The notes under the pieces: generated by a model | Databases searched by the model: none | Told to the model about the DNA's origin: nothing | Seen by the model: only the letters and a program-made list of their open reading frames with translations | Made by a program: the position numbers and the translations under genes | NCBI GenBank assembly: GCA_020846875.1 | Contig: JADLDB010000059.1 | Span: forward strand, 62,001 to 126,000 | Source of the DNA: Myxococcales bacterium | GTDB lineage: Bacteria; Myxococcota; Myxococcia; Myxococcales; Myxococcaceae | DNA length: 64,000 bases | Direction: 5' to 3' | Shown: piece by piece, positions 1 to 64,000 of the stretch | How positions within the stretch are numbered: position 1 is the stretch's first letter | How the letters are laid out: every line of letters starts with the position of its first letter

Positions 1-2
1 AG

Positions 3-1475
3 CTGATCGGCCGCAACACCACGGTGTCGGTGGAGCGGACGGTGCTGCGCTGGTTCGGGGTGGACGGGGTAGGGAACCTGGGCGCGCCGCTGGTGAACCT
101 GATGGTGGATCGGCTTCAGGCCGCCGGCGTGCTGAACCGGGGCGCGGCCTTCTGGTACGGGCGGGCGCTGCGCATGGGCGCCACCAGCCCCCTGGACGCG
201 GTGGAGCGGCTCACCGCGGCGCCCCTGGAGAGGCTGGCGCCCTTGAGCCACGAGGACGAGGCGAAGCTGCGCGACGAGGTGCGGGCCGAGGCGCGCGCGG
301 CGGTGGACGAGCTGAAGGCGCGGGTGGCGAAGCGGGAAGCGCTCAAGCGCGAGTTCCCCATGCCTCCGGCGCCGCACAAGTACGTGATCGTCGCGACGGG
401 GAACATCTTCGACGATCTCGATCAGGCGCGGGCGGCGGCGCAGGCGGGGGCCGACGTGATCGCGGTGATCCGCTCCACCGCTCAGTCGCTGCTGGACTAC
501 GTGCCCCAGGGCGCCACCACCGAGGGCTTCGGCGGCACCTACGCCACCCAGGAGAACTTCCGGATCATGCGGGAGGCGCTGGACGACGAGTCCGAGAAGC
601 TCGGGCGCTACGTGCAGCTCACCAACTACAGCTCGGGCCTGTGCATGTCCGAGATCGCCTTCATGGCCGCGTACGAGCGCCTGGACATGCTGCTCAACGA
701 CGCGATGTACGGGATCCTCTTCCGCGACATCAACCTGCGGCGGACCTTCATCGATCAGTACTTCTCCCGGCGGATCTGCGCGCTGGCGGGGATCATCATC
801 AACACCGGCGAGGACAACTACATCACCACCGCCGACGCCTACGACGCCGCGCACACGGTGATCGCCAGCCAGTTCATCAACGAGCGCTTCGCCTTGCGCG
901 CGGGCCTCAAGGACGAGCAGCTCGGCCTGGGCCACAGCTACGAGATCGATCCCCATCGCCCCGAGACGCTCCTGCTCGAGCTATCGCAGGCCATGCTGGT
1001 GCGCCGCTGCTTCCCCGCCGCGCCGCTCAAGTACATGCCGCCCACCAAGCACAAGGAGACGGACATCTTCTTCAGCCACGTCTACGACTCCATGGCCCAC
1101 CTGGTGGCGATGTGGACGCGGCAGGGCATTCAGTTGCTGGGCATGATGACCGAGGCCATGCACACTCCCCTGCTCGCCGATCGCTACGAGGCGCTGAAAG
1201 CCGCCAGCTACGTGCACCGGGCCGCCCGGGGCATCGATCAGGAGTTCACCGTGAAGGAAGACGGCCTCGTCGCCAACCGGGCCCGCTTCGTCTTCGGCAA
1301 GGCGCTGGAGCTGCTCGAGGAGTGCAGGGCCGACGGCATGGTGGCGGCGATCGGCCGCGGGCGCTTCGGCGACGTGAAGCGCTCCGAGACCGGCGGCAAG
1401 GGGCTGGACGGGGTGGTGGAGAAGGCCTCTGATTACTTCAATCCGTTTTTGGACCTCATGGAGGGCAGGGCATGA
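3..1475 (+). CDS. kamD: Lysine 5,6-aminomutase alpha subunit (5'-truncated by window edge)
   Basis: Catalytic PLP/adenosylcobalamin subunit of lysine 5,6-aminomutase, which moves the terminal amino group of beta-lysine or D-lysine to the neighbouring carbon to give 3,5- or 2,5-diaminohexanoate. The frame is open to the window start, and the first residues (TTVSVERTVLR) already match the family interior, so about 30 N-terminal residues lie upstream; full-length proteins are about 515 residues. Family signatures include QLTNYSSGLCMSEIAFMAAY, INTGEDNYITTADAY and KHKETDIFFSHVYDSM. The stop overlaps the next gene's start (ATGA). The partner subunit kamE follows after one inserted orf, then kal and kce. 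Very confident in the family; the true start is out of view. Confidence 0.95.
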   Translation: MIGRNTTVSVERTVLRWFGVDGVGNLGAPLVNLMVDRLQAAGVLNRGAAFWYGRALRMGATSPLDAVERLTAAPLERLAPLSHEDEAKLRDEVRAEARAAVDELKARVAKREALKREFPMPPAPHKYVIVATGNIFDDLDQARAAAQAGADVIAVIRSTAQSLLDYVPQGATTEGFGGTYATQENFRIMREALDDESEKLGRYVQLTNYSSGLCMSEIAFMAAYERLDMLLNDAMYGILFRDINLRRTFIDQYFSRRICALAGIIINTGEDNYITTADAYDAAHTVIASQFINERFALRAGLKDEQLGLGHSYEIDPHRPETLLLELSQAMLVRRCFPAAPLKYMPPTKHKETDIFFSHVYDSMAHLVAMWTRQGIQLLGMMTEAMHTPLLADRYEALKAASYVHRAARGIDQEFTVKEDGLVANRARFVFGKALELLEECRADGMVAAIGRGRFGDVKRSETGGKGLDGVVEKASDYFNPFLDLMEGRA

Positions 1476-1951
1476 ACGCGCTTCTCGTGGCACTGGCGGT
1501 GGTGAGCGGCGGCACGGACACGCTGGCGAAGGCCAGCATCAACAAGCTCAACTTCAAGGCGCCCACCTCGTGGACGGCGGCCAGCGACGACGAGGCCTCG
1601 AAGACGTGGACGGCCCCGGAGGACGCCGCGTCGCTGTCGGTGTCCGCCTACCCGGTGGATCCGGTGCGGCCCGCGCAGGCCTGCGTCAACGAGATGCTGG
1701 AGAAGCTGGGGAAGGACGGCTTCGAGGCGGCGAAGCTGGGCGGCCAGCCGGCGCAGAAGAAGGTGGAGACCAACTACCTGGGCGACGCCGACGCCGGGCA
1801 GAGCGAGGAGAACAAGGTCACCTCCACCACGGTGATCGGCTGCAACGGCAAGGTGCGCTGGGTGATGACCTGGACCGCCAAGGCCAGCCTGGGCGCGCGC
1901 TTCGGACCGATGCTCAAGCGCGTGCTGGACTCGGTCCGCTACGGGAAGTGA
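1472..1951 (+). CDS. Small secreted protein of unknown function inside the kam operon
   Basis: A 159-residue protein that I do not recognise. The first 20 residues (MNALLVALAVVSGG) look like a short, weak signal peptide, so a periplasmic location is plausible. The rest is mixed alpha/beta with phrases such as FKAPTSWTAASDDE and a C-terminal LKRVLDSVRYGK. That pattern recalls small PsbP-like or stress-associated periplasmic proteins, but this is only a resemblance. Two cysteines are present (CVNEM and IGCNG). Its start overlaps the kamD stop by four bases and kamE starts 2 bases after its stop, so it must be co-transcribed and probably translationally coupled with both aminomutase subunits. 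Confidence 0.8.
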   Translation: MNALLVALAVVSGGTDTLAKASINKLNFKAPTSWTAASDDEASKTWTAPEDAASLSVSAYPVDPVRPAQACVNEMLEKLGKDGFEAAKLGGQPAQKKVETNYLGDADAGQSEENKVTSTTVIGCNGKVRWVMTWTAKASLGARFGPMLKRVLDSVRYGK

Positions 1952-1952
1952 C

Positions 1953-2732
1953 ATGGCTGACAAGCAGCTCATCCGCGCGTACGGCGATCGCCGGGACGAC
2001 GGCGTCCTCCAGGTGTCTTTCACCCTGCCGGTGGCGCTGTCCGAGAAGGCGAAGGAGGCCGCGCAGCTCTACTGCACCAAGCTGGGCCTGACCGAGGTGA
2101 AGGTGGCCGCCGCGGAGAAGGCGGCGCAGCACTACACCTTCTTCGTGGTGTACGCGAAGAGCCCGGTCGTCATCGACTACGCGGCGATCGACACGCCCGA
2201 GATCGTGATCAAGAAGCGCGGCTTCGCCGAGCTCAACAAGGAGATCGAGGAGGAGATCGGCCGCAAGGTGATCGTCCTCGGCGCCTGCACCGGCACCGAC
2301 ACGCACACCGTGGGGATCGACGCGATCCTCAACATGAAGGGCTTCGCCGGCGACTACGGGCTGGAGCGCTACCCCTGGTTCGAGACGTACAACCTGGGCA
2401 GCCAGGTGCCCAACGCCGAGCTGATCCGGAAGGCGAAGGAGAAGAGCGCCGACGCGATCCTGGTCAGCCAGGTGGTCACCCAGCGCGACGTGCACAAGGA
2501 CAACAGCCGGCAGTTCATCGAAGAAGCGAAGAAGCAGGGTGTGCACGGGAAGATGACGCTGCTGCTGGGCGGACCGCGGGTCGATCACAAGCTGGCGCTG
2601 GAGCTGGGCTTCGACGCGGGCTTCGGGCCGGGGACGAAGCCGTCCGACGTGGCCAACTTCGTGGTGCACCAGGTGCTGCAGCGCCTGGGCAAAGAGGCGA
2701 AGGGCACCCATTACGAAGGAGAGCCGGTGTGA
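1953..2732 (+). CDS. kamE: Lysine 5,6-aminomutase beta subunit
   Basis: Cobalamin-binding subunit of lysine 5,6-aminomutase, 259 residues. The B12-binding motif appears as [13 protein letters not shown] with His118 as the expected lower axial cobalt ligand. Lys129 follows 11 residues later, the same spacing as the known His133/Lys144 pair of the clostridial enzyme, in which the lysine forms the internal aldimine with PLP. The N-terminal 80 residues form the dimerisation region, and the rest is the Rossmann-like B12 domain ending in [25 protein letters not shown]. It overlaps kal by four bases. Function needs KamD and adenosylcobalamin. All key residues are intact, so the complex should be active. 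Confidence 0.96.
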
Positions 2733-3139
2733 GCGACGCTTCTGGAGTGGGCCTGTCGGTGACGGTGCGGCTGCGCATGTCCAGCCACGACGCGCACTAC
2801 GGCGGCAACCTGGTGGACGGGGCGCGCATGCTGGGGTTGTTCGGCGACGTGGCCACGGAGCTGCTCATCCGCCTCGACGGCGACGAAGGCCTGTTCCGCG
2901 CGTACGACGCGGTGGAGTTCCTCGCGCCCGTCTACGCCGGGGACTACATCGAGGCACAGGGCACCATCACCCAGGTGGGGAACACCAGCCGGAAGATGAG
3001 CTTCGAGGCCCGCAAGGTGATCCGCGCGGCGCCGGAGCTCAACGACTCGGCCGCGGAGCTCCTCTCGCCGCCGGTGATCGTCTGCAGGGCCAGCGGAACC
3101 TGCGTCACGCCGAAGGACAAGCAGCGGAGGAAGCCATGA
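2729..3139 (+). CDS. kal: 3-aminobutyryl-CoA ammonia-lyase
   Basis: Hotdog-fold lyase of 136 residues that removes ammonia from L-3-aminobutyryl-CoA to give crotonyl-CoA, the last specific step of lysine fermentation. The N-terminal stretch [19 protein letters not shown] and the following [25 protein letters not shown] are typical of the Kal family, and the size matches the usual 125-145 residues. The start overlaps the kamE stop (GTGA) and the stop overlaps the kce start (ATGA), so the gene sits in a tightly coupled operon. The product would feed crotonyl-CoA into butyryl-CoA or beta-oxidation reactions encoded elsewhere. Confidence 0.93.
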
Positions 3140-3969
3140 GCGCGCACGCACCTTTCGTCATCACCGCGGCGATGGTGGGGGCCGAGACGACGCGCGAGCA
3201 GACGCCGCACCTGCCGATCTCGGCCGAGGAGATCGCCGAGGACGCCGCGAAGTGCCGCGAGGCCGGCTGCGCGATGGTGCACCTCCACGTGCGCACGCCT
3301 GAAGGCAAGCCCAGCCAGGACACGGAGCTGTTCCGCGCGGCGATCCGCGCCATCCGCAAGAAGAGTGACGTGCTGATCCAGGTCTCCACGGGCGGCGCGG
3401 TGGGTATGGGGGTGGACGAGCGCTGCGGGGCGCTCAAGCTGACCGGGGCGGATCGGCCGGACATGGCCACGCTGTCCACCGGGACGGTGAACTTCGGGCC
3501 GGACGTCTTCTGGAACCCGCGGCCGTTGATCCGCGACATCGCCACGCGCATCAAGGGGCTCGGCCTCAAGCCGGAGCTCGAGTGCTTCGACGTGGGGATG
3601 ATCGACGAGGCGCGCGCGCTGGAGAAGGAAGGCTTCATCACCCTGCCGGCGCACTTCGACTTCGTGCTGGGGGTGGGCGGGGCGCTGGCGGCGTCGGTGG
3701 AGGCGCTGGACTTCATGCGCTCCTACCTTCCGGCCGGATCGACCTGGACGTGCGCGGCGATGGGGCGGCACCAACTGCCCTTCGTCGAGCTGTCGGCCGA
3801 GCGGGGCGGCAACGCGCGGGTGGGCCTCGAGGACAACATCTACCTGTCGAAGGGCGTGCTGGCGAAGGGGAACTTCGAGCTGGTGGCCGAGGCGGCGAAG
3901 CGCGCCACCGCGAAGGGCCGGCGCCTCGCCACGCCTCAGGAGGCCCGTGAGCTCCTCCGTCTCACGTAG
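3136..3969 (+). CDS. kce: 3-keto-5-aminohexanoate cleavage enzyme
   Basis: A TIM-barrel enzyme of the BKACE (DUF849) family, 277 residues. It condenses 5-amino-3-oxohexanoate with acetyl-CoA to give acetoacetate and 3-aminobutyryl-CoA. The zinc ligands are visible as His49 and His51 in the MVHLHVR motif and Glu at about 232 in VGLEDNIYL, matching the positions known for Kce (His46, His48, Glu230). The loop [16 protein letters not shown] is also characteristic. Family members act on several beta-keto acids, but neighbouring kamDE and kal make the lysine substrate by far the best assignment. Its substrate would come from Kdd, encoded 24 kb downstream. Confidence 0.95.
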
Positions 3970-4996
3970 CCCACTGCCTCCCTCGCCCCCAAGGCCCGGG
4001 GAGAGAGGAAGCCGGCCCGCTGCGGCGAGCGCGCTGGTCTGTGCGCTCCTCCTCTCCTGCGGGCCCACCGAGACCAACCCCCTCTCGAAGACCGGCCCGG
4101 TCACCGGCGCCTTCAGCACCCCCGACGGGCTGTCCGGAGACGCCTGGCTCTTCCTCTACCGCCCGGGCGAAGGCCCGCCGGGTCCGCCGTCCGTCCCCGT
4201 CACCGCGACGGCGATCAGCGCGCGGCGCCTCGAGACGGATCCCCGCTACGTCTTCGGCCAGGTTCCGGCGAACCCGTACCGGCTGTGGGGCTTTCTGGAC
4301 GTGGACCAGGACTTCGATCCTTCCATGGACGTGCTGTCCCAGCCGACGGCGGGCGATCGCACCGGGGAGGGGGCCGAGCTACAGGTGCAACCCGGCCGCG
4401 GTGCTTCCCTCGACTACCGCGTCGGAAGGGGGGTGGAGCACGAGCCTCCTGCCTTCGTCCTGGAGGGCGTCAGCACCGACGTGGTGCTGGACGAGCTGGT
4501 CGGCGGCACCATGCCGCTCACGCTGGTGAGCGATCCCCTCGGGCGCTTCGACCAGGCCCGCACCGTCTTCCCCATCGGCCTGGTGGACGGGGACGGCGAT
4601 GGGAGGCCAGACGATCTGGACGGCGACATGGTGCCGGATCTCTCGCTCCAGCTCTTCCTGCGATGGCTCCCCTTGCCGGGGCAGTTGGCCCCGGGGGCGA
4701 CGGTGATCGTCCCCCTGGCCTTCGATCCCTCGCCCATCCTGCGCACGTTGAATGGCCAGCTCGGCGTGGAGGTGACGCTGACCCGGCTGCAGGCCTTCGT
4801 GGTCCCCGCCGCACAGCAGGTGACGCGCGATCCTGACGGACGCCAGCAGGTGACGCCCTTTGGCATGCCGCCGGCCGGCGCCTACGAAATCGACGCCCTG
4901 ACGGCGGGCGGGCAGTTCTGGCGGCTGCCCAACGCTCTGGGCCCGGAGGTGGCTTCCCAGGCGGTCCGCTTGCACTTCGACAGGGTGGCCCGCTGA
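3947..4996 (+). CDS. Putative lipoprotein with Asp-rich calcium-type loop
   Basis: A 349-residue protein, not assignable to a known family. A proline/arginine-rich leader is followed by a hydrophobic stretch and lipobox (ALVCALLLSC, Cys38), suggesting a lipidated outer-membrane or periplasmic protein. Residues around 212-225 (DGDGDGRPDDLDGD) resemble EF-hand or thrombospondin-type-3 calcium loops. An N-terminal beta-rich region (GPVTGAFSTPDG and VFGQVPANPYRLWGF) is reminiscent of carboxypeptidase-regulatory-like domains. The GTG start lies 23 bases inside the kce end and is preceded by AGGAGG, but a later start would still leave the lipobox. Function unknown. Confidence 0.75.
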   Translation: MSSSVSRSPLPPSPPRPGERGSRPAAASALVCALLLSCGPTETNPLSKTGPVTGAFSTPDGLSGDAWLFLYRPGEGPPGPPSVPVTATAISARRLETDPRYVFGQVPANPYRLWGFLDVDQDFDPSMDVLSQPTAGDRTGEGAELQVQPGRGASLDYRVGRGVEHEPPAFVLEGVSTDVVLDELVGGTMPLTLVSDPLGRFDQARTVFPIGLVDGDGDGRPDDLDGDMVPDLSLQLFLRWLPLPGQLAPGATVIVPLAFDPSPILRTLNGQLGVEVTLTRLQAFVVPAAQQVTRDPDGRQQVTPFGMPPAGAYEIDALTAGGQFWRLPNALGPEVASQAVRLHFDRVAR

Positions 4997-5021
4997 CGTA
5001 AGCTTGGGCACCTCTCCCTGC

Positions 5022-6989
5022 ATGGCAGCGACCTCCGACTCCGACTCGGTCATCGCCAACCCGCTGCGCGCCAGCGGGCTGGTCGACGCGCCGGCCATCG
5101 AGAGAGGCCGGGGGTACGTGCGCGATCACGGCGGGCTGCTCTCGGACGCGCTCTTGCGCCTCCAGTTGGTGAAGGAAGGCGACTTCCTGCGCACCTTCGC
5201 CGAGCTGTACTCCACCCGCTTCGTCAAGGCGGAGAAGCTGAAGACGCTCCGGCTGGATCCTTCGCTGCTCGATCGCCTGGGCGTGCGGATGGCCGAGCGG
5301 CTGCGCATGTGCCCCATCCGCTGGGACGAGGGGGCGAAGGACGTGCACGTGGTGGCCGCGGTGCCCTTGTCCTCCAGCCTCGAGCCCGAGCTGCGCCAGG
5401 TGTTGGGGGCGCGCACCGTGTCCGTCTACGTGGCGACGGCGGGTGGGGTGGCGGCGCTGATCAAGAAGGCCTACTACCAGCAGCACGACGCCTTCGAGCA
5501 GGTGACGGACAACGGGGCAGGCCCGCCCATGTCCCGGGCGGTGGACACGGCGGTCGACGAGAGCCCCTTCGACAGCGACGAGCCGACCGCGCAGCGGCCC
5601 GAGCCCACGGTGATGGTCGCGCTGGATCAGCTCGAGAACCCGGAGCAGGTCAAGACGACGGCGCGGGAGGACAAGATCCCCACCGGCGAGGTGCTGGCGC
5701 AGGAGCCTGCGCCGGGGGGGGGCAGCACCGACGGGAAGACCGTGATGGTCAACCTGGAGGCGCTCACCATCGCCACCCTGCGCCGCGAGAACGCGCGCTA
5801 CCGGATCGCCCAGGAATTCCACCGCCGCGTCTCGCTGGAGCGCACGGTGGAGGCGATGGTCGACCGGATCCTCTCGGTGATCTTCGAGCTGCTCCCGGCC
5901 GACGGCGCCGCGGTGTGGCTGACCAGCGGCCAGTACGCGTCGAAGGCGAAGGCCGGCGATCGCCGGATCGAGGTGCCGCGGGCGGTGATCGACCAGGCCC
6001 TGTCCTCGCCCAACGGGCTGCTGGCGCACAACGCGCTGGTGGACGAGCGCTTCGATCGCAGCCAGTCGGTGATGATGCGCGGGGTGAAGAGCGTGATGGC
6101 GGTGCCGATGCGCGCGCGGGAGAAGGTGATCGGCATCCTCTACGTGGAGTCGGTGTCGATGAGCGCCGCCTTCACCGAGGAGGACCTGCCGCTGCTCGAC
6201 GCCATCGCCTCGCAGGCGGCGATCCTGCTCGACAACTCGGCCCTGGTGGCGCAGGTGCAGCGCGAGGTGGAGACGCGGGCCAGCCTGTCGCGCTTCCTCT
6301 CCCAGGCGGCGGTGGACGAGGTGCTGAGCGGGCGGATGAAGGTGAACCTGGAAGGGCACCTGGAAGAGATCACCGTGCTCTTCGCGGACATCCGCGGCTT
6401 CACCAACATGTCCGCCCACATGCGCCCGGAGGAGGTGGTGCGTTTCCTGAACGCCTTCTTCGCCGAGGCGGTGGACGCAGTGGAGCGCCACGGGGGGATC
6501 GTCGACAAGTTCATCGGCGACTGCGTGATGGGGCTGTGGGGCGCGGTCGGCGCGCGCGAGGATCACGCCCGCAACGCGATCAAGGCGGCCCTGGAGCTGG
6601 TGGAGCGCGGCGCGCGGATCACGGTGAAGGGCCAGGCGCTCGAGGTGGGCGTGGGGATCAACACCGGCATGGCCGTCGTCGGCGCGATCGGCGCGCAGCG
6701 GCGGCTCGACTACACCGCGATCGGCGCCACGGTGAACCTCTCGGCCCGCCTCTGCGGTATCGCCGCCCCCAACGAGGTGCTGATCACCAGCGACACCCTG
6801 ATGCGCGCCGGCCCGGGGGTGATCGCCGCGCCCGGAGAGGCGGTGATCCTCAAAGGCCTCGACGTGCCGATCGTCCCCTACGCGATCCGCTCCATCGCCC
6901 AGCCGCTCCAGCTCAACCAGCTCGCGCCGCCCAGGAAGATCGGCCACGACACGATCCCCGCGCTGCCCTCGCCGATCAAGCCGCGCTGA
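5022..6989 (+). CDS. Adenylate cyclase with GspE-N-like and GAF domains
   Basis: Three-part signalling protein of about 655 residues that should make cAMP in the cytoplasm. Residues 10-150 resemble the N-terminal domain of GspE/PilB-type ATPases (MshEN), although the typical c-di-GMP-binding RLG motif is not obvious. A Pro/Glu-rich linker follows, then a GAF domain at about 280-410. A class III cyclase domain lies at about 440-600. Both metal-binding aspartates (LFADIRGF and KFIGDCVMG), the adenine-specifying Lys (DKFIGD) and Asp (RLDYTAIG), and the transition-state Asn/Arg (VNLSARL) are present, so an active adenylate rather than guanylate cyclase is expected. I prefer the ATG at 5022 over an earlier TTG at 5004. 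The gene appears to be monocistronic. Confidence 0.9.
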   Translation: MAATSDSDSVIANPLRASGLVDAPAIERGRGYVRDHGGLLSDALLRLQLVKEGDFLRTFAELYSTRFVKAEKLKTLRLDPSLLDRLGVRMAERLRMCPIRWDEGAKDVHVVAAVPLSSSLEPELRQVLGARTVSVYVATAGGVAALIKKAYYQQHDAFEQVTDNGAGPPMSRAVDTAVDESPFDSDEPTAQRPEPTVMVALDQLENPEQVKTTAREDKIPTGEVLAQEPAPGGGSTDGKTVMVNLEALTIATLRRENARYRIAQEFHRRVSLERTVEAMVDRILSVIFELLPADGAAVWLTSGQYASKAKAGDRRIEVPRAVIDQALSSPNGLLAHNALVDERFDRSQSVMMRGVKSVMAVPMRAREKVIGILYVESVSMSAAFTEEDLPLLDAIASQAAILLDNSALVAQVQREVETRASLSRFLSQAAVDEVLSGRMKVNLEGHLEEITVLFADIRGFTNMSAHMRPEEVVRFLNAFFAEAVDAVERHGGIVDKFIGDCVMGLWGAVGAREDHARNAIKAALELVERGARITVKGQALEVGVGINTGMAVVGAIGAQRRLDYTAIGATVNLSARLCGIAAPNEVLITSDTLMRAGPGVIAAPGEAVILKGLDVPIVPYAIRSIAQPLQLNQLAPPRKIGHDTIPALPSPIKPR

Positions 6990-7100
6990 CGCGGCAACGA
7001 AGCCGGGCAGGGCGGTGAATCCCCCGCTGTTCACGCCGTCTGAAAACGCGGTACAAGCGTCTCGTTTTCGCAGTCGCACTCGTCTTTCCGGGAGGTTGCC

Positions 7101-7679
7101 GTGCTTTTCCCCGTGCTCGCCGTCGCCCTGGCTGCCGCGCCTTCCGGGCCGCTGTCCCTGGTCAAGGCCGCTGACGCCGAGGTCCAGAAGGTGCTGCAGA
7201 GCGACTCCCCCACGCCGGAGAAGCTGGCCCAGAAGGCGGACGAGTTCATCGACTTCCTGGAGTTGGCGAAGCGGGCGCTGGGGAAGGAGTGGAGCAACCT
7301 GAACAAGAAGCAGCAGGACGAGTTCTCGAGCACCATGAAGGGCGTGCTGCGGGCCAGCTACGCGCAGAAGGCGATCAGCGACGGCCGCGGCAGCGCGAAG
7401 GTGGAGTACAGCGACGAGCTGATCGAGGGCAACGAGGCCACCGTGAAGACGTCGCTGCTGGTGAAGCAGGATCGCTTCCCCGTGGTGTACAAGCTGTTCC
7501 GCGCCGACGCGAAGGCCCCGTGGAGGATCTTCGACGTGGTGACCGACGACGTGTCGCTGGTTGCCACCTACAACGATCAGTTCCGCCAGGTGATCAGCAA
7601 GAAGGGCTTCGAGGGGCTGCTCAAGTCGCTCAAGGCCAAGCGCGAGCAACTGGAGAAGACCACCACCGCGCAGAAGTAG
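7101..7679 (+). CDS. mlaC: MlaC/Ttg2D-family periplasmic phospholipid-binding protein
   Basis: A 192-residue secreted protein of the toluene-tolerance Ttg2/MlaC family, which shuttles phospholipids between outer- and inner-membrane Mla complexes. A short signal sequence (MLFPVLAVALAAA) is followed by the usual helical N-terminal region (FIDFLELAKRALGKEW) and the beta-rich half (YKLFRADAKAPWRIFDVVTDDVSLVATYNDQF). That last phrase is the family's most conserved part. GTG start with GGGAGG upstream. No mlaA/B/D/E/F genes are in the window, so it would act with components encoded elsewhere. Family assignment is solid; the exact lipid role is inferred. Confidence 0.88.
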   Translation: MLFPVLAVALAAAPSGPLSLVKAADAEVQKVLQSDSPTPEKLAQKADEFIDFLELAKRALGKEWSNLNKKQQDEFSSTMKGVLRASYAQKAISDGRGSAKVEYSDELIEGNEATVKTSLLVKQDRFPVVYKLFRADAKAPWRIFDVVTDDVSLVATYNDQFRQVISKKGFEGLLKSLKAKREQLEKTTTAQK

Positions 7680-7682
7680 GCG

Positions 7683-9023
7683 TCAGCGGCGCCGGCGGCG
7701 ATCCAGGAGCGCCTTGAGCGCCTCACCCCCGGGCACCCCCAGCTTTCCGCCGCGGCGATTCGTCGCGCGCCAGGTGAGCGTCTCCACCGCGTCGAGCAGC
7801 CGCTCCCGAAGGCCGGACGGCGCAGCGGGAGGGCTCTTTTCCGGCTGGTGGGAAGGCGGTGCGACCGGCGGCTGCGGCTTCCACCGCGGCGCGCAGGGCG
7901 TGGCCAGCGCGAAGCTGCCGGGCCGGGCGAGCAGCACCGGCCCCCGCCCCTCCGTCGCAAGCTTCGGTGGCTCGAGCCTGCGCGCCACCTTCCCGAAGGC
8001 CTCCAGCGCGGCGTCGAGCTGCGCGTCGGTGGCGGTGGCGGCCACGGACAGCAACAGCCGGGATCGCTCCCCGGCCAGAAGCCCGCGGCAGGCCAGCCCC
8101 CCGTCGGCCAGCGCTTTCAACCACTGCTCGCACAGCGCCTCGTCGCCCATCCACACCGGGATCCACGGCGTCACGCACGGCCCGGTGTCCAGGTGGAGGC
8201 CGCGCAACCCGTCGATCATCGCCTGGGCCACGTCGAAGGCCCGGGCGCGGCGTGGCGCCTCGGCGTGGGCGAGTTGCAGGGCGCGGGCGGCGGCGGCCAG
8301 CGGCGCGGACGCAGGAGGAGCCCCACAGGGGCGCAGCGCCTCCACCTCGGCGCGCGGTCCGGCCACCAGCACGCCGGCTCCAGGCAGGGCCTCGCCCAGG
8401 AAGAGCACCTGCAACGCCACCTGATCGATCACGCCGAGCGACTCCACGGCGCCCAGCCCGCCCGGCCCCAGCACGCCCAGCCCGAGACGATCGATCACCA
8501 CCAGGGAGGCGCCCGCGCGCTGGCTCGCCTCGGCGTACCGGTGGAGCGGCAGCAGCTCTCCTGCGTAGCGGTCGACGGCGCTCACCACCAGGGCCGGAGC
8601 CGCACCACCGGCCAGCGCGCGCTCCGCGTCCTCGGGCGAGGCCACCTCCGCCGCCCGGGGGAAGCCGGGCGACGCGCGCACCTCCGCGACGACACCGGCC
8701 GCGTCCAGGCATTCGAAGAGGCCGCCTGCGTCCTCCAGCGCCGCCACCGCCTGGACGCCGAGGAGGCCGGCCAGCCGCTCCTCCAGTTCCTCCTGGGCGC
8801 GGGATCGCGTGGGCCTCGCCAGTCCGCTCTTGCGCAGCGCCCCCTGGAAGGCCTCCCGCACCCGGGCGTCGGAGGCCAGCCCGAGGAGATCGCCGGTGCT
8901 GACGTTGGTGAGCCGCCCGCCGTCCGACTCCACCTCCGCCGCCGAGGGCACCGCGTCCACCCGCACGTTGCCCACCACCCGCTCGGGGGCAAGACGGCTG
9001 AGCGCGGCGGCGTCGAGCGGCAT
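7683..9023 (-). CDS. AOS-family (BioF/KBL-like) PLP-fold protein lacking catalytic residues
   Basis: About 446 residues resembling alpha-oxoamine synthases such as BioF and KBL: an early DLLGLASD (the NYLGL region), IDRLGLGVLGPGGLG (normally D-D-x-H-G-x-G-V) and FLGEALPGAG (normally x-L-G-K-A-L-G-G). Aligning these motifs, the PLP-binding lysine becomes Glu, the stacking His becomes Leu, and the PLP-pyridine Asp becomes Ile. It is therefore probably not a PLP enzyme but a pseudoenzyme. A C-terminal extension of about 90 residues is proline- and arginine-rich. Possible starts are 9065, 9038 and 9023; the last has a good GAGG Shine-Dalgarno. It is divergent from the RND gene, so the promoters are shared or overlapping. 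Confidence 0.8.
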   Translation of the reverse strand: MPLDAAALSRLAPERVVGNVRVDAVPSAAEVESDGGRLTNVSTGDLLGLASDARVREAFQGALRKSGLARPTRSRAQEELEERLAGLLGVQAVAALEDAGGLFECLDAAGVVAEVRASPGFPRAAEVASPEDAERALAGGAAPALVVSAVDRYAGELLPLHRYAEASQRAGASLVVIDRLGLGVLGPGGLGAVESLGVIDQVALQVLFLGEALPGAGVLVAGPRAEVEALRPCGAPPASAPLAAAARALQLAHAEAPRRARAFDVAQAMIDGLRGLHLDTGPCVTPWIPVWMGDEALCEQWLKALADGGLACRGLLAGERSRLLLSVAATATDAQLDAALEAFGKVARRLEPPKLATEGRGPVLLARPGSFALATPCAPRWKPQPPVAPPSHQPEKSPPAAPSGLRERLLDAVETLTWRATNRRGGKLGVPGGEALKALLDRRRRR

Positions 9024-9085
9024 GCGTTGCGTCCTCATAGCGGCATTGCGCTCCCGTTTGAACATCGGCTAGGGACGCGCCACCC

Positions 9086-11533
9086 ATGAACGCCGGCCTG
9101 CGCAGCGCGTTGACCCGCCTCGTCGAGGTCTCCGTCACGCGCCCGTGGGTGCCGCTCGCCCTCGCCGGGCTGGTGGGCGCGGCGGCGCTGGGCATGTCCA
9201 GCCGGCTGGAGTTCCGCGGCGACTTCATCGAGCTGCTGCCCGCGAAGGCGCCCGAGGTGCAGGACATGCGCTTCGTGGAGAAGAAGGCCGGCGGCGGCGG
9301 CTACCTGGTGGTGCAGGTGACCGGCGGCGATCAGAAGACGCGCCGGGCCTTCGCCGACGCCTTCGCCCCGCGCTTCGAGAAGGAAGCCGATCTGGTCCGC
9401 TACGTCGAGTACCACTTCGACGTGCAGTTCTTCCGCGACCGCGGGCTGTTGGTGCTGCCGCCCGACAGGCTGGCCGCGCTGCGCGACGATCTGCAGAAGC
9501 GGATCCGCTATGAGAAGGCGATCGCCAACCCGCTCTACGTCGACCTGGGCGAGGAGGAGCCCCCGCTCGACTTCACGCAGATCGAGAAGAAGTACTCGGG
9601 TGACGCGCCGGCCAGCGAGTACGTGGAGTCGCAGGACGGGCAGGAGCTGTACCTGTACGTCAAGCCCACCCAGTTGGCCGGCGACCTCGACTTCAACAAG
9701 AAGCTGATCGCGCGCGCGAAGGTGGTGAGCCAGGAGGAGCTGGCCGCCTTCCCCGGCCTCAAGATCCAGTTCACCGGCGCCTATGTGATCCGCGTGGAAG
9801 AGGACGAGGTGATGCAGGCCGACCTCGCGCGCGCCGCGCTGATCGCCACCCTGGTGTCCTTCGGGATCATCCTGCTGGCCAGCCGCCGGCTGGTGGCGCT
9901 GGTGGTGGTGGCCGCCCCGGTGTCGCTGGGCATCGCCTGCACCTTCGCCTTCACCTGGGTGCTGGTGGGGCACTTAAACCCGATCACCGGCTTTCTGGGG
10001 GCGATCCTGATCGGCCTGGGCATCGAGTACGGGGTTCACCTCTCGATGCGGTACTGGGAGGAGCGGGCGTCCCACGCGCCGCGCGAGGCGATGCTGGAAG
10101 CGGTGCTGGGCACCTTCACCGGGGCGCTCACCAGCGCGGCCACCAACTCGGCGGCCTTCGCGGTGCTGGTGTTCGCCGACTTCGACGCCTTCCGCCAGTT
10201 CGGAAAGATCGCCGCCTTCGGGGTGATGTCCACGGTGCTGGCCGCGTACCTGGTCGGCCCGGCGATCCTCCTGCTGGCCGAGCGGCTCCCCGGCCTCAAG
10301 CGGCTGCTCACGAAGACGGCCGCGGCGCACGAGGCTGGCGCGCCGGCGGATCCACCGGGGAAGCCCGCCCCCAGGCCCATCCCCAGCCCCGTGTTGATCG
10401 GGATCCTCGTCGCGGTGTTGGGCGCCGCCGGCTACTCGGCGTCGGTGGCCAACACCGTGGGCTTCGAGACCAACCTGCGCAAGTTGAAGGGCGAGTCTCC
10501 GGCCACCGATCTCGACGATCACATCACCAGGCAGCTTGGGCTGATCATGACCCCCGCGCTGGCCTGGGTGCCCGACCTCGACTCGGCGCGCAAGGTGGCG
10601 GAAGCCGCGCGCGAGGTGAACCAGGCGGCGGGGGAACGGCACTCCTTCGCGAAGGTGGCGTCGCTGAACGATCTGATCCCCTGGGACGCGGACAAGCGGC
10701 TGCCGATCATCGCGCAGATCCGGAAGCTGGCCGAGGATCTGCCCAAGTCGCTCACCGAGGGCGAGAAGGGCGAGAAGGTGCGCCAGTTGTTGGCGCAAGC
10801 GGACGCGAAGCCCTGGGGGGTGGACGAGCTGCCCCTGGAGATCCGCCGGCGCTTCATGGCCCAGGAGGGCGGCGGCACCTTCGTCCTCATCTTCCCGCGC
10901 TATTCCGGCTACGACGTGGACGAGCTCAAGCTGTGGGCGCGCGATCTGTCGGAGGTGGTGCGCCGGGCGAAGGACAAGGGCGCCGAGACGCACATCCTCG
11001 ACGGCAACCGGATCGCCGAGCGGATCGTCTTCCTCATCCGCAAGGACGGGCCGACGATCATGGCCCTGGCGGCGGTGGTGGTCTTCCTCATGATCTGGTT
11101 GTCCCTGCGCAGCTTCGTCCGCGCGTGGCTGGTGGCCGGGCCGCTGTACCTGGGCATGGCCTGCGTCCTCGGGGCGATGCACCTGTTCCACGTCAACCTG
11201 AACTTCCTGAACGTGGTGGTGCTGCCCAACCTCCTGGCCATCGCGGTGGACAACTCGGTGCACCTCTTCCACCGCTACCGGGAAGAAGGGCCGGGCTCGC
11301 TGGGGCACATCATGCGGACCACCGGTTTCGCGGCCGTGGTGGCCACCCTGTCCAACGCGGCCGGCTACGGGGCCATGCTGATCGCCCACCACGAGGGGCT
11401 GCGCAGCGTAGGCGTGCTGGCCGTGCTGGGCGTCACCTGCACCTTCCTGGGCACCACCATCTTCTTCCCCGCGCTGCTGGCGATGATCGAGCGCTGGCGC
11501 CGCGCGCAGGTGGACGCCGGCACCGAGACCTAG
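9086..11533 (+). CDS. RND/MMPL-family exporter
   Basis: An 815-residue inner-membrane transporter of the RND superfamily (MMPL/HpnN-like branch), probably exporting lipids or hydrophobic compounds by proton antiport. One N-terminal membrane helix (19-37) is followed by a periplasmic domain, a five-helix block (about 245-395), another single helix (about 435-455), a second periplasmic domain and a second helix block (about 650-800). The acidic residues of the proton path appear as Glu314 in GLGIEYGVHLSMRY and Asp722 in AIAVDNSVHLFHRY. No membrane-fusion or outer-membrane partner is adjacent. The stop codon TAG is the first part of the palindromic element at 11530. Confidence 0.9.
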   Translation: MNAGLRSALTRLVEVSVTRPWVPLALAGLVGAAALGMSSRLEFRGDFIELLPAKAPEVQDMRFVEKKAGGGGYLVVQVTGGDQKTRRAFADAFAPRFEKEADLVRYVEYHFDVQFFRDRGLLVLPPDRLAALRDDLQKRIRYEKAIANPLYVDLGEEEPPLDFTQIEKKYSGDAPASEYVESQDGQELYLYVKPTQLAGDLDFNKKLIARAKVVSQEELAAFPGLKIQFTGAYVIRVEEDEVMQADLARAALIATLVSFGIILLASRRLVALVVVAAPVSLGIACTFAFTWVLVGHLNPITGFLGAILIGLGIEYGVHLSMRYWEERASHAPREAMLEAVLGTFTGALTSAATNSAAFAVLVFADFDAFRQFGKIAAFGVMSTVLAAYLVGPAILLLAERLPGLKRLLTKTAAAHEAGAPADPPGKPAPRPIPSPVLIGILVAVLGAAGYSASVANTVGFETNLRKLKGESPATDLDDHITRQLGLIMTPALAWVPDLDSARKVAEAAREVNQAAGERHSFAKVASLNDLIPWDADKRLPIIAQIRKLAEDLPKSLTEGEKGEKVRQLLAQADAKPWGVDELPLEIRRRFMAQEGGGTFVLIFPRYSGYDVDELKLWARDLSEVVRRAKDKGAETHILDGNRIAERIVFLIRKDGPTIMALAAVVVFLMIWLSLRSFVRAWLVAGPLYLGMACVLGAMHLFHVNLNFLNVVVLPNLLAIAVDNSVHLFHRYREEGPGSLGHIMRTTGFAAVVATLSNAAGYGAMLIAHHEGLRSVGVLAVLGVTCTFLGTTIFFPALLAMIERWRRAQVDAGTET

Positions 11534-11693
11534 AGCGCCGAACAGGTTAGCTCCCGTCGTGACATCGGCGATTTGCGTCGCATCCCGTCGTTGCTCGTCG
11601 GTCAGTTGCCCACCAGCAGCTTCCCTCGTCGCGCCTTGGTCTGCTCGCAACTCACCGACGTCACTCGGTCCGCCAACCTGATCGGCGCTCTAG
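11530..11693. mobile_element. MITE-like palindromic element
   Basis: A 164-bp sequence whose ends are near-perfect terminal inverted repeats. The left end begins CTAGAGCGCCGAACAGGTTA; the right end read on the other strand begins CTAGAGCGCCGATCAGGTTG. About 20 of 22 bases match, and both ends start with CTAG, a possible target duplication. Further inward, GTGACATCGGCGATTTGCG on the left is matched by GTGACGTCGGTGAGTTGCG on the right, and the centre holds AGTTGCCCACCAGCAGCTT. The whole could fold into one long imperfect hairpin. It encodes no protein. It looks like a non-autonomous dispersed element, but no second copy is in this window. Confidence 0.7.
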
Positions 11694-11837
11694 AGCGGCT
11701 TGCCCAAAGGGGGGCTGCCTGCTATGGCGCGCGCTCCCTTCCGGCTCCCTCGGTCGGGTCCATACCGCTGGCGGGCGAGTCCGCCCCGCACCTCCGGCCT
11801 TATCGGCCGCGTGCGAGAGAAGGAAAGTGAGACGAAC
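11694..11837 (+). other. Leader region of rplC, no gene seen
   Basis: This 144-base gap follows the palindromic element and precedes rplC. Its frame can be read as an N-terminal extension of L3, but the encoded residues are arginine- and proline-rich and unlike any L3, so I treat it as untranslated. AGGAAAG about 12 bases before the ATG is the likely ribosome-binding site. No convincing promoter or L3-binding structure was recognised by eye. Confidence 0.5.
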
Positions 11838-12512
11838 ATGAAGGGCCTCATCGGCAAGAAGGTTGGAATGACCCAGGTCTTCACCGCGGAAGGCAACGCG
11901 GTGCCCGTGACCGTGATCGACGTCACCTCCTGTGAGGTGGTCGGCACCCGGACGCAGGAGAAGGATCAGTACACCGCCGTCGTCCTCGGCCTGGTGGACG
12001 CGAAGGACAAGCACCTGACGAAGGCGCAGGCAGGCGCGTTCAAGAAGGCGGGCGCCAAGGCCAAGCGGATCCTCCAGGAGTTCCGCGTCACCGCCGACGA
12101 GCTCGGCGAGTTCAAGGTGGGCGAGGCCGTCAAGGTGGAGATTTTCCAGAAGGGCCAGCTGGTGGACGTGTCCGGCGTCACCAAGGGCCGCGGGTTCCAG
12201 GGCGTGATGAAGCGGTGGAACTTCCGCGGCTTCGGCGACACCCACGGTACGCACGAGTACCGCCGGCACCCCGGCGCGATCGGCCAGCGCAAGACGCCCG
12301 GCCGCGTGTACCCGAACAAGAAGCTGCCCGGGCACTACGGCGTGGAGAAGGTCACCACCCAGAACCTCGAGGTGGTCGAGGTGATCCCCGAGCGCAACCT
12401 GATCCTGGTAAAGGGCGGGGTGGCGGGGCACAACGATGGCGTGGTGATCGTCAAGCCGGCGGTGAAGGTCGCCATGCGCGCGAAGCACAAGGCCGGCGCC
12501 GCGAAGAAGTAA
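11838..12512 (+). CDS. rplC: 50S ribosomal protein L3
   Basis: L3, 224 residues, an early-assembling large-subunit protein near the peptidyl-transferase centre. The start MKGLIGKKVGMTQVF is the conserved family N-terminus, so the upstream in-frame extension is rejected. The internal loop reads RGFQGVMKRWNFRGFGDTHG and then GAIGQRKTPGRV, keeping the glutamine that PrmB methylates in E. coli. The end LILVKGGVAGHNDGVVIVKP is also standard. The gene stands alone here, with an exporter upstream and a lipoprotein downstream. Normally it follows rpsJ and precedes rplD in the S10 operon. It may be a relocated single copy or an extra paralogue. Confidence 0.95.
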   Translation: MKGLIGKKVGMTQVFTAEGNAVPVTVIDVTSCEVVGTRTQEKDQYTAVVLGLVDAKDKHLTKAQAGAFKKAGAKAKRILQEFRVTADELGEFKVGEAVKVEIFQKGQLVDVSGVTKGRGFQGVMKRWNFRGFGDTHGTHEYRRHPGAIGQRKTPGRVYPNKKLPGHYGVEKVTTQNLEVVEVIPERNLILVKGGVAGHNDGVVIVKPAVKVAMRAKHKAGAAKK

Positions 12513-12532
12513 CCAGGGACAGAAGGGTGTCG

Positions 12533-14332
12533 ATGCCGGGCCTCAAGCCGCTCCTCGTCAGCCTGGCCCTCGCGGGCGTGGTGGCGGGGTGCGGCTCGTC
12601 GGGCCCCAAGCCGCTGCCCTTCGGCTCGTCCTGCGTCCCGGGGGACACCGTCTTCGAGTGCGCCTCGGGGCTGTGCGTGGCGCTCGACACGGCGTCGGGC
12701 TTCTGCACCGACGGCTGCACCATCACCGACGACTGCCCCGCCGACTTCGCCTGCGCGGGCGCGGGCCGCTATGGGCGGATCTGCCAGCCCCTCACCGGCT
12801 GCAAGACCGAGACGGACTGCCCCGCCGGCCACGTCTGCAACGCCGAGACGGGCAACTGCTACATCCAGGTGAGCCGCACCCTCTGCTCGCCCTGTCAGGA
12901 TACGGCGCAGTGCCCGGCCGGCGGCGCGTGCTTCGAGGCGTTGGGCTCCGGCGAGAAGTTCTGCACCGCGGCCTGCGGCGCGTCGGACGACTGCCCCACC
13001 GGCTACGACTGCCGGGAAATCCCCGCCGGGGCGATGGGCGCGCTGGTGAAGCAGTGCGTGCCCAGCACCGACACCTGCAGCAACGGGCGCGGCATCTGCA
13101 CGAGCTGCCGGGGCGACGCGGAGTGCGGCGGCCCCTTCGATCTCTGCGTACGCAACGTGGTGTCTGGCGAGCAGTTCTGTGGCCGCGACTGCAACCCGCA
13201 GAAGAACCTCTGCCCCACGCCGGGGTGCGATCCGGTGAAGCTGGACTCGGCGCAGAACCCCGACTGCCCGGCCGGCTTCTCCTGCACCAACCTCGGCAAG
13301 TCCGACGATCCGAACGTGGTGGGGCCCTACCAGTGCGTGCCCAATTCCAACACCTGCGCGGGCTACTGCGACTCGAGCGATGCGCTCGGCCAGGTGTCGC
13401 AGTGCGGGCTGGGCAAGGTGTGCGTGAGCAACGCCTGCGTGCCCGCGGTGGACGGGCGCATGTGCTCGCCGTGCACCGACAACGACGACTGCCGGCGCGG
13501 CGGCTTCTCCGAGAACCGCTGCATCGTCAACAACTGCCCTGACTGCCCGTACAAGGGGGAAGCCTTCTGCTCCACCCCCTGCGCGGACGACGCCGCCTGC
13601 ATCCGCAGCTTCGGGGCGGGCTTCGTCTGCAAGCCGGTGGACGATCCGTCGGGGGTGGAGCGCAGCTACTGCATGCCCCAGCGCGGCACCTGCCAGACGG
13701 GCCTCAAGCGGCTGGGGGAGGACTGCACCGCCAACGGCGCCGCGGACTGCGTGACGGGCACCTGCCTGGTGGCCGGCGTCACCAGCTTCTGCAGCGGCCC
13801 GTGCGCCCAGGACAGCCAGTGCGGCGACGCCCACTACCGCTGCTGCGAGACGGCGGCCCAGGGCGGCTACGACTGCAGCGCGGACAAGCGCAACCCCGAC
13901 GGTCCAAAGTCTGGCATGGGCGTGTGCGCGCCCATCGGCGGGCTGTTCGGCGACGACTGCTCTCCGGGGCTGGCGCCCTGTCAGAGCGGCACCTGCCTCG
14001 ATCTCGGCACCGCGCGGCTGTGCTCGGTGACGTGCGCCGGCGGGGCGGGGTGCCCGTCAGGCTTCACCTGCCGCAAGGCGCAGCTTCCGGATCTGAGCGG
14101 CGAGGCCGACGTGTGCTTCCCCAACGGTGGAGGGACTCCGGGCGCCGACTGCGACTTCGGCCCCGCCGCCTGCCAGAGCGGCCTGTGCATTCGCAAGGAC
14201 TCGGGGCCGATCTGCACCACCCCGTGCATGGCGGACGCGGAATGCCCGGAGAACTGGATCTGTCAGCTCCTGCGCACGGTGAACGAGCAGTCGGTGCAGG
14301 CCTGCCTGCCCCCGGCGCTGCAGGACGGTTAG
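12533..14332 (+). CDS. Large cysteine-rich surface lipoprotein
   Basis: About 599 residues with lipobox LALAGVVAGC, then some 60 cysteines arranged as repeated modules of the type C-x(4-6)-C-P-x-G-x-x-C, for example TDDCPADFACAGAG, ETDCPAGHVCNAETGNC and SDDCPTGYDCREIP. Such modules are common in myxobacterial secreted proteins and should be heavily disulphide-bonded, so an extracytoplasmic surface location is expected. I know of no enzymatic motif in it. The start MPGLKPLL at 12533 lies 20 bases after rplC; an in-frame extension back into rplC is rejected. It lies directly upstream of the vWA lipoprotein and the outer-membrane barrel genes, so an accessory role in that envelope complex is possible but unproven. 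Confidence 0.82.
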   Translation: MPGLKPLLVSLALAGVVAGCGSSGPKPLPFGSSCVPGDTVFECASGLCVALDTASGFCTDGCTITDDCPADFACAGAGRYGRICQPLTGCKTETDCPAGHVCNAETGNCYIQVSRTLCSPCQDTAQCPAGGACFEALGSGEKFCTAACGASDDCPTGYDCREIPAGAMGALVKQCVPSTDTCSNGRGICTSCRGDAECGGPFDLCVRNVVSGEQFCGRDCNPQKNLCPTPGCDPVKLDSAQNPDCPAGFSCTNLGKSDDPNVVGPYQCVPNSNTCAGYCDSSDALGQVSQCGLGKVCVSNACVPAVDGRMCSPCTDNDDCRRGGFSENRCIVNNCPDCPYKGEAFCSTPCADDAACIRSFGAGFVCKPVDDPSGVERSYCMPQRGTCQTGLKRLGEDCTANGAADCVTGTCLVAGVTSFCSGPCAQDSQCGDAHYRCCETAAQGGYDCSADKRNPDGPKSGMGVCAPIGGLFGDDCSPGLAPCQSGTCLDLGTARLCSVTCAGGAGCPSGFTCRKAQLPDLSGEADVCFPNGGGTPGADCDFGPAACQSGLCIRKDSGPICTTPCMADAECPENWICQLLRTVNEQSVQACLPPALQDG

Positions 14333-14411
14333 GGCCCCAGAAAACTCGAAAAAGCCTGTTCAGACCGGTGGTTGAACGTGCTATCTCGCCGCACCCTCAA
14401 GGCGTGATTCG

Positions 14412-15857
14412 ATGAAGCGGGCTCTGCGTGTCACTTGCGTGCTGTGGGTCGCCGCCGTGGCGATGGCCGGGTGCCAGGATCGCACGCGCACCCGCCGCGT
14501 CCTCGAGCCCTTCACCGTGGTGCCCGGCACGCCCACTGTCGACACCAAAGCACCCGAGGTGCAGACGGACGGCACGCAGGAGACGGGTGACTTCGGCGTC
14601 AACGTACCGCGGCAGTGCGACGTCTTCCGGCAGTTGCCGGTGCGGCAGGTGGACATCCTCTGGGTGGTGGACTCGTCGGGCAGCATGGCGCCCAAGCAGG
14701 CGCGGCTGGCGGCCAACTTCCAGGGCTTCATCAACCAGCTGGTCAACGCCAACCCGCCCATCGACTTCCACATCGCGGTGGTGAGCACCGACACCGACGA
14801 CGCCGCGGGCCGCGGGAAGCTCAAGGCCTGGACGATCAGCGGCTTCACCGAGGACTTCATCGCCTGCGCGCCCACCATGCAGGGCAGCGTCACCTGCAAC
14901 ACCGGCCCGGACGTGATGAGCGCGGTGCAGGCCTTCGGGCAGATGTCTCAGGTGGGGATCGCCGGCAGCGCGCAGGAGCGCGGGCTGTACTCGGCGTACC
15001 TGGCGCTCACCAACACGCTCAACAACTCCACCCCCGCGGTGACCCGCTTCGTGCGACCCGAGGCCTCGCTGTACGTGGTCGTGGTGTCCGACGAGGACGA
15101 CTCGTCCTGCACGCCGCTCACCCGACAGGCGGTGTGCACCGCAGATCCCGGCTGCCGCTGCTCGCCCGACACGGCGCTGGCCGGCGCCGGCGCGTGGGGC
15201 TCGACGGAGTACTTCACCCGCTTCCTCGAGACCTTCAAGGGCTACGGCAACGAGGACTCGGTGGCGCTGGCGGCCATCGTCGCCACCAGCGACGACGCGG
15301 GCGTGCCTTCCCAGTTCGGAGATCCCAGCCCCCACGTCGGCTGCTGCCGCTCTCTGTCCGGCACCCCGTGCCCGGCTGGGGGCGCCAACGACGGCGGCTA
15401 CGAGGTGGGCTACTTCGGCGGCCGCTACGTGCAGGTCGCGGCGGCCACCGGCGGGGTGACGGTGTCGATCTGCCAGGACGACTTCTCCCAGGCGCTGGCG
15501 GCGCTGGGCTACGCGGCGTCGGGCCTGCGCCAGGAGTTCCGCTTGAGCCGCGGCCCGGATCTCAAGCCCGACGGGGGCGTGGCCGACGGGCTGGCGGCGT
15601 ACGTGGCGAAGTCCACCGCCGCCAACTGCATGGTGGACGGCAACTGCCCCATGGGCCAGGTGTGCCGGGGGCAGCGCTGCGCGGATCGCGTGGCCGTCAG
15701 CCTCAGTCCGCAGGCTGCGGGCGCCTCCTACGTGCGCTGCGACACCGCCGGCCTGCGCAACATGGTCCGCTTCGATGGGACGGCCGTGCCCGAGCCGCTC
15801 AGCACCATCGAGGTCTGTTACGACGTCCTCGCCAGCTTCCCCACCACCTGTCCTTGA
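14412..15857 (+). CDS. vWA-domain surface lipoprotein
   Basis: A 481-residue lipoprotein (lipobox AAVAMAGC, Cys20) with a von Willebrand factor A domain from about residue 78. The metal-ion-dependent adhesion site is intact as DILWVVDSSGSM. Further conserved parts are FHIAVVSTDTDD and YVVVVSDEDDSSC. Several cysteine pairs (CRCSPD, GCCRSLSGTPC, CMVDGNCPMGQVCRGQRC) suggest disulphide-stabilised surface exposure. The next gene, an outer-membrane barrel, starts 35 bases downstream, so the two are probably co-transcribed. In Myxococcus the vWA lipoprotein CglB is the gliding adhesin that works with the Glt outer-membrane complex. This protein is not obviously its orthologue but could play a similar part. 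Confidence 0.88.
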   Translation: MKRALRVTCVLWVAAVAMAGCQDRTRTRRVLEPFTVVPGTPTVDTKAPEVQTDGTQETGDFGVNVPRQCDVFRQLPVRQVDILWVVDSSGSMAPKQARLAANFQGFINQLVNANPPIDFHIAVVSTDTDDAAGRGKLKAWTISGFTEDFIACAPTMQGSVTCNTGPDVMSAVQAFGQMSQVGIAGSAQERGLYSAYLALTNTLNNSTPAVTRFVRPEASLYVVVVSDEDDSSCTPLTRQAVCTADPGCRCSPDTALAGAGAWGSTEYFTRFLETFKGYGNEDSVALAAIVATSDDAGVPSQFGDPSPHVGCCRSLSGTPCPAGGANDGGYEVGYFGGRYVQVAAATGGVTVSICQDDFSQALAALGYAASGLRQEFRLSRGPDLKPDGGVADGLAAYVAKSTAANCMVDGNCPMGQVCRGQRCADRVAVSLSPQAAGASYVRCDTAGLRNMVRFDGTAVPEPLSTIEVCYDVLASFPTTCP

Positions 15858-15892
15858 AGCCCAGTCCGTCTGCCCGAGGTGCACGCGCTGCC

Positions 15893-16735
15893 ATGAACCG
15901 GAAAACTCTGAAGATCGTCGGCTGTCTCGCGGTGCTTCTCACCGCCGGCAGCGCGTTCGCCGATGAGGGCGAGCTGGTGGAGAAGGTCGCCGTCCGCAAC
16001 CGCCTCTACACGGTGGCCGGACGCTGGGAGGTGGGCGCGAACTTCGGCCTATCGTTGCTGAGTCGCCTGACCGATCACTACAACCTGAATGTCTCAGGGG
16101 CCTACAACTTCACTGACTGGTTGGGACTGGAGCTTCGCGTCGGCTACGCAATCTCGAACTACACGTCGCTCGCTCGACGGGTTCAGGAGGACTTCTACTC
16201 TTCCAACAGTCAGTCGAAGGCGAGCGACCTCTCCGATACCTGGCTGATGAAGTTCAACGCCATCGCCGGCCTCAGATTCCAGCCGATCTACGGCAAGATC
16301 AACGTCATGGCGGAGTTGCCCATCCACTTTCAGCTCTACGGCTGGGTGGGCGGGGGAGCCGCGATGTTCAGCAGGGAGTCCCTCGTGATCTGTCCGGGCG
16401 GGCTGGTGCAGGGAACCGGAGGAGTGAGGCCCATCGCGGCCGCGTGCACGGACTCGTTGTCGTACTACAACGAGGACAACTTCGGCCCGCTTGTGTCGCT
16501 TGCCCTCGGCTTCCGGTTTTTCATCCCCGGCGTCACGTCCTCGGGGACGGTCGTCGGCCAGCGGCACAGCATCAAGCTCGAGGTTCGGGACTGGTCCTTC
16601 CTGGATTCGTACTACGTGAACGTCGACCGCGCGCAATCGAGCCCAAACAACCCCACGGCGGGCGGCATGCAGTCGCCCACCGCCGGCATCACCAACCTGG
16701 TGATGATCGACATTGGCTACGCCTTCCTTTTCTGA
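15893..16735 (+). CDS. Outer-membrane beta-barrel, GltA/GltB (NfsA/NfsB)-like
   Basis: A 280-residue protein with signal peptide (MNRKTLKIVGCLAVLLTAGSAFA) and alternating amphipathic strands ending in the terminal aromatic IDIGYAFLF, the usual BAM-recognition end of a barrel. The strands (RWEVGANFGLSLLSRL, YNFTDWLGLELRVGYAI) fit a small myxobacterial barrel. Its place as the first of two barrels followed by a TPR protein matches gltB-gltA-gltC and nfsA-nfsB-nfsC. GC content of this gene is visibly lower than its neighbours (many AAC, TCG, TTT codons). The ATG at 15893 was chosen because the signal peptide starts there. Confidence 0.82.
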   Translation: MNRKTLKIVGCLAVLLTAGSAFADEGELVEKVAVRNRLYTVAGRWEVGANFGLSLLSRLTDHYNLNVSGAYNFTDWLGLELRVGYAISNYTSLARRVQEDFYSSNSQSKASDLSDTWLMKFNAIAGLRFQPIYGKINVMAELPIHFQLYGWVGGGAAMFSRESLVICPGGLVQGTGGVRPIAAACTDSLSYYNEDNFGPLVSLALGFRFFIPGVTSSGTVVGQRHSIKLEVRDWSFLDSYYVNVDRAQSSPNNPTAGGMQSPTAGITNLVMIDIGYAFLF

Positions 16736-16745
16736 TGACCATCGG

Positions 16746-17837
16746 ATGAACGCCATGCGAACATTGATCCTCGCAGCACTCCTCATGGTCGGTGCCGCCC
16801 AGGCGTCGACGCGTGCCGTGACGCCCGTGGTGATTGCACAGGGCGCCCCGGCAGTTGGGTCGCCCGCACCCGCCAGTGATGACGATGAAGACGAGGAGGG
16901 CCCAGCCAAGCCGAGCCCAGTGGAAGCTCCCAAACCAGAGCCGAAAACAGAGGGCGCAGTAGCGCCGACGGCTTCCTCCAAACCGGGTGACGAGCAGCGC
17001 CTGGTGTCGGGCGCACCCCTCTATAACCCCAACGTCGCGGTCCACATCGTGGAGCAGAAGCAGTTCTCGGACTCGGGCCGGCGTGAGCTGGTGCTCTTCC
17101 CGGTGGCGCTGCAGGTGAATGGCAAATTCACCCAGCACTTCGGCACCTTCGGCAGCTTCGTGTGGCACCTGCAGGAGAACTTCGGCCTTCAGATCACCGG
17201 CGGCTACAACTGGTACAACGCCGAGTCGGGCTTCAACGCCGAGCTGGTCGAGAAGGTTCGCGCCGAAGCCCAGGCCGCCACCTCGCTACTGTGGACCTGG
17301 GGGGTGATGGGCGGCGTGGAGGTGACGCCGCTGTACGCCAAGTTCGCCTTCTTCGAGGGCACCCTGGCCACCTTCTCCATCGTCATCAACGGCGGGGCCG
17401 GCGTCGGCGGCACCCGGCACCAGCTCAAGCCCGAGAGCGTGGCCTCCGACGGGGTGACCGTCAGCCCGGCCACCTACGGGGACACCGGGGCGCGCTTCAT
17501 GGGATCGCTGGGCGCGGGCTTCCGGCTGCAGCTGGGCCAGCGCTTCGCCTTCCGTCTGGAGGTCCGCGACGTCGTCTACACCGCCAAGGTGGACTCGGTG
17601 AACGGCTGCAACTCGATGGATCTGAAGGCCATGGACGACAAGATTCGCGGCGGCCAGCCAATCGAGTCGGCGGTGGTAGGCGGGAGCTGCAACGTGCAGA
17701 GCTTCGCCGGGACCGATCCCGACACCGGCTACAAGCGGAGCAACGACGTGCCGCTGGCGCTCAATCTGGTGCGGCTACCGTCGTCGGACGTCCTCAACAA
17801 CGTCGGCCTGTACATCGGGGCGTCGTTCCTCTTCTAA
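16746..17837 (+). CDS. Outer-membrane beta-barrel, GltA/GltB (NfsA/NfsB)-like
   Basis: A 363-residue protein with signal peptide (MRTLILAALLMVGAAQA), a Pro/Glu/Lys-rich acidic linker (DDDEDEEGPAKPSP) and a C-terminal barrel ending VGLYIGASFLF. Strands such as VWHLQENFGLQITGGYNWY and FRLQLGQRFAFRLEVRDVVY parallel those of the preceding barrel, so the pair is probably a tandem duplication that diverged. The acidic linker could cross the periplasm or bind partner proteins. The start at 16746 lies 10 bases after the previous stop; an upstream start would overlap that gene and precede the signal peptide. The next gene begins immediately after the stop. Confidence 0.82.
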   Translation: MNAMRTLILAALLMVGAAQASTRAVTPVVIAQGAPAVGSPAPASDDDEDEEGPAKPSPVEAPKPEPKTEGAVAPTASSKPGDEQRLVSGAPLYNPNVAVHIVEQKQFSDSGRRELVLFPVALQVNGKFTQHFGTFGSFVWHLQENFGLQITGGYNWYNAESGFNAELVEKVRAEAQAATSLLWTWGVMGGVEVTPLYAKFAFFEGTLATFSIVINGGAGVGGTRHQLKPESVASDGVTVSPATYGDTGARFMGSLGAGFRLQLGQRFAFRLEVRDVVYTAKVDSVNGCNSMDLKAMDDKIRGGQPIESAVVGGSCNVQSFAGTDPDTGYKRSNDVPLALNLVRLPSSDVLNNVGLYIGASFLF

Positions 17838-19385
17838 GTGAGTGAGAAGGCCATGATCCGCACGCTCGTCCTCAGCCTCGCCCTCGCCGCTTCCAGCGCC
17901 TTCGCGCAGGACCTGGCGAACTACAACAAGGGCCTCTCGGCCTACAACGCCAACGACTTCGGGGAGGCGGCGCGCCTCTTCTACGAGGTCACCAACACCA
18001 CCACCGACAATGATCTGCGCAACAAGGCCGAGTACTACCTGGCCTCCAGCTTCCAGCGGGCCAACCTGCCGTTCACCGCCTTCATCTACTTCACGCCGAT
18101 CGTGAAGCAGGGGCCGTCGCACCCGTACCACGCCAAGAGCGTGGAGGCGTTCATCGCCCTGCAGGAGACGCTCAACGACGACTACCTGATCCCGTCGATC
18201 CTCAACAACCTGTACGACAAGTACGCGGATACCTGGGCCACCCTGCCGCTGGAGGTCCTGGCGAGGATCAACTACCTCATCGGGCGCATCTCGCACCGCA
18301 AGGCGCTGCTGGAGGACGCCAAGCAGTTCCTCGAGGCGGTGCCCGACACCAGCCAGTTCTACGCGCGCGCGCAGTACCTGCTGGGCATCACCCTGGCCGA
18401 TCCCCGCTACCCAGCCGCCAGCGACGAGGTCCGCAAGGCCAACCTGGACGCGGCGCGGGTGATCTTCGAGAACGTGCTCAAGGTGAAGACCAAGCAGTTG
18501 GACTTCGCCGACACCCAGCACCTGGCGATGCTGGCCCTGGGCCGCACCAACTACAACGTGGGCGAGTACCAGAAGGCGGTCGACTGGTACGAGAAGATCC
18601 CCCGCTTCTCCAAGTACTGGGATCAGGCGCTCTTCGAGAACGGCTTCGCCCGCTTCCAGAATGACGATCTGGGCGGCGGCCTGGGATCGCTGCAGGGCCT
18701 CTACGCCCCGCAGTTCGCCGGCGCCTTCCAGCCCGAGTCGTGGATCCTCACCAGCACCATCTATTACTTCTCGTGCCTGTACGAAGAGTCCAAGGCCGCG
18801 CTGGTGGAGTACGAGAACCTCTACCTGCCGATGGCCGAGAAGCTGAAGCCCCTGGTGGAGGGCGAGTCGAGGGATCCGGCCAGCTACTTCCAGTTGGTCG
18901 AGCGGACGGAGAGCCAGGAGCTGCCGAAGGCGGTGCTCAACTGGGTGCGCTCCAACGAGCGCATGCTGGGCCTGTTCGGCATGCTCCACCAGATCGAGGT
19001 GGAGAAGGGCCTCATCGATCAGAACCAGGGGTGGAAGGCGGCCAAGCTGGCCAACGAGCTCGTCACGTACCTCGATCAGAACAAGGCGATGCTGGAGCAG
19101 GTCGCCGGCACCGTGTCCAGGGCCCGCCTCGTGGAGGCCTACCGGACCATCAAGGGCTTCGCGGATCAGGCCGAGATCATCCGCTTCGAGGTGGCCAAGG
19201 CCGAGAAGGAGCTGGCCGAGCAGAACGTCGACGCGGCGGGCGTGCTGAAGAAGCAGACCCTCTACCGCCCGAAGATGCCCGCGGAGAACTGGAATTACTG
19301 GAAGTTCCAGGGCGAGTTCTGGCGCGACGAGATCGGCTACTACCAGTACACCTTGAAGCGCGGCTGCCCGACGTCCTCGAACTGA
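17838..19385 (+). CDS. gltC: Periplasmic TPR protein, GltC/NfsC-like
   Basis: A 515-residue secreted protein (signal MIRTLVLSLALAASSAFA after a short N-tail) built of helical hairpins. Several read as tetratricopeptide repeats, for example YNKGLSAYNANDFGEAARLFYEV, AEYYLASSFQRANLPFTAFIYF and LGRTNYNVGEYQKAVDWYEKI (shortened here to key parts: N-K-G-L, A-E-Y-Y-L and N-V-G-E-Y). Position after two barrels and before two more TPR proteins matches gltC/nfsC, a periplasmic bridge in the gliding or spore-coat machinery. It starts on the base after the preceding stop. A strong intrinsic terminator follows 90 bases downstream, so this gene may end the first transcription unit. Confidence 0.78.
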   Translation: MSEKAMIRTLVLSLALAASSAFAQDLANYNKGLSAYNANDFGEAARLFYEVTNTTTDNDLRNKAEYYLASSFQRANLPFTAFIYFTPIVKQGPSHPYHAKSVEAFIALQETLNDDYLIPSILNNLYDKYADTWATLPLEVLARINYLIGRISHRKALLEDAKQFLEAVPDTSQFYARAQYLLGITLADPRYPAASDEVRKANLDAARVIFENVLKVKTKQLDFADTQHLAMLALGRTNYNVGEYQKAVDWYEKIPRFSKYWDQALFENGFARFQNDDLGGGLGSLQGLYAPQFAGAFQPESWILTSTIYYFSCLYEESKAALVEYENLYLPMAEKLKPLVEGESRDPASYFQLVERTESQELPKAVLNWVRSNERMLGLFGMLHQIEVEKGLIDQNQGWKAAKLANELVTYLDQNKAMLEQVAGTVSRARLVEAYRTIKGFADQAEIIRFEVAKAEKELAEQNVDAAGVLKKQTLYRPKMPAENWNYWKFQGEFWRDEIGYYQYTLKRGCPTSSN

Positions 19386-19475
19386 CCGGACGGGCCGGGT
19401 GTTGAAACCCACGAGCCCTCGAAAGCACTGGAAAAAGATGGCCCCCGCTGCGATCAGGGGGTCCCTTCCTTCATC

Positions 19476-19507
19476 CGGACCCGTGTTGTAGGGTCCGCGC
19501 GTTTTTT
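19476..19507 (+). terminator. Intrinsic terminator between gltC-like and gltD-like genes
   Basis: A perfect 7-bp stem CGGACCC / GGGTCCG with an 8-base loop, followed by CGCG and six consecutive T residues (19502-19507). This is the classic rho-independent form. It ends only 21 bases before the ATG of the next gene, so it may separate the cluster into two units or act as an attenuator for the downstream genes. Confidence 0.8.
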
Positions 19508-19527
19508 GTCCCACAGGAGCATTCAAG

Positions 19528-22500
19528 ATGACGCTGGCCCGAATCCTCTGCGCGCTGCCGTTGGTGTTGTCGCTGGTGGCCTTCGATGCATCGGCCCAGG
19601 GAAAGAAGGGCAGCAAGGCCCCGGCGAAGGCCGATCCGAAGGCCGCGAAGGCCGATCCCAAGGCCGCGGCGAAGAAGCCGGAGGAGCGCAAGGGCCCCGC
19701 CAAGCTGGACGCACGCAGCGGGGCGCCTCCCGCCGAGGCGGACGTGGAGCGCGAGGCGATCGCCGACAAGAAGCGCGACGATCAGATCGAGGCAGCGAAG
19801 AAGATCATCCCGAAGATCGAGGACGGCAACCCGCAGAAGGCCGACCTGCTCTTCCAGTTGTCCGAGCTGTACTGGGAGAAGTCGCGCTACCTGTACCGCA
19901 AGGAGATGCTGGGCTTCTTCAAGGCGCAGAAGGAAGCCGACGAGAAGAAGAACCGCGGCGAGAAGGTGGCCGAGCCCAAAGAAGAGCACCGCGAGTCCGA
20001 GCTCTACCGCTCGGAGACGATGCGCCTGTACGAGACGATCCTGCGCGAGTACCCCGCGTACGATCGCAAGGACGAGGTGCTCTTCAACCTCGCCTACAAC
20101 CTCTACGAGACGGGCAAGCGCGACGCGGCGGTGAAGCGCTACGAGGAGCTGCTCAAGGGCTACCCGGGCTCGAAGTTCGTCCCCGACACCTACGTGCAGC
20201 TCGGCAACCACTACTTCGAGGTGGCCAACGTCCTCGAGAAGGCGAAGACGTATTACGAGAAGGCGTTCGCCTCGAACAACCCGAAGATCAAGTCCTACGC
20301 GCTGTACAAGCTGGCCTGGTGTGACTTCAACGCCGGCGAGCACGAGAAGGCGCTCAAGAAGCTGCAGCAGACGGTGGAGTTCGCGGAGAAGCAGGGCAAG
20401 GACCGCGCCTTCACCGACCTGAAGAACGAAGCGCTGAACGACTCGATCCGCATGTTCACCGAGCTCAACCGGGCGGACGACGCGATCGCCTATTACACGG
20501 CGCACGCGGGCAAGAAGAAGAAGATCACCCTGATCGGCAAGCTGGCCTACGCGCTCCAGGACGCGGGCCACCACGACAACTCGATCAAGTCCTTCCGCTA
20601 CCTGCTCAACGACAACCCGCTGGCCGAGTCGGCGCCCGACTTCCAGCAGGCGATCATCAAGTCCTACGAGGGCATGCGGCAGCGCGAGAACGTGAAGGCC
20701 GAGGTGAAGAAGCTGGCCAAGCTGTACCGGCCGGGCTCCGAGTGGTGGAAGGCCAACGAGTCGAAGAAGGAAGTGCTGCGCAACGGCTTCAACGTCGCCG
20801 AGGAGGCGATGCGCACCACCGTCACCGAGTACCACCAGGAAGCGCAGAAGACCAAGCAGGTGGAGACGTACCGGCTGGCCCGCGACATCTACAAGGAGTA
20901 CGTGGACGGCTTCGCCACGTCCGACGACGAGGCCTTCGTCGCCGATCAGGCCTTCAACCTGAAGTTCTACTACGCCGAGATCCTCTGGGCGCTCGAGGAG
21001 TGGGAGCCCGCCGCGAAGCAGTACGACGGGGTGGTGGGCTTCAAGGTCCCCAACCGGCCCGAGGCGAAGGAGGCCTCCAACGAGAAGTACCGCCAGACGG
21101 CCGCGTACAACTCGATCCTCGCCTACGAGAAGCTGGTGAAGATCGAGCGCGGCGTGCTGCAGAAGTCGGAGCTCAAGGAAGGCGGCAAGGTCGAGGAGAC
21201 CAAGAAGAAGGGCTCGGTCGAGAAGCAGCAGAAGGTGACCAAGCGCTCGACCAAGGAGCTGGAAGAGAAGCCGCTCACCGACTTCGAGAAGCAGCTGGTC
21301 GCCGCCTGCGACAAGTACAACCAGATGTTCCCGAAGAACCCGGACGAGGTCGACGTGGCCTACCAGGCCGCGGTCATCTTCTACGACAAGAACCACTTCG
21401 TGGACGCGGCTCGCCGCTTCGGTGACATCGTGAACAAGTACCCGGAGGAGAAGCGGTCCACCGAGGCCGCCGACCTCTCCATGGCCGTCCTCGAGGAGAA
21501 GGAGGAGTGGCTGGAGCTGAACATCCTCGCGCGGCAGTTCAAGGCCAACGCCAAGCTGACCAAGCCCGGCACCGAGTTCGCCAAGCGCGTGGGCGGGATC
21601 GTCGAGGGCAGCCAGTACAAGTACATCGACGAGGTCGTCTACAAGAAGGAGAAGGATCCCAAGAAGGCGTCGCGCCTCTTCCTTGCCTTCGTCGAGGAGT
21701 TCCCCAAGTCGGAGAACGCCGATCGCGCGCTCACCTACTCGATGATCATCGCCCGCGAGGCCTACGAGCTGGACAAGGCCGCGCAGATCGGTGAGCGGCT
21801 GCTCAAGGAGTACCCGCAGTCGGTCTTCGACCTCAAGGTGAAGGCCTCGCTGGCCTACCTGTACGAGAAGATGGCCAACTTCGAGAAGTCCGCGAACATG
21901 TACGAGGAGTTCGTCGCCACCTACGACCTGGCCGCGGGTGAGAAGGGCGTCGGCTACGCCAACGTCAAGGATCTGCTCAGGAAGGAGGCCGAGGAGCGGG
22001 CCAAGGCCGCCAAGACGGCGAAGAAGGATCCCAAGGCCTCGGCGCCGGCGGTGATCTCCACCGTGGAGATGAAGAAGCTCACCGCGGACAAGCAGAAGGA
22101 GCGCGAGGCGCAGATCAAGGAGGCCGGCGAGCTGGTGGCCGACGCGCAGTACAACACCGGCTTCTGGTACGAGGGCGTGGGTCAGTTCGACAAGGCGATC
22201 GCCGCGTACAACCGCTACATCGCCCGCTTCAAGGACAAGAAGGACGTCCCCGACATCGCCTTCAACATCGGGTTGGTGCTGGAGAAGCAGAACAAGTACC
22301 TGGACGCGATCAAGTACTTCGATCAGTACCAGACGACGTACGCCAAGGACGCGCGGGTCGCGGACACCCGGCGCTTCGATCTGAAGTACCGGCAGTTCCT
22401 CTTGAACGGGAAGCTGAAGAACGCCGCCGAGCAGGATCGCCTGGCGAAGGACCTCACCGGCGCCTGGGCCAAGCTCAAGGAAGAGGAGAAGAAGAACGAC

Positions 22501-23163
22501 CGGGTGAAGCTGGCCTACGCCCACACGAAGTTCTATCTGCTCGAGCCGCAGTGGAACGCCTACCTGGCGCAGAAGTTCGACTACAAGAACTTCAACCGCT
22601 CGGCGATCGTCCAGTTCTCGAAGACGGACCGCCCGAAGAAGGAGAAGGCGCTGGCGGAGATCGAGAAGGTCTACACCGAGGTGCTGGGGATCGGGAACGC
22701 GGAGTACGGCATCGCGGCGCTGACCCGCATCGGCATGGCCTACGGTGACTTCGCCTCCAACATCGCCGGCATCCCCGATCCGGTGGGCTTCGACGAGGAT
22801 CAGACGGCCATGTTCCGCGGCGAACTCGAGAACCGCTACGTCTTCCCGGTCGAGGAGAAGGCGGTGGAGGCCTTCGACAAGGCGCTGGCCAAGTCCTACG
22901 AGCTGTCCGTCTACAACGAGTGGACGCTGCAGGCGCAGGACAAGCTGAACAAGTACAAGCCGGGCTTCTACGGCAAGCCGCGCGACGTCGCGTACCGGGG
23001 CGCCGAGTTCTTCGCCACCAGCGGCTTCGAGAAGGGCGTGCAGCTCCCGTCCGAGGTGGCCGCCGAGAAGCCCGCGGCGCCGCCCGACGCGCCTCCCGCC
23101 GGAGGCGCCACCAAGCCGCCGGAGTCGGCCGCGGCCCCCACTCCTGGCGCGGGGGCCCGCTAA
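19528..23163 (+). CDS. gltD: Large periplasmic TPR protein, GltD/NfsD-like
   Basis: A 1211-residue exported protein: signal peptide (LVLSLVAFDASAQ), a Lys/Ala/Pro-rich stretch to about residue 70, then a long helical array with many TPR-like hairpins (LFQLSELYWEKSRYLY, FNLAYNLYETGKRDAAVKRY, VQLGNHYFEVANVLEKAKTY). A charged coiled segment lies near 830-870. The C-terminus is proline/alanine rich. Size, TPR content and its place between the gltC-like and lipoprotein gltE-like genes match GltD (AgnA)/NfsD, thought to span part of the periplasm. ATG preceded by AGGAG. The stop overlaps a possible upstream start of the next gene (TAATG). Very lysine-rich, unlike its neighbours. Confidence 0.78.
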   Translation: MTLARILCALPLVLSLVAFDASAQGKKGSKAPAKADPKAAKADPKAAAKKPEERKGPAKLDARSGAPPAEADVEREAIADKKRDDQIEAAKKIIPKIEDGNPQKADLLFQLSELYWEKSRYLYRKEMLGFFKAQKEADEKKNRGEKVAEPKEEHRESELYRSETMRLYETILREYPAYDRKDEVLFNLAYNLYETGKRDAAVKRYEELLKGYPGSKFVPDTYVQLGNHYFEVANVLEKAKTYYEKAFASNNPKIKSYALYKLAWCDFNAGEHEKALKKLQQTVEFAEKQGKDRAFTDLKNEALNDSIRMFTELNRADDAIAYYTAHAGKKKKITLIGKLAYALQDAGHHDNSIKSFRYLLNDNPLAESAPDFQQAIIKSYEGMRQRENVKAEVKKLAKLYRPGSEWWKANESKKEVLRNGFNVAEEAMRTTVTEYHQEAQKTKQVETYRLARDIYKEYVDGFATSDDEAFVADQAFNLKFYYAEILWALEEWEPAAKQYDGVVGFKVPNRPEAKEASNEKYRQTAAYNSILAYEKLVKIERGVLQKSELKEGGKVEETKKKGSVEKQQKVTKRSTKELEEKPLTDFEKQLVAACDKYNQMFPKNPDEVDVAYQAAVIFYDKNHFVDAARRFGDIVNKYPEEKRSTEAADLSMAVLEEKEEWLELNILARQFKANAKLTKPGTEFAKRVGGIVEGSQYKYIDEVVYKKEKDPKKASRLFLAFVEEFPKSENADRALTYSMIIAREAYELDKAAQIGERLLKEYPQSVFDLKVKASLAYLYEKMANFEKSANMYEEFVATYDLAAGEKGVGYANVKDLLRKEAEERAKAAKTAKKDPKASAPAVISTVEMKKLTADKQKEREAQIKEAGELVADAQYNTGFWYEGVGQFDKAIAAYNRYIARFKDKKDVPDIAFNIGLVLEKQNKYLDAIKYFDQYQTTYAKDARVADTRRFDLKYRQFLLNGKLKNAAEQDRLAKDLTGAWAKLKEEEKKNDRVKLAYAHTKFYLLEPQWNAYLAQKFDYKNFNRSAIVQFSKTDRPKKEKALAEIEKVYTEVLGIGNAEYGIAALTRIGMAYGDFASNIAGIPDPVGFDEDQTAMFRGELENRYVFPVEEKAVEAFDKALAKSYELSVYNEWTLQAQDKLNKYKPGFYGKPRDVAYRGAEFFATSGFEKGVQLPSEVAAEKPAAPPDAPPAGGATKPPESAAAPTPGAGAR

Positions 23164-23192
23164 TGAGCCCCTCTCGAATCAAGGGAACGAGC

Positions 23193-24503
23193 ATGAAGTC
23201 CTTGCGCATCGCCGGGCTGTCCGTCGCCGCCGCCCTGTCCGCCTGCACCACGGTGCAGGAGGAGGTGAAGAAGGATCCGGTGCTCACCGCGCCGGTGAAG
23301 GCGAAGGAGAAGACGACGCAGGAGCTCTTCCAGGACGGCGTGGCGGCCTTCGACGCGGGCAAGTACGACGTGGCGAAGACGGCGTTCACGGCGGTGTCGA
23401 AGAAGGCGCCCCAGAGCGTCGGGCTGCAGTTCAACCTGGGCCTGGTCGCCGAGAAGCAGGGCCAACTGGCCGAGGCCGTGGGGTACTACGAGGCGGCCCA
23501 CAAGCTCGATCCGAAGCACAAGCCCACGCTGCTCAACCTGGGCCGCGCCTACCGCCTGCAGGATCGCTTCGACGACGCGATCGCCCTGTACGAGGCGGCG
23601 CTCAAGGATCCCGCCAACGAGTACGACGTCGAGCTCAACAACAACCTCGCCGTCGCCTACCGGCTGTCGAAGAAGTACGCCGAGGCCGAGGCCGCCGCCC
23701 GCAAGGTGCTGGCCCGCACCAAGGACAACCCCGACGCGTACAAGAACCTGGCGCTCATCTACTTCGACCAGGGGAACTTCCGGCTGGCCGAGTTCATCAG
23801 CGCCAACGCGAGGAAGCTCGATGACAAGGATCCCGGCGTCTACAACAACCTGGGGCTCATCTACCTGAAGATCGACGATCGCCGGACCGCGCTGGGCCAG
23901 TTCCAGAAGGCCGTCGAATTGAACAAGAACTTCGCGCCCGGGCTCTTCAACATCGGCGCGATGGCCCTGAGCTACCGCGACTACGAGGGCGCCGAGAAGG
24001 TGCTGGGCCGGGCCACCGAGCTCGATCCGACCTCCTACGAGGGCTTCCTCGCCTACGCCTGGGCGCTCGACGGCCAGAAGGGCCGGGATCCGAAGAAGGG
24101 CCTCAAGGCCGGCGAGACCTTCGAGCGCGTCCTGGCGATCAAGCCGGAGCAGCCCGACGCCATCTGCGGCGCCGCCTGGGCCTACGCGGCCGACAAGGGC
24201 GGCTGGGAGAGGGCGCTCAAGTTCTTCGAGACCTGCAAGGGCCTCAAGTCCACCACCGCGCAGGATCAGCAGCTGATCGACAACAAGGTGAAGGGCATCC
24301 TGGCCATGCAGAAGCAGCCGGCCGCCGCCCCGCAGCCCAAGCCGGAAGACAAGCCCAAGCCGGCCGCGGCCCCCGCCGGCGGCCCGTCGCTCCTCGACAA
24401 GGTGACCGACGACGCCGCCAAGGAGGAAGCCGCCCAGCCGCCCCCCGCCGGCGGTACCCCTCCGGCCCCGGCTCCGGCCCCCGCACCGCCCCCCGCGAAG
24501 TGA
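23193..24503 (+). CDS. gltE: TPR lipoprotein, GltE/AglT/NfsE-like
   Basis: A 436-residue lipoprotein with lipobox (SVAAALSAC, Cys18) and about eight tetratricopeptide repeats from residue 45 to 370, such as LQFNLGLVAEKQGQLAEAVG and VYNNLGLIYLKIDDRRTALG, then a Pro/Ala/Lys-rich tail. In Myxococcus AglT (GltE) is a TPR lipoprotein required for adventurous gliding, and NfsE is its spore-coat counterpart. Gene order here agrees with either. I prefer the ATG at 23193, preceded by AAGGGA and starting a normal lipoprotein signal, over the ATG at 23163 that overlaps the previous stop. Probably co-transcribed with the gltD-like gene. Confidence 0.82.
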   Translation: MKSLRIAGLSVAAALSACTTVQEEVKKDPVLTAPVKAKEKTTQELFQDGVAAFDAGKYDVAKTAFTAVSKKAPQSVGLQFNLGLVAEKQGQLAEAVGYYEAAHKLDPKHKPTLLNLGRAYRLQDRFDDAIALYEAALKDPANEYDVELNNNLAVAYRLSKKYAEAEAAARKVLARTKDNPDAYKNLALIYFDQGNFRLAEFISANARKLDDKDPGVYNNLGLIYLKIDDRRTALGQFQKAVELNKNFAPGLFNIGAMALSYRDYEGAEKVLGRATELDPTSYEGFLAYAWALDGQKGRDPKKGLKAGETFERVLAIKPEQPDAICGAAWAYAADKGGWERALKFFETCKGLKSTTAQDQQLIDNKVKGILAMQKQPAAAPQPKPEDKPKPAAAPAGGPSLLDKVTDDAAKEEAAQPPPAGGTPPAPAPAPAPPPAK

Positions 24504-24554
24504 GAGGGGCGTTGGCACAATGCGTCATGCCGCCCGAGCACCGCTGGGGTAGGG

Positions 24555-24583
24555 ATGACAACGACCTGCGGAATCCCTAGTAT
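24555..24583 (+). promoter_or_regulatory. Probable sigma-70-type promoter for the gltF-gltG pair
   Basis: ATGACA (24555-24560) and TAGTAT (24578-24583) are separated by exactly 17 bases, close to the housekeeping consensus at five and four positions. The predicted transcript would start near 24590, about 55 bases before the small gene's ATG, which has GGAGG upstream. It lies just after the gltE-like gene. Confidence 0.6.
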
Positions 24584-24645
24584 CCGCCGACTTTTCGGAA
24601 CCCCGCCATGCGACCCGGTGTCGGATGGCTCACGGAGGTAAGGAC

Positions 24646-24909
24646 ATGAAGCGCACGTTCGCTCTGCTGGCCCTGGTGGCCCTCGTCGCCGTCCCTGCGA
24701 TGGCCGAGGACAAGGTGATCAAGGAAGCCGACAAGACGGTCTTCCGCAAGAAGACGGTCATCGACTTCACCGACGTGGCCGTCGAAGGTGAGCTCACCAA
24801 GCCCGAAGGCAGCTACTCGGTGTCGAAGAAGAAGACGACGTTCAAGACGCTGATCAAGGTGCGCGACAACTTCAACCCCGAGCTGCAGAAGTCGGTCGAC
24901 AACCTGTAA
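24646..24909 (+). CDS. gltF: Small periplasmic protein, GltF/NfsF position
   Basis: An 87-residue secreted protein: signal peptide MKRTFALLALVALVAVPAMA, then a compact charged domain (VIDFTDVAVEGELTKPEGSY and FNPELQKSVDNL). The C-terminal half resembles short proteins I associate with FHA/TonB-like gliding genes in myxobacteria, where it lies just before gltG. I cannot give a biochemical role, and the name rests on gene order. ATG preceded by GGAGGTAAGG. It is followed 57 bases later by the FHA protein gene and preceded by a good promoter. Confidence 0.6.
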   Translation: MKRTFALLALVALVAVPAMAEDKVIKEADKTVFRKKTVIDFTDVAVEGELTKPEGSYSVSKKKTTFKTLIKVRDNFNPELQKSVDNL

Positions 24910-24966
24910 GCGCAGCGCCGGTTTCCGTCGTACCGCTTCACGTCTCGTGCATCACGAGGTTCCCAC

Positions 24967-26799
24967 ATGAAGAAGACGCCCATCACCCTGCAGATCACCA
25001 GCCCCGACGGCCAGGTGAGCGAGTCCACCAGCGAGCTTGAGAGCATCATCGTCGGCTCCGGCGCGGGCGCCGCGGTCAAGGTGGCCGATCCCAAGGTGTC
25101 CAACCTCCACTGCATGCTCAAGGTGGAGAAGGACGGCAACGTCACGGTCATCGACCTTGGCTCCGAGAGCGGCACCAAGGTGAAGGAGCAGTCGGTCAAG
25201 GATCCCACCATCGTCGCGTCCGGTGACGTGATCCTGATCGGCGAGTCCAAGGTGAAGGTCGTCTTCGGCAACGGCCACGCCAGGCTCGAGGAGAAGGGTG
25301 AGGCGAAGGCCGAGTCTTCCACCGAGAAGAAGAAGGACAAGGTCGTGCCCACGCCCCCCAAGGCGCTGGCCGGCACCGGGAAGAACGCCGCGGTGCTGTT
25401 CAACGAGCCGCTCCCCGCCGAGGCGATCCCCACCGAGACCGAGAAGGTGCTCCAGGTCGCGCTCCTCTGGGGCGACACCCTGATCAGCGTGCAGCACTTC
25501 GCCGACGGCGTGCCGGTCACCATCGGCGACGGCAGGGGGAACAAGTTCAACGTCTTCTCCCCCGGCGTGGGCGTCAGCTTCACTCTGGCGCAGGCGCGGG
25601 GCTCGACGGCGATCGTCAACGTGCCTTCCGTGGCCGGGTTGGTCGTCACCACCAAGTCGGACAGCCACAAGTCGAAGGAGCAGCTCAAGGGCGAAGGCAA
25701 GCTGCGCGCCGCCGAGGGCGGGGTGCGGGCCGACGCGGTGGAGCTGGCGCTGCACGATCGCGCGCAGATCAGCCTCGACAACGTCGCCTTCATCGTCCGC
25801 TACGTGCGTCCCTCCTCGGCGATCACGATGAACACGCTGCAGGAGCACGACTTCACCTTCTTCAAGATCACCTCGATCTGCCTGATGGCCTTCTTCGCCC
25901 TGGTGGCGGCGATGATCATCACCCCGCTCACCGGCGGCGGCGAGGGCGACGACATCTTCGCCAACCCGTCCAAGTACGTGAAGATGGTGGTCAAGCCGGA
26001 GAAGAAGCAGGAGATCAAGAAGTTCAAGGATCTCTCTGGCATCGCCGAGGGCGCCAAGGCCAAGGAGAAGGAAGGGAAGTTCGGCAAGCAGGACAAGGAC
26101 AAGAAGGAAGCCGACCCGTCGAAGAAGGGCGCGCCCGTCGTCGACGCCAACAAGCGCGAAGAGGACCGCAAGAAGGTGTCCAGCCTGATGGCCGGCATGT
26201 TCGGCGGAGGCGCGGCGTCCAACGTCTTCGGCCCCGGCGGGCTGGGCACCGGCATCAACAATGCGCTCGGCGGCCTGCAGGGCGGCGCGGGCGTGGGTGA
26301 CGCCCAGGGCGTAGGCGGGCTCGGGTCCCGCGGCTCCGGCGCCGGTGGTGGCGGCACGGGCCTGGGCCTCGGCGGGCTGGGCACCAAGGGCGGCGGGCGC
26401 GGCGCGGGCGGCTACGGCTCCATCGATCTCGGTGGCCGCGGCAAGGACTCGACGCGCGTCATCCCCGGCAAGACGACCGTGGTGGGCGGCCTGGACAAGG
26501 ACGTGATCATGAAGGTGATCAAGCGCCACCAGAACGAGATCAAGTTCTGCTACGAGCAGGAGCTGCAGAAGGATCCCAAGCTGGGCGGTAAGGTGGCCGT
26601 CGCGTGGACCATCGATCCCTCGGGCGGCGTGTCCGAGGCCAACGTGTCCGAGTCGTCGATCGGCAACGCCAACGTCGAGTCCTGCATCGTGCAGCGCATC
26701 CGGCGGTGGAAGTTCCCCGAGCCGGCTGGCGGAGGCATCGTCAACGTCACCTTCCCGTGGATCTTCAAGGCCGCGGGCGACGACAGCGCCGACGAGTAG
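24967..26799 (+). CDS. gltG: FHA domain plus TonB-like (AgmX/PglI C-terminal) protein, GltG/NfsG-like
   Basis: A 610-residue inner-membrane protein. The cytoplasmic N-terminus has a forkhead-associated fold (IIVGSGAGAAVKVADPKVSN, with LGSESGTKV at its end), though the canonical phosphothreonine-binding Arg and Ser are not clear. A second FHA-like stretch ends near 280. One membrane helix spans about 298-320 (ITSICLMAFFALVAAMIITP). A charged and then glycine-rich periplasmic linker leads to a TonB-C/AgmX-type domain at 506-605 (IKRHQNEIKFCYEQEL, SCIVQRIRRWKFPEP). This layout is that of GltG/NfsG, which links cytoplasmic and motor parts to the periplasmic complex. No AglRQS motor genes are in the window. 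Confidence 0.85.
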   Translation: MKKTPITLQITSPDGQVSESTSELESIIVGSGAGAAVKVADPKVSNLHCMLKVEKDGNVTVIDLGSESGTKVKEQSVKDPTIVASGDVILIGESKVKVVFGNGHARLEEKGEAKAESSTEKKKDKVVPTPPKALAGTGKNAAVLFNEPLPAEAIPTETEKVLQVALLWGDTLISVQHFADGVPVTIGDGRGNKFNVFSPGVGVSFTLAQARGSTAIVNVPSVAGLVVTTKSDSHKSKEQLKGEGKLRAAEGGVRADAVELALHDRAQISLDNVAFIVRYVRPSSAITMNTLQEHDFTFFKITSICLMAFFALVAAMIITPLTGGGEGDDIFANPSKYVKMVVKPEKKQEIKKFKDLSGIAEGAKAKEKEGKFGKQDKDKKEADPSKKGAPVVDANKREEDRKKVSSLMAGMFGGGAASNVFGPGGLGTGINNALGGLQGGAGVGDAQGVGGLGSRGSGAGGGGTGLGLGGLGTKGGGRGAGGYGSIDLGGRGKDSTRVIPGKTTVVGGLDKDVIMKVIKRHQNEIKFCYEQELQKDPKLGGKVAVAWTIDPSGGVSEANVSESSIGNANVESCIVQRIRRWKFPEPAGGGIVNVTFPWIFKAAGDDSADE

Positions 26800-26818
26800 G
26801 CGCCTTCACCTGAAGCAG

Positions 26819-26850
26819 CGGCGCGGGTGGCTCTCGAGGCCTCCGCGCCG
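26819..26850 (+). terminator. Stem-loop after the gltG-like gene
   Basis: CGGCGCGG pairs with CCGCGCCG (8 bp) around a 16-base loop that can itself fold. Only a TTT run follows (26856-26858), so it is a weak intrinsic terminator or an mRNA 3'-end structure. It precedes a promoter-like sequence for the next gene. Confidence 0.4.
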
Positions 26851-26904
26851 CTCGTGTTTCTGGCCTTCGCGCGATTTTTTCCGGCAGGCGCCTCGCTTTT
26901 CACC

Positions 26905-26932
26905 TTGCGCGACAGGTGCGGGCGGGTATGGT
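26905..26932 (+). promoter_or_regulatory. Possible promoter of the gltH-like gene
   Basis: TTGCGC (26905-26910) and TATGGT (26927-26932) are spaced by 16 bases, a reasonable sigma-70 arrangement for a high-GC deltaproteobacterium. The gene's GTG, with GGGAGGATTC before it, lies 26 bases downstream. Confidence 0.45.
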
Positions 26933-26957
26933 GCCGCGCCCGAAGTAGGGAGGATTC

Positions 26958-27551
26958 GTGCGGAAATTCGCCACGTTGCTGATCGCGCTGCTGCTCTCCA
27001 CCACCGCCGTCGCGGCGACCCCGTCGGAAGGTGTACCGCTCAAGGTCCGCCGCGGCTTCTTCACCGAAACCGACATCGGCGGGATCCTCACGGTCGGCGG
27101 CGACGACGGCTACTCCAACCTGCAGGTCTACCTGCAGCTTGGCCTCGGCTACCAGTTCGCCCTGAAGGAAGGGATGGGGATCATCCCGGTCGGCTTCCAC
27201 GTGGGCATCGGCGCCAACGCGGCGAACTGCCACGCGGGGAAGACGAACGGCGGCGTGTGCAACTCGTCGGACAACTTCACGATGACCTTCCTGTCCGTCT
27301 CCGCGGGCTACCTGCACCGCGTGGTGGAGCGGCTGTACCTGGGCGGGAAGATCATCGGCGGCTACACGCTGCTCGATCCCGAGCCGGTGGCGGGGGTGAA
27401 CGGCGGCGTCAATATCGGCGTGGCGGCCAGCCTGGAGTACGCCACCAACATGGATCACTTCTCCGTCGGCGTGGACGTGTCGTACCGGATCATCATCGGC
27501 CCGAACATCAACGTCCTCGCGTTCTTCCCGCGCGTTCAATACACGTTCTGA
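26958..27551 (+). CDS. gltH: Small outer-membrane beta-barrel, GltH/NfsH-like
   Basis: A 197-residue protein with a signal peptide (LLIALLLSTTAVAA) and about eight amphipathic strands ending in a terminal phenylalanine (FFPRVQYTF), typical of a small outer-membrane barrel. Strands include LQVYLQLGLGYQFAL and FLSVSAGYLHRVVERLYLGG. One cysteine pair (CHAGKTNGGVC) could form a surface-loop disulphide. It follows the gltG-like gene as gltH/nfsH do in Myxococcus. GTG start with GGGAGG Shine-Dalgarno. Probably transcribed from its own promoter. Family fit by position is stronger than by sequence. Confidence 0.72.
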   Translation: MRKFATLLIALLLSTTAVAATPSEGVPLKVRRGFFTETDIGGILTVGGDDGYSNLQVYLQLGLGYQFALKEGMGIIPVGFHVGIGANAANCHAGKTNGGVCNSSDNFTMTFLSVSAGYLHRVVERLYLGGKIIGGYTLLDPEPVAGVNGGVNIGVAASLEYATNMDHFSVGVDVSYRIIIGPNINVLAFFPRVQYTF

Positions 27552-27609
27552 TCGCGCTCCCTCCGTGGAGAGGGCGAGCGAGAGGGGCGTCTTCGGGCGG
27601 AGGTGCCTC

Positions 27610-28638
27610 ATGACGGATCGCTACGGCCTGAGTCGAGTCGTCGGCGAGCCCGGGGTGCTCCCGCAGCGCGCCAGGCAGCTCGATCCGAAGCTGCCCTTGC
27701 GCGACGGCGAGCTGCTCATCGACGTGGAGAGCCTGAACATCGACGCGGCGTCCTTCAAGCAGCTGAAAGACGCGGCGGGCGGCGATCCGCAGAAGATCAT
27801 CGCCGCGGTGCGGGAGATCGTCGCCGCGCGCGGGAAGATGCAGAACCCGGTCACCGGCTCGGGGGGCATGTTGATCGGCCGGGTGCGGGAGAGCTCGAAG
27901 TCCCACCCGGCGCACGGCACGCTGAGGCCCGGCGATCGGCTCGCCACGCTGGTGAGCCTCACGCTGACGCCGCTGGTCATCGACGAGGTGGTGGGGATCA
28001 AGCCGGAAATCGACCGCCTCGACGTGAGGGGTCACGCGATCCTTTTTCCGTCGGGGATCTACGCGAAGCTGCCGGAGGATCTCCCCGAGAAGCTGGCCCT
28101 GGCGGCGCTGGACGTGGCCGGCGCGCCGGCGCTGGTGGCCCGGCACGTGAAACCGGGGATGACGGTGCTGATGCTGGGGGCTGGGAAGTCGGGCGCGCTG
28201 TGCCTGGCGCAGGCGCGCGACGCGATGGCGGGGAAGGGGAAGCTGTTCGCCTTCGACATCTCGCAGCCCGCGCTGGACATGCTCAGGCGCCTTGGGCTCT
28301 GCGACGAGGCGATCCAGGGCGACGCCACCAACGGGGTGGCGGTGATGGAGGCGGTGCTGGCGAAGACGGGCGGGGCGCTGCCGGAGCTCGTCGTCAACTG
28401 CGCGTCGGTGCCCAACACCGAGATGGCGGCGGTCCTCTCGGTGCGCGAGGGAGGGACGGTGATCTTCTTCTCCATGGCCACCAGCTTCTCCGCGGCGGCG
28501 CTGGGGGCGGAGGGCGTGGGGAAGGACGTGACGATGGTGATCGGCAACGGCTACGTGCCCGGGCACGCGGAGCTGACGCTCGAGCTGCTCCGCCGGCACG
28601 AGGGGCTGCGGCAGGCCTTCGCCGAGCGCTACGCGTGA
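27610..28638 (+). CDS. kdd: L-erythro-3,5-diaminohexanoate dehydrogenase
   Basis: A 342-residue oxidative deaminase that turns 3,5-diaminohexanoate into 5-amino-3-oxohexanoate and ammonia with NAD(P), the step between KamDE and Kce. The N-terminal half carries Kdd signatures LLIDVESLNIDAASFKQL and NPVTGSGGMLIGRV. The Rossmann part has MLGAGKSGALCLAQARD and FDISQPALDMLRRLG. The start at 27610 follows GGAGG; an earlier in-frame ATG at 27565 adds residues unlike the family. Its stop overlaps the GTG of a small membrane-protein gene. Although 24 kb from the kam operon, it supplies exactly the missing activity. Confidence 0.93.
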   Translation: MTDRYGLSRVVGEPGVLPQRARQLDPKLPLRDGELLIDVESLNIDAASFKQLKDAAGGDPQKIIAAVREIVAARGKMQNPVTGSGGMLIGRVRESSKSHPAHGTLRPGDRLATLVSLTLTPLVIDEVVGIKPEIDRLDVRGHAILFPSGIYAKLPEDLPEKLALAALDVAGAPALVARHVKPGMTVLMLGAGKSGALCLAQARDAMAGKGKLFAFDISQPALDMLRRLGLCDEAIQGDATNGVAVMEAVLAKTGGALPELVVNCASVPNTEMAAVLSVREGGTVIFFSMATSFSAAALGAEGVGKDVTMVIGNGYVPGHAELTLELLRRHEGLRQAFAERYA

Positions 28639-28982
28639 GCGACGCCCAGCCGGACTGGGCGCGCGAGGCACAGGCGCTCCAGCGTGACGGCTACACGGCG
28701 GCGGTGGTGGCGCGGAAGCTGATCGAGCTCCACGGCGTGCCGCGCGAGCAGGCCGAGGCCGTCGTCGGGAGGCTGTACGGCACGCGGGTCGACGCGTACG
28801 CGGGCGAGCAGGCCGGGCCGAAGATCCTCGGGATCGCGCTGGTGCTCATCGGGCTCGCCGGAGCCGCGTACTTCTTCCGTGAAGTCGGCGCGCGGACCTC
28901 GGGACGGATCCTCTTCGTGTACTTTGCGCTGGCCGCCTCGGTGGCGCAGGGGATCCGCCTGGTCGTCTCCAGGCGGCCCTGA
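28635..28982 (+). CDS. Small two-helix membrane protein
   Basis: About 115 residues, not recognised. The soluble N-terminal half (ALQRDGYTAAVVARKLIELHG) resembles a short helical domain seen in other small membrane proteins. Two membrane helices follow (ILGIALVLIGLAGAAYFF and ILFVYFALAASVAQGI). The start is the GTG that overlaps the kdd stop (GTGA), so it is translationally coupled to kdd. A link to lysine use is possible but nothing in the protein shows it. Confidence 0.75.
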   Translation: MSDAQPDWAREAQALQRDGYTAAVVARKLIELHGVPREQAEAVVGRLYGTRVDAYAGEQAGPKILGIALVLIGLAGAAYFFREVGARTSGRILFVYFALAASVAQGIRLVVSRRP

Positions 28983-29162
28983 GGCGAGGCGCATCCTGCC
29001 GCTCAGGGCGGCACGGGCCCACGCGCCGGGAGGCCGGCCGGCCCAGAGCGACGCGGCCCAGGCGCAGCGATCAACCGGCGGAGGATCGCTCGGGAGGTGG
29101 CGCTCGACGAAGGCCTGCGCTCGCGCTCAAGCGGACGAGCTGCTCGATCTCGCAGCCCAGCG

Positions 29163-29564
29163 TCACAGGTAGAAGCGATCGACCACGCCCGCGGTCCGCT
29201 GGAGGATCGACGTCCAGCCGATGAGCGCGTCCACCCGCGGCTCCACGTCTGGCGGCGTCAACCCCACCGCCGCCATCGAGCCCGAGCAGGCGAACACCGT
29301 TCCCAGCCCCGAGTCGCGAACGACATCGAGCAACTGCCGCGCCGTCGGCACGCCGCGCAGCTCCATGGTGGCGTTGACGTCGTCGCGCTCCAGATCCGGC
29401 TCATCCAACTGGCCCCGCACCAGCCGCTCCAGCGCCCACCAGAAGAAGTAGAGCTCCGCGCGCCGGCCCATCGACACCGCCGCCGCCGCGATCGCCAGCC
29501 CCTGGTGCACCACGTCGTACTCCCCGCGGTGCAGAAAAATGACGACCGGGCCGGCCTCCGCCAT
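29163..29564 (-). CDS. DsrE/DsrF-like family protein
   Basis: A 133-residue soluble protein with the alpha/beta DsrE fold: an early strand (VVIFLHRGEYDVVHQGLAIA), then AVSMGRRAELYFFWWAL, and a late VFACSGSMAAVGLTPPDV in which the cysteine sits at the position used for sulphur relay in some DsrE proteins. It probably takes part in sulphur handling or is a small regulatory protein. No dsr, tus or rhodanese genes are near. It is divergent from fni with 128 bases between them, and the 180-base gap on its other side holds nothing I can identify. Confidence 0.75.
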   Translation of the reverse strand: MAEAGPVVIFLHRGEYDVVHQGLAIAAAAVSMGRRAELYFFWWALERLVRGQLDEPDLERDDVNATMELRGVPTARQLLDVVRDSGLGTVFACSGSMAAVGLTPPDVEPRVDALIGWTSILQRTAGVVDRFYL

Positions 29565-29645
29565 GCCGACCTTCTACGGCGGATTTCGACGACTTGCGTT
29601 ACCCATTCGACCGCTGGATGACATTTGTAAGTGAATTCGAGTGTT

Positions 29646-29677
29646 TACAGGTGGAATTGGCGAAGGCTTTGCCTGTA
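29646..29677. promoter_or_regulatory. Inverted repeat upstream of fni
   Basis: TACAGG (29646-29651) and CCTGTA (29672-29677) form a 6-bp inverted repeat with 20 bases between arms, ending 15 bases before the fni ATG. Locally the sequence is much less GC-rich than its surroundings. It could be an operator or a cruciform; no regulator can be named. Confidence 0.35.
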
Positions 29678-29692
29678 GAGAGAGCGCCGCTG

Positions 29693-30763
29693 ATGCCGGA
29701 CGACACGACAGCCCGTCGCAAGGACGCCCACCTGGATCTCTGCGCCACGGAGGAGGTCGCGCCGAAGGAGAACTCCACCCTCCTCGAGTGCGTGCGGCTG
29801 GTCCACTGCGCCATGCCGGAGCTGTCGGCGGACGAGATCGACTTGTCCACCCCCCTCTTCGGGAAGACGCTCAAGGCGCCGCTGCTGGTGACGGGGATGA
29901 CGGGGGGCACGGAGCGCGCCGGCGAGGTGAACAAGCAGTTGGCCGGCGTCGCCGAGGAGTTCGGCCTGGCCTTCGGAGTGGGCAGCCAGCGCGCCATGGC
30001 CGAGCGGCCGGAGCTGCTCGGGACCTTCGCGGTGCGCGACGTGGCGCCCTCCACCGTGCTGATCGGCAACCTCGGCGTGGTGCAGGCCGCGAGGATGGGC
30101 TTGGGCGCGGTGCAGAAGCTGACCGACTCTCTGGGCGCCGACGCGCTGGCGGTGCACCTGAACCCGGGCCAGGAGCTCACCCAGCCCGAGGGCGATCGCG
30201 ACTTCCGCAAGGGCTACGCGACGATCCAGGCGCTCGCGAAGCACTACGGCGACCGGCTGCTGGTGAAGGAGACCGGCTGTGGGATCTCTCCCGAGGTGGC
30301 GCGACGGCTGGTGGAGTGCGGGGTGAAGCACCTCGACGTGTCGGGCCTGGGCGGCACCTCCTGGGTGCGCGTCGAGCAGCTGCGGGCGAAGGGCGCGGCG
30401 GAGGAAGTGGGCGCGCAGTTCTCCAACTGGGGCATTCCCACGGCCGCCGCGGTGGCCTCGGTGCGCCGCGCGGTGGGCCCGCAGGTGAAGGTGATCGCCT
30501 CCGGTGGCTTGAGGACGGGGCTGGACGTCGCGAAGGCCCTGGCGCTCGGCGCCGATCTGGGGGGCATGGCGTTGCCGCTGTTCCGGGCACAGCAGCAGGG
30601 GGGAGTGCAGGCCGTGCGCGAGGCGGTGGCTGTGATCGTCACCGCGCTCCGGCAGGCGCTGGTCTTGACGGGGGTGAGGCGCGCGTCGGAGCTTCGCGTG
30701 CGCCCTCAGGTGATCACTGGGGAACTGAAGGACTGGCTTTCGGCGCTCGAAGGCCGGGCATGA
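29693..30763 (+). CDS. fni: Isopentenyl-diphosphate isomerase type 2
   Basis: FMN- and NADPH-dependent IDI-2, 356 residues, interconverting isopentenyl and dimethylallyl diphosphate. Conserved parts include TTARRKDAHLDLC at the N-terminus, VTGMTGGTERAGEVN, GVGSQRAM, HLNPGQE, VKETGCGIS, SGLGGTSW, and the FMN-phosphate loop IASGGLRTGLDVAKALALGA. The ATG at 29693 gives the normal family start; earlier in-frame ATGs add a non-matching 33-residue tail. First gene of a four-gene mevalonate cluster, with mvaA starting 24 bases after its stop. An inverted repeat upstream may carry its regulation. Confidence 0.95.
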   Translation: MPDDTTARRKDAHLDLCATEEVAPKENSTLLECVRLVHCAMPELSADEIDLSTPLFGKTLKAPLLVTGMTGGTERAGEVNKQLAGVAEEFGLAFGVGSQRAMAERPELLGTFAVRDVAPSTVLIGNLGVVQAARMGLGAVQKLTDSLGADALAVHLNPGQELTQPEGDRDFRKGYATIQALAKHYGDRLLVKETGCGISPEVARRLVECGVKHLDVSGLGGTSWVRVEQLRAKGAAEEVGAQFSNWGIPTAAAVASVRRAVGPQVKVIASGGLRTGLDVAKALALGADLGGMALPLFRAQQQGGVQAVREAVAVIVTALRQALVLTGVRRASELRVRPQVITGELKDWLSALEGRA

Positions 30764-30787
30764 AGCACCGCGAGGGACAGAGCCGTC

Positions 30788-32113
30788 ATGGGTGAAAACT
30801 ACACGTCGAGGTTGGCCGGGTTTCACAAGCTGCCGCTGGCGGATCGCCTGGGGACCGTGTCGCGCACCACGCGCCTGTCCGCGGACGAGGTGGGCGCGCT
30901 GCGCGGCGGGGGCCTGTCCATGGAGACGGCCAACCAGATGATCGAGAACGCCATCGGCATCTTCGAGATGCCGCTGGGGCTGGGCCTCAACCTCCAGGTG
31001 AACGGGCGCGACTACATCGTCCCCATGGCGGTGGAGGAGCCTTCCGTCATCGCCGCGGTCAGCTTCGCCGCGAAGATCGTCCGCGAGGGCGGGGGCTTCA
31101 CCGCCGAGGCCGATGATCCGGTGATGATCGGCCAGGTGCAGGTGACCGGCTTTGGGGACGCCGGCGCGGCCACCCAGGCGCTCGTCGCGCACAAGGAGCA
31201 GATCCTCGCGCTGGCCAACAGCTTCCACCCGTCCATGACGGCCCGCGGGGGAGGCGCGAGGGACATCGAGGTGCGCGTGCTGCCTCCGCCCGAGGGGCCG
31301 CGGGGTGAGCCGATCCTCGTGGTGCACCTCCTGGTGGACACCCAGGAGGCGATGGGCGCCAACCTGATCAACACCATGGCCGAAGGGGTGGCCCCGCTGG
31401 TGGAGCAGTTGACCGGCGGCAAGGTGTTCCTGCGGATCCTCTCCAACCTGGCCGATCGCCGGCTGGCGCGCGCGTCCTGCCGGATCCCGGTGAAGGCCCT
31501 GGCGGACTTCGACATGTCCGGCGAGTCGATCGCCGAGGGGATCGTCCAGGCCAGCCGCTTCGCGCAGGCGGATCCGTACCGCGCGGCGACGCACAACAAA
31601 GGCGTGATGAACGGCGTCGACGCGGTGGCCATCGCCACCGGGCAGGACTGGCGCGCGATCGAGGCGGGGGCCCACGCGTTTGCCTGCCGCGACGGCCAGT
31701 ACCGGCCCTTGTCCACCTGGACGCTGGAGGAAGGCCACCTGGTGGGGCGGATCGAGCTCCCGCTGGCGCTGGGCACGGTGGGCGGGCCGATCAAGATCCA
31801 CTCCCAGGTCCAGGCCGCCTTGAAGCTCTTGCGCGTGCAGTCGGCGCGCGAGCTGTCGATGGTGATGGCCGCGGTGGGGCTGGCGCAGAACTTCGCCGCG
31901 GTCCGGGCGCTGGGCTCCGTGGGCATCCAGAAGGGGCACATGGCGCTGCACGCGCGCTGCGTGGCCGTCACCGCCGGCGCTCGCGGCCACTGGGTGGAGA
32001 TGGTCGCCAACGCCCTGGTGCAGGCCGGCCATGTCAAGGTGGACAAGGCCAGGGAGATCCTCGCCGTGCTGATGAGCGAGTCACGCACCGAGGTCGCGCC
32101 GACCACCACCTGA
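30788..32113 (+). CDS. mvaA: Hydroxymethylglutaryl-CoA reductase (class II)
   Basis: A 441-residue HMG-CoA reductase of the bacterial class II type, without a membrane anchor. Catalytic residues are visible: Glu83/84 in VPMAVEEPSVIAA, Lys271 in THNKGVMNGVDAV, Asp287 in ATGQDWRAIEAGAHA, and the His of GHMALHAR at 384-388. Class II enzymes often use NADH and may run in the degradative direction, but here the neighbours fni, mevalonate kinase and mvaD show biosynthesis. It forms mevalonate from HMG-CoA in the cytoplasm. A 200-base gap follows, in which I see no convincing gene. Confidence 0.96.
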   Translation: MGENYTSRLAGFHKLPLADRLGTVSRTTRLSADEVGALRGGGLSMETANQMIENAIGIFEMPLGLGLNLQVNGRDYIVPMAVEEPSVIAAVSFAAKIVREGGGFTAEADDPVMIGQVQVTGFGDAGAATQALVAHKEQILALANSFHPSMTARGGGARDIEVRVLPPPEGPRGEPILVVHLLVDTQEAMGANLINTMAEGVAPLVEQLTGGKVFLRILSNLADRRLARASCRIPVKALADFDMSGESIAEGIVQASRFAQADPYRAATHNKGVMNGVDAVAIATGQDWRAIEAGAHAFACRDGQYRPLSTWTLEEGHLVGRIELPLALGTVGGPIKIHSQVQAALKLLRVQSARELSMVMAAVGLAQNFAAVRALGSVGIQKGHMALHARCVAVTAGARGHWVEMVANALVQAGHVKVDKAREILAVLMSESRTEVAPTTT

Positions 32114-32315
32114 CGTGGGAAGGAAGAGGCAGCGCGATCGACCATGAAGCCGTGGACGTCGGGACGCCGCGCAGGGGGTGCCTCCTCTACCTGCGCAGCC
32201 AACGGCTCTGCGACGAGGACGGCCAGGGCGCCGCGCACCGCCGCGAGGAGGAAGTTCTCCGATCCACGCGCGTGGGTGGTAGAGGCGCGCCGATGATCGA
32301 GCGAGGCGCGACGCC

Positions 32316-33224
32316 ATGAGCATCCGCATCACCGCCTTCGGGCCGGGGAAGATCATCCTCCTGGGAGAGCACGGCGTGGTGTACGGCCACCCCGCGCTGG
32401 CGGCCTCCATCTCTCGCGGCGTGCGCGCCTGGGGAGAGCCGTCGGATGTGCCGCAGCTGGAGCTCCCGGAAGGGTTGTCCGACGCCCACCGCGACGCCCT
32501 GGAGCGCGCCTTCGTCCGCGCCACGAAGAAGGCCGGCCACCCCAACGTGTCGGTGCACCTCGAGTCGCAGCTGCCGCTGTCGATGGGGCTGGGGAGTTCC
32601 GGCGCGCTGGCGGTGGCGGTGTCGCGGGTGCTGCTCGAGGCGAAGCACGCCCGGCCGGCCACGCCGAAGCAGGTGGAGGCGCTGGCCTTCGAGATGGAGA
32701 AGGAGTTCCACGGCACGCCGTCCGGCGTCGATCACACCACCAGCGCGCGGGGCACGATGATCGTCTTCCGCAAGGGGCAGGTGCGCGAGGTGACGGCGAA
32801 GAAGCCGGTGAAGGTGCTGGTGGCGCTGGTGGGGCCCCGCGCGGGCACGAAGGTGACGGTGGGGGCCTTGAGGGAGCGGCAGGCGCAGTGGCCCGCGCGC
32901 TACCGGCGCCTCTTCCAGGAGATCGGCCGGCTGGTGGGGGAGGGCGCGAAGGCCGCGGCGGCGGGGGATCTGCCGGCCCTGGGCGACGTGATGAACCTGA
33001 ACCAGGGCCTGCTGAACGCGCTGGGCCTGTCCAGCCCGCGCCTGGAGGACATGGTGTTCCGCCTGCGGGCCACCGGCGCCCTGGGGGCCAAGCTGACCGG
33101 GGCCGGAGGAGACGGCGGGGCGGTGATCGGCCTGTTCCCCGAGCCCGAGGTGGCGCTGGTGCGCCTGCGCCGGGAAGGCATCGACTGCTTCGCCAGCCAA
33201 CTGGCCGGACCGAGGGCCCTGTGA
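32316..33224 (+). CDS. mvk: Mevalonate kinase
   Basis: A 302-residue GHMP kinase that phosphorylates mevalonate at C5. The N-terminal FGPGKIILLGEHGVVYGHPA is the mevalonate-kinase signature, followed by the ATP-binding LPLSMGLGSSGALAVAVS, the catalytic-Asp region GTPSGVDHTTSARG, and the C-terminal AKLTGAGGDGGAVIGL. Length is typical for bacterial and archaeal forms. The stop overlaps mvaD by four bases (GTGA). It is less likely to be phosphomevalonate kinase, because the HGVVYG and GVDHTTS motifs are those of mevalonate kinase. Confidence 0.92.
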   Translation: MSIRITAFGPGKIILLGEHGVVYGHPALAASISRGVRAWGEPSDVPQLELPEGLSDAHRDALERAFVRATKKAGHPNVSVHLESQLPLSMGLGSSGALAVAVSRVLLEAKHARPATPKQVEALAFEMEKEFHGTPSGVDHTTSARGTMIVFRKGQVREVTAKKPVKVLVALVGPRAGTKVTVGALRERQAQWPARYRRLFQEIGRLVGEGAKAAAAGDLPALGDVMNLNQGLLNALGLSSPRLEDMVFRLRATGALGAKLTGAGGDGGAVIGLFPEPEVALVRLRREGIDCFASQLAGPRAL

Positions 33225-34225
33225 AAGCCACCGCTGTCGCTCATCCGAACATCGCGTTGGTGAAGTACTGGGGCAAGCGCGACGAGAGGCTGATCCTCCC
33301 GCACCAGTCGAGCCTCTCGGTGACGCTGGGGCCCCTGTCCGTCACCACCACGGTGGAGTTCTCCGTCGAGAGGGGCGAGGACTTCGTGGAGCTGAACGGA
33401 CGGGTGGCCGAGGGCACGGAGCGCAAGCGGGTGGTGGAGGCGCTGAAGCTCGTGCGCGCTGACGCGAAGCAGGCGCTCAAGGCGAAGCTGGGCGCGGCGC
33501 GGATGGTGTCGAAGGGTGACTTTCCGGCCTCGGCGGGGCTGGCGTCGAGCGCGGCAGCCTTCGCGGCGCTGGCGGTGGCGGCGCGGGCGGCGGCGGGCTT
33601 TGCGCGCGACGTGAAGGCGGAGTCGATCCTCGCGCGGCGAGGCAGCGGCTCGGCCAGCCGGAGCATCGAAGGCGGCTTCGTCAGGTGGAACCGGGGCCGC
33701 CGGCCCGACGGGAAGGACAGCTTCGCCGAGCAGCTCTTCGACGAGGCGCACTGGCCGGACCTGCGGCTGTTGGTGGGGATGGTGAGCCGCGAGGAGAAGG
33801 AAGTGAAGTCGCGCGACGGCATGCGCTCGACGGTTGACACGTCGCCGTACTACCCGGCCTGGGCGAAGGACGCGGAGGTGGAGGTCAAGGGGATCGTCCG
33901 TCACCTCGAGCGGCGCGATCTGGAGGCGGTGGGGGAGACGGCCGAGCGCAACGCCTGGCGCATGCACGCCACCGCGCTGGGGGCCAATCCGCCGCTCTGC
34001 TACCTGAAGCCGGAGACGCTGGGCGTCATCCAGGCCTGCCGGGAGCTGCGCCGGCAGGGCGTGGGCGTGTGGTTCACCCTCGACGCGGGCCCCAACCCGG
34101 TGCTGCTCACCAGCGCGAAGGACGAAGAGCGGGCCGCGGAGCTGGTGCGCGCCCACGGTGCCTCGGAGGTCGTCCGCTGCCATCCGGGCGGCGACGCGCG
34201 CCTCGTCGCGCAGCACCTGAGCTGA
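33221..34225 (+). CDS. mvaD: Diphosphomevalonate decarboxylase
   Basis: A 334-residue GHMP-superfamily enzyme that decarboxylates mevalonate diphosphate to isopentenyl diphosphate. The start VKATAVAHPNIALVKYWGKR is diagnostic, followed by ASAGLASSAAAFAALAVA, RRGSGSASRSIEGGFVRW and DGMRSTVDTSPYY. GTG start coupled to the mevalonate-kinase stop. The presence of mvaD implies the classical route through mevalonate diphosphate and so requires a phosphomevalonate kinase, which I do not find in this window. The gene ends 11 bases from the convergent PilZ-like gene. Confidence 0.94.
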   Translation: MKATAVAHPNIALVKYWGKRDERLILPHQSSLSVTLGPLSVTTTVEFSVERGEDFVELNGRVAEGTERKRVVEALKLVRADAKQALKAKLGAARMVSKGDFPASAGLASSAAAFAALAVAARAAAGFARDVKAESILARRGSGSASRSIEGGFVRWNRGRRPDGKDSFAEQLFDEAHWPDLRLLVGMVSREEKEVKSRDGMRSTVDTSPYYPAWAKDAEVEVKGIVRHLERRDLEAVGETAERNAWRMHATALGANPPLCYLKPETLGVIQACRELRRQGVGVWFTLDAGPNPVLLTSAKDEERAAELVRAHGASEVVRCHPGGDARLVAQHLS

Positions 34226-34236
34226 TCGTCTCCTCG

Positions 34237-34710
34237 TCAGCGGCGGCGCACGTTCGGCGGCACCGAGAACGGCTCGCGCAGCAGCAGCGCGCGCTGCAGC
34301 AGCACCTGTTGCTCAGGCAGCAGCTCGAGGCGGACCCCCATGCCCGGCCGGTGCCGCAAGGACGCCCGCGGCACGTCCAGCACCCAGTCCACGTCGCCCG
34401 CCACGGTCATCGTTTCTCCCCACGGGAGCTCGATGTCCAGGTTGACGGGGGCCCCGAGGCCTCCGGGAGCGGCGGTCACCACGAAGACGCCTCTCACGGC
34501 GTCGTCCGCCGCCAGGTAGAGCTGGTGCTCGGACAGGACGTCCAGCCGGACCACCACGTGGCCCGCCGCCGACATCACGCTCAGCGCCGCCGCCTCGATG
34601 TACCGAGCGATCGACGGCCGGCTCACGTAGAAGCCGCTGGGGCTGCTCCCAAGGCCGCTCGGGGAGCTCCAGAATCCGCCGGGGCCGGGCAGCTCTTTCT
34701 CGCCCGCCAC
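34237..34710 (-). CDS. PilZ-like domain protein
   Basis: A 157-residue soluble protein whose C-terminal part (VNLDIELPWGETMTVAGDVDW, PGMGVRLELLPEQQVLLQ) has the strand pattern of PilZ domains. The N-terminal RxxxR and the D/NxSxxG c-di-GMP-binding motifs are not clearly visible, so it may be a non-binding PilZ. A Pro/Gly/Ser-rich tail precedes the domain. GTG start overlapping the preceding stop by one base. Last gene of a unit with a pilin-like gene and a repetitive secreted protein, so an envelope or pilus-linked role is plausible. Confidence 0.65.
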   Translation of the reverse strand: MAGEKELPGPGGFWSSPSGLGSSPSGFYVSRPSIARYIEAAALSVMSAAGHVVVRLDVLSEHQLYLAADDAVRGVFVVTAAPGGLGAPVNLDIELPWGETMTVAGDVDWVLDVPRASLRHRPGMGVRLELLPEQQVLLQRALLLREPFSVPPNVRRR

Positions 34711-35483
34711 TACTTCGCCTTCCCTTTCTTCCCTTTGCCCTTGCCGCTGCTGGTCGAGCCCGAGCCGGTGCTCGCGCTCCCGGTGGTGGACCCGCCCGTC
34801 GACGTTGACCCACTGCCCGAGCTGCCGGTGCTCGCCGCCGCGCTGCCCCCCTGGCTGGGAGCCGCGCCTCCGCCTTTCGCCTCGTCGTCGACCGACCCGG
34901 AAGGATCCACCGCGCCGTTGGGGCCGCCTTTCCCCTTGGCGGGGTTGCTGGAGTCCACGCCGTCCGCGTTGTTACCGTGGCCGTTGTTTGATTTCCCGGA
35001 CGAGTCAGCAGGAGCGGAGGCGGAGCTGCTCCCACTGCCGGAGCCGGTCGAACTCGCGCTCGTCGTGCTACCGCCTCCCTGGCTGGGAGCCGCGCCGCCG
35101 CCCTTGGCCTCGTCGTCGACCGGCCCGGAAGGATCCACCGCGCCGTTGGGGCCGCCCTTCCCCTTGCCGGGGTTGCTGGAGTCTACGCCGTCCGCGTTGT
35201 TGCCGTGGCCGTTGTTGGAGTGGCCCGTAGAGGCCCCCGCTGAGCCAGACGACGAGGACGAGCCGGTGCTGCCCGCCGCGCCGCTGGAGGCGCTCGCGCT
35301 CCCGGAGCTGGCACTGGAGGTGCCGCTGCCCTTGCTGGGCGCGGGAGGAGTGGGGAGCGTATCGGGCAGCGGGTTGTACTCGTTGGTGATGTCGTCGTAG
35401 AGGATGTGCGGCTTCGGCTGAGCCCACGCCCCCGCCGCCAGGACGATCACCGCAAGGGCACCGCAGTCGATGAGTCTGTTCAT
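34710..35483 (-). CDS. Secreted Ser/Gly-rich protein with duplicated NGHGNN-DGVDSSNP motif
   Basis: A 257-residue exported protein (signal region ALAVIVLAAGAWAQ). Residues about 45-250 are low-complexity Ser/Gly/Thr spacers around two almost identical blocks of about 49 residues. Each contains NNGHGNNADGVDSSNP, GKGGPNGAVDPSG, VDDEAKGGGAAPSQGG. The acidic DGVD and VDDE elements could bind calcium. The C-terminus is lysine-rich (GKGKGKKGKAK). I recall the GHGNN-x-DGVD-x-SNPG phrase from surface proteins of unrelated bacteria, but no function is known to me. ATG at 35483 overlaps the pilin-like stop (ATGA); an earlier in-frame start at 35588 lies inside that gene. Confidence 0.75.
   Translation of the reverse strand: MNRLIDCGALAVIVLAAGAWAQPKPHILYDDITNEYNPLPDTLPTPPAPSKGSGTSSASSGSASASSGAAGSTGSSSSSGSAGASTGHSNNGHGNNADGVDSSNPGKGKGGPNGAVDPSGPVDDEAKGGGAAPSQGGGSTTSASSTGSGSGSSSASAPADSSGKSNNGHGNNADGVDSSNPAKGKGGPNGAVDPSGSVDDEAKGGGAAPSQGGSAAASTGSSGSGSTSTGGSTTGSASTGSGSTSSGKGKGKKGKAK
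34849..35219. repeat. Two 143-bp direct repeats within the secreted protein gene
   Basis: Copies at about 34849-34991 and 35077-35219 share roughly nine bases in ten and are separated by 85 bases of serine-codon-rich spacer. Most differences are third-position changes, so the protein copies differ at only a few residues, which suggests selection on the encoded motif. Confidence 0.75.
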
Positions 35484-35884
35484 GTTCCGCTCCAGTTGGG
35501 GTCCTTCTCCAGAATCTCGAGGATGTCGGGCCACTCGTCGCCGTCGAGCTGCGCGGTGGCGATGCAGTAGAAGGACTGCGGGCCCCACGGCTGGCTGAGC
35601 TGGTAGGTGTAGCGGGCGCCCTTGTAGATGGCGGGCGTCAGCAGCTTTCCACCCACCACCGCGAAGTCGAGGCTCTGGAAGGTGGGCGAGTAGGTCCCCT
35701 GCCGCCCCTGGTAGGCCTTCTGCGCCTTCCAGACGTGCGCGAGGCCCAGGATGGCCTCGGTGCGCTTGGCCATCATGATCATGCTCCGGAACTCGTTCAG
35801 GGCGATCTGCGCCATGACGCTGAGGATGGCCAGCGTCAGCATCACCTCAACCAACGTGAAGCCACGGGGCCGCCCACGACGCAT
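35480..35884 (-). CDS. Type IV pilin-like (prepilin) protein
   Basis: A 134-residue prepilin: short basic leader MRRGRPRG, then the prepilin-peptidase cleavage and methylation site G/FTLVEVMLTLAILSVMAQIA with Glu5 of the mature helix. The C-terminal globular part (YTYQLSQPWGPQSFYCIA and DILEILEKDPNW) has only one cysteine, so no pilin disulphide is formed within it. Such proteins build type IV pili or type II secretion pseudopili; this size and the absence of pil genes suggest a minor pilin. Co-transcribed with the repetitive secreted protein and the PilZ-like gene. Confidence 0.88.
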   Translation of the reverse strand: MRRGRPRGFTLVEVMLTLAILSVMAQIALNEFRSMIMMAKRTEAILGLAHVWKAQKAYQGRQGTYSPTFQSLDFAVVGGKLLTPAIYKGARYTYQLSQPWGPQSFYCIATAQLDGDEWPDILEILEKDPNWSGT

Positions 35885-35994
35885 ACCTTCCCCTTGAGCA
35901 GCTTTCGGGCCGGCGTCAGCGTCGCGATTTCACAGGGCGGGTACGCACCTCTTCACCGGGCCTGGGTGAAGTCCCCCAGCCGTACTGGGGCTCC

Positions 35995-37389
35995 TCACCC
36001 ATCCTCGTGGGGGTGGGTGTCCAGCCCATACCGTCGCAGGCGGTAGCGAAGGGTGTCACGCGATAGGTGGAGGAGGCGGGCGGCCTGGCTGACGTTCTGT
36101 CCGGCCAGCACCATCGCCTGCTGAAGGATCGCCCGCTCCAGGGTGTCGAAGGCGACGCCCTCCGAGGGCAGCCGGATCTCGATGGCTCCTCCAGCCGCGA
36201 GAATGCTGGCCTGCCCCGGGACGGCCTGCGGTGAAGCGGCGACGAGCCCGGGGATCGCCTCCAGGCTGGTCGCTCCCGGCGGCGCGAGCAGCACCGCGCG
36301 CTCCAGCGCGAAGCGCAGCTCGCGAATGTTGCCCGGCCAGTCGTGGGCCTGGAGCTGCGCGAGCGCGGACGCGGTGAAGCCGGTGAGCGGCTTGCGGTAC
36401 CTCGCCGACAGCTCCTTGAGGAACGCCTCCGCGAGCTCCAGGAGATCGCCGCCGCGCTCCCGCAGTGGCGGCAGGGCGATGGGTAGCGCCGCGAGCCGGT
36501 GGAAGAGATCCGCGCGGAAGCGCCCCTCGCGCACCGCCTTCTCGAGATCGACGTTGCTCGCCGCGATCACCTCCACCCGTACCGGACGATCGCGCAGTCC
36601 GCCCAGGCGCCGCACCGCTCCCGCCTCGAGCACCTTGAGCAGCTTGGCCTGCACCTCCAGCGGCAGCTCGCCCACCTCGTCGAGGAAGAGCGTGCCCCCG
36701 TCCGCCGCCTCGAACAGACCCGGCTTGGCGGTGCGGGCGTCGGTGAAGGCGCTGCGCTCGTAGCCGAACAGCTCCGACTCGATCAGCGTGGCGGGCAGGG
36801 CGGCGCAGTTCACCTCGATCCACGGGGCGCGCTCCCCCAGCCGCGCGCGATGGAGGGCCTTGGCCACCACCCCCTTGCCCACGCCCGTCTCACCCTGCAC
36901 CAGCACCGGCGGGGCGCCGCTGGGCACCCTTGCGAGCGCGGCGATCCGCTCGCGGACCACTGCCATGGCTGGCGAGCTGCCGAGCAACAGCTCGGCGCTG
37001 CCGCCGCGGACCCAGGCCAGCTCGCGGGCGGTGCGCCGCTCCCCCAGCGCGCGATCGACGAGCCGCGCCAGCCGGGCGAGATCGAGGGGCTTCTCCAGGA
37101 ACTCAAAGGCCCCCGCCCGCATCGCCTCCACCGCCGTCTGCACGCTGCCGTGCGCCGTCATCACCACCCGGAGGATCGACGCGTCGATCTGCCCCAGCTT
37201 CCCCACCAGATCGATGCCGCTCATCGAGCCCAGTTGAACGTCGGTCAGCACCAGGTCGGGAGTCGAGGTGCGCGCCGCGGTCAGGGCGTCCTCCGCCCGC
37301 TCGAAGCGCTCGACGTCGTGCCCCGAGGCGGCGAGGTAGTCGCCGATCATCCGCAGCAGGGTGGGATCGTCCTCGACGACAAAGATCAC
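35995..37389 (-). CDS. NtrC-family response regulator with altered GAFTGA motif
   Basis: A 464-residue regulator with receiver domain (phospho-acceptor Asp50 in LVLTDVQLG, Lys100), AAA+ domain with Walker A GETGVGKG (166-173) and Walker B GTLFLDE (232-238), arginine region [13 protein letters not shown], and a C-terminal Fis-type helix-turn-helix ([20 protein letters not shown]). The sigma-54-contact loop GAFTGA reads SAFTDA at 213-218; both glycines are replaced. NtrC-family proteins with broken GAFTGA loops generally do not activate sigma-54 promoters, so it may act through another sigma factor or as a repressor. Its start overlaps the kinase stop (ATGA), so the kinase is its likely partner. 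Confidence 0.92.
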
Positions 37390-38711
37390 GCGCCCTCCTG
37401 TGCCGGCTGCGCGGCCGGCAGCACCAGGCTGACGCGGGATCCGCCACCGGGGCGATCCTCGAGGATCAACGTGCCGTCATGGCGCTCCGCGACGCGGCGG
37501 GCGATGGCCAGGCCCAGCCCGCTCCCCTGAGCACGGGTGGTGGCCCCGGCCTCCACGCGCCGAGCGGCGTCCGGCAGCCCCGGGCCTTGATCCCCCACCA
37601 CGAAGGCCCAGAAGCGCTGGCCGGGCGGTGGGGCCGAGGCGTCGAGGCCGACCCGCGGGGGCGCAGGCCGATCCTCCACCGACACCGTCACCGCCTGGCC
37701 CCGGCGTACGACGGCCAGCGCGTTCTCCACCAGGTTGCGCAGCGCCATGTCCAAGAGCGAGGGATCTACCTCCACCCAGGCGTCCGGCGCGGCCGGGGGA
37801 CACGTGAAGGTGACGCCCCGGTGGGCGGCTTCTGGGCTGTAGGTGGACGCGAGCGGCTCGAGGACCTCCGCGCAGCGGACCGGCTGGCGCTGGGGCCCGA
37901 CCTGCCCGGACGCGCGAAGGAAGCGCTGCACCTGCTCCGACAGGCCCTCGGTGAGCCGGATCACCTCGTCCAGTTCGGCGCGCGCGGCGTTGCCGTCTCC
38001 CAGCTTCAACTGGGCGAGCTGGACCGACGCCAGCACGCCCGCCAGCGGCGTCTTGAGGCCGTGAGACAGCGCTGCCGCCAGCTCGCCGAAGGCCGCGAAG
38101 CGCGCGTTGTCTCCCAACTGGCTGCGCGCCCGGTACAGCGCCTCGAGGCGGTGCCGCAGCATCTCCTCCAGCGCAGTGGTGTCCGGCGCGGCGACGGAGG
38201 GCTCGGCTGGTGGTGGCCCCTCCACCGGGGCGGGGCCGGGAACACCGGCGCCTCTGGACGTCCCGAAGCCCGCCAAGAGCCCCAGCACCAACAGGCCCGC
38301 CGCGAGGAAGGTGGCTTCCTTGAGGGCCTTCTCCGCCGCCTCCACGTCGGCCCAAAGGGCGGCGAGCGTCTCGCGGTCGCCTTCCTGGGCCCGGGCGATG
38401 GAGCCGGCGGCGTCCGCACAGCCTCCGTCGGTGAGGCAGGTGAGGCTCTGGGTGAGCTGCGCACGCTCCCGCGCGGATCGCGCGGTGGCCACGGCCTCGG
38501 CCACCAACGCAGCGGCGGGCCGGGCGGTGCCGGTCTCGGCGCGGATCTGCTGGGCGGCCACGTCCAGGGTGCGGGCGCGGCCCAGGGTGGCAGAGAGCTC
38601 GGAGACGAGCACCCGCCGGGCGTCCACAGCCCGCCGGGAGGCGAGCACCTGGGTCGCCAGCGCCGCGCCAGCCAGGATCACCGCGAAGAGGAAGAAGAGC
38701 GCGCGTCTCAT
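37386..38711 (-). CDS. Membrane sensor histidine kinase
   Basis: A 441-residue kinase with an N-terminal membrane helix (LFFLFAVILAGAALATQVLA), a helical periplasmic sensor holding a Cys pair (LTCLTDGGCAD), a second helix (FLAAGLLVLGLLAGF), then HisKA with the phosphorylated His near 217 (AALSHGLKTPLAGVLAS). The ATPase domain has the N box (LRNLVENALAVV), G1 (VVGDQGPGLPD) and G2 (GSGLGLAIARRVA). Start at 38711 overlaps the upstream gene's stop (ATGA). It probably phosphorylates the NtrC-like regulator encoded next. Confidence 0.92.
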   Translation of the reverse strand: MRRALFFLFAVILAGAALATQVLASRRAVDARRVLVSELSATLGRARTLDVAAQQIRAETGTARPAAALVAEAVATARSARERAQLTQSLTCLTDGGCADAAGSIARAQEGDRETLAALWADVEAAEKALKEATFLAAGLLVLGLLAGFGTSRGAGVPGPAPVEGPPPAEPSVAAPDTTALEEMLRHRLEALYRARSQLGDNARFAAFGELAAALSHGLKTPLAGVLASVQLAQLKLGDGNAARAELDEVIRLTEGLSEQVQRFLRASGQVGPQRQPVRCAEVLEPLASTYSPEAAHRGVTFTCPPAAPDAWVEVDPSLLDMALRNLVENALAVVRRGQAVTVSVEDRPAPPRVGLDASAPPPGQRFWAFVVGDQGPGLPDAARRVEAGATTRAQGSGLGLAIARRVAERHDGTLILEDRPGGGSRVSLVLPAAQPAQEGA

Positions 38712-39976
38712 TGGACCAGGATCAGTCGCCCCCCCTCGACCTGGATCACCACCTGCTGCTCCATCATCACCGTCCCGGCGAGTAGCCCTCGCTCCCGCAG
38801 CTTCGTGGCGAGCGCGCTGGCCGCCTCCCGCCGGGCGTCGAGGCTCATCAGCGCCCAGCGGGCCGGGTCGATCTGTCCGACGAAGATCTTCGGGCTGTGC
38901 GCGGGACCGACGGCCCCGGCCTTCAGCACCGCGCAGAGCGCGGCGAGCTCCTGAGGCGGCAGCTCGGCCAGGCTCCCCCGCGAGGGCCAGCGCGCCCACA
39001 TCACCAGCAGCAGGGCGGCCAGGACCGCGCCCATCACCACGCGGCGGTGCACCTTCTTCCCCCGGCCGGCGGGCTTGAAGAGGGGCTTGTCGGCAGCCGC
39101 CTTCCGGGCGCGCTTCTGCGCGTTGCGGCGAAGCCAGTGCTCGAAGCGCAGCTCGGTGGCTGTCTCGTCTTCGCGCAGCTTCTGGAAGATGGACTTGATC
39201 CGCTGATCGACGTCCGCCAGGTGGGCCTCGATCTCCTTACCGGCGGGGGCGTCTGCCTCGGCGAGGCGGCGCAGGTTGTCGTTGACGGCCTCGTTGAGTT
39301 CGATGGCGGCGGCCATCACGTCGGGATCGAGCAGCTTGGTACGCAGGGACAGCTTGTAGCCGCGCACGTCGACGAAGAAGCCGGAGGAGACGATCTGGGC
39401 AAGGCGCTTGAAGCCGGTGGCCCGCTGGGCCGCGTCTCGCAGGAAGGCGACGGCCGTCTGGCGGGACTCGTCGTCGATCTCCACCTGCGGCAGGGCTTCG
39501 GCGAGCAGCTCCCGGCGGCGGGCGGTGGTCGCATCTTCCGGAGCGAGGAAGAAGCTCACCACGCGGGTGAGGAGGAACTGGATGCGATCGAGGCGCACCG
39601 GGCTGTCGCCCACCTGCCGCCCCAGCAACGACGCGTAGTCGGCCAGGGCCACCGAGCTGGCCTGCGAGGCGTCGAAGTGCCCGCGGAACCAGCCCATGGG
39701 GATCGCCCGATCCAGCGCCTCCAGATCCTGCTCGTACTTGTGGACGGCCGACTCCAGGCCGCGCAGCGCCTCGTCCAGCGCGGCGCCCTCCAGGGTCACC
39801 AGGGCGTTGAAGTCCCTCGCGAGGCGATCGCGCAGCTCGTCCAGGGCGTGGCCCTCGTCGGTGTCGGGGAGGATGCGCGCCAGGAGGCCGTGCGTGCGGT
39901 GGCACGCCCGGAAGCGCTCTGCCGCGCGCTGAGCCCGTCGAACCACCCCCTGCTCTTCGGAGAGGACCTCGGTCAC
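38708..39976 (-). CDS. Conserved-looking membrane protein, function unknown
   Basis: A 422-residue protein: about 300 largely helical residues (DFNALVTLEGAALDEALRGLE, SIFQKLREDETATELRFEHW), a basic stretch (RRNAQKRARKAAADKP), one membrane helix (VVMGAVLAALLLVMWARW) and an extracytoplasmic tail ending in VVIQVEGGRLILVQ. The tail contains IDPARWALMSLDARREAASALA. I do not recognise a family. It forms an operon with the kinase and regulator through an ATGA overlap, so it may be an accessory sensor or the system's effector. Confidence 0.8.
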   Translation of the reverse strand: MTEVLSEEQGVVRRAQRAAERFRACHRTHGLLARILPDTDEGHALDELRDRLARDFNALVTLEGAALDEALRGLESAVHKYEQDLEALDRAIPMGWFRGHFDASQASSVALADYASLLGRQVGDSPVRLDRIQFLLTRVVSFFLAPEDATTARRRELLAEALPQVEIDDESRQTAVAFLRDAAQRATGFKRLAQIVSSGFFVDVRGYKLSLRTKLLDPDVMAAAIELNEAVNDNLRRLAEADAPAGKEIEAHLADVDQRIKSIFQKLREDETATELRFEHWLRRNAQKRARKAAADKPLFKPAGRGKKVHRRVVMGAVLAALLLVMWARWPSRGSLAELPPQELAALCAVLKAGAVGPAHSPKIFVGQIDPARWALMSLDARREAASALATKLRERGLLAGTVMMEQQVVIQVEGGRLILVQ

Positions 39977-40014
39977 CGGGGCTGGAGTGTTTCACAGTCC
40001 TGCGGCGACCCCCT

Positions 40015-42177
40015 TCAGAAGTTGACGCCGTCCGCCTGGGGGGTGGGGAGCGTCAACGCCAGGCGGCCTTCGGTGGCGCCGTACAGTTGTCGGTAGAGGT
40101 AGTAGTCCGCCACCACCTGCTTCACGTAGCCGCGCGTCTCCTTCCAGGGGATCTCCTCCACCCAGCGATCGAGCGGCAGCTCCCCGCGCTTGCGCATCCA
40201 CTTCACCACCGCCGAGGGCCCACCGTTGTACGAGCCGGCGACGAGCGCGGGGTGCCCCATGCGCTGGAAGAGCGCGCCCAGGTACCAGGTGCCGAGGCGA
40301 ATGCTGGTGTCCGGGGAGTACAGCTGAGCTGGATCGACCCGGGGCTCCTTCGTCTGCGCGGTGATGCCGTCGGCGGTGGGGGGGATGAGCTGCATCAGCC
40401 CGCGCGCGTCGGCGATGCTCGTCACCTCGGGCCGAAACGCGCTCTCGCGCCGCATGATCGCCCAGGCGAAGTGCGGATCGAGCCCGTGCTTCTCGCTCCA
40501 GCGCTCCACCGAGGCCTGGAAGGCGCGCGGGTAGAGCAGGGCGATCGCCTCGGGCTTCTTCTGCGTGTACACCGCGCCCCAGAGGTGCCGCGCCGCCAGG
40601 GTGTAGGCCGCGCCGTACTCACCCAGCGACTGCAGCGCGTGCCCCCAGGTGAGCGCGTCTTCGGGGCCGCCCACCTTGCCCACCGCGCTCTGCACCTCTT
40701 CGGCCGCGTCGCGGAACAGCCCCGCCCGGGTCAACGTCACCGCCAGGCCGAGCGCGGGCGGCGGCTTCGCCTTCAGCTCTCTGGGCACCTCGGTGAAGAG
40801 CGGAGGTGGCGCCACCCCGGCCTCCCGCAGACGTTCCGTCGCCAGGCGCGCGTAGAAGCTGCCGGGGAAGGCGGTGATCAGCTCGCCGTACTCCGTGAGC
40901 GGCTCCCCGCCCGGTCCCCCGTCCACCGGCCCCGCGAGCTGCGCCGCCCGCGCCGCCCAGTACCGCGCCTGCGGCACGAGGGAGGACTTCGGAAAGTCCG
41001 CGCCCAGCCCCAGCAGCGCGGCGCGCGCCTCAGCGAAGCGCCCCAGGCGGATCAACGCGTAGCTGCGGAACCAGCGCGCCTCGTCCACCTTCTTCGAGCG
41101 CGGGTGGTTGGCCTCGTAGGCGGTGAAGTCCTGCGCCGCGGTGGCGTCGTCCCCGCCGTTCATCGCCAACCAAGCCGCCAGGTAGCCCGCCTCTTCGGCC
41201 AGCCCGTCGCCGGGGAAGCGGGTGTCCAGCGCCTGGAAGGCCGCCCGCGCCCCCGCGTTGTCTCCCAGGCGCATCAGCCGTCGCGCCTTCGTGTTGAGCG
41301 CCTCGGCCGCCACGGCGGGGGGCCCCTTCTCCGCCAGGGCCAACTGGGCCAGGCCTTCCTCGTCCTTCTCCTTGCCGCGGACGAGCAACGCCTGGCCTCG
41401 CACCAGGGCCACCCGCGAAGGTTCGAGGCCCGCGGCGCCGTCGAGCCCCTTCAAGTCGTCCAGGCTGCGCTCCGGCTTGCCCGCCGCCAGGAAGGCCTGG
41501 GCCCGCGCCAGCCGCTCGAAGGCGGTGAAAGGCTTCGCCCCCAGCGCCTCTCGGTGGGCCCGCGCCAGCGCCGCGTGGGGGTGCGCCGGGAAGCGGGTGG
41601 CGATCGCCGTGTAGTCCGCCAGCGCCCTGGCCGCGTCGCGGGTGCCCTCTCTTGCCAGCGCGCGAGACAGAAGCAGCTCGGGCGTTGGATCCACCGCCGC
41701 CGCCGTCTCCAGCAGGGGCCGCGCTTTCGCCGGCTGGCCCAGCGCGAGGTGCACCTCCGCCAGCCGGAGCTCCGCCCGCCTCGCCAGCCACGCCGGCCCC
41801 TTCTTTGCCCCCAGAAGCCGCTTCACCGCGGCCGCGCTCTGGCCGCTCCAGGACAGGGCTTCCCCGAGGTACCAGGAGTGGAAGGGCTCGAGGCCCTTCG
41901 GAGGCTTCGCCGCCGACAGCAGCTTCACCGCACCCGCGGCGTCGCCTTCGGAGAGGGCGAGGTAGCCCGCCAGCAGCGAGAGCCGCTCTGCGTCCTTGCA
42001 GCCCTTCGCTTGCCGGCACGCCTCCAGCGCCTGCTGCGCCTGAGCCCGGACTCCCGGCGCGTGGACGCGGATCGCCTCGAGCAGCTCGGCGCTCTGCGCG
42101 TGTGCCGGGGCCGAGAACAGCAGCACGCCCACGAACAGACTCAGCGAAATGTTCTGCAACGCCGCAGTGTCGCCCAT
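40015..42177 (-). CDS. slt: Slt70-type lytic murein transglycosylase with TPR-like arm
   Basis: About 720 residues with signal peptide (NISLSLFVGVLLFSAPAHAQ), a long helical superstructure with TPR-like hairpins, and a C-terminal SLT domain at about 550-690. The catalytic glutamate is Glu578 in IMRRESAFRPEV, followed by the family motifs ARGLMQLIPPTA and VAGSYNGGPSAVVKW. It cleaves the glycan strand of peptidoglycan to 1,6-anhydro products in the periplasm. I use the ATG at 42177 because the signal peptide follows; the frame extends to 42207. Upstream of the two-component operon by 38 bases, so co-transcription is possible. Confidence 0.92.
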   Translation of the reverse strand: MGDTAALQNISLSLFVGVLLFSAPAHAQSAELLEAIRVHAPGVRAQAQQALEACRQAKGCKDAERLSLLAGYLALSEGDAAGAVKLLSAAKPPKGLEPFHSWYLGEALSWSGQSAAAVKRLLGAKKGPAWLARRAELRLAEVHLALGQPAKARPLLETAAAVDPTPELLLSRALAREGTRDAARALADYTAIATRFPAHPHAALARAHREALGAKPFTAFERLARAQAFLAAGKPERSLDDLKGLDGAAGLEPSRVALVRGQALLVRGKEKDEEGLAQLALAEKGPPAVAAEALNTKARRLMRLGDNAGARAAFQALDTRFPGDGLAEEAGYLAAWLAMNGGDDATAAQDFTAYEANHPRSKKVDEARWFRSYALIRLGRFAEARAALLGLGADFPKSSLVPQARYWAARAAQLAGPVDGGPGGEPLTEYGELITAFPGSFYARLATERLREAGVAPPPLFTEVPRELKAKPPPALGLAVTLTRAGLFRDAAEEVQSAVGKVGGPEDALTWGHALQSLGEYGAAYTLAARHLWGAVYTQKKPEAIALLYPRAFQASVERWSEKHGLDPHFAWAIMRRESAFRPEVTSIADARGLMQLIPPTADGITAQTKEPRVDPAQLYSPDTSIRLGTWYLGALFQRMGHPALVAGSYNGGPSAVVKWMRKRGELPLDRWVEEIPWKETRGYVKQVVADYYLYRQLYGATEGRLALTLPTPQADGVNF

Positions 42178-42200
42178 GCGCTTTTCTGGGGGTACCCGGT

Positions 42201-42230
42201 TTGACATGGGTCGAGGCTTCGCCGTAAACC
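42201..42230 (+). promoter_or_regulatory. Possible promoter of the small zinc-ribbon-like gene
   Basis: A perfect TTGACA (42201-42206) is followed after 18 bases by TAAACC (42225-42230). If used, the transcript has a leader of about 200 bases, containing the hairpin GAATCC/GGATTC (42280-42296) and repeated GGCTGTC blocks, before GGGAGG and the ATG at 42447. Confidence 0.4.
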
Positions 42231-42446
42231 GCCGTCCGTGCTTTTTCTCACATCGAGAGAGGCATTCGGAAAACTGAGTGAATCCGATAAGGATTCCGGG
42301 CTCGAGCGGCAGTCTTTTTCGCAGGCGACGGGTTGCGTCACGCAGGGCAGGACCGCTACGAGGCGCCCGTCAAAGGCTGTCGCAAGTCAGGCTGTCTGGC
42401 GAGTTGTCAGTTCGGGGGGATTTTCACCGGGAGGCCGAACCACCAT

Positions 42447-42680
42447 ATGAAGCCGTGTCCGACCGAGTTGCCGCAGAGCATCAATCCGGAAGCTGGCCCG
42501 AAGCGCCTGGGCGTCGAGCACCACCGGAATCTGGACTGTGCCCACTACGACAACTGCCTCGATGAGGCGGTCCGCCGCGGGTGGCAGTCTTTCACCTGCC
42601 TCAAGTGCCCGCTGTGTGCGCTGCCGTCGGCGCCCCAGGCTGGCATTGAGTCCTTCGCGACGCAGCGCCGCGCTGTCTGA
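42447..42680 (+). CDS. Small zinc-ribbon-like protein
   Basis: A 77-residue protein with a metal-binding-like pattern: LDCAHYDNCLDEAVRRGWQS then FTCLKCPLCALP, giving cysteines spaced CxxxxxC and CxxCxxC. Similar short proteins (C-x-H/Y-x-x-C-L-D then W-x-x-F-x-C-x-x-C-P) occur in deltaproteobacteria, with no function that I know. The ATG at 42447, preceded by GGGAGG, is preferred over an earlier in-frame ATG at 42333. Isolated between two minus-strand genes with a long 5' leader, which suggests regulated expression. Confidence 0.7.
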   Translation: MKPCPTELPQSINPEAGPKRLGVEHHRNLDCAHYDNCLDEAVRRGWQSFTCLKCPLCALPSAPQAGIESFATQRRAV

Positions 42681-42795
42681 AGGCGCGCTCGTCGCCGCAG
42701 CACCTGCAGTCCTCTCGTCGTCTCCACCGTGGCGGTCAGCGCCTTCCGGCAGACGGAAGAGCCGCTGATCGCCACGCGGCCCGGTGGGCCCGGCT

Positions 42796-44577
42796 TCAGG
42801 CCCGCTTCAGCGTCACCACGCCCCGGCGGATCAGATCCTTCATCGTCTCCTCCACCTCGATGGGGGAGATGTCGATGTGGGCGATCACCTCGCGCGGGGG
42901 CAGCTTCTCCTCGCAGATGAGGCGGGCCGTCTCCAGCCAGCCCTTGGGGCCGACCTGCTGGTACACGGCGTAGAGCGCGGCGTTCACGTCGATCTGCGTG
43001 GCCGCCAGCATCAAGCCCTCGCGCATCCGCCGCTCATTCTCATTCAAGGTTGACGCGGCGCGCTCGATCATCACCTCGGTGGAGAGGAAGAGGTTCTTCA
43101 CCACCGCGGGGATCGGCCCGGGCAGGAAGTCGCCTTCGGCTGCCTTGCTGGCGATGAAGGCGTTGAGGGCGCGCTCGCCCTCCGCGGTGAATTTTCCGGC
43201 GGTGGCGGAGGCGTGCAGGCAGGTCCCGTCGGGGGAGAAGTACAGCTGGTACGACGCCCAGCCGTCGCGGGCCATCAGCGTGCCGCCCAGGTGCCTCTGC
43301 GCCAACTGCCGGAGGAACCACTGCGGCCCCACCGCGTGCAGAGGCAACGGGAAGGGCTGGCCGATCTCGAGCTGCGCCAGCACCTGGTTGCGCGGCTCGA
43401 GCAGCTTGCGCGTCTGGCAGACGATCGCGTCCAGCTTCACCCCTTTGGACAGGTAGGCCTGCGCCCCCGCGTCCAGCGCGCGCAGGGACTCGCGGTAGTC
43501 GTCGTGCGCGGAGATGAAGGCGATCGGCAGCTCCCGGGTGCGGAAGTCGTCGCGCAGCGCCCGCAGCATGCCCCAGCCGTCCAGGTGCGGCATGTTGAGA
43601 TCAGCCAGCACCACGTCGAAGTCGCGGCTCAGGGCCGCTTCGACGCCCAACTGCCCGTCGGCGGCGGTGGCCACCTCGAAGCCGTGCTTGGTGAAGAGGC
43701 GGCTGAACATCTGGAGGATGGCCGCGTCGTCGTCCACCAACAGCAGCCGGGCCGGGCCCTGGTCCGACGGCGGGGCTGCGGGCGGCGCTGGCTGGGGAGC
43801 CGGCGACAGGGTGACGGGGACCTCGAAGGCCAGCGGCTCGTCCGGAGGTTGCTCCACCTCCTGGCCCACCACCACGACGCCGGTCAGCTCGGTCTCGCCG
43901 GTGGTGATCTCGCCCACTTCGATCACCACGCCTGCGCCCTCGCCGTGGGAGCCGGCCATCTCCGAGAAGGACCACTGCGTCCTCGGCTGGCTCAGCATCG
44001 CCTTGAGCGCGTCCTGCGCGTGGGCGGCGAGGAAGCGCGCGCGCTCCAGCTTGCCCAGGGTGAAGGTGGCGCGGCCCTCGTTGGGCGTGCGGGGATCGGT
44101 GGCCAGCACCCCGGTGCGGCGCGTGCGGCGGATGTGATCGATGAGGCGGCCCAGAGTCTTTGGATCGCCCCCCCCCGACACCGAGCCGGGACGGGAAGGC
44201 AGCTCGTCCCACACCGCCTTCACCACCGCCACGTGCTGGGGCTCGAAGGGCGCGGCGAGCAGCGCCACCACGCCGGTGCGCAGGCCGGAGACGAAGGGCG
44301 CGTCGGCGGTGTCGCGGCAGACCACCATCACCGGACGGGCGGCCCAGGTGACGTCCTGGGCCAGGGTGTCCAGCACGTGGATCGAGAAGTCCGAGCTCAG
44401 CTCGCCGAAGACGAGCAGCAGATCCGGCTTGAGCTGGGAGAGGCCTCCGTGCAGCTTCTTGCGATCGGTGATGAAGCGGTAGAAGACGCCAGCCTCGTTG
44501 AAGGCTCTGGCGATCGCCGCCTGCGTGGCACGATCCTCGTCGATGCCCAGGATGACGGGCTTACCTGGCTGCGTCAT
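42796..44577 (-). CDS. Response-regulator protein with two REC-type domains and PATAN-like ends
   Basis: A 593-residue cytoplasmic protein. The first receiver-like domain (VILGIDEDRATQAAIARAF) lacks a clear phospho-Asp. A DUF4388/PATAN-like helical region follows (GRLIDHIRRTRRTGVLA, GRATFTLGKLERARF), then a Pro-rich linker. The central receiver (LLLVDDDAAILQMFSRLF) has Asp in VVLADLNMPHLDG and Lys in YLSKGV, so it is phosphorylatable. The C-terminus has a second PATAN-like segment and an end resembling a winged helix (IEVEETMKDLIRRGVVTL). No kinase is adjacent. ATG at 44577 has AGAGAG upstream. Confidence 0.82.
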   Translation of the reverse strand: MTQPGKPVILGIDEDRATQAAIARAFNEAGVFYRFITDRKKLHGGLSQLKPDLLLVFGELSSDFSIHVLDTLAQDVTWAARPVMVVCRDTADAPFVSGLRTGVVALLAAPFEPQHVAVVKAVWDELPSRPGSVSGGGDPKTLGRLIDHIRRTRRTGVLATDPRTPNEGRATFTLGKLERARFLAAHAQDALKAMLSQPRTQWSFSEMAGSHGEGAGVVIEVGEITTGETELTGVVVVGQEVEQPPDEPLAFEVPVTLSPAPQPAPPAAPPSDQGPARLLLVDDDAAILQMFSRLFTKHGFEVATAADGQLGVEAALSRDFDVVLADLNMPHLDGWGMLRALRDDFRTRELPIAFISAHDDYRESLRALDAGAQAYLSKGVKLDAIVCQTRKLLEPRNQVLAQLEIGQPFPLPLHAVGPQWFLRQLAQRHLGGTLMARDGWASYQLYFSPDGTCLHASATAGKFTAEGERALNAFIASKAAEGDFLPGPIPAVVKNLFLSTEVMIERAASTLNENERRMREGLMLAATQIDVNAALYAVYQQVGPKGWLETARLICEEKLPPREVIAHIDISPIEVEETMKDLIRRGVVTLKRA

Positions 44578-44614
44578 GCGGCTCTCTGTCGCCTCCTCGC
44601 CTTGGTCGCCTTCC

Positions 44615-46090
44615 CTAACGCACCGACGCGTAGATGACGACGATCCAATAGCGCTCGTCACCGTATTTCTGCGAGGAGCCTCGGGTCAGCCCGACCCCCA
44701 CCAGGGCGTTCTTCGGCTCGGCGAGGTTCTTCGAGTCGCCGATCAGCGCGGGCGAGTCCGCCACGAAGACGTCCACCGCGACCGCCTGGACTTCGTCGAG
44801 GAGCGCGAAGGCCCGCTGGTGGAGCATCGGTTGGCCAGGGATCTCGGCCTTCGGGACGTCGGCGGCGAGGGCGGCGCGGGCGTGCCCCTGGGCGAGGCCC
44901 TCCAGCGAGGCGCTCACCCGCAGCGCAGACAGCCCCTTCCTGGCGCGCTCGGCGGCGATCGCGGCGTAGGCGGCCTGCAGCGGGTCACCCTGGGGAACTC
45001 CTTCGGGGGGCGTGGCCAGCACCTCCACCAGCACGGTGAGGCCGTCGGGCCGCTTCGAGAGGCCGATCCCCAGCTTCCGGTGGCCGGGCTCGATCAGGTT
45101 CTTCCTGTGGCCGGGGCTGTGCTCGATGCCGAAGTGCGCCGCCAGGGGGCCGGAGGAGGCGCCCAGGTTCTCTCCGGCGGAGGCGAACGGGTAGCTGGCG
45201 GCGCCCAGGCGCCCCTTGAGATCCGAGCCGTCGGGGGCCACGTGGGAGAAGAAGCCTTCACTGGCCAACCGGGCGGCCCAGGCCTGGGCGACGGCGTCCA
45301 GCGGCGCGTCGGGCTCCACCGGCGAGAGGCCCAGGCGCAGGCGCAGCGCGTTGATCCGCGCGAGCAGGCGGGCCTTGGCCAGAGCAGGCGTGGCGGGCTC
45401 CTCCAGCAGCTCGTCCGAGGAGTCGACGATCGAGCCCACCTCGACGAAGAAGAGGGCCGCCACCTCGGGGCCGCGGGGGCCTCTTCCCAGCACCTCCACC
45501 GCGTGCCGGCCGATGACGGGGAAGGTGAGGGTGGCACACAGCCCGTTGGGGCCCGCCTTCATCGCGGTGCTCTCCACGTCTCCCGAGGGCCGGGTGATGA
45601 AGGCCTCCGCGGAGGTGAGCGGCGGGAGCAGCTTTCCACAGAGCCGCTGGGCCGCCTTCGGAGGCGCCTTGTGCCGGCGGGCGAAGGGCGCCAATTCCAT
45701 GCGCCGGCGCACCATCAGCACCACGGCCGCGCCCCGCTCGCCGTCGCCGGACAGGACCGCGATCCCCAGGCCCGACACCGGCTCATCGGTGGACAGTTGC
45801 CGGGCGACCGTGGGGATGAGCTCGTCCGGCGAGCCGCGCACCAGCACAGCGACCGGGTTGGGATCCCACCCGCCGGCCTCGCTGATCGCCGCCGTAACGC
45901 GCAGCAGGCCGGCCGCGTCGGTGACGCCCGAGCCCAGCGCCCGTTGGGCGATCGCCCTCGCCGCGCGCTCGAGCTGCGGATCCGCGGGCGGCGTCTGGCG
46001 CCCGGCCGCTTCGAAGCGGCTCTGCACCGCCTTGAGCAGCGCGGCGTCGGTGGGAGCCGCCGCCAGCAGCGCGAGCGCCAGGGCCGTCAT
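44615..46090 (-). CDS. CAP-domain (SCP/PR1-like) secreted protein
   Basis: A 491-residue protein with a weak signal peptide (MTALALALLAAAPTDA). A CAP domain lies at about 238-350: ARINALRLRLGL, ASEGFFSHVAPDGSDL, ASAGENLGAS, and IEHSPGHRKNLIEPGHRKLGIGL, keeping His and Glu of the family's cavity. The N-terminal 230 residues are of unknown fold, and the C-terminal 130 contain a second helical-sheet module. Bacterial CAP proteins are usually secreted and may bind lipids or act on peptidoglycan. Start overlaps the DUF721 stop (ATGA). A 37-base gap separates it from the REC protein. Confidence 0.88.
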   Translation of the reverse strand: MTALALALLAAAPTDAALLKAVQSRFEAAGRQTPPADPQLERAARAIAQRALGSGVTDAAGLLRVTAAISEAGGWDPNPVAVLVRGSPDELIPTVARQLSTDEPVSGLGIAVLSGDGERGAAVVLMVRRRMELAPFARRHKAPPKAAQRLCGKLLPPLTSAEAFITRPSGDVESTAMKAGPNGLCATLTFPVIGRHAVEVLGRGPRGPEVAALFFVEVGSIVDSSDELLEEPATPALAKARLLARINALRLRLGLSPVEPDAPLDAVAQAWAARLASEGFFSHVAPDGSDLKGRLGAASYPFASAGENLGASSGPLAAHFGIEHSPGHRKNLIEPGHRKLGIGLSKRPDGLTVLVEVLATPPEGVPQGDPLQAAYAAIAAERARKGLSALRVSASLEGLAQGHARAALAADVPKAEIPGQPMLHQRAFALLDEVQAVAVDVFVADSPALIGDSKNLAEPKNALVGVGLTRGSSQKYGDERYWIVVIYASVR

Positions 46091-46380
46091 GCCACCTCGA
46101 AGACAAGCGAGTCGAGCCGCGCCTCACCCAGGGCGGCGTTGAGCTTCTGGAGCACCGGCGCGCGCTCCTGCTCCAGCACCTCGGCCCACGCGGCGCCGTC
46201 GCAGCGCACCACCAGCGTCCGCCCTTCGAGCCTCGCCGGCGTGGTGTGCCGCGCCGCCAGCTCTCCCACCACCTGACGCCAGACCGGTGAGAGCGCCGCC
46301 AGAGAGCCCGTCCGCGCCGACACCTTGCCCAGCAGAGGGCCCAACAGCTCGCTCAGCGGCTTCACGGGCCGCACCGACAT
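46087..46380 (-). CDS. DUF721 (DciA-like) protein
   Basis: A 97-residue protein with the DUF721 pattern: LSELLGPLLGKVSARTGS, then SPVWRQVVGELAARHTTPARL, and RCDGAAWAEVLEQERAPVLQKLN. In many bacteria DciA-type DUF721 proteins help load the replicative helicase DnaB. This one has only the short KH-like DUF721 part, without an extended tail. Start at 46380 (MSVRPVKPL) chosen on family pattern; the start codon lies within the palindrome TGACAGCCCTGTCA. Co-transcribed with the CAP gene. Confidence 0.75.
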   Translation of the reverse strand: MSVRPVKPLSELLGPLLGKVSARTGSLAALSPVWRQVVGELAARHTTPARLEGRTLVVRCDGAAWAEVLEQERAPVLQKLNAALGEARLDSLVFEVA

Positions 46381-46393
46381 GACAGCCCTGTCA
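46380..46393. promoter_or_regulatory. Palindrome at the DUF721 gene start
   Basis: TGACAG-CC-CTGTCA is a perfect 6-bp inverted repeat with a 2-base centre, overlapping the first base of the DUF721 start codon on the minus strand. It may bind a dimeric repressor or hide the ribosome-binding AGGG in the mRNA. Confidence 0.35.
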
Positions 46394-46469
46394 CTGTTGA
46401 CGCAGCGCAACACACGGGAACCATTGTAGAAAGAATGTGGCATAGGTCTGGCTATTCCGCACGCGGCGG

Positions 46470-46498
46470 TTGACACCGAAGTCGGCGCTGGAGAGAGT
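46470..46498 (+). promoter_or_regulatory. Possible promoter of the large lipoprotein gene
   Basis: A perfect TTGACA (46470-46475) is followed after 17 bases by GAGAGT (46493-46498), a weak -10. The ATG at 46546 has AAAGGAG upstream. The -35 is convincing, the -10 is not. Confidence 0.35.
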
Positions 46499-46545
46499 GC
46501 GCCGCGTTTTTCGCAGGCCGGGAATTTCCTTCAAAGGAGCATCGG

Positions 46546-49215
46546 ATGACGGCAGTGACTCGAAACGGGACGTGGGGGGCGGTGTTTGCCCTGTCGGCCC
46601 TGGGGCTTCTCGCGTGCGGTGGTACCCCGTCGGGATCGGACGGCGGGACGGACGCGGGCAGCGGCGGCTGCATCGAGGACATCGACTGCCCGGATCCGCA
46701 GCTCTTCTTCTGCAACACCACCACCTCCCAGTGTGAGCCTTCTTGCCGGTCGAAGGAAGAATGTTCGGCCGCGCGCCGCGGCGAGCACGCGCTGCCGTTC
46801 TGCAACGGCTCCCTGGGCTGCGAGTGCGACGATGGCAAGTGCGTGGGCTCGCTGTGCTCCTCCGACGCGGACTGCGGCACGCAGGTCTGCCGGGACGGCG
46901 CCTGTGTCGCCCCGCCCGCGGCCACGGCGGTGGCCAAGTGCTCCGTCACGCCCGACGTGGTGGTGATGAAGGAGGGCTCGAAGGCGAAGTTCTGGGTCAC
47001 CGCCTGGGACGCGTCCAACAAGCCGATCGTGGTGAAGGAAGGCGCCACCTGGTCCGCGCCCGGCGGCAGTCCGCTGACGGGCTCCGGTACCGGCGGCACC
47101 GCCGAGTTCACCGCGTCCACGGCCACCGTCGGCAACACCCCGGTCGCGGCGGCGGAGGCGTCCTTTGGCACTGCCAAGTGTGGCGCGAAGGCCATCGTCC
47201 TGCCCGGCGCGCTCGCGGCGGGTGAGGTGGCGGTGGCGGTGATCGACGAGCTGTCCGGCCGGCCGATCGCCAACGTGGACGTCGTGCTGGCGGGCACCAA
47301 CGGCACCATCGTGCAGCAGTCGGGCGCGGACTTCCTGAAGACGGACGCGCGCGGCTACGTGAAGCTCACCGGCGCGCCGGCGACCTTCAGCGTCTCGGCC
47401 TTCCACGCCGAGTACACCTACCTGACCGTCGCCAACTACAGCGGCAGCTCGCGCTTCTTCTCGATGGTGCTGCGGCGCAACCAGACGGACAAGTACGGTG
47501 GCTACAAGGGCGGCTTCGGCAGCACCGTGCCGGCCAGCCCCAACGTGCACGCGGCCATCGCGGGCATGTCCATCGCCGGCTCCATCACCAACCTGTCCAT
47601 CGCCCAGCTCCTCGGCCCCTCGGTGCCCACCGACATCCGCATCGGCTCGATCAACAAGCCGGCCGTGCCCATCCCCGCGGGCATCTTCCTCGGCTTCGGC
47701 GATCAGCAGATCAAGAACAGCTTCGCTGGCCAGGGCCTCGCGGGCACCTGCACCGACACCTCCGGAAACCCCAACGAGACGAAGATCGGCGCGGGCGAGT
47801 GTGGCACGCGGACCGCGTGGGCGCTGGCGGGTGACGTGCCGCTGGGCGATCTGCCCATCGACGCGGTGGTCGGCGGCCTGGACAACCTCGACATCGGCGC
47901 GCTGCTGTCGCGGATCCTGCCCATCTTCAAGAAGTTCAACTCTTCGGTGGTGCGCGACGTGCAATTCGATCTGAAGGCCACGCCGTTCGTCAACGGCGCG
48001 CCCGATTTCTCGGATCAGGCGCACTTCGTCAGCAAGGATCACAGCTTCACCCAGGTGCCGCTGGCCTTCAGCTACGTGGTCAAGCTGCCCACCCTGCCGA
48101 AGTACAGGGGCGCGTTCATCGACGGCGTGGCGATCATCGGCGGCGCGAACTCCCCCGGCCAGGGCGTGGTGCCGCTGGGCATCGGCGTGGGCGTGAACAC
48201 CGAAACGGTGGACGGCCAGACGGACCAGCAGGCGGACCTGCCTTCGCCCGGCCTGGTGCAGGTGCGCATGGCGCCGACGCACCACGGCCTCGAGGGCGGA
48301 GAGTACGGCCTGGTGATCGCCGGCATCAGCGCCAAGGGGCTCACCGAGTCCTCGGCCGGCCTGGGCGCCTCGGCGATCTTCGCCCGACTGCCCGGCAACA
48401 CGCTGGCGTTCGATCCCAAGGGGGCCACGCCGGTGGACGTGTCCAGCCTGTCCTTCCCGGTCTTCCCGGAGAGCGCGAAGTTCAACTTCACCAACGTGCA
48501 GCAGCGCACCATTCCGGGCCGGAGCTTCCGCTTCAAGGCGGCTCCGGATCTCTCCGGGGTCCAGGCTCTGCGCGTGTCCTTCACGGACTCGAAGGAGCAC
48601 CGCTGGGACGTGCTGATGAGCGCGGCCTCGGCCTCGGTGGCGGCTGGCTTCACCCTGCCGGCGATCCCCTCGGGCACGGCCCACGCCGATCGGCTCTTCG
48701 CCAACGGCGTGGCCTCGGGCACCCAGTCCACGCTGGTGGTGCAGACGATGCGCCTCAACTCCAACCCCGCGGGCAGCGGTACGGCGGTGGACTTCAACGG
48801 CTTCGTCGAGCTGACCGGCACCAACGCGGATCGCACGACTGATCTGCTGACCGGCTTCGCGTTCCTCGACTTCGGCCGCCCGTCGGTGAGCTTCACCACT
48901 CCCGAGGACAGCCCGGCCACCATCGCCAAGGGCTCCAAGCTGGTGGTGGAGGTGAAGAACTTCAAGATCGGCACGGCCGGCGGGGACGACGGCGTGGTGG
49001 GCCTGTCCTTCACCTCGGGCGGCAACCCCGTGGCCGGGTGCGACGCGGCGGTCCTCAAGACCGAGACCATGGCCGGCAACGGCGAGCTCGAGTACACGCT
49101 GCCCACGTCCTGCGCGGGCGCGGATCTGAGCATGAAGGCCGAGCTGCTCGACATCGACGAGGCGACGCCGATCGCCCCGGCCATCTCGGTGACCCAGACG
49201 GTTACCATCCAGTAA
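46546..49215 (+). CDS. Large surface lipoprotein with cysteine-rich head
   Basis: An 889-residue lipoprotein: lipobox ALSALGLLAC (Cys24), the Asp/Gly-rich tether SDGGTDAGSGG typical of myxobacterial lipoproteins, then a cysteine-rich module (CIEDIDCPDPQLFFCNTTTS, CECDDGKC, CSSDADCGTQVCRDGAC). From about residue 225 a carboxypeptidase-regulatory-like region (VAVAVIDELSGRPIANVDVV) follows, and the remaining 600 residues are beta-rich with no family that I recognise. The gene is monocistronic, with a promoter-like TTGACA upstream and a strong terminator 27 bases after the stop. A surface or adhesive role is inferred. Confidence 0.85.
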   Translation: MTAVTRNGTWGAVFALSALGLLACGGTPSGSDGGTDAGSGGCIEDIDCPDPQLFFCNTTTSQCEPSCRSKEECSAARRGEHALPFCNGSLGCECDDGKCVGSLCSSDADCGTQVCRDGACVAPPAATAVAKCSVTPDVVVMKEGSKAKFWVTAWDASNKPIVVKEGATWSAPGGSPLTGSGTGGTAEFTASTATVGNTPVAAAEASFGTAKCGAKAIVLPGALAAGEVAVAVIDELSGRPIANVDVVLAGTNGTIVQQSGADFLKTDARGYVKLTGAPATFSVSAFHAEYTYLTVANYSGSSRFFSMVLRRNQTDKYGGYKGGFGSTVPASPNVHAAIAGMSIAGSITNLSIAQLLGPSVPTDIRIGSINKPAVPIPAGIFLGFGDQQIKNSFAGQGLAGTCTDTSGNPNETKIGAGECGTRTAWALAGDVPLGDLPIDAVVGGLDNLDIGALLSRILPIFKKFNSSVVRDVQFDLKATPFVNGAPDFSDQAHFVSKDHSFTQVPLAFSYVVKLPTLPKYRGAFIDGVAIIGGANSPGQGVVPLGIGVGVNTETVDGQTDQQADLPSPGLVQVRMAPTHHGLEGGEYGLVIAGISAKGLTESSAGLGASAIFARLPGNTLAFDPKGATPVDVSSLSFPVFPESAKFNFTNVQQRTIPGRSFRFKAAPDLSGVQALRVSFTDSKEHRWDVLMSAASASVAAGFTLPAIPSGTAHADRLFANGVASGTQSTLVVQTMRLNSNPAGSGTAVDFNGFVELTGTNADRTTDLLTGFAFLDFGRPSVSFTTPEDSPATIAKGSKLVVEVKNFKIGTAGGDDGVVGLSFTSGGNPVAGCDAAVLKTETMAGNGELEYTLPTSCAGADLSMKAELLDIDEATPIAPAISVTQTVTIQ

Positions 49216-49241
49216 GAGCGATTCCCCTTCCGGGGGATGAG

Positions 49242-49281
49242 CGGGGCCCTTCCAGCGCGGGAGGGCCCCGTCTTCATTTTT
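49242..49281 (+). terminator. Intrinsic terminator after the large lipoprotein gene
   Basis: A 12-bp stem CGGGGCCCTTCC paired with GGGAGGGCCCCG (one G-T pair) with a 5-base loop, followed by TCTTCATTTTT. It ends before the FHA-GGDEF gene, so the two are separate transcription units. Confidence 0.85.
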
Positions 49282-49335
49282 GCGCAGCCACGGGACAATG
49301 GCGGCGGTTGCGCTAGCCTTCGAGGCTCGCGCCAC

Positions 49336-50223
49336 GTGAAGAAGCCCAGGAAGACAACCACCGCGATCACCGTGATCTCCAAGATCCGGGACCAGGCCGT
49401 CAGCCAGTCGGCTGCCCTGGTGGTGATCCACGGTGAGGATCTGGGCAAGAAGTATGATCTCGCCGACGACGAGCTGATCATCGGCCGCTCGTCGAAGTGC
49501 GACGTGGAGGTCGATCAGGACTCGGTGAGCCGCAACCACGCGCGGGTCCACCATGACGGCTCGCGGGTGCTGGTGAAGGACCTGGGGTCGACCAACGGCA
49601 CCTTCGTCAACGACGCGCAGATCGAAGGGGATCACCGCTTGCGCAACGGCGATCTGATCAAGATCGGCCGGACGATCTTCAAGTTCATCGCCTCCAACAA
49701 CATCGAGGCGGCCTACCACGACGAGATCTACCGGCTCACCACGGTGGACGGACTGACCCAGGTGTCCAACCGGCGCTACTTCGAGGACACGCTGGATCGG
49801 GAGCTGTCCCGGTGCCGGCGCTACCAGCGCAGCTTGTCGATGGTGCTGGTGGACGTGGATCACTTCAAGAAGATCAACGACACCTGGGGGCACCTGGCCG
49901 GCGACGCGGTGCTCAAGGAGGTCGCCACCACCATCCGCAGCCGGATCCGCCGAGAGGATCTGATCGCTCGCTTCGGCGGCGAGGAGTTCGCGCTCTTGCT
50001 GCCGGAGATCGACCTGAAGGGCGCGGTGTCCATGGCCGAGAAGGTGCGCAAGCTGATCGAGAAGCACCGCTTCCAGTTCGACGGCGAGGCGATCCCCGTC
50101 ACGGTGTCGGCCGGCGTGGCCGCGCTGGCGAAGAGGAACGAGCAGGGCGCGGCGCTGGTGAAGCGGGCCGACGAGAAGCTCTACGAAGCCAAGGATAAGG
50201 GCCGGAACAAGGTCTGCTCGTAG
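49336..50223 (+). CDS. Diguanylate cyclase with FHA domain
   Basis: A 295-residue cytoplasmic protein that should make cyclic di-GMP. An FHA domain at about 28-118 keeps the phosphopeptide-binding residues (IIGRSSKCDVEVDQDSVSRN, KDLGSTNGTFVND). The GGDEF domain at about 128-294 has the active-site GGEEF at 214-218, metal/substrate motifs LVDVDHFKKINDTWGH, and an intact inhibitory I-site (Arg205-x-x-Asp208). It therefore looks active and product-inhibited, and may be recruited by a phosphorylated Ser/Thr-kinase substrate. GTG at 49336 gives the basic start KKPRKTTTAITVISK; the earlier in-frame ATG lies over the terminator. Confidence 0.93.
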   Translation: MKKPRKTTTAITVISKIRDQAVSQSAALVVIHGEDLGKKYDLADDELIIGRSSKCDVEVDQDSVSRNHARVHHDGSRVLVKDLGSTNGTFVNDAQIEGDHRLRNGDLIKIGRTIFKFIASNNIEAAYHDEIYRLTTVDGLTQVSNRRYFEDTLDRELSRCRRYQRSLSMVLVDVDHFKKINDTWGHLAGDAVLKEVATTIRSRIRREDLIARFGGEEFALLLPEIDLKGAVSMAEKVRKLIEKHRFQFDGEAIPVTVSAGVAALAKRNEQGAALVKRADEKLYEAKDKGRNKVCS

Positions 50224-50233
50224 GGCCTTCTGG

Positions 50234-52690
50234 CTAAAAGACGCCCGCGCGGCCGGCCAGCAGCTCGCCCAGCATGGCCTCGATCTGATCGCGCACCGCC
50301 AGGTTGGTGCGCTCGATCCACGCCAGATCGTCCTCGGGGATCTGCGGCGCCCCGGTGAAGTCGATCGGCGGCGCGAAGCGGATGAACCAGCGGGCGGGCA
50401 AGGGCGGCAGCGTGAGGGGCAGGTACTCCACCCCGAAGAAGCCACCGGGCAGCTTGCCGAACAGGGGCATGGACTCCTCGCCGCCGACGATGGCCACTGG
50501 CACCACCGGCACGCCGGCGCGCAGAGCGATCTTCAGGTAGCCGCCGCGGCCGAAGCGCCGCAGTTGGTAGCGCTCGCCGAAGGGCTTGGAGAGGCCGTGG
50601 AAGCCCTCCGGGAAGACGATCAGCGGGCGGCCCTCGTCCAAGAGCTTGAGCGCGTTGTCCGGGCTGGCGCGCACCGCACCGAGGCGGTTGGCCAAAAGCC
50701 CCACGAAGGGCGCGTGGAAGACCTGATCTTCCAGGAGCCAGCGGGCGTCGGCCAGCTCGGGCCGCTCGCGCTTCAGGGTGAGGTGCAGCACCGGGCCGTC
50801 GAGGGGCAGCGCGCCCGCGTGGTTGGCCACCAGCAGGCAGGGGCCTTTAGGCACGTGGCCCACGCCCTCCACATGGACGCGCCAGTACTTCTCGTAGAGC
50901 AGCTCCCCGAAGGGGCGCAGCTGGCGGGTCAGCTCGGAGTCCTTGCCCCAGGCGTCCACCTCGGTGCTGCGGGTGGGCAGACCGGTGACGGTCCGCAGCG
51001 CCCTCCACAGGCCCTTGAGGGCGTCGGGCAGGGTGGCGGCGGGCCGGGCGAGGGCGCGAGGCGGCCCTTCCGGGGTGTGGTGGGCTGGTGGCTCGTCGCC
51101 GAGGACCGTCTCCCCGGGCGCGTCGGCGTGGGGCTCGTCCGCCTCCGCCTGGTGGGCCCTCGAGCCGTCGACCGTCGCTCCGGGCGGCGGGGCGTGGCGA
51201 GAGGACTGGTGCGCGCGGCCAGGGTGCAGGGGCGCGCTGGGCTCGGGCAATCCACCGTGGAAGGTGGCCGACGGTGAGCCGCTGTGCGCGCGGGGGCCGG
51301 CGCCCAGAGGGACTCCAGAGGGCGCTGAGGGATGCGGAAAGGCCTCGAAGACGACGGAGGGCGATCCGTCGTGCGCGCGAGGAGGGCTCGGCGGCGGCGC
51401 GCCGCTGTCCGCAGGGTGGGGTGCAGAGGGCGGAGGGCCCGCCTGGCGGACGACGGAATGGGCACCGGCGTAGGGCGTGGCCAGCGGGCGGGGAAGCGTC
51501 CCCGCGTCGCCGGTCGTCTCAGGCGCTCCAGGGGGCGGAAGCGGACTGCCCGGCCCACCGTCGGAGCCGGGGCCGCCACCGGCGGCGCTTCCCAACGCGC
51601 TGCCTTCGGGCACGCCCGGGTGGGTGACGGGCTCGAAGGGGACGGACGGCGAGCCGGCATGAGGCCGTGGAGGGCTGCCCAGGGCGTCGGGCGTGGCGTC
51701 GTGCGCGCTCGCCTCGAAGGGGACGGAGGGAGAGCCCGGGTGAGGACGGGGCGCGCTGCCCAGCGGGCGGGCGTCCGGTGAGGCGTCGTGGGCGCTCGCC
51801 TCGAAGGGGACGGAGGGAGAGCCCGGGTGAGGCCGCGGCGCGCTGCCCAGCGGGCGGGCGTCCGGTGAGGCGTCGTGGGCGCTCGCCTCGAAGGGGACGG
51901 AGGGCGAGCCCGGGTGAGGACGGGGCGCGCTGCCCAGCGGACGGGCCTCCGGCGAGGCGTCGTGGGCGCTCGCCTCGAAGGGGACGGAGGGAGAGCCCGG
52001 GTGAGGACGGGGCGCGCTGCCCAGCGGGCGGGCGTCCGGTGAGGCGTCGTGGGCGCTCGGCTCGAAGGGGACGGAGGGAGAGCCCGGGTGAGGACGGGGC
52101 GCGCTGCCCAGCGGGCGGGCGTCCGGTGAGGCGTCGTGGACGCTCGGCTCGAAGGGGACGGAGGGAGAGCCCGGGTGAGGACGGGGCGCGCTGCCCAGCG
52201 GGCGGGCGTCCGGCGAGGCGTCGTGGGCGCTCGGCTCGAAGGGCGCGGGCGGGGATCGCAGGCGGGCCTGCGGGGCGCTTCGGTCCCCCCGCGCTTTCGC
52301 CGCCGGCGTCCCGGCCTGGGGCGTGGCCAGAGCGCGCGTGGACCGCGGCGAGGCTGGCTGGGGCACGGGCAGCGCCTTCGGATCCGTCGGCTCGCCCTTC
52401 ACCTTCGGGGAACCAGGGTGGGCGACCGGCGCGCTGATCGCCGCGTGCCTGGCGGTCGGCGGGCGCGCGGGCGGAGCGGGGGTGATCCGCGGGCCGACGG
52501 GAGGCGGCCGGGACGCCGGCGCCTTCTTCCCCTTCGGCGTCTGCAGCTCCGGGGTGTCCGGCCGGGCCTTCTTCTCGGGCGCGCGCTCGTCCTTCTGGGG
52601 CGCGGCTGGCGGCTGCGGGGCGGCGGGGAGATCTCCGCGCTGCGCGGCGCCGCGCTTGAAGGGATCGTTGCCGAGGACCTTGTGCGCCAT
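50234..52690 (-). CDS. PlsC-like acyltransferase with long Pro-rich repeat region
   Basis: An 818-residue protein. Residues 1-480 are disordered and Pro/Ser/Ala-rich, with seven near-identical 29-residue repeats carrying SPSVPFEPSAHDASPDARPL. The C-terminal 260 residues are a glycerolipid acyltransferase-like domain: LLVANHAGALPLDG (the His/Asp pair is six apart, as in one branch of the family), ANRLGAVRASPDNALKLL, LIVFPEGFHGLSKPF and PVVPVAIVGGEE. It may acylate a lysophospholipid or related lipid at the inner membrane. The repeat arm is unusual for such enzymes and could localise it or bind partners. Start MAHKVLGNDPFKRG; the SDR gene lies just upstream. Confidence 0.87.
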   Translation of the reverse strand: MAHKVLGNDPFKRGAAQRGDLPAAPQPPAAPQKDERAPEKKARPDTPELQTPKGKKAPASRPPPVGPRITPAPPARPPTARHAAISAPVAHPGSPKVKGEPTDPKALPVPQPASPRSTRALATPQAGTPAAKARGDRSAPQARLRSPPAPFEPSAHDASPDARPLGSAPRPHPGSPSVPFEPSVHDASPDARPLGSAPRPHPGSPSVPFEPSAHDASPDARPLGSAPRPHPGSPSVPFEASAHDASPEARPLGSAPRPHPGSPSVPFEASAHDASPDARPLGSAPRPHPGSPSVPFEASAHDASPDARPLGSAPRPHPGSPSVPFEASAHDATPDALGSPPRPHAGSPSVPFEPVTHPGVPEGSALGSAAGGGPGSDGGPGSPLPPPGAPETTGDAGTLPRPLATPYAGAHSVVRQAGPPPSAPHPADSGAPPPSPPRAHDGSPSVVFEAFPHPSAPSGVPLGAGPRAHSGSPSATFHGGLPEPSAPLHPGRAHQSSRHAPPPGATVDGSRAHQAEADEPHADAPGETVLGDEPPAHHTPEGPPRALARPAATLPDALKGLWRALRTVTGLPTRSTEVDAWGKDSELTRQLRPFGELLYEKYWRVHVEGVGHVPKGPCLLVANHAGALPLDGPVLHLTLKRERPELADARWLLEDQVFHAPFVGLLANRLGAVRASPDNALKLLDEGRPLIVFPEGFHGLSKPFGERYQLRRFGRGGYLKIALRAGVPVVPVAIVGGEESMPLFGKLPGGFFGVEYLPLTLPPLPARWFIRFAPPIDFTGAPQIPEDDLAWIERTNLAVRDQIEAMLGELLAGRAGVF
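51640..52250. repeat. Tandem 87-bp repeats inside the acyltransferase gene
   Basis: The phrase GGACGGAGGG recurs at 51721, 51808, 51895, 51982, 52069 and 52156, exactly 87 bases apart, with a degenerate unit starting at 51640 (81 bases before) and another near 52243. Units are nearly identical in DNA, implying recent expansion or gene conversion. Because 87 is a multiple of three, copy-number changes keep the frame. Confidence 0.9.
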
Positions 52691-52699
52691 GGTTCCCCC

Positions 52700-53629
52700 T
52701 TACTGCAAGCTGCTGAGCGTCGCCGCCGCCGGGATGCGCGCGGTGAAGCGGAGCTCCTTCGCCGCCCGCGTCCCGTCTGCGAGCCAGCTGTACCTCAAGT
52801 AGTCCAGCAAGGGCACTGGCACCGACGCGACGCCCGTCGCCTCCAGGAGCGCGATGGTCGAGCGCAGCATGGGGGCCGGCATGGGAAGGGCCTTGGCCCC
52901 CGAGAGGCGGACCAGCACCGAGAAGGGCAGGGATCCTTCGCCCACCACGTTGAAGGCGCCCTGGCAGCCGCAGGACAGGGCCAGGTGGAGCGCCCGGGCG
53001 GCGTCGCGCTCGTCGATCACCTGCCACAGCGGATCGAAGCCCAGCACCGTGGGGACGAAGCGCGTCCGGAGCAGGCGGGTGATCGGGTTGTCCGCGGTGG
53101 GGCCGACGATGGGGGCGAAGCGCAGGACGACCACGTGCGTCTGCGGGTTCCGCTGGCCGTAGGACTCGACCTGCCGCTCCACCTCCACGCGATCGGTGAC
53201 GAAGCGCACGCCGGCGCCCAGCAGCGGTTGATCCTCGGTGTAGCTGGCCGGGCCGCTCTTGCGCGCGCCGTAGAGGGCGGTCCACGACGGGACGATGAGG
53301 CGCGACAGGCCCGTGGCCTGGGCGGCGGCGAGCACGTGCATCGAGCCGATCACCTCCAGCTCGTGTGCGAAGGCCGCCCCGTGGACCTTCGAGTTGGCGA
53401 AGGCGAGGTGGAAGAGCACCTCGATGGCGGCGTCCTGCATGGTGCGGGACAGCTCCTCCTCGCTGCCCGGGCGGGTCAGGTCGACCTTCACCAGGGACAG
53501 CTTGCGCAAGCCCTCGGGCGCGTCGGCCACGTCGAAGGCCACCACCTGCGAGACGCGCGGATCGGCCTCCAGCAGCGGCAGCAGGCCTCGCCCCAGATCC
53601 GACGCAATCCCGGTGACCCCCACGCGCAT
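52700..53629 (-). CDS. Extended SDR / NAD-dependent epimerase-like protein
   Basis: A 309-residue Rossmann-fold protein. The dinucleotide motif is VGVTGIASDLGRGLL at the N-terminus, followed by VAFDVADAPEGL, FHLAFANSKVHG and the catalytic pair YGARK. LRFAPIVGPTADNPITRLL and RDAARALHLALS also fit the NAD-dependent epimerase/dehydratase family. The substrate is unknown; sugar-nucleotide or steroid-like substrates are both possible. ATG at 53629 (MRVGVTG) preferred over a longer frame. It lies 9 bases upstream of the acyltransferase, so the two are probably co-transcribed. Confidence 0.85.
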   Translation of the reverse strand: MRVGVTGIASDLGRGLLPLLEADPRVSQVVAFDVADAPEGLRKLSLVKVDLTRPGSEEELSRTMQDAAIEVLFHLAFANSKVHGAAFAHELEVIGSMHVLAAAQATGLSRLIVPSWTALYGARKSGPASYTEDQPLLGAGVRFVTDRVEVERQVESYGQRNPQTHVVVLRFAPIVGPTADNPITRLLRTRFVPTVLGFDPLWQVIDERDAARALHLALSCGCQGAFNVVGEGSLPFSVLVRLSGAKALPMPAPMLRSTIALLEATGVASVPVPLLDYLRYSWLADGTRAAKELRFTARIPAAATLSSLQ

Positions 53630-53697
53630 CACCCGGCGAATACTCCAATCACCCCGCGCTTGAAAGCGGGAGCCAGTCACCGTTTGGTTGCGATCCG

Positions 53698-54669
53698 ATG
53701 ACGCGACGGGTGGCGATCCTCCTGGTGGTGCTGCCCCTGGCCGGCTTCGCGCACGACGCCGACGTCGTCTACGTGGCGGCGCAGTCCACGCCGGAGCCGG
53801 GCACCCTGGTGGAGGTGATCACGCTGACGGGGGCGGCCCTGGGGGCGCTGGCCCCGGTGGACGCGGACGGCGACGGGCTGCTGTCCCAGGCGGATCTGGA
53901 CGCGCGGGCGGCGGCGATCTCCGCGGGGGTGTGGGACGACGTGCCCCTCGGCGCGGGCGGGCAGCCCTGCGCGCGGGAGAGGACGACGGCGACGCTGAAG
54001 GAAGGTTACGTGGAGCTGGTGGGCCACTTCCGCTGCGGGGAAGGCGAGCTGCGGCAGGACTTCAAGATCCTGCGGGTGCTGCCGGCGAACTTCCGGGTGG
54101 TGCTGGGCAGCCAGCTCGAAGGCGAGGTGGGCAAAGCCTTCGCTTACGGACAACTGACGGCGCTGACGGTGCCCCGGCCGCCTCCCCCGGGGGCCTTCAG
54201 CCGGGCGCGCTTCGAGAACGGCCTCGCCGATGGCGTGGGCGCGGTGGCGTGGATCGGCGCGCTGGGGGGCCTTCTGCTGGTGCTGGGCGCGGCGGGGAGC
54301 TGGCGCTCCGCGCTCCTCGGCTGGGCGCTGTGCGGCGCCGGCGTGCTGGGGGGCGCCTTCCTGCCCACGCCCGAGTGGGTCGCGCTGGCCGTGCTGGGCG
54401 CGGGCGCCGTCGCCCTGGCGTCCCGAGGGACGACGCACGCGACGCTGGGGCTGGCGGCGGGCGTGGCGCTCACGGCGCGGATGGGCGGCGGTCCGGTCTC
54501 GTACGCGCTCGGGGTGGGCGTGGGGGCCCTGGCTGCGCTGGTGGTGGCGGGGCCGGCGGCGGTGGCGGCAGGGCGCCTGCTGCAGCGGCGACCGACGGGC
54601 TGGAAGGTGGCCCGATGGGCGGCGGCGGCGGCGGTGTGCTTCGCCGTCGGATTCCGCGTGGCGGCGTGA
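53698..54669 (+). CDS. Membrane protein with EF-hand-like loop
   Basis: A 323-residue protein: signal sequence (ILLVVLPLAGFAHDA), a periplasmic domain of about 150 residues with a calcium-type loop (PVDADGDGLLSQADLDARA) and two cysteines, and then five or six membrane helices (WIGALGGLLLVLGAAGS, LGWALCGAGVLGGAF, VALAVLGAGAVALASR). The layout recalls the HupE/UreJ-type metal-transport-associated proteins, but motifs for that family are not clear. Function unknown. Divergent from the SDR gene. Confidence 0.78.
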   Translation: MTRRVAILLVVLPLAGFAHDADVVYVAAQSTPEPGTLVEVITLTGAALGALAPVDADGDGLLSQADLDARAAAISAGVWDDVPLGAGGQPCARERTTATLKEGYVELVGHFRCGEGELRQDFKILRVLPANFRVVLGSQLEGEVGKAFAYGQLTALTVPRPPPPGAFSRARFENGLADGVGAVAWIGALGGLLLVLGAAGSWRSALLGWALCGAGVLGGAFLPTPEWVALAVLGAGAVALASRGTTHATLGLAAGVALTARMGGGPVSYALGVGVGALAALVVAGPAAVAAGRLLQRRPTGWKVARWAAAAAVCFAVGFRVAA

Positions 54670-54695
54670 AGGACAGCCGGTAGATTCCCGCGCGC

Positions 54696-55469
54696 ATGGC
54701 ACGGGAAAGCTACAACGACCTGGTCTACGAGCTGGGCGACCTCGCGCGCGAGCACCTGGCGGAGGCGAAGAACCCTCCCAGGACCATGGAGAACGTGTTC
54801 GCCGCGGAGGATCACGTGCTGGCGATCCGCCAGGAGATCGAGGCGATCGAGGCCGAGCTGAACGAGGCCGACGCCCAGCACCAGGACTTCCTCGCCCAGC
54901 AGGAGGCGGAGCAGGACGAGCAGAACGCGATCATCAAGAAGTGGCGAGCGGCGGTGGCGGGCGTGGAGGTGCGCAGCCGCGACTTGAAGAAGAAGCTGTC
55001 CTCGCTGAAGGCGGCGTTCCGCTACCAGAAGGTGTCCTTGAAGCGGCAGGAGGAGAGGCACAGGGATCTCGAGCTGCGCGAGGGCCACGATCCGAAGAAG
55101 ATCGCCCTGTCGAAGGAGAACCTGAAGAAGGCGCGCCTGCACATCATGCGGGAGCAGCGGCACGTGGAAGAGCTGGAGTGGGAATTCAACCAGGTGCTGA
55201 CGCCCAGGCCGGGCCAGCCGGGAGCGCAGGGGATCCTCGCGCACAAGCGGATCCTCGAGATGGAGGACGAGGCCGAGGAGAAGGAGTTCGAGCACAAGGA
55301 GCGCATGAAGGAGATCGACGCGGCGCTCGCGGCGAAGGACGAGGAGCTCAAGGCCGCCGAGGAGGAGCTCGACGGGTGCATCTTCGACCTGGGCGAGGAG
55401 TGCTACTCGGAGCGGATCGCCCACCCGCAGCTCAACGCGCTGTACCCACGCCTGGACAAGGCGGGGTAG
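54696..55469 (+). CDS. Coiled-coil protein of unknown function
   Basis: A 257-residue, very charged protein with no signal or membrane helix. Heptad-like coiled coil covers about residues 40-130 and 205-235 (IEAIEAELNEADAQHQDFLA, MKEIDAALAAKDEELKAAEE). A short conserved-looking tail has DGCIFDLGEECYSERIAHP. No family is recognised. It lies 170 bases before rpsA on the same strand; that gap holds only the rpsA leader. Confidence 0.82.
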   Translation: MARESYNDLVYELGDLAREHLAEAKNPPRTMENVFAAEDHVLAIRQEIEAIEAELNEADAQHQDFLAQQEAEQDEQNAIIKKWRAAVAGVEVRSRDLKKKLSSLKAAFRYQKVSLKRQEERHRDLELREGHDPKKIALSKENLKKARLHIMREQRHVEELEWEFNQVLTPRPGQPGAQGILAHKRILEMEDEAEEKEFEHKERMKEIDAALAAKDEELKAAEEELDGCIFDLGEECYSERIAHPQLNALYPRLDKAG

Positions 55470-55639
55470 GCCTTCGGGTCAGCCCCCTTGCATCCCCGAT
55501 CGGCCTGACCTAAGGGCCAGACCCTCACCAGTCATGGTGGCCGGTGTGCCCTCTCGCGCGAGCTGCCCCACGCGCGACGGGGTGAGGCTTTGATCGGGGA
55601 GCAGTACCCGTTGGCAGTTCTGAAGGAAACCCTAACCCT

Positions 55640-57352
55640 ATGCAGCAGAACGTGAACCAGCAGGCCGGCCTGGAGGCCGAAGAGGACTTTGCAGCGCTGT
55701 TCGAGGCGTCCCTGAAGGAGGGCGGCCGCGGTGGGCTCGTCAAGGAAGGCGAGGTCATCAAGGGCACGGTGGTCCGGGTCACCCCCGAGTTCGCCATCGT
55801 CGACATCGGCTACAAGTCCGAGGGCCAGGTCGCGATCGCTGAGTTCACCAGCGCCAAGGGCGAGATCACGGTGAAGCCCGGCGACCAGGTGGACGTCTAC
55901 CTGGAGAGCCGTGAGAACGACACCGGCATGGTCGTCCTCTCCAAGGAGAAGGCCGACAAGATGCGGATCTGGGACGAGATCTCGGCCGCGGTGAAGGACA
56001 ACCAGATCATCAAGGGCACCATCATCGGTCGCGTGAAGGGCGGCCTGCAGGTGGACATCGGCGTGAAGGCGTTCCTGCCCGGCTCGCAGGTGGACATCCG
56101 CCCGGTGCGCAACCTGGACCAGTTCCTCGCCAAGGAGTTCGAGTTCAAGGTCATCAAGTTCAACCAGAAGCGCGGGAACATCGTGCTGTCGCGCCGCGTG
56201 CTACTGGAGAAGCAGCGCGAGGAGCAGAAGAAGGAGACGCTCAAGAACCTGCGCGAGGGCGCGATCATGAAGGGCCAGGTGAAGAACCTCACCGACTACG
56301 GCGCCTTCATCGACCTGGGCGGCATCGACGGCCTCCTGCACATCACCGACATGTCGTGGGGCCGCGTCGGCCACCCGTCCGAGATGTTCAGCGTGGGTGA
56401 CGAGGTGCGCGTCGTCGTCCTCAAGTTCGATCCCGCGCAGGAGCGCGTCAGCCTGGGCCTCAAGCAGATCCAGGAGGATCCGTGGCACCGCGCCGACGAG
56501 AAGTACCCGGTCGGCACCCGCGTCAAGGGCAAGGTGGTCAGCCTCACCGACTACGGCGCCTTCATCGAGCTGGAGCAGGGCGTCGAGGGCCTGGTGCACG
56601 TCTCCGAGATGACGTGGAACAAGCGCGTCAAGCACCCGTCCAAGCTGCTCGAGGTCGCCCAGGAAGTGGAGGCGGTGGTCCTGGACATCGATCCCAAGGC
56701 CAAGCGCATCGCGCTGGGCATGAAGCAGATCGAGCAGAACCCCTGGACCGTGCTGGAGGACAAGTACCCGATCGGCTCGGTGATCAAGGGCCTGGTCCGC
56801 AACGTCACCGACTTCGGCGTCTTCGTTGGCGTCGAGGAAGGCGTGGACGGTCTGGTGCACGTGTCCGACATCTCCTGGACGCAGCGGATCAAGCACCCGG
56901 GCGAGCTCTACAAGAAGGGTGACGTGGTCGAGGCGGTGGTGCTCAACATCGACGTGGAGAACGAGCGCTTCAGCCTGGGCATCAAGCAGCTGCAGCAGGA
57001 TCCCTGGGACACGCTGTCCGAGCGCCACCCGGTGGGCACCCGCGTCAAGGGCAAGGTCACCAAGGTCACCGACTTCGGCGCCTTCGTGGAGATCGAGCCC
57101 GGCATCGAGGGCCTGGTGCACGTCTCGGAGATCAAGGAGGAGCGGGTGGAGAACCCCCGCGACGTCCTCGCCGAGGCGCAGGAGGTCGACGTGAAGATCA
57201 TCGACATCAACACCTCGGATCGGAAGATCGCCCTCTCGATCAAGGCCACCCTGCACGAGGGTGAGGACGACTACCGCGAGTACCTGAAGAAGCAGGCCGA
57301 CGGCGCCAAGGCCCGCCTGGGCGACGTGATGGCCGGCAAGCTGAAGAAGTAG
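55640..57352 (+). CDS. rpsA: 30S ribosomal protein S1
   Basis: A 570-residue S1 with six S1 (OB-fold) domains: repeats begin near GEVIKGTVVRVTPEFAIVDI, then at IIKGTIIGRVKGGLQVDI, AIMKGQVKNLTDYGAFIDLG, RVKGKVVSLTDYGAFIELEQ, VIKGLVRNVTDFGVFVGVEE and RVKGKVTKVTDFGAFVEIEP. It binds mRNA and helps initiation on structured leaders. Six domains match the normal Gram-negative form. ATG preceded by GAAGGAAA; a terminator follows 21 bases after the stop. Its leader of about 170 bases is long enough for autoregulation, but I see no clear structure. Confidence 0.96.
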   Translation: MQQNVNQQAGLEAEEDFAALFEASLKEGGRGGLVKEGEVIKGTVVRVTPEFAIVDIGYKSEGQVAIAEFTSAKGEITVKPGDQVDVYLESRENDTGMVVLSKEKADKMRIWDEISAAVKDNQIIKGTIIGRVKGGLQVDIGVKAFLPGSQVDIRPVRNLDQFLAKEFEFKVIKFNQKRGNIVLSRRVLLEKQREEQKKETLKNLREGAIMKGQVKNLTDYGAFIDLGGIDGLLHITDMSWGRVGHPSEMFSVGDEVRVVVLKFDPAQERVSLGLKQIQEDPWHRADEKYPVGTRVKGKVVSLTDYGAFIELEQGVEGLVHVSEMTWNKRVKHPSKLLEVAQEVEAVVLDIDPKAKRIALGMKQIEQNPWTVLEDKYPIGSVIKGLVRNVTDFGVFVGVEEGVDGLVHVSDISWTQRIKHPGELYKKGDVVEAVVLNIDVENERFSLGIKQLQQDPWDTLSERHPVGTRVKGKVTKVTDFGAFVEIEPGIEGLVHVSEIKEERVENPRDVLAEAQEVDVKIIDINTSDRKIALSIKATLHEGEDDYREYLKKQADGAKARLGDVMAGKLKK

Positions 57353-57373
57353 GTCAGCGCTCTGGTGTGCTGG

Positions 57374-57408
57374 AAGGCCGGGTGCTCCCCACGTGGAGCC
57401 CCGGCCTT
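57374..57408 (+). terminator. Terminator after rpsA
   Basis: AAGGCCGGGTGCTCC pairs with GGAGCCCCGGCCTT around a short CCACGT loop, giving a stem of about 14 bp with one mismatch. TCGCGTTTCT follows, so the T-tract is short, but the stem is strong. Confidence 0.7.
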
Positions 57409-57518
57409 TCGCGTTTCTCGTGCCGGACTGGAGGGACGTGCGCCGCGACGCGCCTTGCTTCCCGGTGCGCTCGCCGTCATAAGCCGCGGCGAACACTTCA
57501 TTCTTCCAGGAGGGCTCC

Positions 57519-58697
57519 ATGGCTCGTGACGTCGTGATCGTTGGTGCAGCGCGGACTCCCATCGGTGCGTTTCAGGGCGCGTTGTCGTCGATGACGGCGC
57601 CGCAGCTGGGGGCGGTGGCGATCAAGGCGGCGCTGGAGCGCGCGGGCGTGAAGCCGGAGCTGGTGGAGCAGTGCTTCATGGGCCACGTGCTGCAGGCGGG
57701 CGTGGGGCAGGCGCCGGCGCGGCAGGCGGCGCGCTTCGCGGGGCTGGCGGACGGGACGCCCTGCGTGACGGTGCACAAGGTGTGCGGCTCGGGCCTGCAG
57801 GCGGTGGTGAACGCCTACCAGGTGATCGCCCTGGGAGACGCGGACGTGGTGGTGGCCGGCGGCATGGAGTCGATGTCCAACGCGCCCTACCTCTCGCACC
57901 AACTGCGCGGCGGCGCCCGCATGGGCCACGTCGAGTTCAAGGACTCGATGGTGGCCGACGGCCTCACCGACGCGTACGACAACATTCACATGGGCCTGTG
58001 CGCCGAGGCGTGCGCCACGGAGCTGAAGATCAGCCGCGCCGCGCAGGACGAGTTCGCCATCGAGTCCACCAATCGCGCCATCCGCGCGCAGAAGGAAGGC
58101 CTCTTCAAGGCAGAGCTCGTCCCCGTCTCCGTGCCGCAGAAGAAGGGCGACCCGGTGGTGGTGTCCGAGGACGAGGGGCCGAAGAACGCCAGGCCAGAGA
58201 AGATCACGGCCTTGAAGCCGGTGTTCAAGAAGGACGGCACGGTGACGGCGGCCAACGCCTCGTCCATCAACGACGGCGCGGCGGCGCTGGTGCTGATGAG
58301 CGCGGACAAGGCGAAGGCGCTGGGCCTCACCCCGCTGGCGAAGATCGCCGGCCACGCGGCGGCCGCCAGAAAGCCGGTGGAGTTCACCATCGCCCCCACG
58401 GACGCCATCAACAAGCTGCTGCAGAAGACCGGCAAGTCGGTCGGCGACGTGGATACCTGGGAAATCAACGAGGCCTTCGCCGTCGTCTCGCTCGCCAACA
58501 ACCAGTTGCTCAAGCTGGATCCGGCGAAGGTGAACGTGCGCGGCGGCGCGGTGGTGCTGGGCCACCCGATCGGCGCGTCGGGCGCGCGCGTGCTGGTCAC
58601 GCTGCTCCACACCATGAAGGATCAGTCCTTCAAGCGGGGCGTGGCGTCCCTGTGCATCGGCGGGGGCGAGGGCATCGCCCTGATGGTCGAGCGCTGA
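57519..58697 (+). CDS. Acetyl-CoA acetyltransferase (thiolase)
   Basis: A 392-residue thiolase that splits acetoacetyl-CoA to two acetyl-CoA or the reverse. The acyl-accepting Cys89 lies in VHKVCGSGLQAV; the general-base pair is His at about 348 in GHPIGASGARVL and Cys at about 379 in SLCIGGGEG; NEAFAVVSL is also conserved. Downstream are the two CoA-transferase subunits, so it probably completes acetoacetate use from the lysine pathway. It could equally feed acetoacetyl-CoA into the mevalonate pathway. Confidence 0.94.
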   Translation: MARDVVIVGAARTPIGAFQGALSSMTAPQLGAVAIKAALERAGVKPELVEQCFMGHVLQAGVGQAPARQAARFAGLADGTPCVTVHKVCGSGLQAVVNAYQVIALGDADVVVAGGMESMSNAPYLSHQLRGGARMGHVEFKDSMVADGLTDAYDNIHMGLCAEACATELKISRAAQDEFAIESTNRAIRAQKEGLFKAELVPVSVPQKKGDPVVVSEDEGPKNARPEKITALKPVFKKDGTVTAANASSINDGAAALVLMSADKAKALGLTPLAKIAGHAAAARKPVEFTIAPTDAINKLLQKTGKSVGDVDTWEINEAFAVVSLANNQLLKLDPAKVNVRGGAVVLGHPIGASGARVLVTLLHTMKDQSFKRGVASLCIGGGEGIALMVER

Positions 58698-58767
58698 CCC
58701 TTCGGGCAGTCCGCTTTTGGTTGTCAGGCCGCCGCGGGCGCGGGAAAACCGCCCGCGGAGGGCACGG

Positions 58768-59466
58768 ATGAACAAAGTCATCGCCTCGGCCGACGAAGCG
58801 GTCGCCGACATCCCCGACAACTGCACGCTCATGTCGGGCGGCTTCGGGCTGTGCGGCAACCCGGAGAACCTGATCACCGCCCTTCACAAGAAGGGCGTGA
58901 AGGGCCTCACGATCATCGCCAACAACTGCGGCACCACCGATCTGGGCCTGGGGATCCTGCTCAAGAACAAGCAGGTGAAGAAGATGGTGTCCAGCTACGT
59001 GGGCGAGAACAAGGAGTTCGAGCGCCAGTTCCTCTCTGGCGAGCTGGAGGTCGAGCTGAACCCCCAGGGCACCCTGGCCGAGCGGATCCGCGCCGGCGGG
59101 GCGGGCATCGGCGGCTTCTACGTGCGCACCGGCGTCGGCACCGAGGTCGCCAAGGGCAAGGAGACGAAGACGATCGACGGCCACGAGTACGTGCTGGAGA
59201 GGCCGCTCAAGGCTGACTTCGCCATCGTCCGCGCGTGGAAGGCCGACACCTGGGGCAACCTCGTCTTCCGGAAGACGGCCCGCAACTTCAGCCCGATGAT
59301 GTGCGCCGCCGCGAAGGTGACGATCGTCGAGGCCGAGCACATCGTGCCGGTGGGCGGGCTGGAGGCCGACGCGATCCACGTCCCCAGCATCTACGTGAAG
59401 CGGATCATCCAGTCGGAGAACCTCCAGAAGTGGATCGAGCGCCGCACGGTCCGCAAGAAGGCCTGA
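58768..59466 (+). CDS. scoA: 3-oxoacid CoA-transferase subunit A
   Basis: A 232-residue alpha subunit of a class I CoA transferase. Signatures: NCTLMSGGFGLCGNPENLI, the CoA-binding GTLAERIRAGGAGIGGFY and IVEAEHIVPVGGLEADAIHVP. With subunit B it transfers CoA from succinyl-CoA (or another acyl-CoA) to acetoacetate, making acetoacetyl-CoA. The MNKVIASADEAV start at 58768 follows GGAGGG; an upstream frame extension is not family-like. Neighbouring thiolase finishes the degradation. The donor CoA cannot be decided from the sequence. Confidence 0.93.
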   Translation: MNKVIASADEAVADIPDNCTLMSGGFGLCGNPENLITALHKKGVKGLTIIANNCGTTDLGLGILLKNKQVKKMVSSYVGENKEFERQFLSGELEVELNPQGTLAERIRAGGAGIGGFYVRTGVGTEVAKGKETKTIDGHEYVLERPLKADFAIVRAWKADTWGNLVFRKTARNFSPMMCAAAKVTIVEAEHIVPVGGLEADAIHVPSIYVKRIIQSENLQKWIERRTVRKKA

Positions 59467-59478
59467 AGAGGACACGCC

Positions 59479-60135
59479 ATGCCACTTTCCAGAGAGCAGA
59501 TCGCCCAGCGCGTCGCCAACGAGCTCAAGGACGGGTTCTACGTCAACCTGGGCATCGGGCTGCCCACGCTGATCCCCAACTACGTGCCGAAGGGCGTCGA
59601 GGTCGTCCTCCAGTCCGAGAACGGCATGCTGGGCACCGGGCCGTACCCCTTCGAGGGCGAAGAGGACCCGGATCTGATCAACGCCGGCAAGGAGACGGTG
59701 AGTGAGATCCAGGGCACCGCCTACTTCGACTCGGCGGCCAGCTTCGCGATGATCCGCGGCGGCCACATCGATCTCGCGGTGCTGGGCGCCATGGAGGTCA
59801 GCGAGTTCGGCGATCTCGCCAACTGGATGATCCCCGGCAAGATGGTGAAGGGTATGGGCGGCGCCATGGATCTCGCCGTCGGGGCCAAGCGCGTCATCGT
59901 CGCGATGGAGCACGCCACGAAGGACGGCGGGCACAAGATCCTGAAGGAGTGCCGCCTGCCGCTCACCAGCCGGCGCTGCGTGCACGCCATCTGCACGGAT
60001 CTCGCGTGGATGGACGTCACTCCCGACGGGCTGCTGCTGACCGAGCTGGCGCCGGGCGAGACCGTGGAGTCGGTGCAGAAGCTGACTGGGCCGAAGCTCA
60101 AGGTGGCCCCGGGCCTGAAGACCATGGCCGTTTGA
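59479..60135 (+). CDS. scoB: 3-oxoacid CoA-transferase subunit B
   Basis: A 218-residue beta subunit. The catalytic glutamate is Glu47 in [14 protein letters not shown], which forms the glutamyl-CoA thioester intermediate. [35 protein letters not shown] and [19 protein letters not shown] are class I CoA-transferase signatures. It lies 12 bases after subunit A. Together they activate the acetoacetate released by Kce, so this operon is the natural sink of the lysine pathway. Confidence 0.94.
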
Positions 60136-60181
60136 CCTGCTCTCGCTTGGGGGCCGCTTCCGTGTAGAGTCCGGCCCACTT

Positions 60182-60565
60182 ATGGCGGACAAGGGCTCCA
60201 AGGGCGTTCGGAAGTCGGAGCGGCTGCAGCACGAGCTGCTGGTCGCGTACCGCACGGTCGACGGCTTCATCACCGACTGGGCCGTCAATATCAGCCGCGG
60301 CGGCATGTTCATCAACACCCGCAACCCGCTCGCGCTCGGCAGCGTGGTGCGCCTCATCGTCAGCCTGCCCGACGCCGCCTTCCCCTTCGATCTCACCGGC
60401 CGGGTGATCCGCGTGCACCCCAACGATCCCGACAGCGATCAAGTCGCTGGCATGGGCATCGAGTTCATCGACGTCGACGAGGACAAGCGCGTGCGCCTCG
60501 AGCGCTTCGTCGATCGGCTCCGCAAGGAGCTGCCGGACCTGGCGCCGCCGCCGGCCAAGAAGTAG
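60182..60565 (+). CDS. PilZ domain protein
   Basis: A 127-residue PilZ protein that probably binds cyclic di-GMP. The two-part motif is visible: basic KSERLQHELLV (the RxxxR region is RKSER) and VNISRGGMFINT (D/NxSxxG). The rest (VVRLIVSLPDAAFPFDLTGRV, GMGIEFIDVDEDKRVRLERF) fits the TIGR02266-type PilZ of myxobacteria, including gliding and chemotaxis adaptors. ATG at 60182. With the FHA-GGDEF cyclase it shows c-di-GMP signalling in this genome, though the two genes are 10 kb apart. Confidence 0.9.
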   Translation: MADKGSKGVRKSERLQHELLVAYRTVDGFITDWAVNISRGGMFINTRNPLALGSVVRLIVSLPDAAFPFDLTGRVIRVHPNDPDSDQVAGMGIEFIDVDEDKRVRLERFVDRLRKELPDLAPPPAKK

Positions 60566-60576
60566 CGCGTTCCCCA

Positions 60577-61836
60577 GTGCGCCGCCTCGAGCTCGTCATC
60601 GATCGTCTCTCGAAGTCTGGAGAAGGCGTCGCCGAGGTCGCGGGGCGCTCCGTCTTCGTGCCCGGCGCGTTACCTGGAGAGACCGTGCTCGCCGAGGTGC
60701 CCGACACGGGCAAGGCGCTGCGGGCCGAGCTGCTCTCCATCCTCAAGGCCAGCCTGGCGCGCCGGCAGCCGATGTGCGGCAAGGCCGGCGAGTGCGGCGG
60801 CTGCGACTGGATGCACATCACCGAGAACGAGCAGGTGGCGTGGAAGGAGTCGATCGTCACCTCCGCGCTCGAGCACGTCGGCGGGGTGAAGGGCGGGACG
60901 TACGAGCAGCGGCCCACGGTGCGCTCCCCGAAGGCCCTCGGCTACCGGCGCCGCGCCACGCTGCACCCCACGAAGGGGAAGCTGGGCTTCTTCGGCAAGC
61001 GCTCCCACGCCCGGGTGGAGATCGATGAGTGCCCCGCGCTCACCGACTCGCTGTCGGCGCTGCCGCGCGTGCTGGCCGAGGCGCTGGGCCCGTCCGTCAA
61101 GGAGCTGGAAGAGGCGCGGCTGCTGGAGTGCGAGGGGAAGGTGGCTGTCAGCCTGCACGCGAAGGGGCCGCTGCGCCCGCGACACCGGCAGGCGCTCGAG
61201 GCGCTGGTGCGCGACGGGGTGATCGACGGCGGCGTGCTGGTGCCCGGGGAAGGGAAGGGCGCGCTGGAGACGGTGGGAACTCCAACGCTGGAAGAAGACG
61301 GCCTGCTCCACCGGCCCGAGGGCTTCGCGCAGGCCAACGCCGAGGTGAACCGCGCCCTGGTGCGCCACGCGGTGGAGCTTCTGGCGGTGCAGCCCGGTGA
61401 GGCTGTGCTGGAGCTCTACGCGGGGAACGGGAACTTCACCTTCCCTCTGGCGGAGCGGTCCGGCTCGGTGCTGGCGGTGGAGTCCGCGGCCGTGTCGGTG
61501 ATGCTGGCGCAGGCGGCGGCGCGCAAGCGTGGCGTGGGCAACGTGCGCTTCGTGCAGGGCGCCTGCGAGAAGATCGCCGACGGGCTGGTGAAGGAAGGCG
61601 CGCGCTTCGATCGGCTGCTGCTCGACCCTCCGCGCACCGGGGCGCCGGGCGTGGGCACCTGGGCGTCGCGGCTGCTCGTGTCCTGCGTGGTGTACGTGGC
61701 GTGCGATCCCGCCGCGCTGGCCCGGGACGCGGCCGATCTGGTGGCGCACGGCTTTCGTCCGCTGGCGCTCCAGGTGGTCGATCTGTTCCCTCAAACCCGA
61801 CATGTGGAGGCCGTGCTGGCCTTTGGGCGGGGCTGA
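60577..61836 (+). CDS. TrmA/RumA-family RNA (uracil-5-)-methyltransferase
   Basis: A 419-residue SAM-dependent methyltransferase. An N-terminal TRAM domain (IDRLSKSGEGVAEVAGRSVF) precedes an iron-sulphur site with Cys67, Cys73, Cys76 and Cys152. The Rossmann domain has ELYAGNGNFTFPLAER and LLDPPRTGA, and the catalytic nucleophile is Cys376 in VYVACDPAALARD. With the Fe-S cysteines it is more like RlmD (23S U1939) or RlmC than TrmA, but the exact target is uncertain. GTG start, 11 bases after the PilZ stop. Confidence 0.9.
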   Translation: MRRLELVIDRLSKSGEGVAEVAGRSVFVPGALPGETVLAEVPDTGKALRAELLSILKASLARRQPMCGKAGECGGCDWMHITENEQVAWKESIVTSALEHVGGVKGGTYEQRPTVRSPKALGYRRRATLHPTKGKLGFFGKRSHARVEIDECPALTDSLSALPRVLAEALGPSVKELEEARLLECEGKVAVSLHAKGPLRPRHRQALEALVRDGVIDGGVLVPGEGKGALETVGTPTLEEDGLLHRPEGFAQANAEVNRALVRHAVELLAVQPGEAVLELYAGNGNFTFPLAERSGSVLAVESAAVSVMLAQAAARKRGVGNVRFVQGACEKIADGLVKEGARFDRLLLDPPRTGAPGVGTWASRLLVSCVVYVACDPAALARDAADLVAHGFRPLALQVVDLFPQTRHVEAVLAFGRG

Positions 61837-61863
61837 CGGGCAGGGTAGCATTCGAGGCAGCGC

Positions 61864-63024
61864 GTGAGTTCTTCGGAAATCATCCTCGGCATCGACTTCG
61901 GGACGACTTTCTCGACGGCGGCCGCAGCCATCAACGGCAAGTTCCAGTATGCGCTGGATGAACGCGGCGAGGCCTGCATTCCCTCGGTGGTGCACTTTCC
62001 GAAGGTGGGCGCGCCCATCATCGGCGCCGAGGCGGATCGGCTGCGCGCGACGGATCCGGAGAACTCCATCCACGGGATCAAGCGGGTGATCGGCCAGCCG
62101 ATCGACTCGCCACAGGCGCGGGTGCTGAACACCTCGGCCTTGTTCCACCTGGACGGGAAGGGCGGCGGCGAGGTGAAGGTGAAGACGCGGCAGGGGGTGC
62201 TGGCGGCGTCGGAGGTGGGCTCGATCATCCTCCGGCACCTGAAGGAGCGGGCGCAGGCGAGGTTCGGGCGGGCCATCGGGAAGGCGGTGCTGACGGTGCC
62301 GGTGGCCGCTACGCCGCAGGTGCACGACGTGATGGTCCGCATGGGGCGCATGGCGGGGCTGCAGGTGATCCGGGTGATCGCCGAGCCGGTGGCAGGTGCG
62401 CTGGCGCGTGGGGCGGCCGGGGCCAACGACAGCGGGGCGCCGCGGCTGATCTTCGACTTCGGCGGCGGCACGCTGGACGTGACGGTGGTGCAGCGCTCGG
62501 GGCAGAACCTGAGGGTGCTGGCGGCGACGGGCGACGACTGCCTGGGTGGCGACGACTTCGACTTCGCCTTCGCCCGCTGGGTGGGCAGCCGGGTGTTCGC
62601 CAGCCACGGGGTGGATGTGACGAAGGACGCGATCCTCGCCGACGCGGTGCAGCGGCAGTGCGAGAAGGTGAAGCGCGCGCTCTCGGCCGCCAACGAGGCG
62701 CGATACCACATCGCCGACGCGGTGGGGACCGCTGGACGGAAGAGCCCGATCAACCTGCAGGTGGCGCGTGTCGATCTGCGCCCAGAGTGGACCGCGCTGG
62801 TCCAGCGCGCGGTGGACGTGGCGCGGGAGGCGATCTCCGCCTCGGGGCTGGCCTCGGATCGACTGAGCGTGGTCTCCCTGATCGGCGGGACCGCCTACGT
62901 GCCTCAGGTGCGGGAGGCGGTGACCCAACAGCTCGGCCGGCCGCTGGACGTGGAGATCGATCCGCAGACGGCGGTGGCGCGCGGGGCGTCGCTGCTGGCC
63001 GTCTTCCCGCAGCTGCTCACCTGA
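61864..63024 (+). CDS. NBD-only Hsp70-like protein
   Basis: A 386-residue protein with the actin/Hsp70 ATPase fold: phosphate-1 ILGIDFGTTFSTAAAA, phosphate-2 LIFDFGGGTLDVTVV, and adenosine motif SLIGGTAYVPQVREAV (normally GGSTRIP). CIPSVVHFP and VLTVPVAATPQV also match DnaK. It ends where the nucleotide-binding domain ends, with no peptide-binding domain, so it is unlikely to be a general chaperone. It may assemble or activate the vWA protein encoded next, because Hsp70-like ATPases occur beside vWA/CoxE genes in other genomes. GTG start after GAGG. Confidence 0.88.
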   Translation: MSSSEIILGIDFGTTFSTAAAAINGKFQYALDERGEACIPSVVHFPKVGAPIIGAEADRLRATDPENSIHGIKRVIGQPIDSPQARVLNTSALFHLDGKGGGEVKVKTRQGVLAASEVGSIILRHLKERAQARFGRAIGKAVLTVPVAATPQVHDVMVRMGRMAGLQVIRVIAEPVAGALARGAAGANDSGAPRLIFDFGGGTLDVTVVQRSGQNLRVLAATGDDCLGGDDFDFAFARWVGSRVFASHGVDVTKDAILADAVQRQCEKVKRALSAANEARYHIADAVGTAGRKSPINLQVARVDLRPEWTALVQRAVDVAREAISASGLASDRLSVVSLIGGTAYVPQVREAVTQQLGRPLDVEIDPQTAVARGASLLAVFPQLLT

Positions 63025-63070
63025 CCAGCTCCGTTGCGCGGCCCGGGGACGGGCGCATACCGTCCGTCTC

Positions 63071-64000
63071 GTGGAAGCGCGCGTCGTCGAGCTCGTCGAG
63101 GTCCTCCGCCAGAACGGCCTCAAGGTGAGCGTCAGCGAGACGAAGGACGCGGTGCTCGCGCTGGCCGAGGTGGGCGTCGCGGACCGGGAGGCCACCCGGG
63201 CGGTGCTGGCGGCCACGCTGTGCAAGCGCGCCTCGGACGTCGCCACCTTCGACAAGGCCTTCGACTTCTTCTTCTCCGGAGCGTCGAAGACGCTGGAGAA
63301 CCTCGATGCGTCGCTGCTGGACCGGATCCAGGAAGAGGGACTGCTGGAGGGGGACGAGCTGAAGATGCTCATCGCCCAGCTGGAGCAGCTGGCCGGGCAA
63401 CTGTCGCCGCTGACCGAGGCGGCGCTGTCGGGTGATCGCGCGCGGCTGGCGCACCTGTTCCGGCAGGCGTCGCTGCAGTTGGACTTCTCGCGCATCCAGA
63501 ACGCGCTGCAGACGGGCTTCTACAGCCGGCGGCTGGCCACGGCGGCGGGCGGCGAGGCGATGCGCTCGGATCTCGCGGCCATCGAAGGGGAGCTGAAGGC
63601 GAGGGGGATCTCCACGCGCGGCCTGGAGATCACCGCGCGGCACCTGGGTGAGGCCTTGCGGCGGGTGGAGGACGCGGCGCGCGCGGAGGTGCAGCGGCAG
63701 GTCAACGCGCGGCTGAAGAAGCCGTCGACCGGCGTGGGCGATCGTCCGCTTTCCCAGTTGTCCCGGCAGGAACTCGAGCTGGCGCAGCGCTCGGTGCGCG
63801 CCCTGGCGGAGAAGCTGAAGTCGCGGCTGGTGCGGCGGCAGCGCTCGCGGCGCAAGGGTCAGCTCAACCCGCGGCGCACGCTGCGGAAGAACCTCACCGC
63901 GGGCGGCGTGCCCATGGTGCCCCAGTTCCGGGCCCGGCGGCCGCAGCGCCCGGACGTGATCGTCCTGTGCGACGTGTCGGACTCGGTGCGCACCACCTCG
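63071..64000 (+). CDS. CoxE-like vWA protein (3'-truncated by window edge)
   Basis: The reading frame runs open to the last base; 310 codons are visible. The N-terminal part is helical (VVELVEVLRQNGLKVSVSET, KAFDFFFSGASKTLENLDAS), then a basic linker (RRQRSRRKGQLNPRRTLRKN) and the beginning of a vWA domain with the metal site VIVLCDVSDSVR. The early LVEVLRQNGLKVSVSET is typical of CoxE/vWA proteins that pair with MoxR AAA ATPases. It lies 46 bases after the Hsp70-like gene. GTG at 63071 is the likely start; no upstream ATG fits. Confidence 0.85.
   Translation, partial: MEARVVELVEVLRQNGLKVSVSETKDAVLALAEVGVADREATRAVLAATLCKRASDVATFDKAFDFFFSGASKTLENLDASLLDRIQEEGLLEGDELKMLIAQLEQLAGQLSPLTEAALSGDRARLAHLFRQASLQLDFSRIQNALQTGFYSRRLATAAGGEAMRSDLAAIEGELKARGISTRGLEITARHLGEALRRVEDAARAEVQRQVNARLKKPSTGVGDRPLSQLSRQELELAQRSVRALAEKLKSRLVRRQRSRRKGQLNPRRTLRKNLTAGGVPMVPQFRARRPQRPDVIVLCDVSDSVRTTS

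Follow-up and report, generated by a model that had tools for sequence, protein, structure and literature searches.

Comparison of gene order and protein sequence across relatives identifies a pair of lipoprotein genes, one Cys-rich and one with a vWA domain, as a conserved and co-inherited component of the Nfs locus of Myxococcota, whose products may physically contact the Nfs machine. This pair, located upstream of the nfsA-like gene and hereafter called the “head”, precedes a complete A-to-H gene set in the genome studied here. We consider it probable, though far from assured, that head and machine together form a surface apparatus that is driven by Agl, expressed in vegetative cells, and tipped with a MIDAS adhesin, and which was later adapted for building spore coats. 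No earlier report of this head was found in the open-access literature (subscription papers lay outside the search); a contiguous A-to-H cluster as such is not new, as the nfs genes of M. xanthus are already arranged in this way.

A ten-gene locus with two lipoproteins ahead of an A-to-H machine

The source genome (7.06 Mb, rated 100% complete) was examined starting from a 64-kb window, i.e., the whole stretch of DNA that was analysed (contig C59, positions 62001-126000). Ten genes with strong codon bias, all on the + strand, occupy positions 12533-27551 of this window in the order previously proposed from the sequence alone, and Pfam and NCBIfam family models name their parts (Table 1), which bears out the description of a contiguous A-to-H machine with two surface-type lipoproteins. 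The intergenic gaps within this run are 10 to 158 bp, which fits a single operon, and the stop codon of rplC lies 20 bp ahead of the first head gene. The nfsG-like protein combines an FHA domain with an AgmX/PglI tail (NF033768, over cut-off). The position of the nfsA-like barrel matches the order in the M. xanthus locus L196. Reading the translations of the 64-kb window revealed no aglRQS, GltI, or GltJ gene, as had been noted before, with AglRQS-like and GltI/J-like genes found instead on other contigs; at the locus itself, no counterpart of GltI, GltJ, or GltK was recognized.

Table 1. Genes of the headed nfs locus and its upstream neighbour (positions in the window)
Gene	Product	Position	Strand	Length (aa)	Family match or other feature
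rplC	Ribosomal protein L3	11838..12512	+	224	PF00297, sole L3 match in genome
Head gene 1	Cys-rich lipoprotein	12533..14332	+	599	77 Cys, lipobox VAGC
Head gene 2	vWA/MIDAS lipoprotein	14412..15857	+	481	
nfsA-like	Outer-membrane beta barrel	15893..16735	+	280	OMP_myx_plus TIGR04565, 2.2e-28, over cut-off
nfsB-like	Outer-membrane beta barrel	16746..17837	+	363	OMP_myx_plus TIGR04565, 5.6e-17, over cut-off
nfsC-like	GltC-like TPR protein	17853..19385	+	510	NF033756, 1.3e-66, 225.6 bits, below cut-off of 450
nfsD-like	TPR protein	19528..23163	+	1211	Nfs side of Nfs/Glt split in tree
nfsE-like	GltE-like TPR lipoprotein	23193..24503	+	436	NF033758, 9.5e-30
nfsF-like	GltF/CglF-like small periplasmic protein	24646..24909	+	87	NF033764, 6.3e-18
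nfsG-like	GltG-like inner-membrane protein	24967..26799	+	610	NF033760, 9.5e-96
nfsH-like	GltH/CglE-like small beta barrel	26958..27551	+	197	NF033755, 2.2e-47, over cut-off

The machine is Nfs rather than Glt

Judged by its sequences, the A-to-H set is the Nfs paralogue, orthologous to nfs, rather than Glt. The genes run without interruption from A through H as in M. xanthus, and rplC, which adjoins nfsA upstream in M. xanthus strain AM003 (L196), is also the upstream neighbour in most other Nfs loci whose contigs extend that far. The window NfsD shares 50-53% identity with its counterparts in Myxococcus, Corallococcus, and Archangium, vs 30-33% with GltD-type proteins of the same family. In both NfsD trees (82 and 44 rows; quick trees with SH-aLRT support and no bootstrap), the window protein falls inside the Nfs clade, with full SH-aLRT support (100) for the Nfs/Glt split, and does not group with gltD of gliding loci. 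The sequence-only reading had described the machine as Glt/Nfs-type, and the phylogeny, run for NfsD, refines this description by placing the protein within Nfs, with Glt apart.

Family-model scores draw the same distinction. The GltC model (NF033756) gives about 224-225.6 bits to the window protein and 207 bits to nfsC of a Myxococcus-type genome, vs 925-1084 bits to true GltC proteins, one of which is encoded on contig C150 of the source genome (948 bits). Scores at the locus stay below the equivalog cut-offs for GltC (225.6 vs 450 bits), GltE (103.9 vs 225), and GltG (321.8 vs 650), and the source genome carries GltD/E-like genes on C113, GltF/G-like genes on C101, and other AgmX/PglI-tail genes (GltI/J-like) on other contigs. 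Given this Nfs orthology and the true glt genes on other contigs, the earlier suggestion of an ancestral machine from which the split glt genes derive is set aside. A locus replacing missing Glt outer-membrane parts was also considered, and was rejected in view of the true GltC elsewhere in the genome. The G1+G2 grouping is already known from Anaeromyxobacter (PMC3169522).

Conservation and distribution of the head

Around the vWA orthologue, the order rplC, Cys-rich gene, vWA gene, nfsA and onwards was recovered in 19 loci as far as their contigs extend, with L072, L075, and L076 on short contigs that include only part of this order, and L073 without visible rplC. L074 was not counted because its vWA match is weak and nfs genes are missing from it. 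The loci named individually repeat the same rplC-head-nfsA order. Altogether, the head pair occupies the same place in more than 20 loci from families f1, f2, f3, f6, f7, f8, and f10 (codes for the families compared, f1 being the family of the window and f10 one from the same class), and this recurrence beside the cluster in relatives upholds the proposal that the lipoproteins belong to the machine. In f20, a family of the same phylum whose headed relatives are outside the NfsD tree, a weaker homologue pair lies beside nfsA-C with no rplC in view. The Cys-rich protein was detected in 34 of 195 Myxococcota genomes, and no copy of its gene was seen apart from nfs among the genomes inspected.

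Both head genes are jointly missing in Myxococcus, Corallococcus, Pyxidicoccus, Citreicoccus, Archangium, and Cystobacter, where rplC is directly followed by nfsA, and a search for the Cys-rich gene drew a blank throughout the headless f1 genomes listed. Absence of the head beside the cluster is confined to certain lineages, fruiting genera among these. The possibility of a diverged head in the wide rplC-nfsA gaps of L213, L228, and L143 was rejected, as an unrelated gene on the opposite strand fills these gaps. By reading, that gene encodes a GspE/PilB-type ATPase.

Within f1, headed and headless loci form two sister clades (SH-aLRT support of 99 and 98), while headed outgroups are found in f2, f3, f6, f8, and f10. 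At least six changes in head presence or absence are needed on the gene tree, which is best read, as the simplest scenario, as early presence of the head followed by repeated joint loss. This reading stops short of the root of all Nfs, because the three earliest-branching Nfs rows (L216, L219, and L224) lack a head. Pairwise distances, calculated between related and hence non-independent sequences, correlate at 0.93 between the vWA protein and NfsD, 0.94 between the Cys-rich protein and NfsD, and 0.97 between the two head proteins, with the machine parts themselves ranging from 0.87 to 0.96 (including 0.96 for GltC and 0.92-0.93 for the barrels) under the same non-independence. This co-variation argues against frequent transfer of the head between lineages, and is compatible with early events. 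Adjacency and co-inheritance are also compatible with co-regulation with rplC.

Features of the two head proteins

The Cys-rich lipoprotein has about 55 invariant cysteines and an invariant lipobox Cys20 across 11 sequences. It belongs to no Pfam or NCBIfam family, and its predicted structure (pLDDT 72, pTM 0.48) retrieved no match with an E-value below 0.001 in a fold search. A derivation from the Cys-rich part of CglD, split off as a separate protein, was not supported, given the lack of both an NCBIfam match and a blast match to CglD-like proteins.

In the vWA protein, the lipobox C21 is conserved in 31 of 31 sequences, as are S89 and S91 of the MIDAS site, with D87, and thus the full DxSxS motif, retained in 30/31; in the headed homologue L067, Gln replaces the MIDAS Asp. 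Among family models, it scores best with the vWA part of CglD (NF033765, 1.6e-14) and with a Bdellovibrio MIDAS adhesin family (1.9e-13). The predicted structure (pLDDT 76) aligns with an integrin I domain (Z 14.2, 187 residues, 3.1 Å), and residues 61-481 align with beta-integrin headpieces at a Z of about 13.5 and an rmsd of about 8 Å, a value which indicates that the relative placement of the domains is loose in this match. From its fold and MIDAS site, the vWA protein is thus a candidate integrin-like adhesin. The lipobox, disulphide-type cysteines, and kinship of the head proteins suggest a location at the cell surface.

The sequence-only reading had drawn an analogy between these lipoproteins and CglB. 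Identity between the vWA protein and CglB-like proteins (references which are themselves only putatively CglB) is 27-33%, and another protein encoded elsewhere in the source genome, which is CglB-like and shares 49% identity with a 437-aa G007 protein, indicates that the window protein is a separate paralogue. The analogy stands at the level of fold and domain, and does not extend to orthology. Similarly, CglD of M. xanthus resembles the window protein in its vWA part, but is one long protein, whereas the window encodes a separate 481-aa vWA protein with a Cys-rich neighbour lacking any CglD match. Bdellovibrio Bd0875 has in common with it a lipobox and a MIDAS-bearing vWA domain set into a small beta-rich one, and is a surface lipoprotein and adhesin whose MIDAS residues are required for prey to be invaded normally (PMC11003981). 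Unlike for the window protein, no Glt/Nfs machine is mentioned with Bd0875 in the text consulted, and the similarity is one of the vWA part (NCBIfam 50 bits vs a cut-off of 700).

Motor, exo genes, and expression

Seven MotA/ExbB genes were identified in the source genome. One operon, on contig C53, displays an ExbB-ExbD-ExbD arrangement as in aglR-Q-S, and its 160-aa ExbD includes Asp28 (an aglQ D28N mutant is paralysed; PMC3858216), which suggests that it encodes an AglRQS-type motor. All f1 genomes searched gave an AglQ-type match, as did 57 of 60 relatives. Work in M. xanthus has shown binding of AglR to NfsG and motor-driven movement of Nfs and the Exo polymer around the spore (PMC3858216).

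The Myxococcus-type genome G022 includes an OPX-led operon with the M. xanthus exo layout about 147 kb upstream of nfs, in which gene names were putatively assigned by position and content, and from which ExoG and ExoB were taken as references. No orthologue of either was found in the source genome, even though it is rated 100% complete, and two OPX export genes remain. With the tested exo genes missing, spore-coat assembly is an unlikely job for the machine in this genome. Both were also missing from 12 of the 15 headed f1 genomes (G000, G001, G002, G004, G005, G009, G010, G016, G018, G021, G023, G024, G025, G031, and G035), with only G009, G010, and G023 encoding both. Among the 15 headless f1 genomes with nfs (G003, G007, G008, G011, G012, G014, G015, G017, G022, G027, G028, G029, G030, G032, and G034), ExoG was found in all at ≥60% identity, and ExoB in all except G012. 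In this comparison, some headless calls are based on the lack of any head-protein match in the genome, rather than on a contig spanning rplC to nfsA, and some headed genomes are incomplete drafts. The corresponding Fisher test (1e-5) treats genomes as independent and is hence overstated: since exo loss in f1 is mostly that of one clade, this 15-vs-15 contrast represents few events, not 30. Weak ExoG-like matches in three headed genomes (27%) were taken as paralogues. Outside f1, an ExoG-like gene is present in the headed genomes G036, G037, G040, G042, and G056 and, along with G009, G010, and G023, these outgroup genomes indicate that head and exo are not mutually exclusive. The clean statement, in terms of gene content, is that one clade kept the machine and its head intact after exo loss. 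The suggestion of a spore-coat system with a new surface head was half right: it fits an Nfs locus, whereas the head is an old feature and the exo genes tested are missing here.

The developmental nfs promoter of M. xanthus is located within 323 bp upstream of nfsA, behind Mxan_3370 (PMC2875238), and in the M. xanthus locus examined this upstream neighbour is rplC. Headless fruiting genomes have an rplC-nfsA distance of about 280-390 bp, while the head of headed f1 members starts roughly 10-80 bp after rplC, based on starts picked by eye among candidate codons. The 20 bp in the window leave no room there for an M. xanthus-type developmental promoter, and this short spacing makes read-through from a growth gene, i.e., vegetative transcription from rplC, likely. 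The 20-bp spacing would also be compatible with a promoter located within rplC or within the head genes themselves.

Discussion

By analogy with the M. xanthus systems, the headed locus may combine adhesion, transport of the adhesin by a motor, surface display, and vegetative expression. In the inner membrane, NfsG would couple to the proton-driven AglRQS motor, and NfsC, D, E, and F would relay force through the periplasm to the NfsA, NfsB, and NfsH barrels. The vWA lipoprotein would be on the outer surface, with the Cys-rich lipoprotein probably keeping it in place or shielding it, and its MIDAS metal site could grip an outside ligand as CglB does for the Glt gliding machine (CglB function in gliding is reviewed in PMC13104615), and the motor would drag the head with its adhesin along the surface of the cell. 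The headed machine would be produced in growing cells by read-through from rplC. The fruiting genera, on this reading, have lost the head, their nfs genes are served by a separate developmental promoter, and the cargo that moves is the Exo spore-coat polymer.

The Nfs system of M. xanthus (PMC2875238, PMC3858216) is close to the window in A-to-H order, upstream rplC, NfsD identity, and clade, yet it is headless, is controlled by a separate developmental promoter in the gap between rplC and nfsA, and acts together with the exo locus, whereas the source genome has the head, no such gap, and neither exoB nor exoG. This orthology with a sporulation set, together with exoG-like genes in several headed outgroup genomes and the two remaining OPX genes, could point to an ordinary Nfs that assembles spore coats in this organism as well, moving a different polymer and using the lipoproteins as spore-surface or coat-anchoring proteins. 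We regard this explanation as unlikely given the absence of ExoB and ExoG orthologues from a genome rated complete, the abutment of the head on rplC, and the fact that the genera known to fruit are those that lost the head.

The Agl-Glt-CglB system of M. xanthus (PMC3169522, PMC4488436, PMC13104615) also resembles the headed locus, with homologous A-H parts, an Agl motor, and a vWA surface lipoprotein as the gripping part, and an AglQ-type gene is present in every f1 genome. On this basis, the head could be the CglB equivalent of an Nfs-based gliding apparatus adding to or replacing Glt. However, the window NfsD belongs to another clade than GltD-type proteins, no GltI, GltJ, or GltK counterpart accompanies it, and cglB is unlinked in M. 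xanthus while the window vWA gene is in the operon with an added Cys-rich partner. Gliding would already be served by the GltC over cut-off, the GltD/E/F/G-like and GltI/J-like proteins, and the CglB-like protein encoded elsewhere in the genome, and deletion of nfsA-H leaves gliding unaffected in M. xanthus (PMC2875238), although that Nfs is headless. Such a second gliding machine is thus quite improbable, and we give still less credence, very little in fact, to the lipoproteins being free-standing surface adhesins that share the rplC-nfs transcript without touching the machine. While these genomes commonly encode vWA lipoproteins (the source genome has 15 vWA-type matches) and head-machine contact is so far suggested by gene adjacency and co-inheritance, the two genes stay in the same order next to nfs across the class, their distances track those of the machine, and the Cys-rich gene is tied to nfs throughout the genomes examined.

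Whether gliding or sporulation came first in the Glt/Nfs family has been left unclear (PMC3169522). Retention of Nfs and its head in genomes without spore-coat polymer genes suggests that the machine was a surface-gripping conveyor first, and not a sporulation device. A wider view along these lines, which we consider a serious possibility although more doubtful than the Agl-driven, adhesin-headed surface machine itself, is that the ancestral Nfs of Myxococcota was a growth-phase, adhesin-bearing conveyor expressed from the rplC transcript. Spore-coat building in Myxococcus would then be a later re-use, with the head lost and a developmental promoter and exo cargo gained, and the headed machine would represent a second Agl-driven gripping system beside Glt-CglB. 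The locus provides a natural one-operon version of an A-H machine plus vWA adhesin, whereas the glt, agl, and cglB genes are scattered in M. xanthus, and the natural losses of the head offer a clean set for comparing headed and headless forms. Overall, a headed Nfs without exo would give a direct handle on the order of gliding and sporulation in this family, and predicts what the machine may have moved before there were spores.

Gene order around the nfs locus and variants in relatives

The rplC gene that precedes the nfs locus yields the only ribosomal protein L3 match in the whole source genome, with an MMPL/RND-type transporter gene as its upstream neighbour, and a detached rplC before nfs is also found in M. 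xanthus and in far relatives. Within one lineage of family f7 (L146 and L223), the NfsD reading frame extends to ~1700 aa and no separate NfsC was found at either locus, making an NfsC-NfsD fusion possible. The vWA gene of a headed locus (L067, genome G036) is a natural variant: it reads IQNSGSM, Gln replacing the MIDAS Asp, and its metal site is probably altered.

Two nfs loci occur in records with discordant names. One, in a record named 'Comamonas sp.' (L191, BNCN01000021.1), is Myxococcus-type and falls inside the Myxococcus clade; the other, in a 'Bdellovibrio sp.' MAG (L216, DYEF01000045.1), is nearly identical to one in a Deltaproteobacteria MAG. Both records are probably mislabelled or mis-binned.

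Also in the window, a putative PlsC-type acyltransferase carries a long N-terminal run of near-identical repeats (PHPGSPSVPFEASAHDASPDARPLGSAPR...).

Features in the window, the source genome (G000), a Myxococcus-type genome (G022) and family f7 loci
Feature	Position	Strand	Remark
MMPL/RND-type transporter	window 9086-11533
rplC (ribosomal protein L3)	window 11838-12512		no S10 operon visible around gene
PlsC-type acyltransferase	window 50234-52690	minus	assigned by reading
GltD/E-like genes (L148)	G000:C113:16600-21900
GltF/G-like and GltI/J-like genes (L077, L078)	G000:C101:9700-30000
Distant GltC-D-E-F-G type cluster, G4/G5 kind (L084)	G000:C109:82000-96000
Distant GltC-D-E-F-G type cluster, G4/G5 kind (L150)	G022:C1:2320000-2333000
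NfsD reading frame	L146:6118-11238
NfsD reading frame	L223:8711-13831

Related machines elsewhere in the genome

Whereas the glt G1 genes are contiguous in Myxococcus, this locus appears to be split up in the source genome, spread across contigs C113 and C101, even though the C113 portion does not lie at a contig end. For the G4/G5-kind system, an OPX polysaccharide-export gene adjoins the cluster in both G000 and G022, which hints at a polymer as its cargo.

Follow-up and report, generated by a model that had tools for sequence, protein, structure and literature searches.

The vWA/MIDAS lipoprotein gene at 14412..15857 (+ strand) of the window, by which we mean the whole stretch of 64,000 nucleotides of Myxococcales DNA that was analyzed, is the second gene of a two-lipoprotein cassette that lies between rplC and the first outer-membrane barrel gene of an nfs-type cluster. 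Judged from its conservation in related bacteria, a functional unit of vWA lipoprotein and barrel is well supported. We consider it probable that the vWA protein is a dedicated surface ligand-binding subunit which, together with the cysteine-rich lipoprotein encoded upstream, forms the outermost module of the Agl-powered Nfs machine.

The gene starts with ATG and codes for a protein of 481 aa with 20 cysteines. Its N-terminus carries the lipobox MAGC, the cysteine of which (C21) is invariant in all 23 aligned cluster homologues, and the MIDAS motif DSSGS occupies residues 87–91. Serines S89 and S91 are invariant in 23/23 aligned homologues, D87 is kept in 22 and the downstream aspartate D227 in 21 of them; the MIDAS is incomplete in the homologues L059 (D87 to Q, D227 to S) and L064 (D227 to A). 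The stop codon ends at 15857 and the start codon of the barrel gene follows at 15893, leaving 35 bp. The original prediction of a vWA lipoprotein 35 bases before the first barrel gene, with an intact MIDAS, is thus confirmed. No Pfam family scored above its gathering score with this protein (VWA_2, E 0.086), and we therefore base the assignment as vWA protein on the motif, the predicted fold and profile comparison. Among PDB sequences the vWA profile matched none. The AlphaFold2 model (mean pLDDT 79, pTM 0.75) found integrin beta headpieces as its best PDB matches with Foldseek (E 2e-8). When aligned with VIA-align, the model superimposes on the integrin alpha2 I-domain with Z 15.0 and 3.0 Å over 185 residues and on the integrin beta headpieces with Z 13.4 over ~255 residues at an rmsd near 7 Å. 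The vWA fold of the product can be considered safe at the level of the predicted model, and the resemblance of the flanking beta regions to the integrin hybrid domain is suggestive.

Downstream of the vWA gene the window displays, from 15893 to 27551 and on the + strand throughout, the gene order and the size series of nfsA to nfsH. Two outer-membrane beta-barrels come first, the nfsA orthologue (15893..16735, 280 aa, TIGR04565 99 bits, assigned by order, size and synteny with nfs) and the nfsB orthologue (16755..17837, 360 aa, TIGR04565 62 bits); the cut-off of this NCBIfam model, OMP_myx_plus, is 60 bits. They are followed by a GltC-like TPR protein, orthologous to NfsC according to its scores and the tree (17853..19385, 510 aa), a TPR protein orthologous to NfsD (19528..23163, 1211 aa, published NfsD 1202 aa) and a TPR lipoprotein orthologous to NfsE (23190..24503, 437–447 aa with an uncertain start, NF033758 GltE 104 bits). 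The orthologues of nfsF (24646..24909, 87 aa, published 94 aa) and nfsH (26958..27551, 197 aa, published 200 aa), both coding for small exported proteins, were assigned by position and size, and between them lies the gene of an FHA/TonB-tail protein orthologous to NfsG (24967..26799, 610 aa, NF033760 GltG 322 bits, myxo_SS_tail 121 bits). For M. xanthus NfsA–H sizes of 294, 442, 512, 1202, 499, 94, 682 and 200 aa have been reported (PMC2875238). The orthologous cluster in genome G136 (locus L178) is identical to the published M. xanthus cluster in the lengths of NfsA, B, C, D, F and H and equals it also in the gaps (B–C 23, C–D 214 and G–H 152 bp), and from these lengths and gaps G136 would appear to be an M. 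xanthus-like genome. As this orthologous cluster reproduces the published values, we assign the window cluster to nfs. Taken together, gene order, sizes, spacing, the conserved upstream rplC and the NfsC tree show that 15893–27551 is the nfsA–H locus.

The original prediction drew on the Glt outer-membrane proteins that hold CglB in Myxococcus. An assignment of the present cluster as glt was ruled out by the GltC scores together with a separate copy elsewhere in the genome: the GltC-like protein of the window reaches only 224–226 bits with NF033756, below the GltC equivalog cut-off of 450 bits, whereas about 950 bits are obtained for another GltC copy of the same genome, which adjoins two barrels on contig C150. 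By these scores the real GltC and gltBAC of the source genome are on contig C150, and the barrels next to the vWA gene are NfsA and NfsB. A vWA homologue was not found on the 24-kb contig C150. The source genome has three further GltC-like genes (contigs C62, C109 and C150), and GltC-like genes are equally numerous in G077 and G121, both of which are Myxococcus-like.

The gap between nfsC and nfsD contains a terminator-like hairpin (19476..19497, + strand) of 7 pairs followed by six T. Similar hairpins were seen in this gap in 10/21 homologous loci with a loose test run without a control. It has been reported that RT-PCR across nfsC–nfsD failed in M. xanthus, perhaps through secondary structure, and the M. 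xanthus glt genes are split at the point equivalent to the nfsC–nfsD junction. Directly after nfsH we find a dehydrogenase gene that scores above the cut-off for L-erythro-3,5-diaminohexanoate dehydrogenase, an enzyme of lysine fermentation (27565–28638, 235 bits, cut-off 200), and at 30788–33221 there are genes for a degradative-type HMG-CoA reductase and mevalonate kinase.

The first gene of the cassette (12533..14332, + strand) codes for a lipoprotein of 599 aa with the lipobox VAGC and as many as 77 cysteines. At E 0.1 it had no match among the families of Pfam and NCBIfam. Across 22 homologues 72 cysteine columns are invariant. The AlphaFold2 model of this protein has a pLDDT of 77 and a pTM of 0.54, and a Foldseek search with it gave nothing below E 0.001. 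Upstream lies the gene of ribosomal protein L3, rplC (11838..12512, + strand), which served us as syntenic anchor on the upstream side of either the cassette or nfsA and which is separated from the next open reading frame by 20 bp; in the window rplC stands alone, without rplD downstream. Of 70 loci searched with tblastn, 52 gave L3 upstream of the cluster, irrespective of whether the cassette is present. The slot between rplC and nfsA is therefore fixed.

We fetched 36 loci by means of vWA matches; 29 show the vWA gene directly followed by the first barrel gene, three end inside the vWA gene and four are weak and unlinked matches. With the window included, the vWA gene adjoins the nfsA barrel gene in 30/30 judgeable strong-match loci, and the cysteine-rich gene precedes the vWA gene in 31/31 loci. 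The gap between vWA gene and barrel gene has a median of 19 bp (n=29) and measures 5–35 bp in 21 and 60–227 bp in 8 of these loci. Because the order recurs without exception, the adjacency is above chance. A further 40 Nfs-type clusters were fetched by means of GltC matches, three of which were unjudgeable; both lipoprotein genes are missing in 36 of the 40 and the vWA gene is present in one. In L172 and L173, which are loci of close relatives, rplC and nfsA stand side by side and the cassette is missing, and in L197 and L198 an open reading frame on the opposite strand occupies the slot. Weaker vWA homologues (L071–L074 and the paralogues L082–L091 of the same genome) do not adjoin barrels. 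Among 195 genomes of the phylum, 43 contain a vWA match at E 1e-20, and ~32 of these were judged to be of the nfs-linked kind. The original prediction had taken genetic linkage as direct evidence for a vWA–barrel unit. The linkage is indeed tight and conserved over seven family-level groups in a Glt-type cluster, but 'direct evidence' is too strong, since linkage speaks for a functional unit and not directly for binding.

To map the distribution of the cassette we used a 68-row NfsC tree, a quick maximum likelihood tree with several long branches. L173 and L201 were scored as absent, because rplC abuts nfsA there, and L174, L177 and L199 were left out as unjudgeable. Within the class, we find the cassette in the families f1, f2, f5, f7, f8, f9 and f10 but not in f4, f6 or crown Myxococcaceae, and each of the 12 judged rows from other classes lacks it. 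In every tree row that could be read on both sides the two genes are present or absent together. The fewest changes that explain this pattern are seven, and a single gain would require six losses, including one that precedes the 16 crown Myxococcaceae rows with Myxococcus and its fruiting relatives. In family f3, a true GltC is encoded by all five genomes, none of which gave an Nfs-like match at 200–265 bits. In a set of 99 vWA rows the nfs-linked ones form one clade (18/18, support 100) apart from the 81 others. Pairwise distances of the vWA protein and the cysteine-rich protein correlate with 0.96, and with 0.85 after removal of the L3 signal (n=14); between the vWA protein and the Nfs parts the correlation is 0.50–0.77 with the L3 signal removed (n=14), NfsB being the weakest with 0.50. 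These values are consistent with co-inheritance; relatedness inflates such correlations. A Myxococcota-type vWA gene is also carried by a contig titled Klebsiella pneumoniae MAG (L139), which is probably mislabelled or a mixed bin.

A comparable arrangement exists in a second phylum. Two contigs titled Bdellovibrionaceae and Bdellovibrionales contain a vWA lipoprotein gene beside Glt-like genes, and in an hhalign comparison the nfs-vWA family aligns with the Bdellovibrio vWA lipoprotein over 289 columns, covering the vWA and C-terminal part, with a probability of 99.8. We searched 66 Bdellovibrionaceae genomes and obtained a vWA match at E 1e-35 in 64. From these 64 we read 20 neighbourhoods, picked by score and long contigs, and in 20/20 the genes for the vWA MIDAS lipoprotein, TolQ, TolR, TolR, GltD, GltF, GltG, barrel and GltC follow one another on one strand. 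A small gene lies between vWA and TolQ in 19 of the 20; it matched no family and the label PilZ-like is a guess. This gene order fits the published Bd1473–Bd1483 'tonB/agl' operon of Bdellovibrio (PMC2797640), and the MIDAS lipoprotein heading the Agl–Glt operon is probably Bd1483. In an insertion mutant study Bd1481 is named aglR and Bd1483 is listed as a 'putative protein in gliding motility cluster', and biofilm predation was reduced to a similar extent in both mutants, by 36.2% and 38.4% (PMC2277423). Bd1483 has been described as a protein with a lipobox and an L-shaped MIDAS architecture which was present in the surface secretome (PMC11003981). The window protein has the same architecture with a lipobox, a DxSxS motif and a vWA domain flanked by N- and C-terminal beta segments; with the equivalog NF052240 MIDASAdhsBdello it scores 50 bits and does not reach the cut-off of 700. 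The cysteine-rich lipoprotein was not found in the two Bdellovibrio-type loci searched (L166 and L167). A sister relationship of the nfs-linked and the Bdellovibrio vWA clades is not supported, and vWA coupling may therefore have arisen twice. On a Bdellovibrionales contig three tandem MIDAS lipoprotein genes follow the barrel and GltC genes (L167:6875–11005).

For the comparison with CglB we take this protein to be 416 aa long and to be encoded at about 3.565 Mb in G136. At this position G136 encodes a 416-aa vWA lipoprotein with the motif DTSGS, which is probably CglB; the identification is only probable, because length and expected position are our assumption. In G136 the nfs-vWA profile misses this protein at E 1, hhalign aligns it with the nfs-vWA family over 18 columns with a probability of 23%, and BLASTP gives E 0.11 over 12 residues. 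By sequence comparison the vWA protein and CglB are not orthologues, and the likeness that had been proposed was not borne out beyond the vWA motif. Another family of ~418-aa vWA lipoproteins (L241, L240, L237 and L082), matched in 106/195 genomes of the phylum, was ruled out as CglB because in G136 it maps to 4.84 Mb, which does not fit.

How could the cassette proteins work? In M. xanthus Nfs is reported to be a paralogue of Glt which is driven by AglRQS and winds polysaccharide round the spore, and contact of AglR with NfsG as well as surface transport by Nfs have been described (PMC3858216). For AglR, an orthologue is present in the source genome (54% to G121:8.156 Mb). In the reading that we favor, both lipoproteins would reach the surface of the outer membrane, where the NfsA/NfsB barrels and NfsC would hold them, and NfsD–H would span the periplasm and couple this platform to the AglRQS motor, which is driven by protons. 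Via the MIDAS metal the vWA domain would grip a ligand, be it the substrate, a surface polysaccharide or another cell, and the machine would then either drag the gripped ligand along the cell surface or move the cell against it. CglB is reported to be a vWA lipoprotein held by Glt barrels and to co-purify with Glt outer-membrane parts (PMC12288465); barrels of this type are thus able to hold a vWA lipoprotein. For the core machine the cassette is dispensable, because M. xanthus Nfs acts in sporulation without both genes. The cysteine-rich protein may act alone, or as chaperone or sheath.

A different role would follow if both lipoproteins were structural parts of a coat or envelope which are deposited by NfsA/NfsB, with the vWA domain binding coat polysaccharide and not acting as an adhesin on the outside. 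The cluster is orthologous to nfs with its proven role in coat assembly, and disulfide-rich proteins would suit a coat. However, the cassette is missing exactly in crown Myxococcaceae, coat-making Myxococcus among them, and the spacing hints at expression in growing cells: the distance from rplC to the cysteine-rich gene is 3–111 bp in 22/25 cassette loci (median 43 bp, the others being 195, 204 and 2509 bp), leaving little room for a promoter. We therefore consider a role as coat component unlikely. In all 12 cassette-less loci measured the gap between rplC and nfsA amounts to 198–443 bp, and the developmental promoter of M. xanthus is reported to lie within 323 bp upstream of nfsA. The loss of the cassette thus fits a switch from rplC-coupled to developmental expression, as far as can be read from spacing, although a longer gap would also be expected as the scar of a deletion. 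A scan of 11700–20000 for sigma-70-like promoters found none; such a scan is uninformative for a GC-rich organism.

The vWA protein could also be the gliding adhesin of its carrier, standing in for CglB and serving Glt though being encoded with nfs. Glt and Nfs barrels are paralogous and CglB itself is held by the former, but the source genome has a separate gltBAC with no vWA gene on its contig, and the vWA family keeps to the slot and tracks the NfsC tree, which makes this role quite improbable. Least convincing, and in our opinion very improbable, is a periplasm-facing lipoprotein pair that aids barrel insertion with the vWA domain as a protein–protein module, as has been described for M. 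xanthus CglC (gltK), encoded just upstream of gltB, which faces the periplasm and aids GltB/GltA insertion (PMC4488436), since CglC has 170 aa and no known domains, unlike the disulfide-rich cassette proteins of 481 and 599 aa, and the Bdellovibrio counterpart was in the surface secretome (PMC11003981).

Returning to the surface ligand-binding subunit, a lipoprotein gene of the gripping type at the head of nfs suggests that the machine was formerly equipped with a grip of its own, which some lineages have retained. Luciano et al. (2011; PMC3169522) did not decide which of the two roles of Glt/Nfs, gliding or sporulation, is the later one, and a MIDAS lipoprotein conserved at the head of nfs among relatives of Myxococcus speaks for an ability to grip which the fruiting lineages have lost. 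Tentatively, and with more doubt than confidence, we propose that the ancestral Nfs was an adhesin-bearing transport or motility machine of growing cells, co-expressed with rplC, that it turned into a coat-winder when deletion removed the grip and room for a promoter arose, and that a vWA grip on barrels is a recurrent solution for Agl machines in two phyla. If this is true, the deletion of the cassette and the promoter-sized gap upstream of nfsA predate the diversification of the fruiting Myxococcaceae. The vWA lipoproteins tied to Glt or Nfs are of at least three sequence kinds, the nfs-linked kind, the Bdellovibrio-linked kind and CglB, and vWA coupling may thus have arisen more than once. 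Bd1483, belonging to a tractable predator, offers a direct test case. A search of the open-access literature, with the main CglB paper lying outside its range, returned no report linking vWA genes to nfs, or CglB to the Bdellovibrio MIDAS proteins, so that provisionally we regard the vWA–nfs linkage as new.

Compared with known systems, the closest counterpart of the cluster is M. xanthus Nfs. The two clusters are orthologous and alike in the order A–H, the protein sizes, the spacing and the upstream rplC, but Myxococcus-like genomes, unlike the window, lack both lipoprotein genes between rplC and nfsA. With integrin I domains and beta headpieces the vWA protein has the vWA fold and the MIDAS in common and the flanking beta regions fit partly; this likeness is one of fold only, the sequence identity being low. 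CglB and Glt of M. xanthus are similar in that a vWA lipoprotein with a DxSxS motif is tied to paralogous outer-membrane barrels, yet the CglB gene is unlinked to glt, the protein has no significant full-length similarity to the window protein and it belongs to another machine. In Bdellovibrio, with the operon Bd1473–Bd1483 and the MIDAS proteins Bd1483 and Bd0875, the vWA lipoproteins form a separate clade and the cluster includes TolQ/TolR motor genes, but a MIDAS lipoprotein heads a Glt-type cluster there just as it does in the window.
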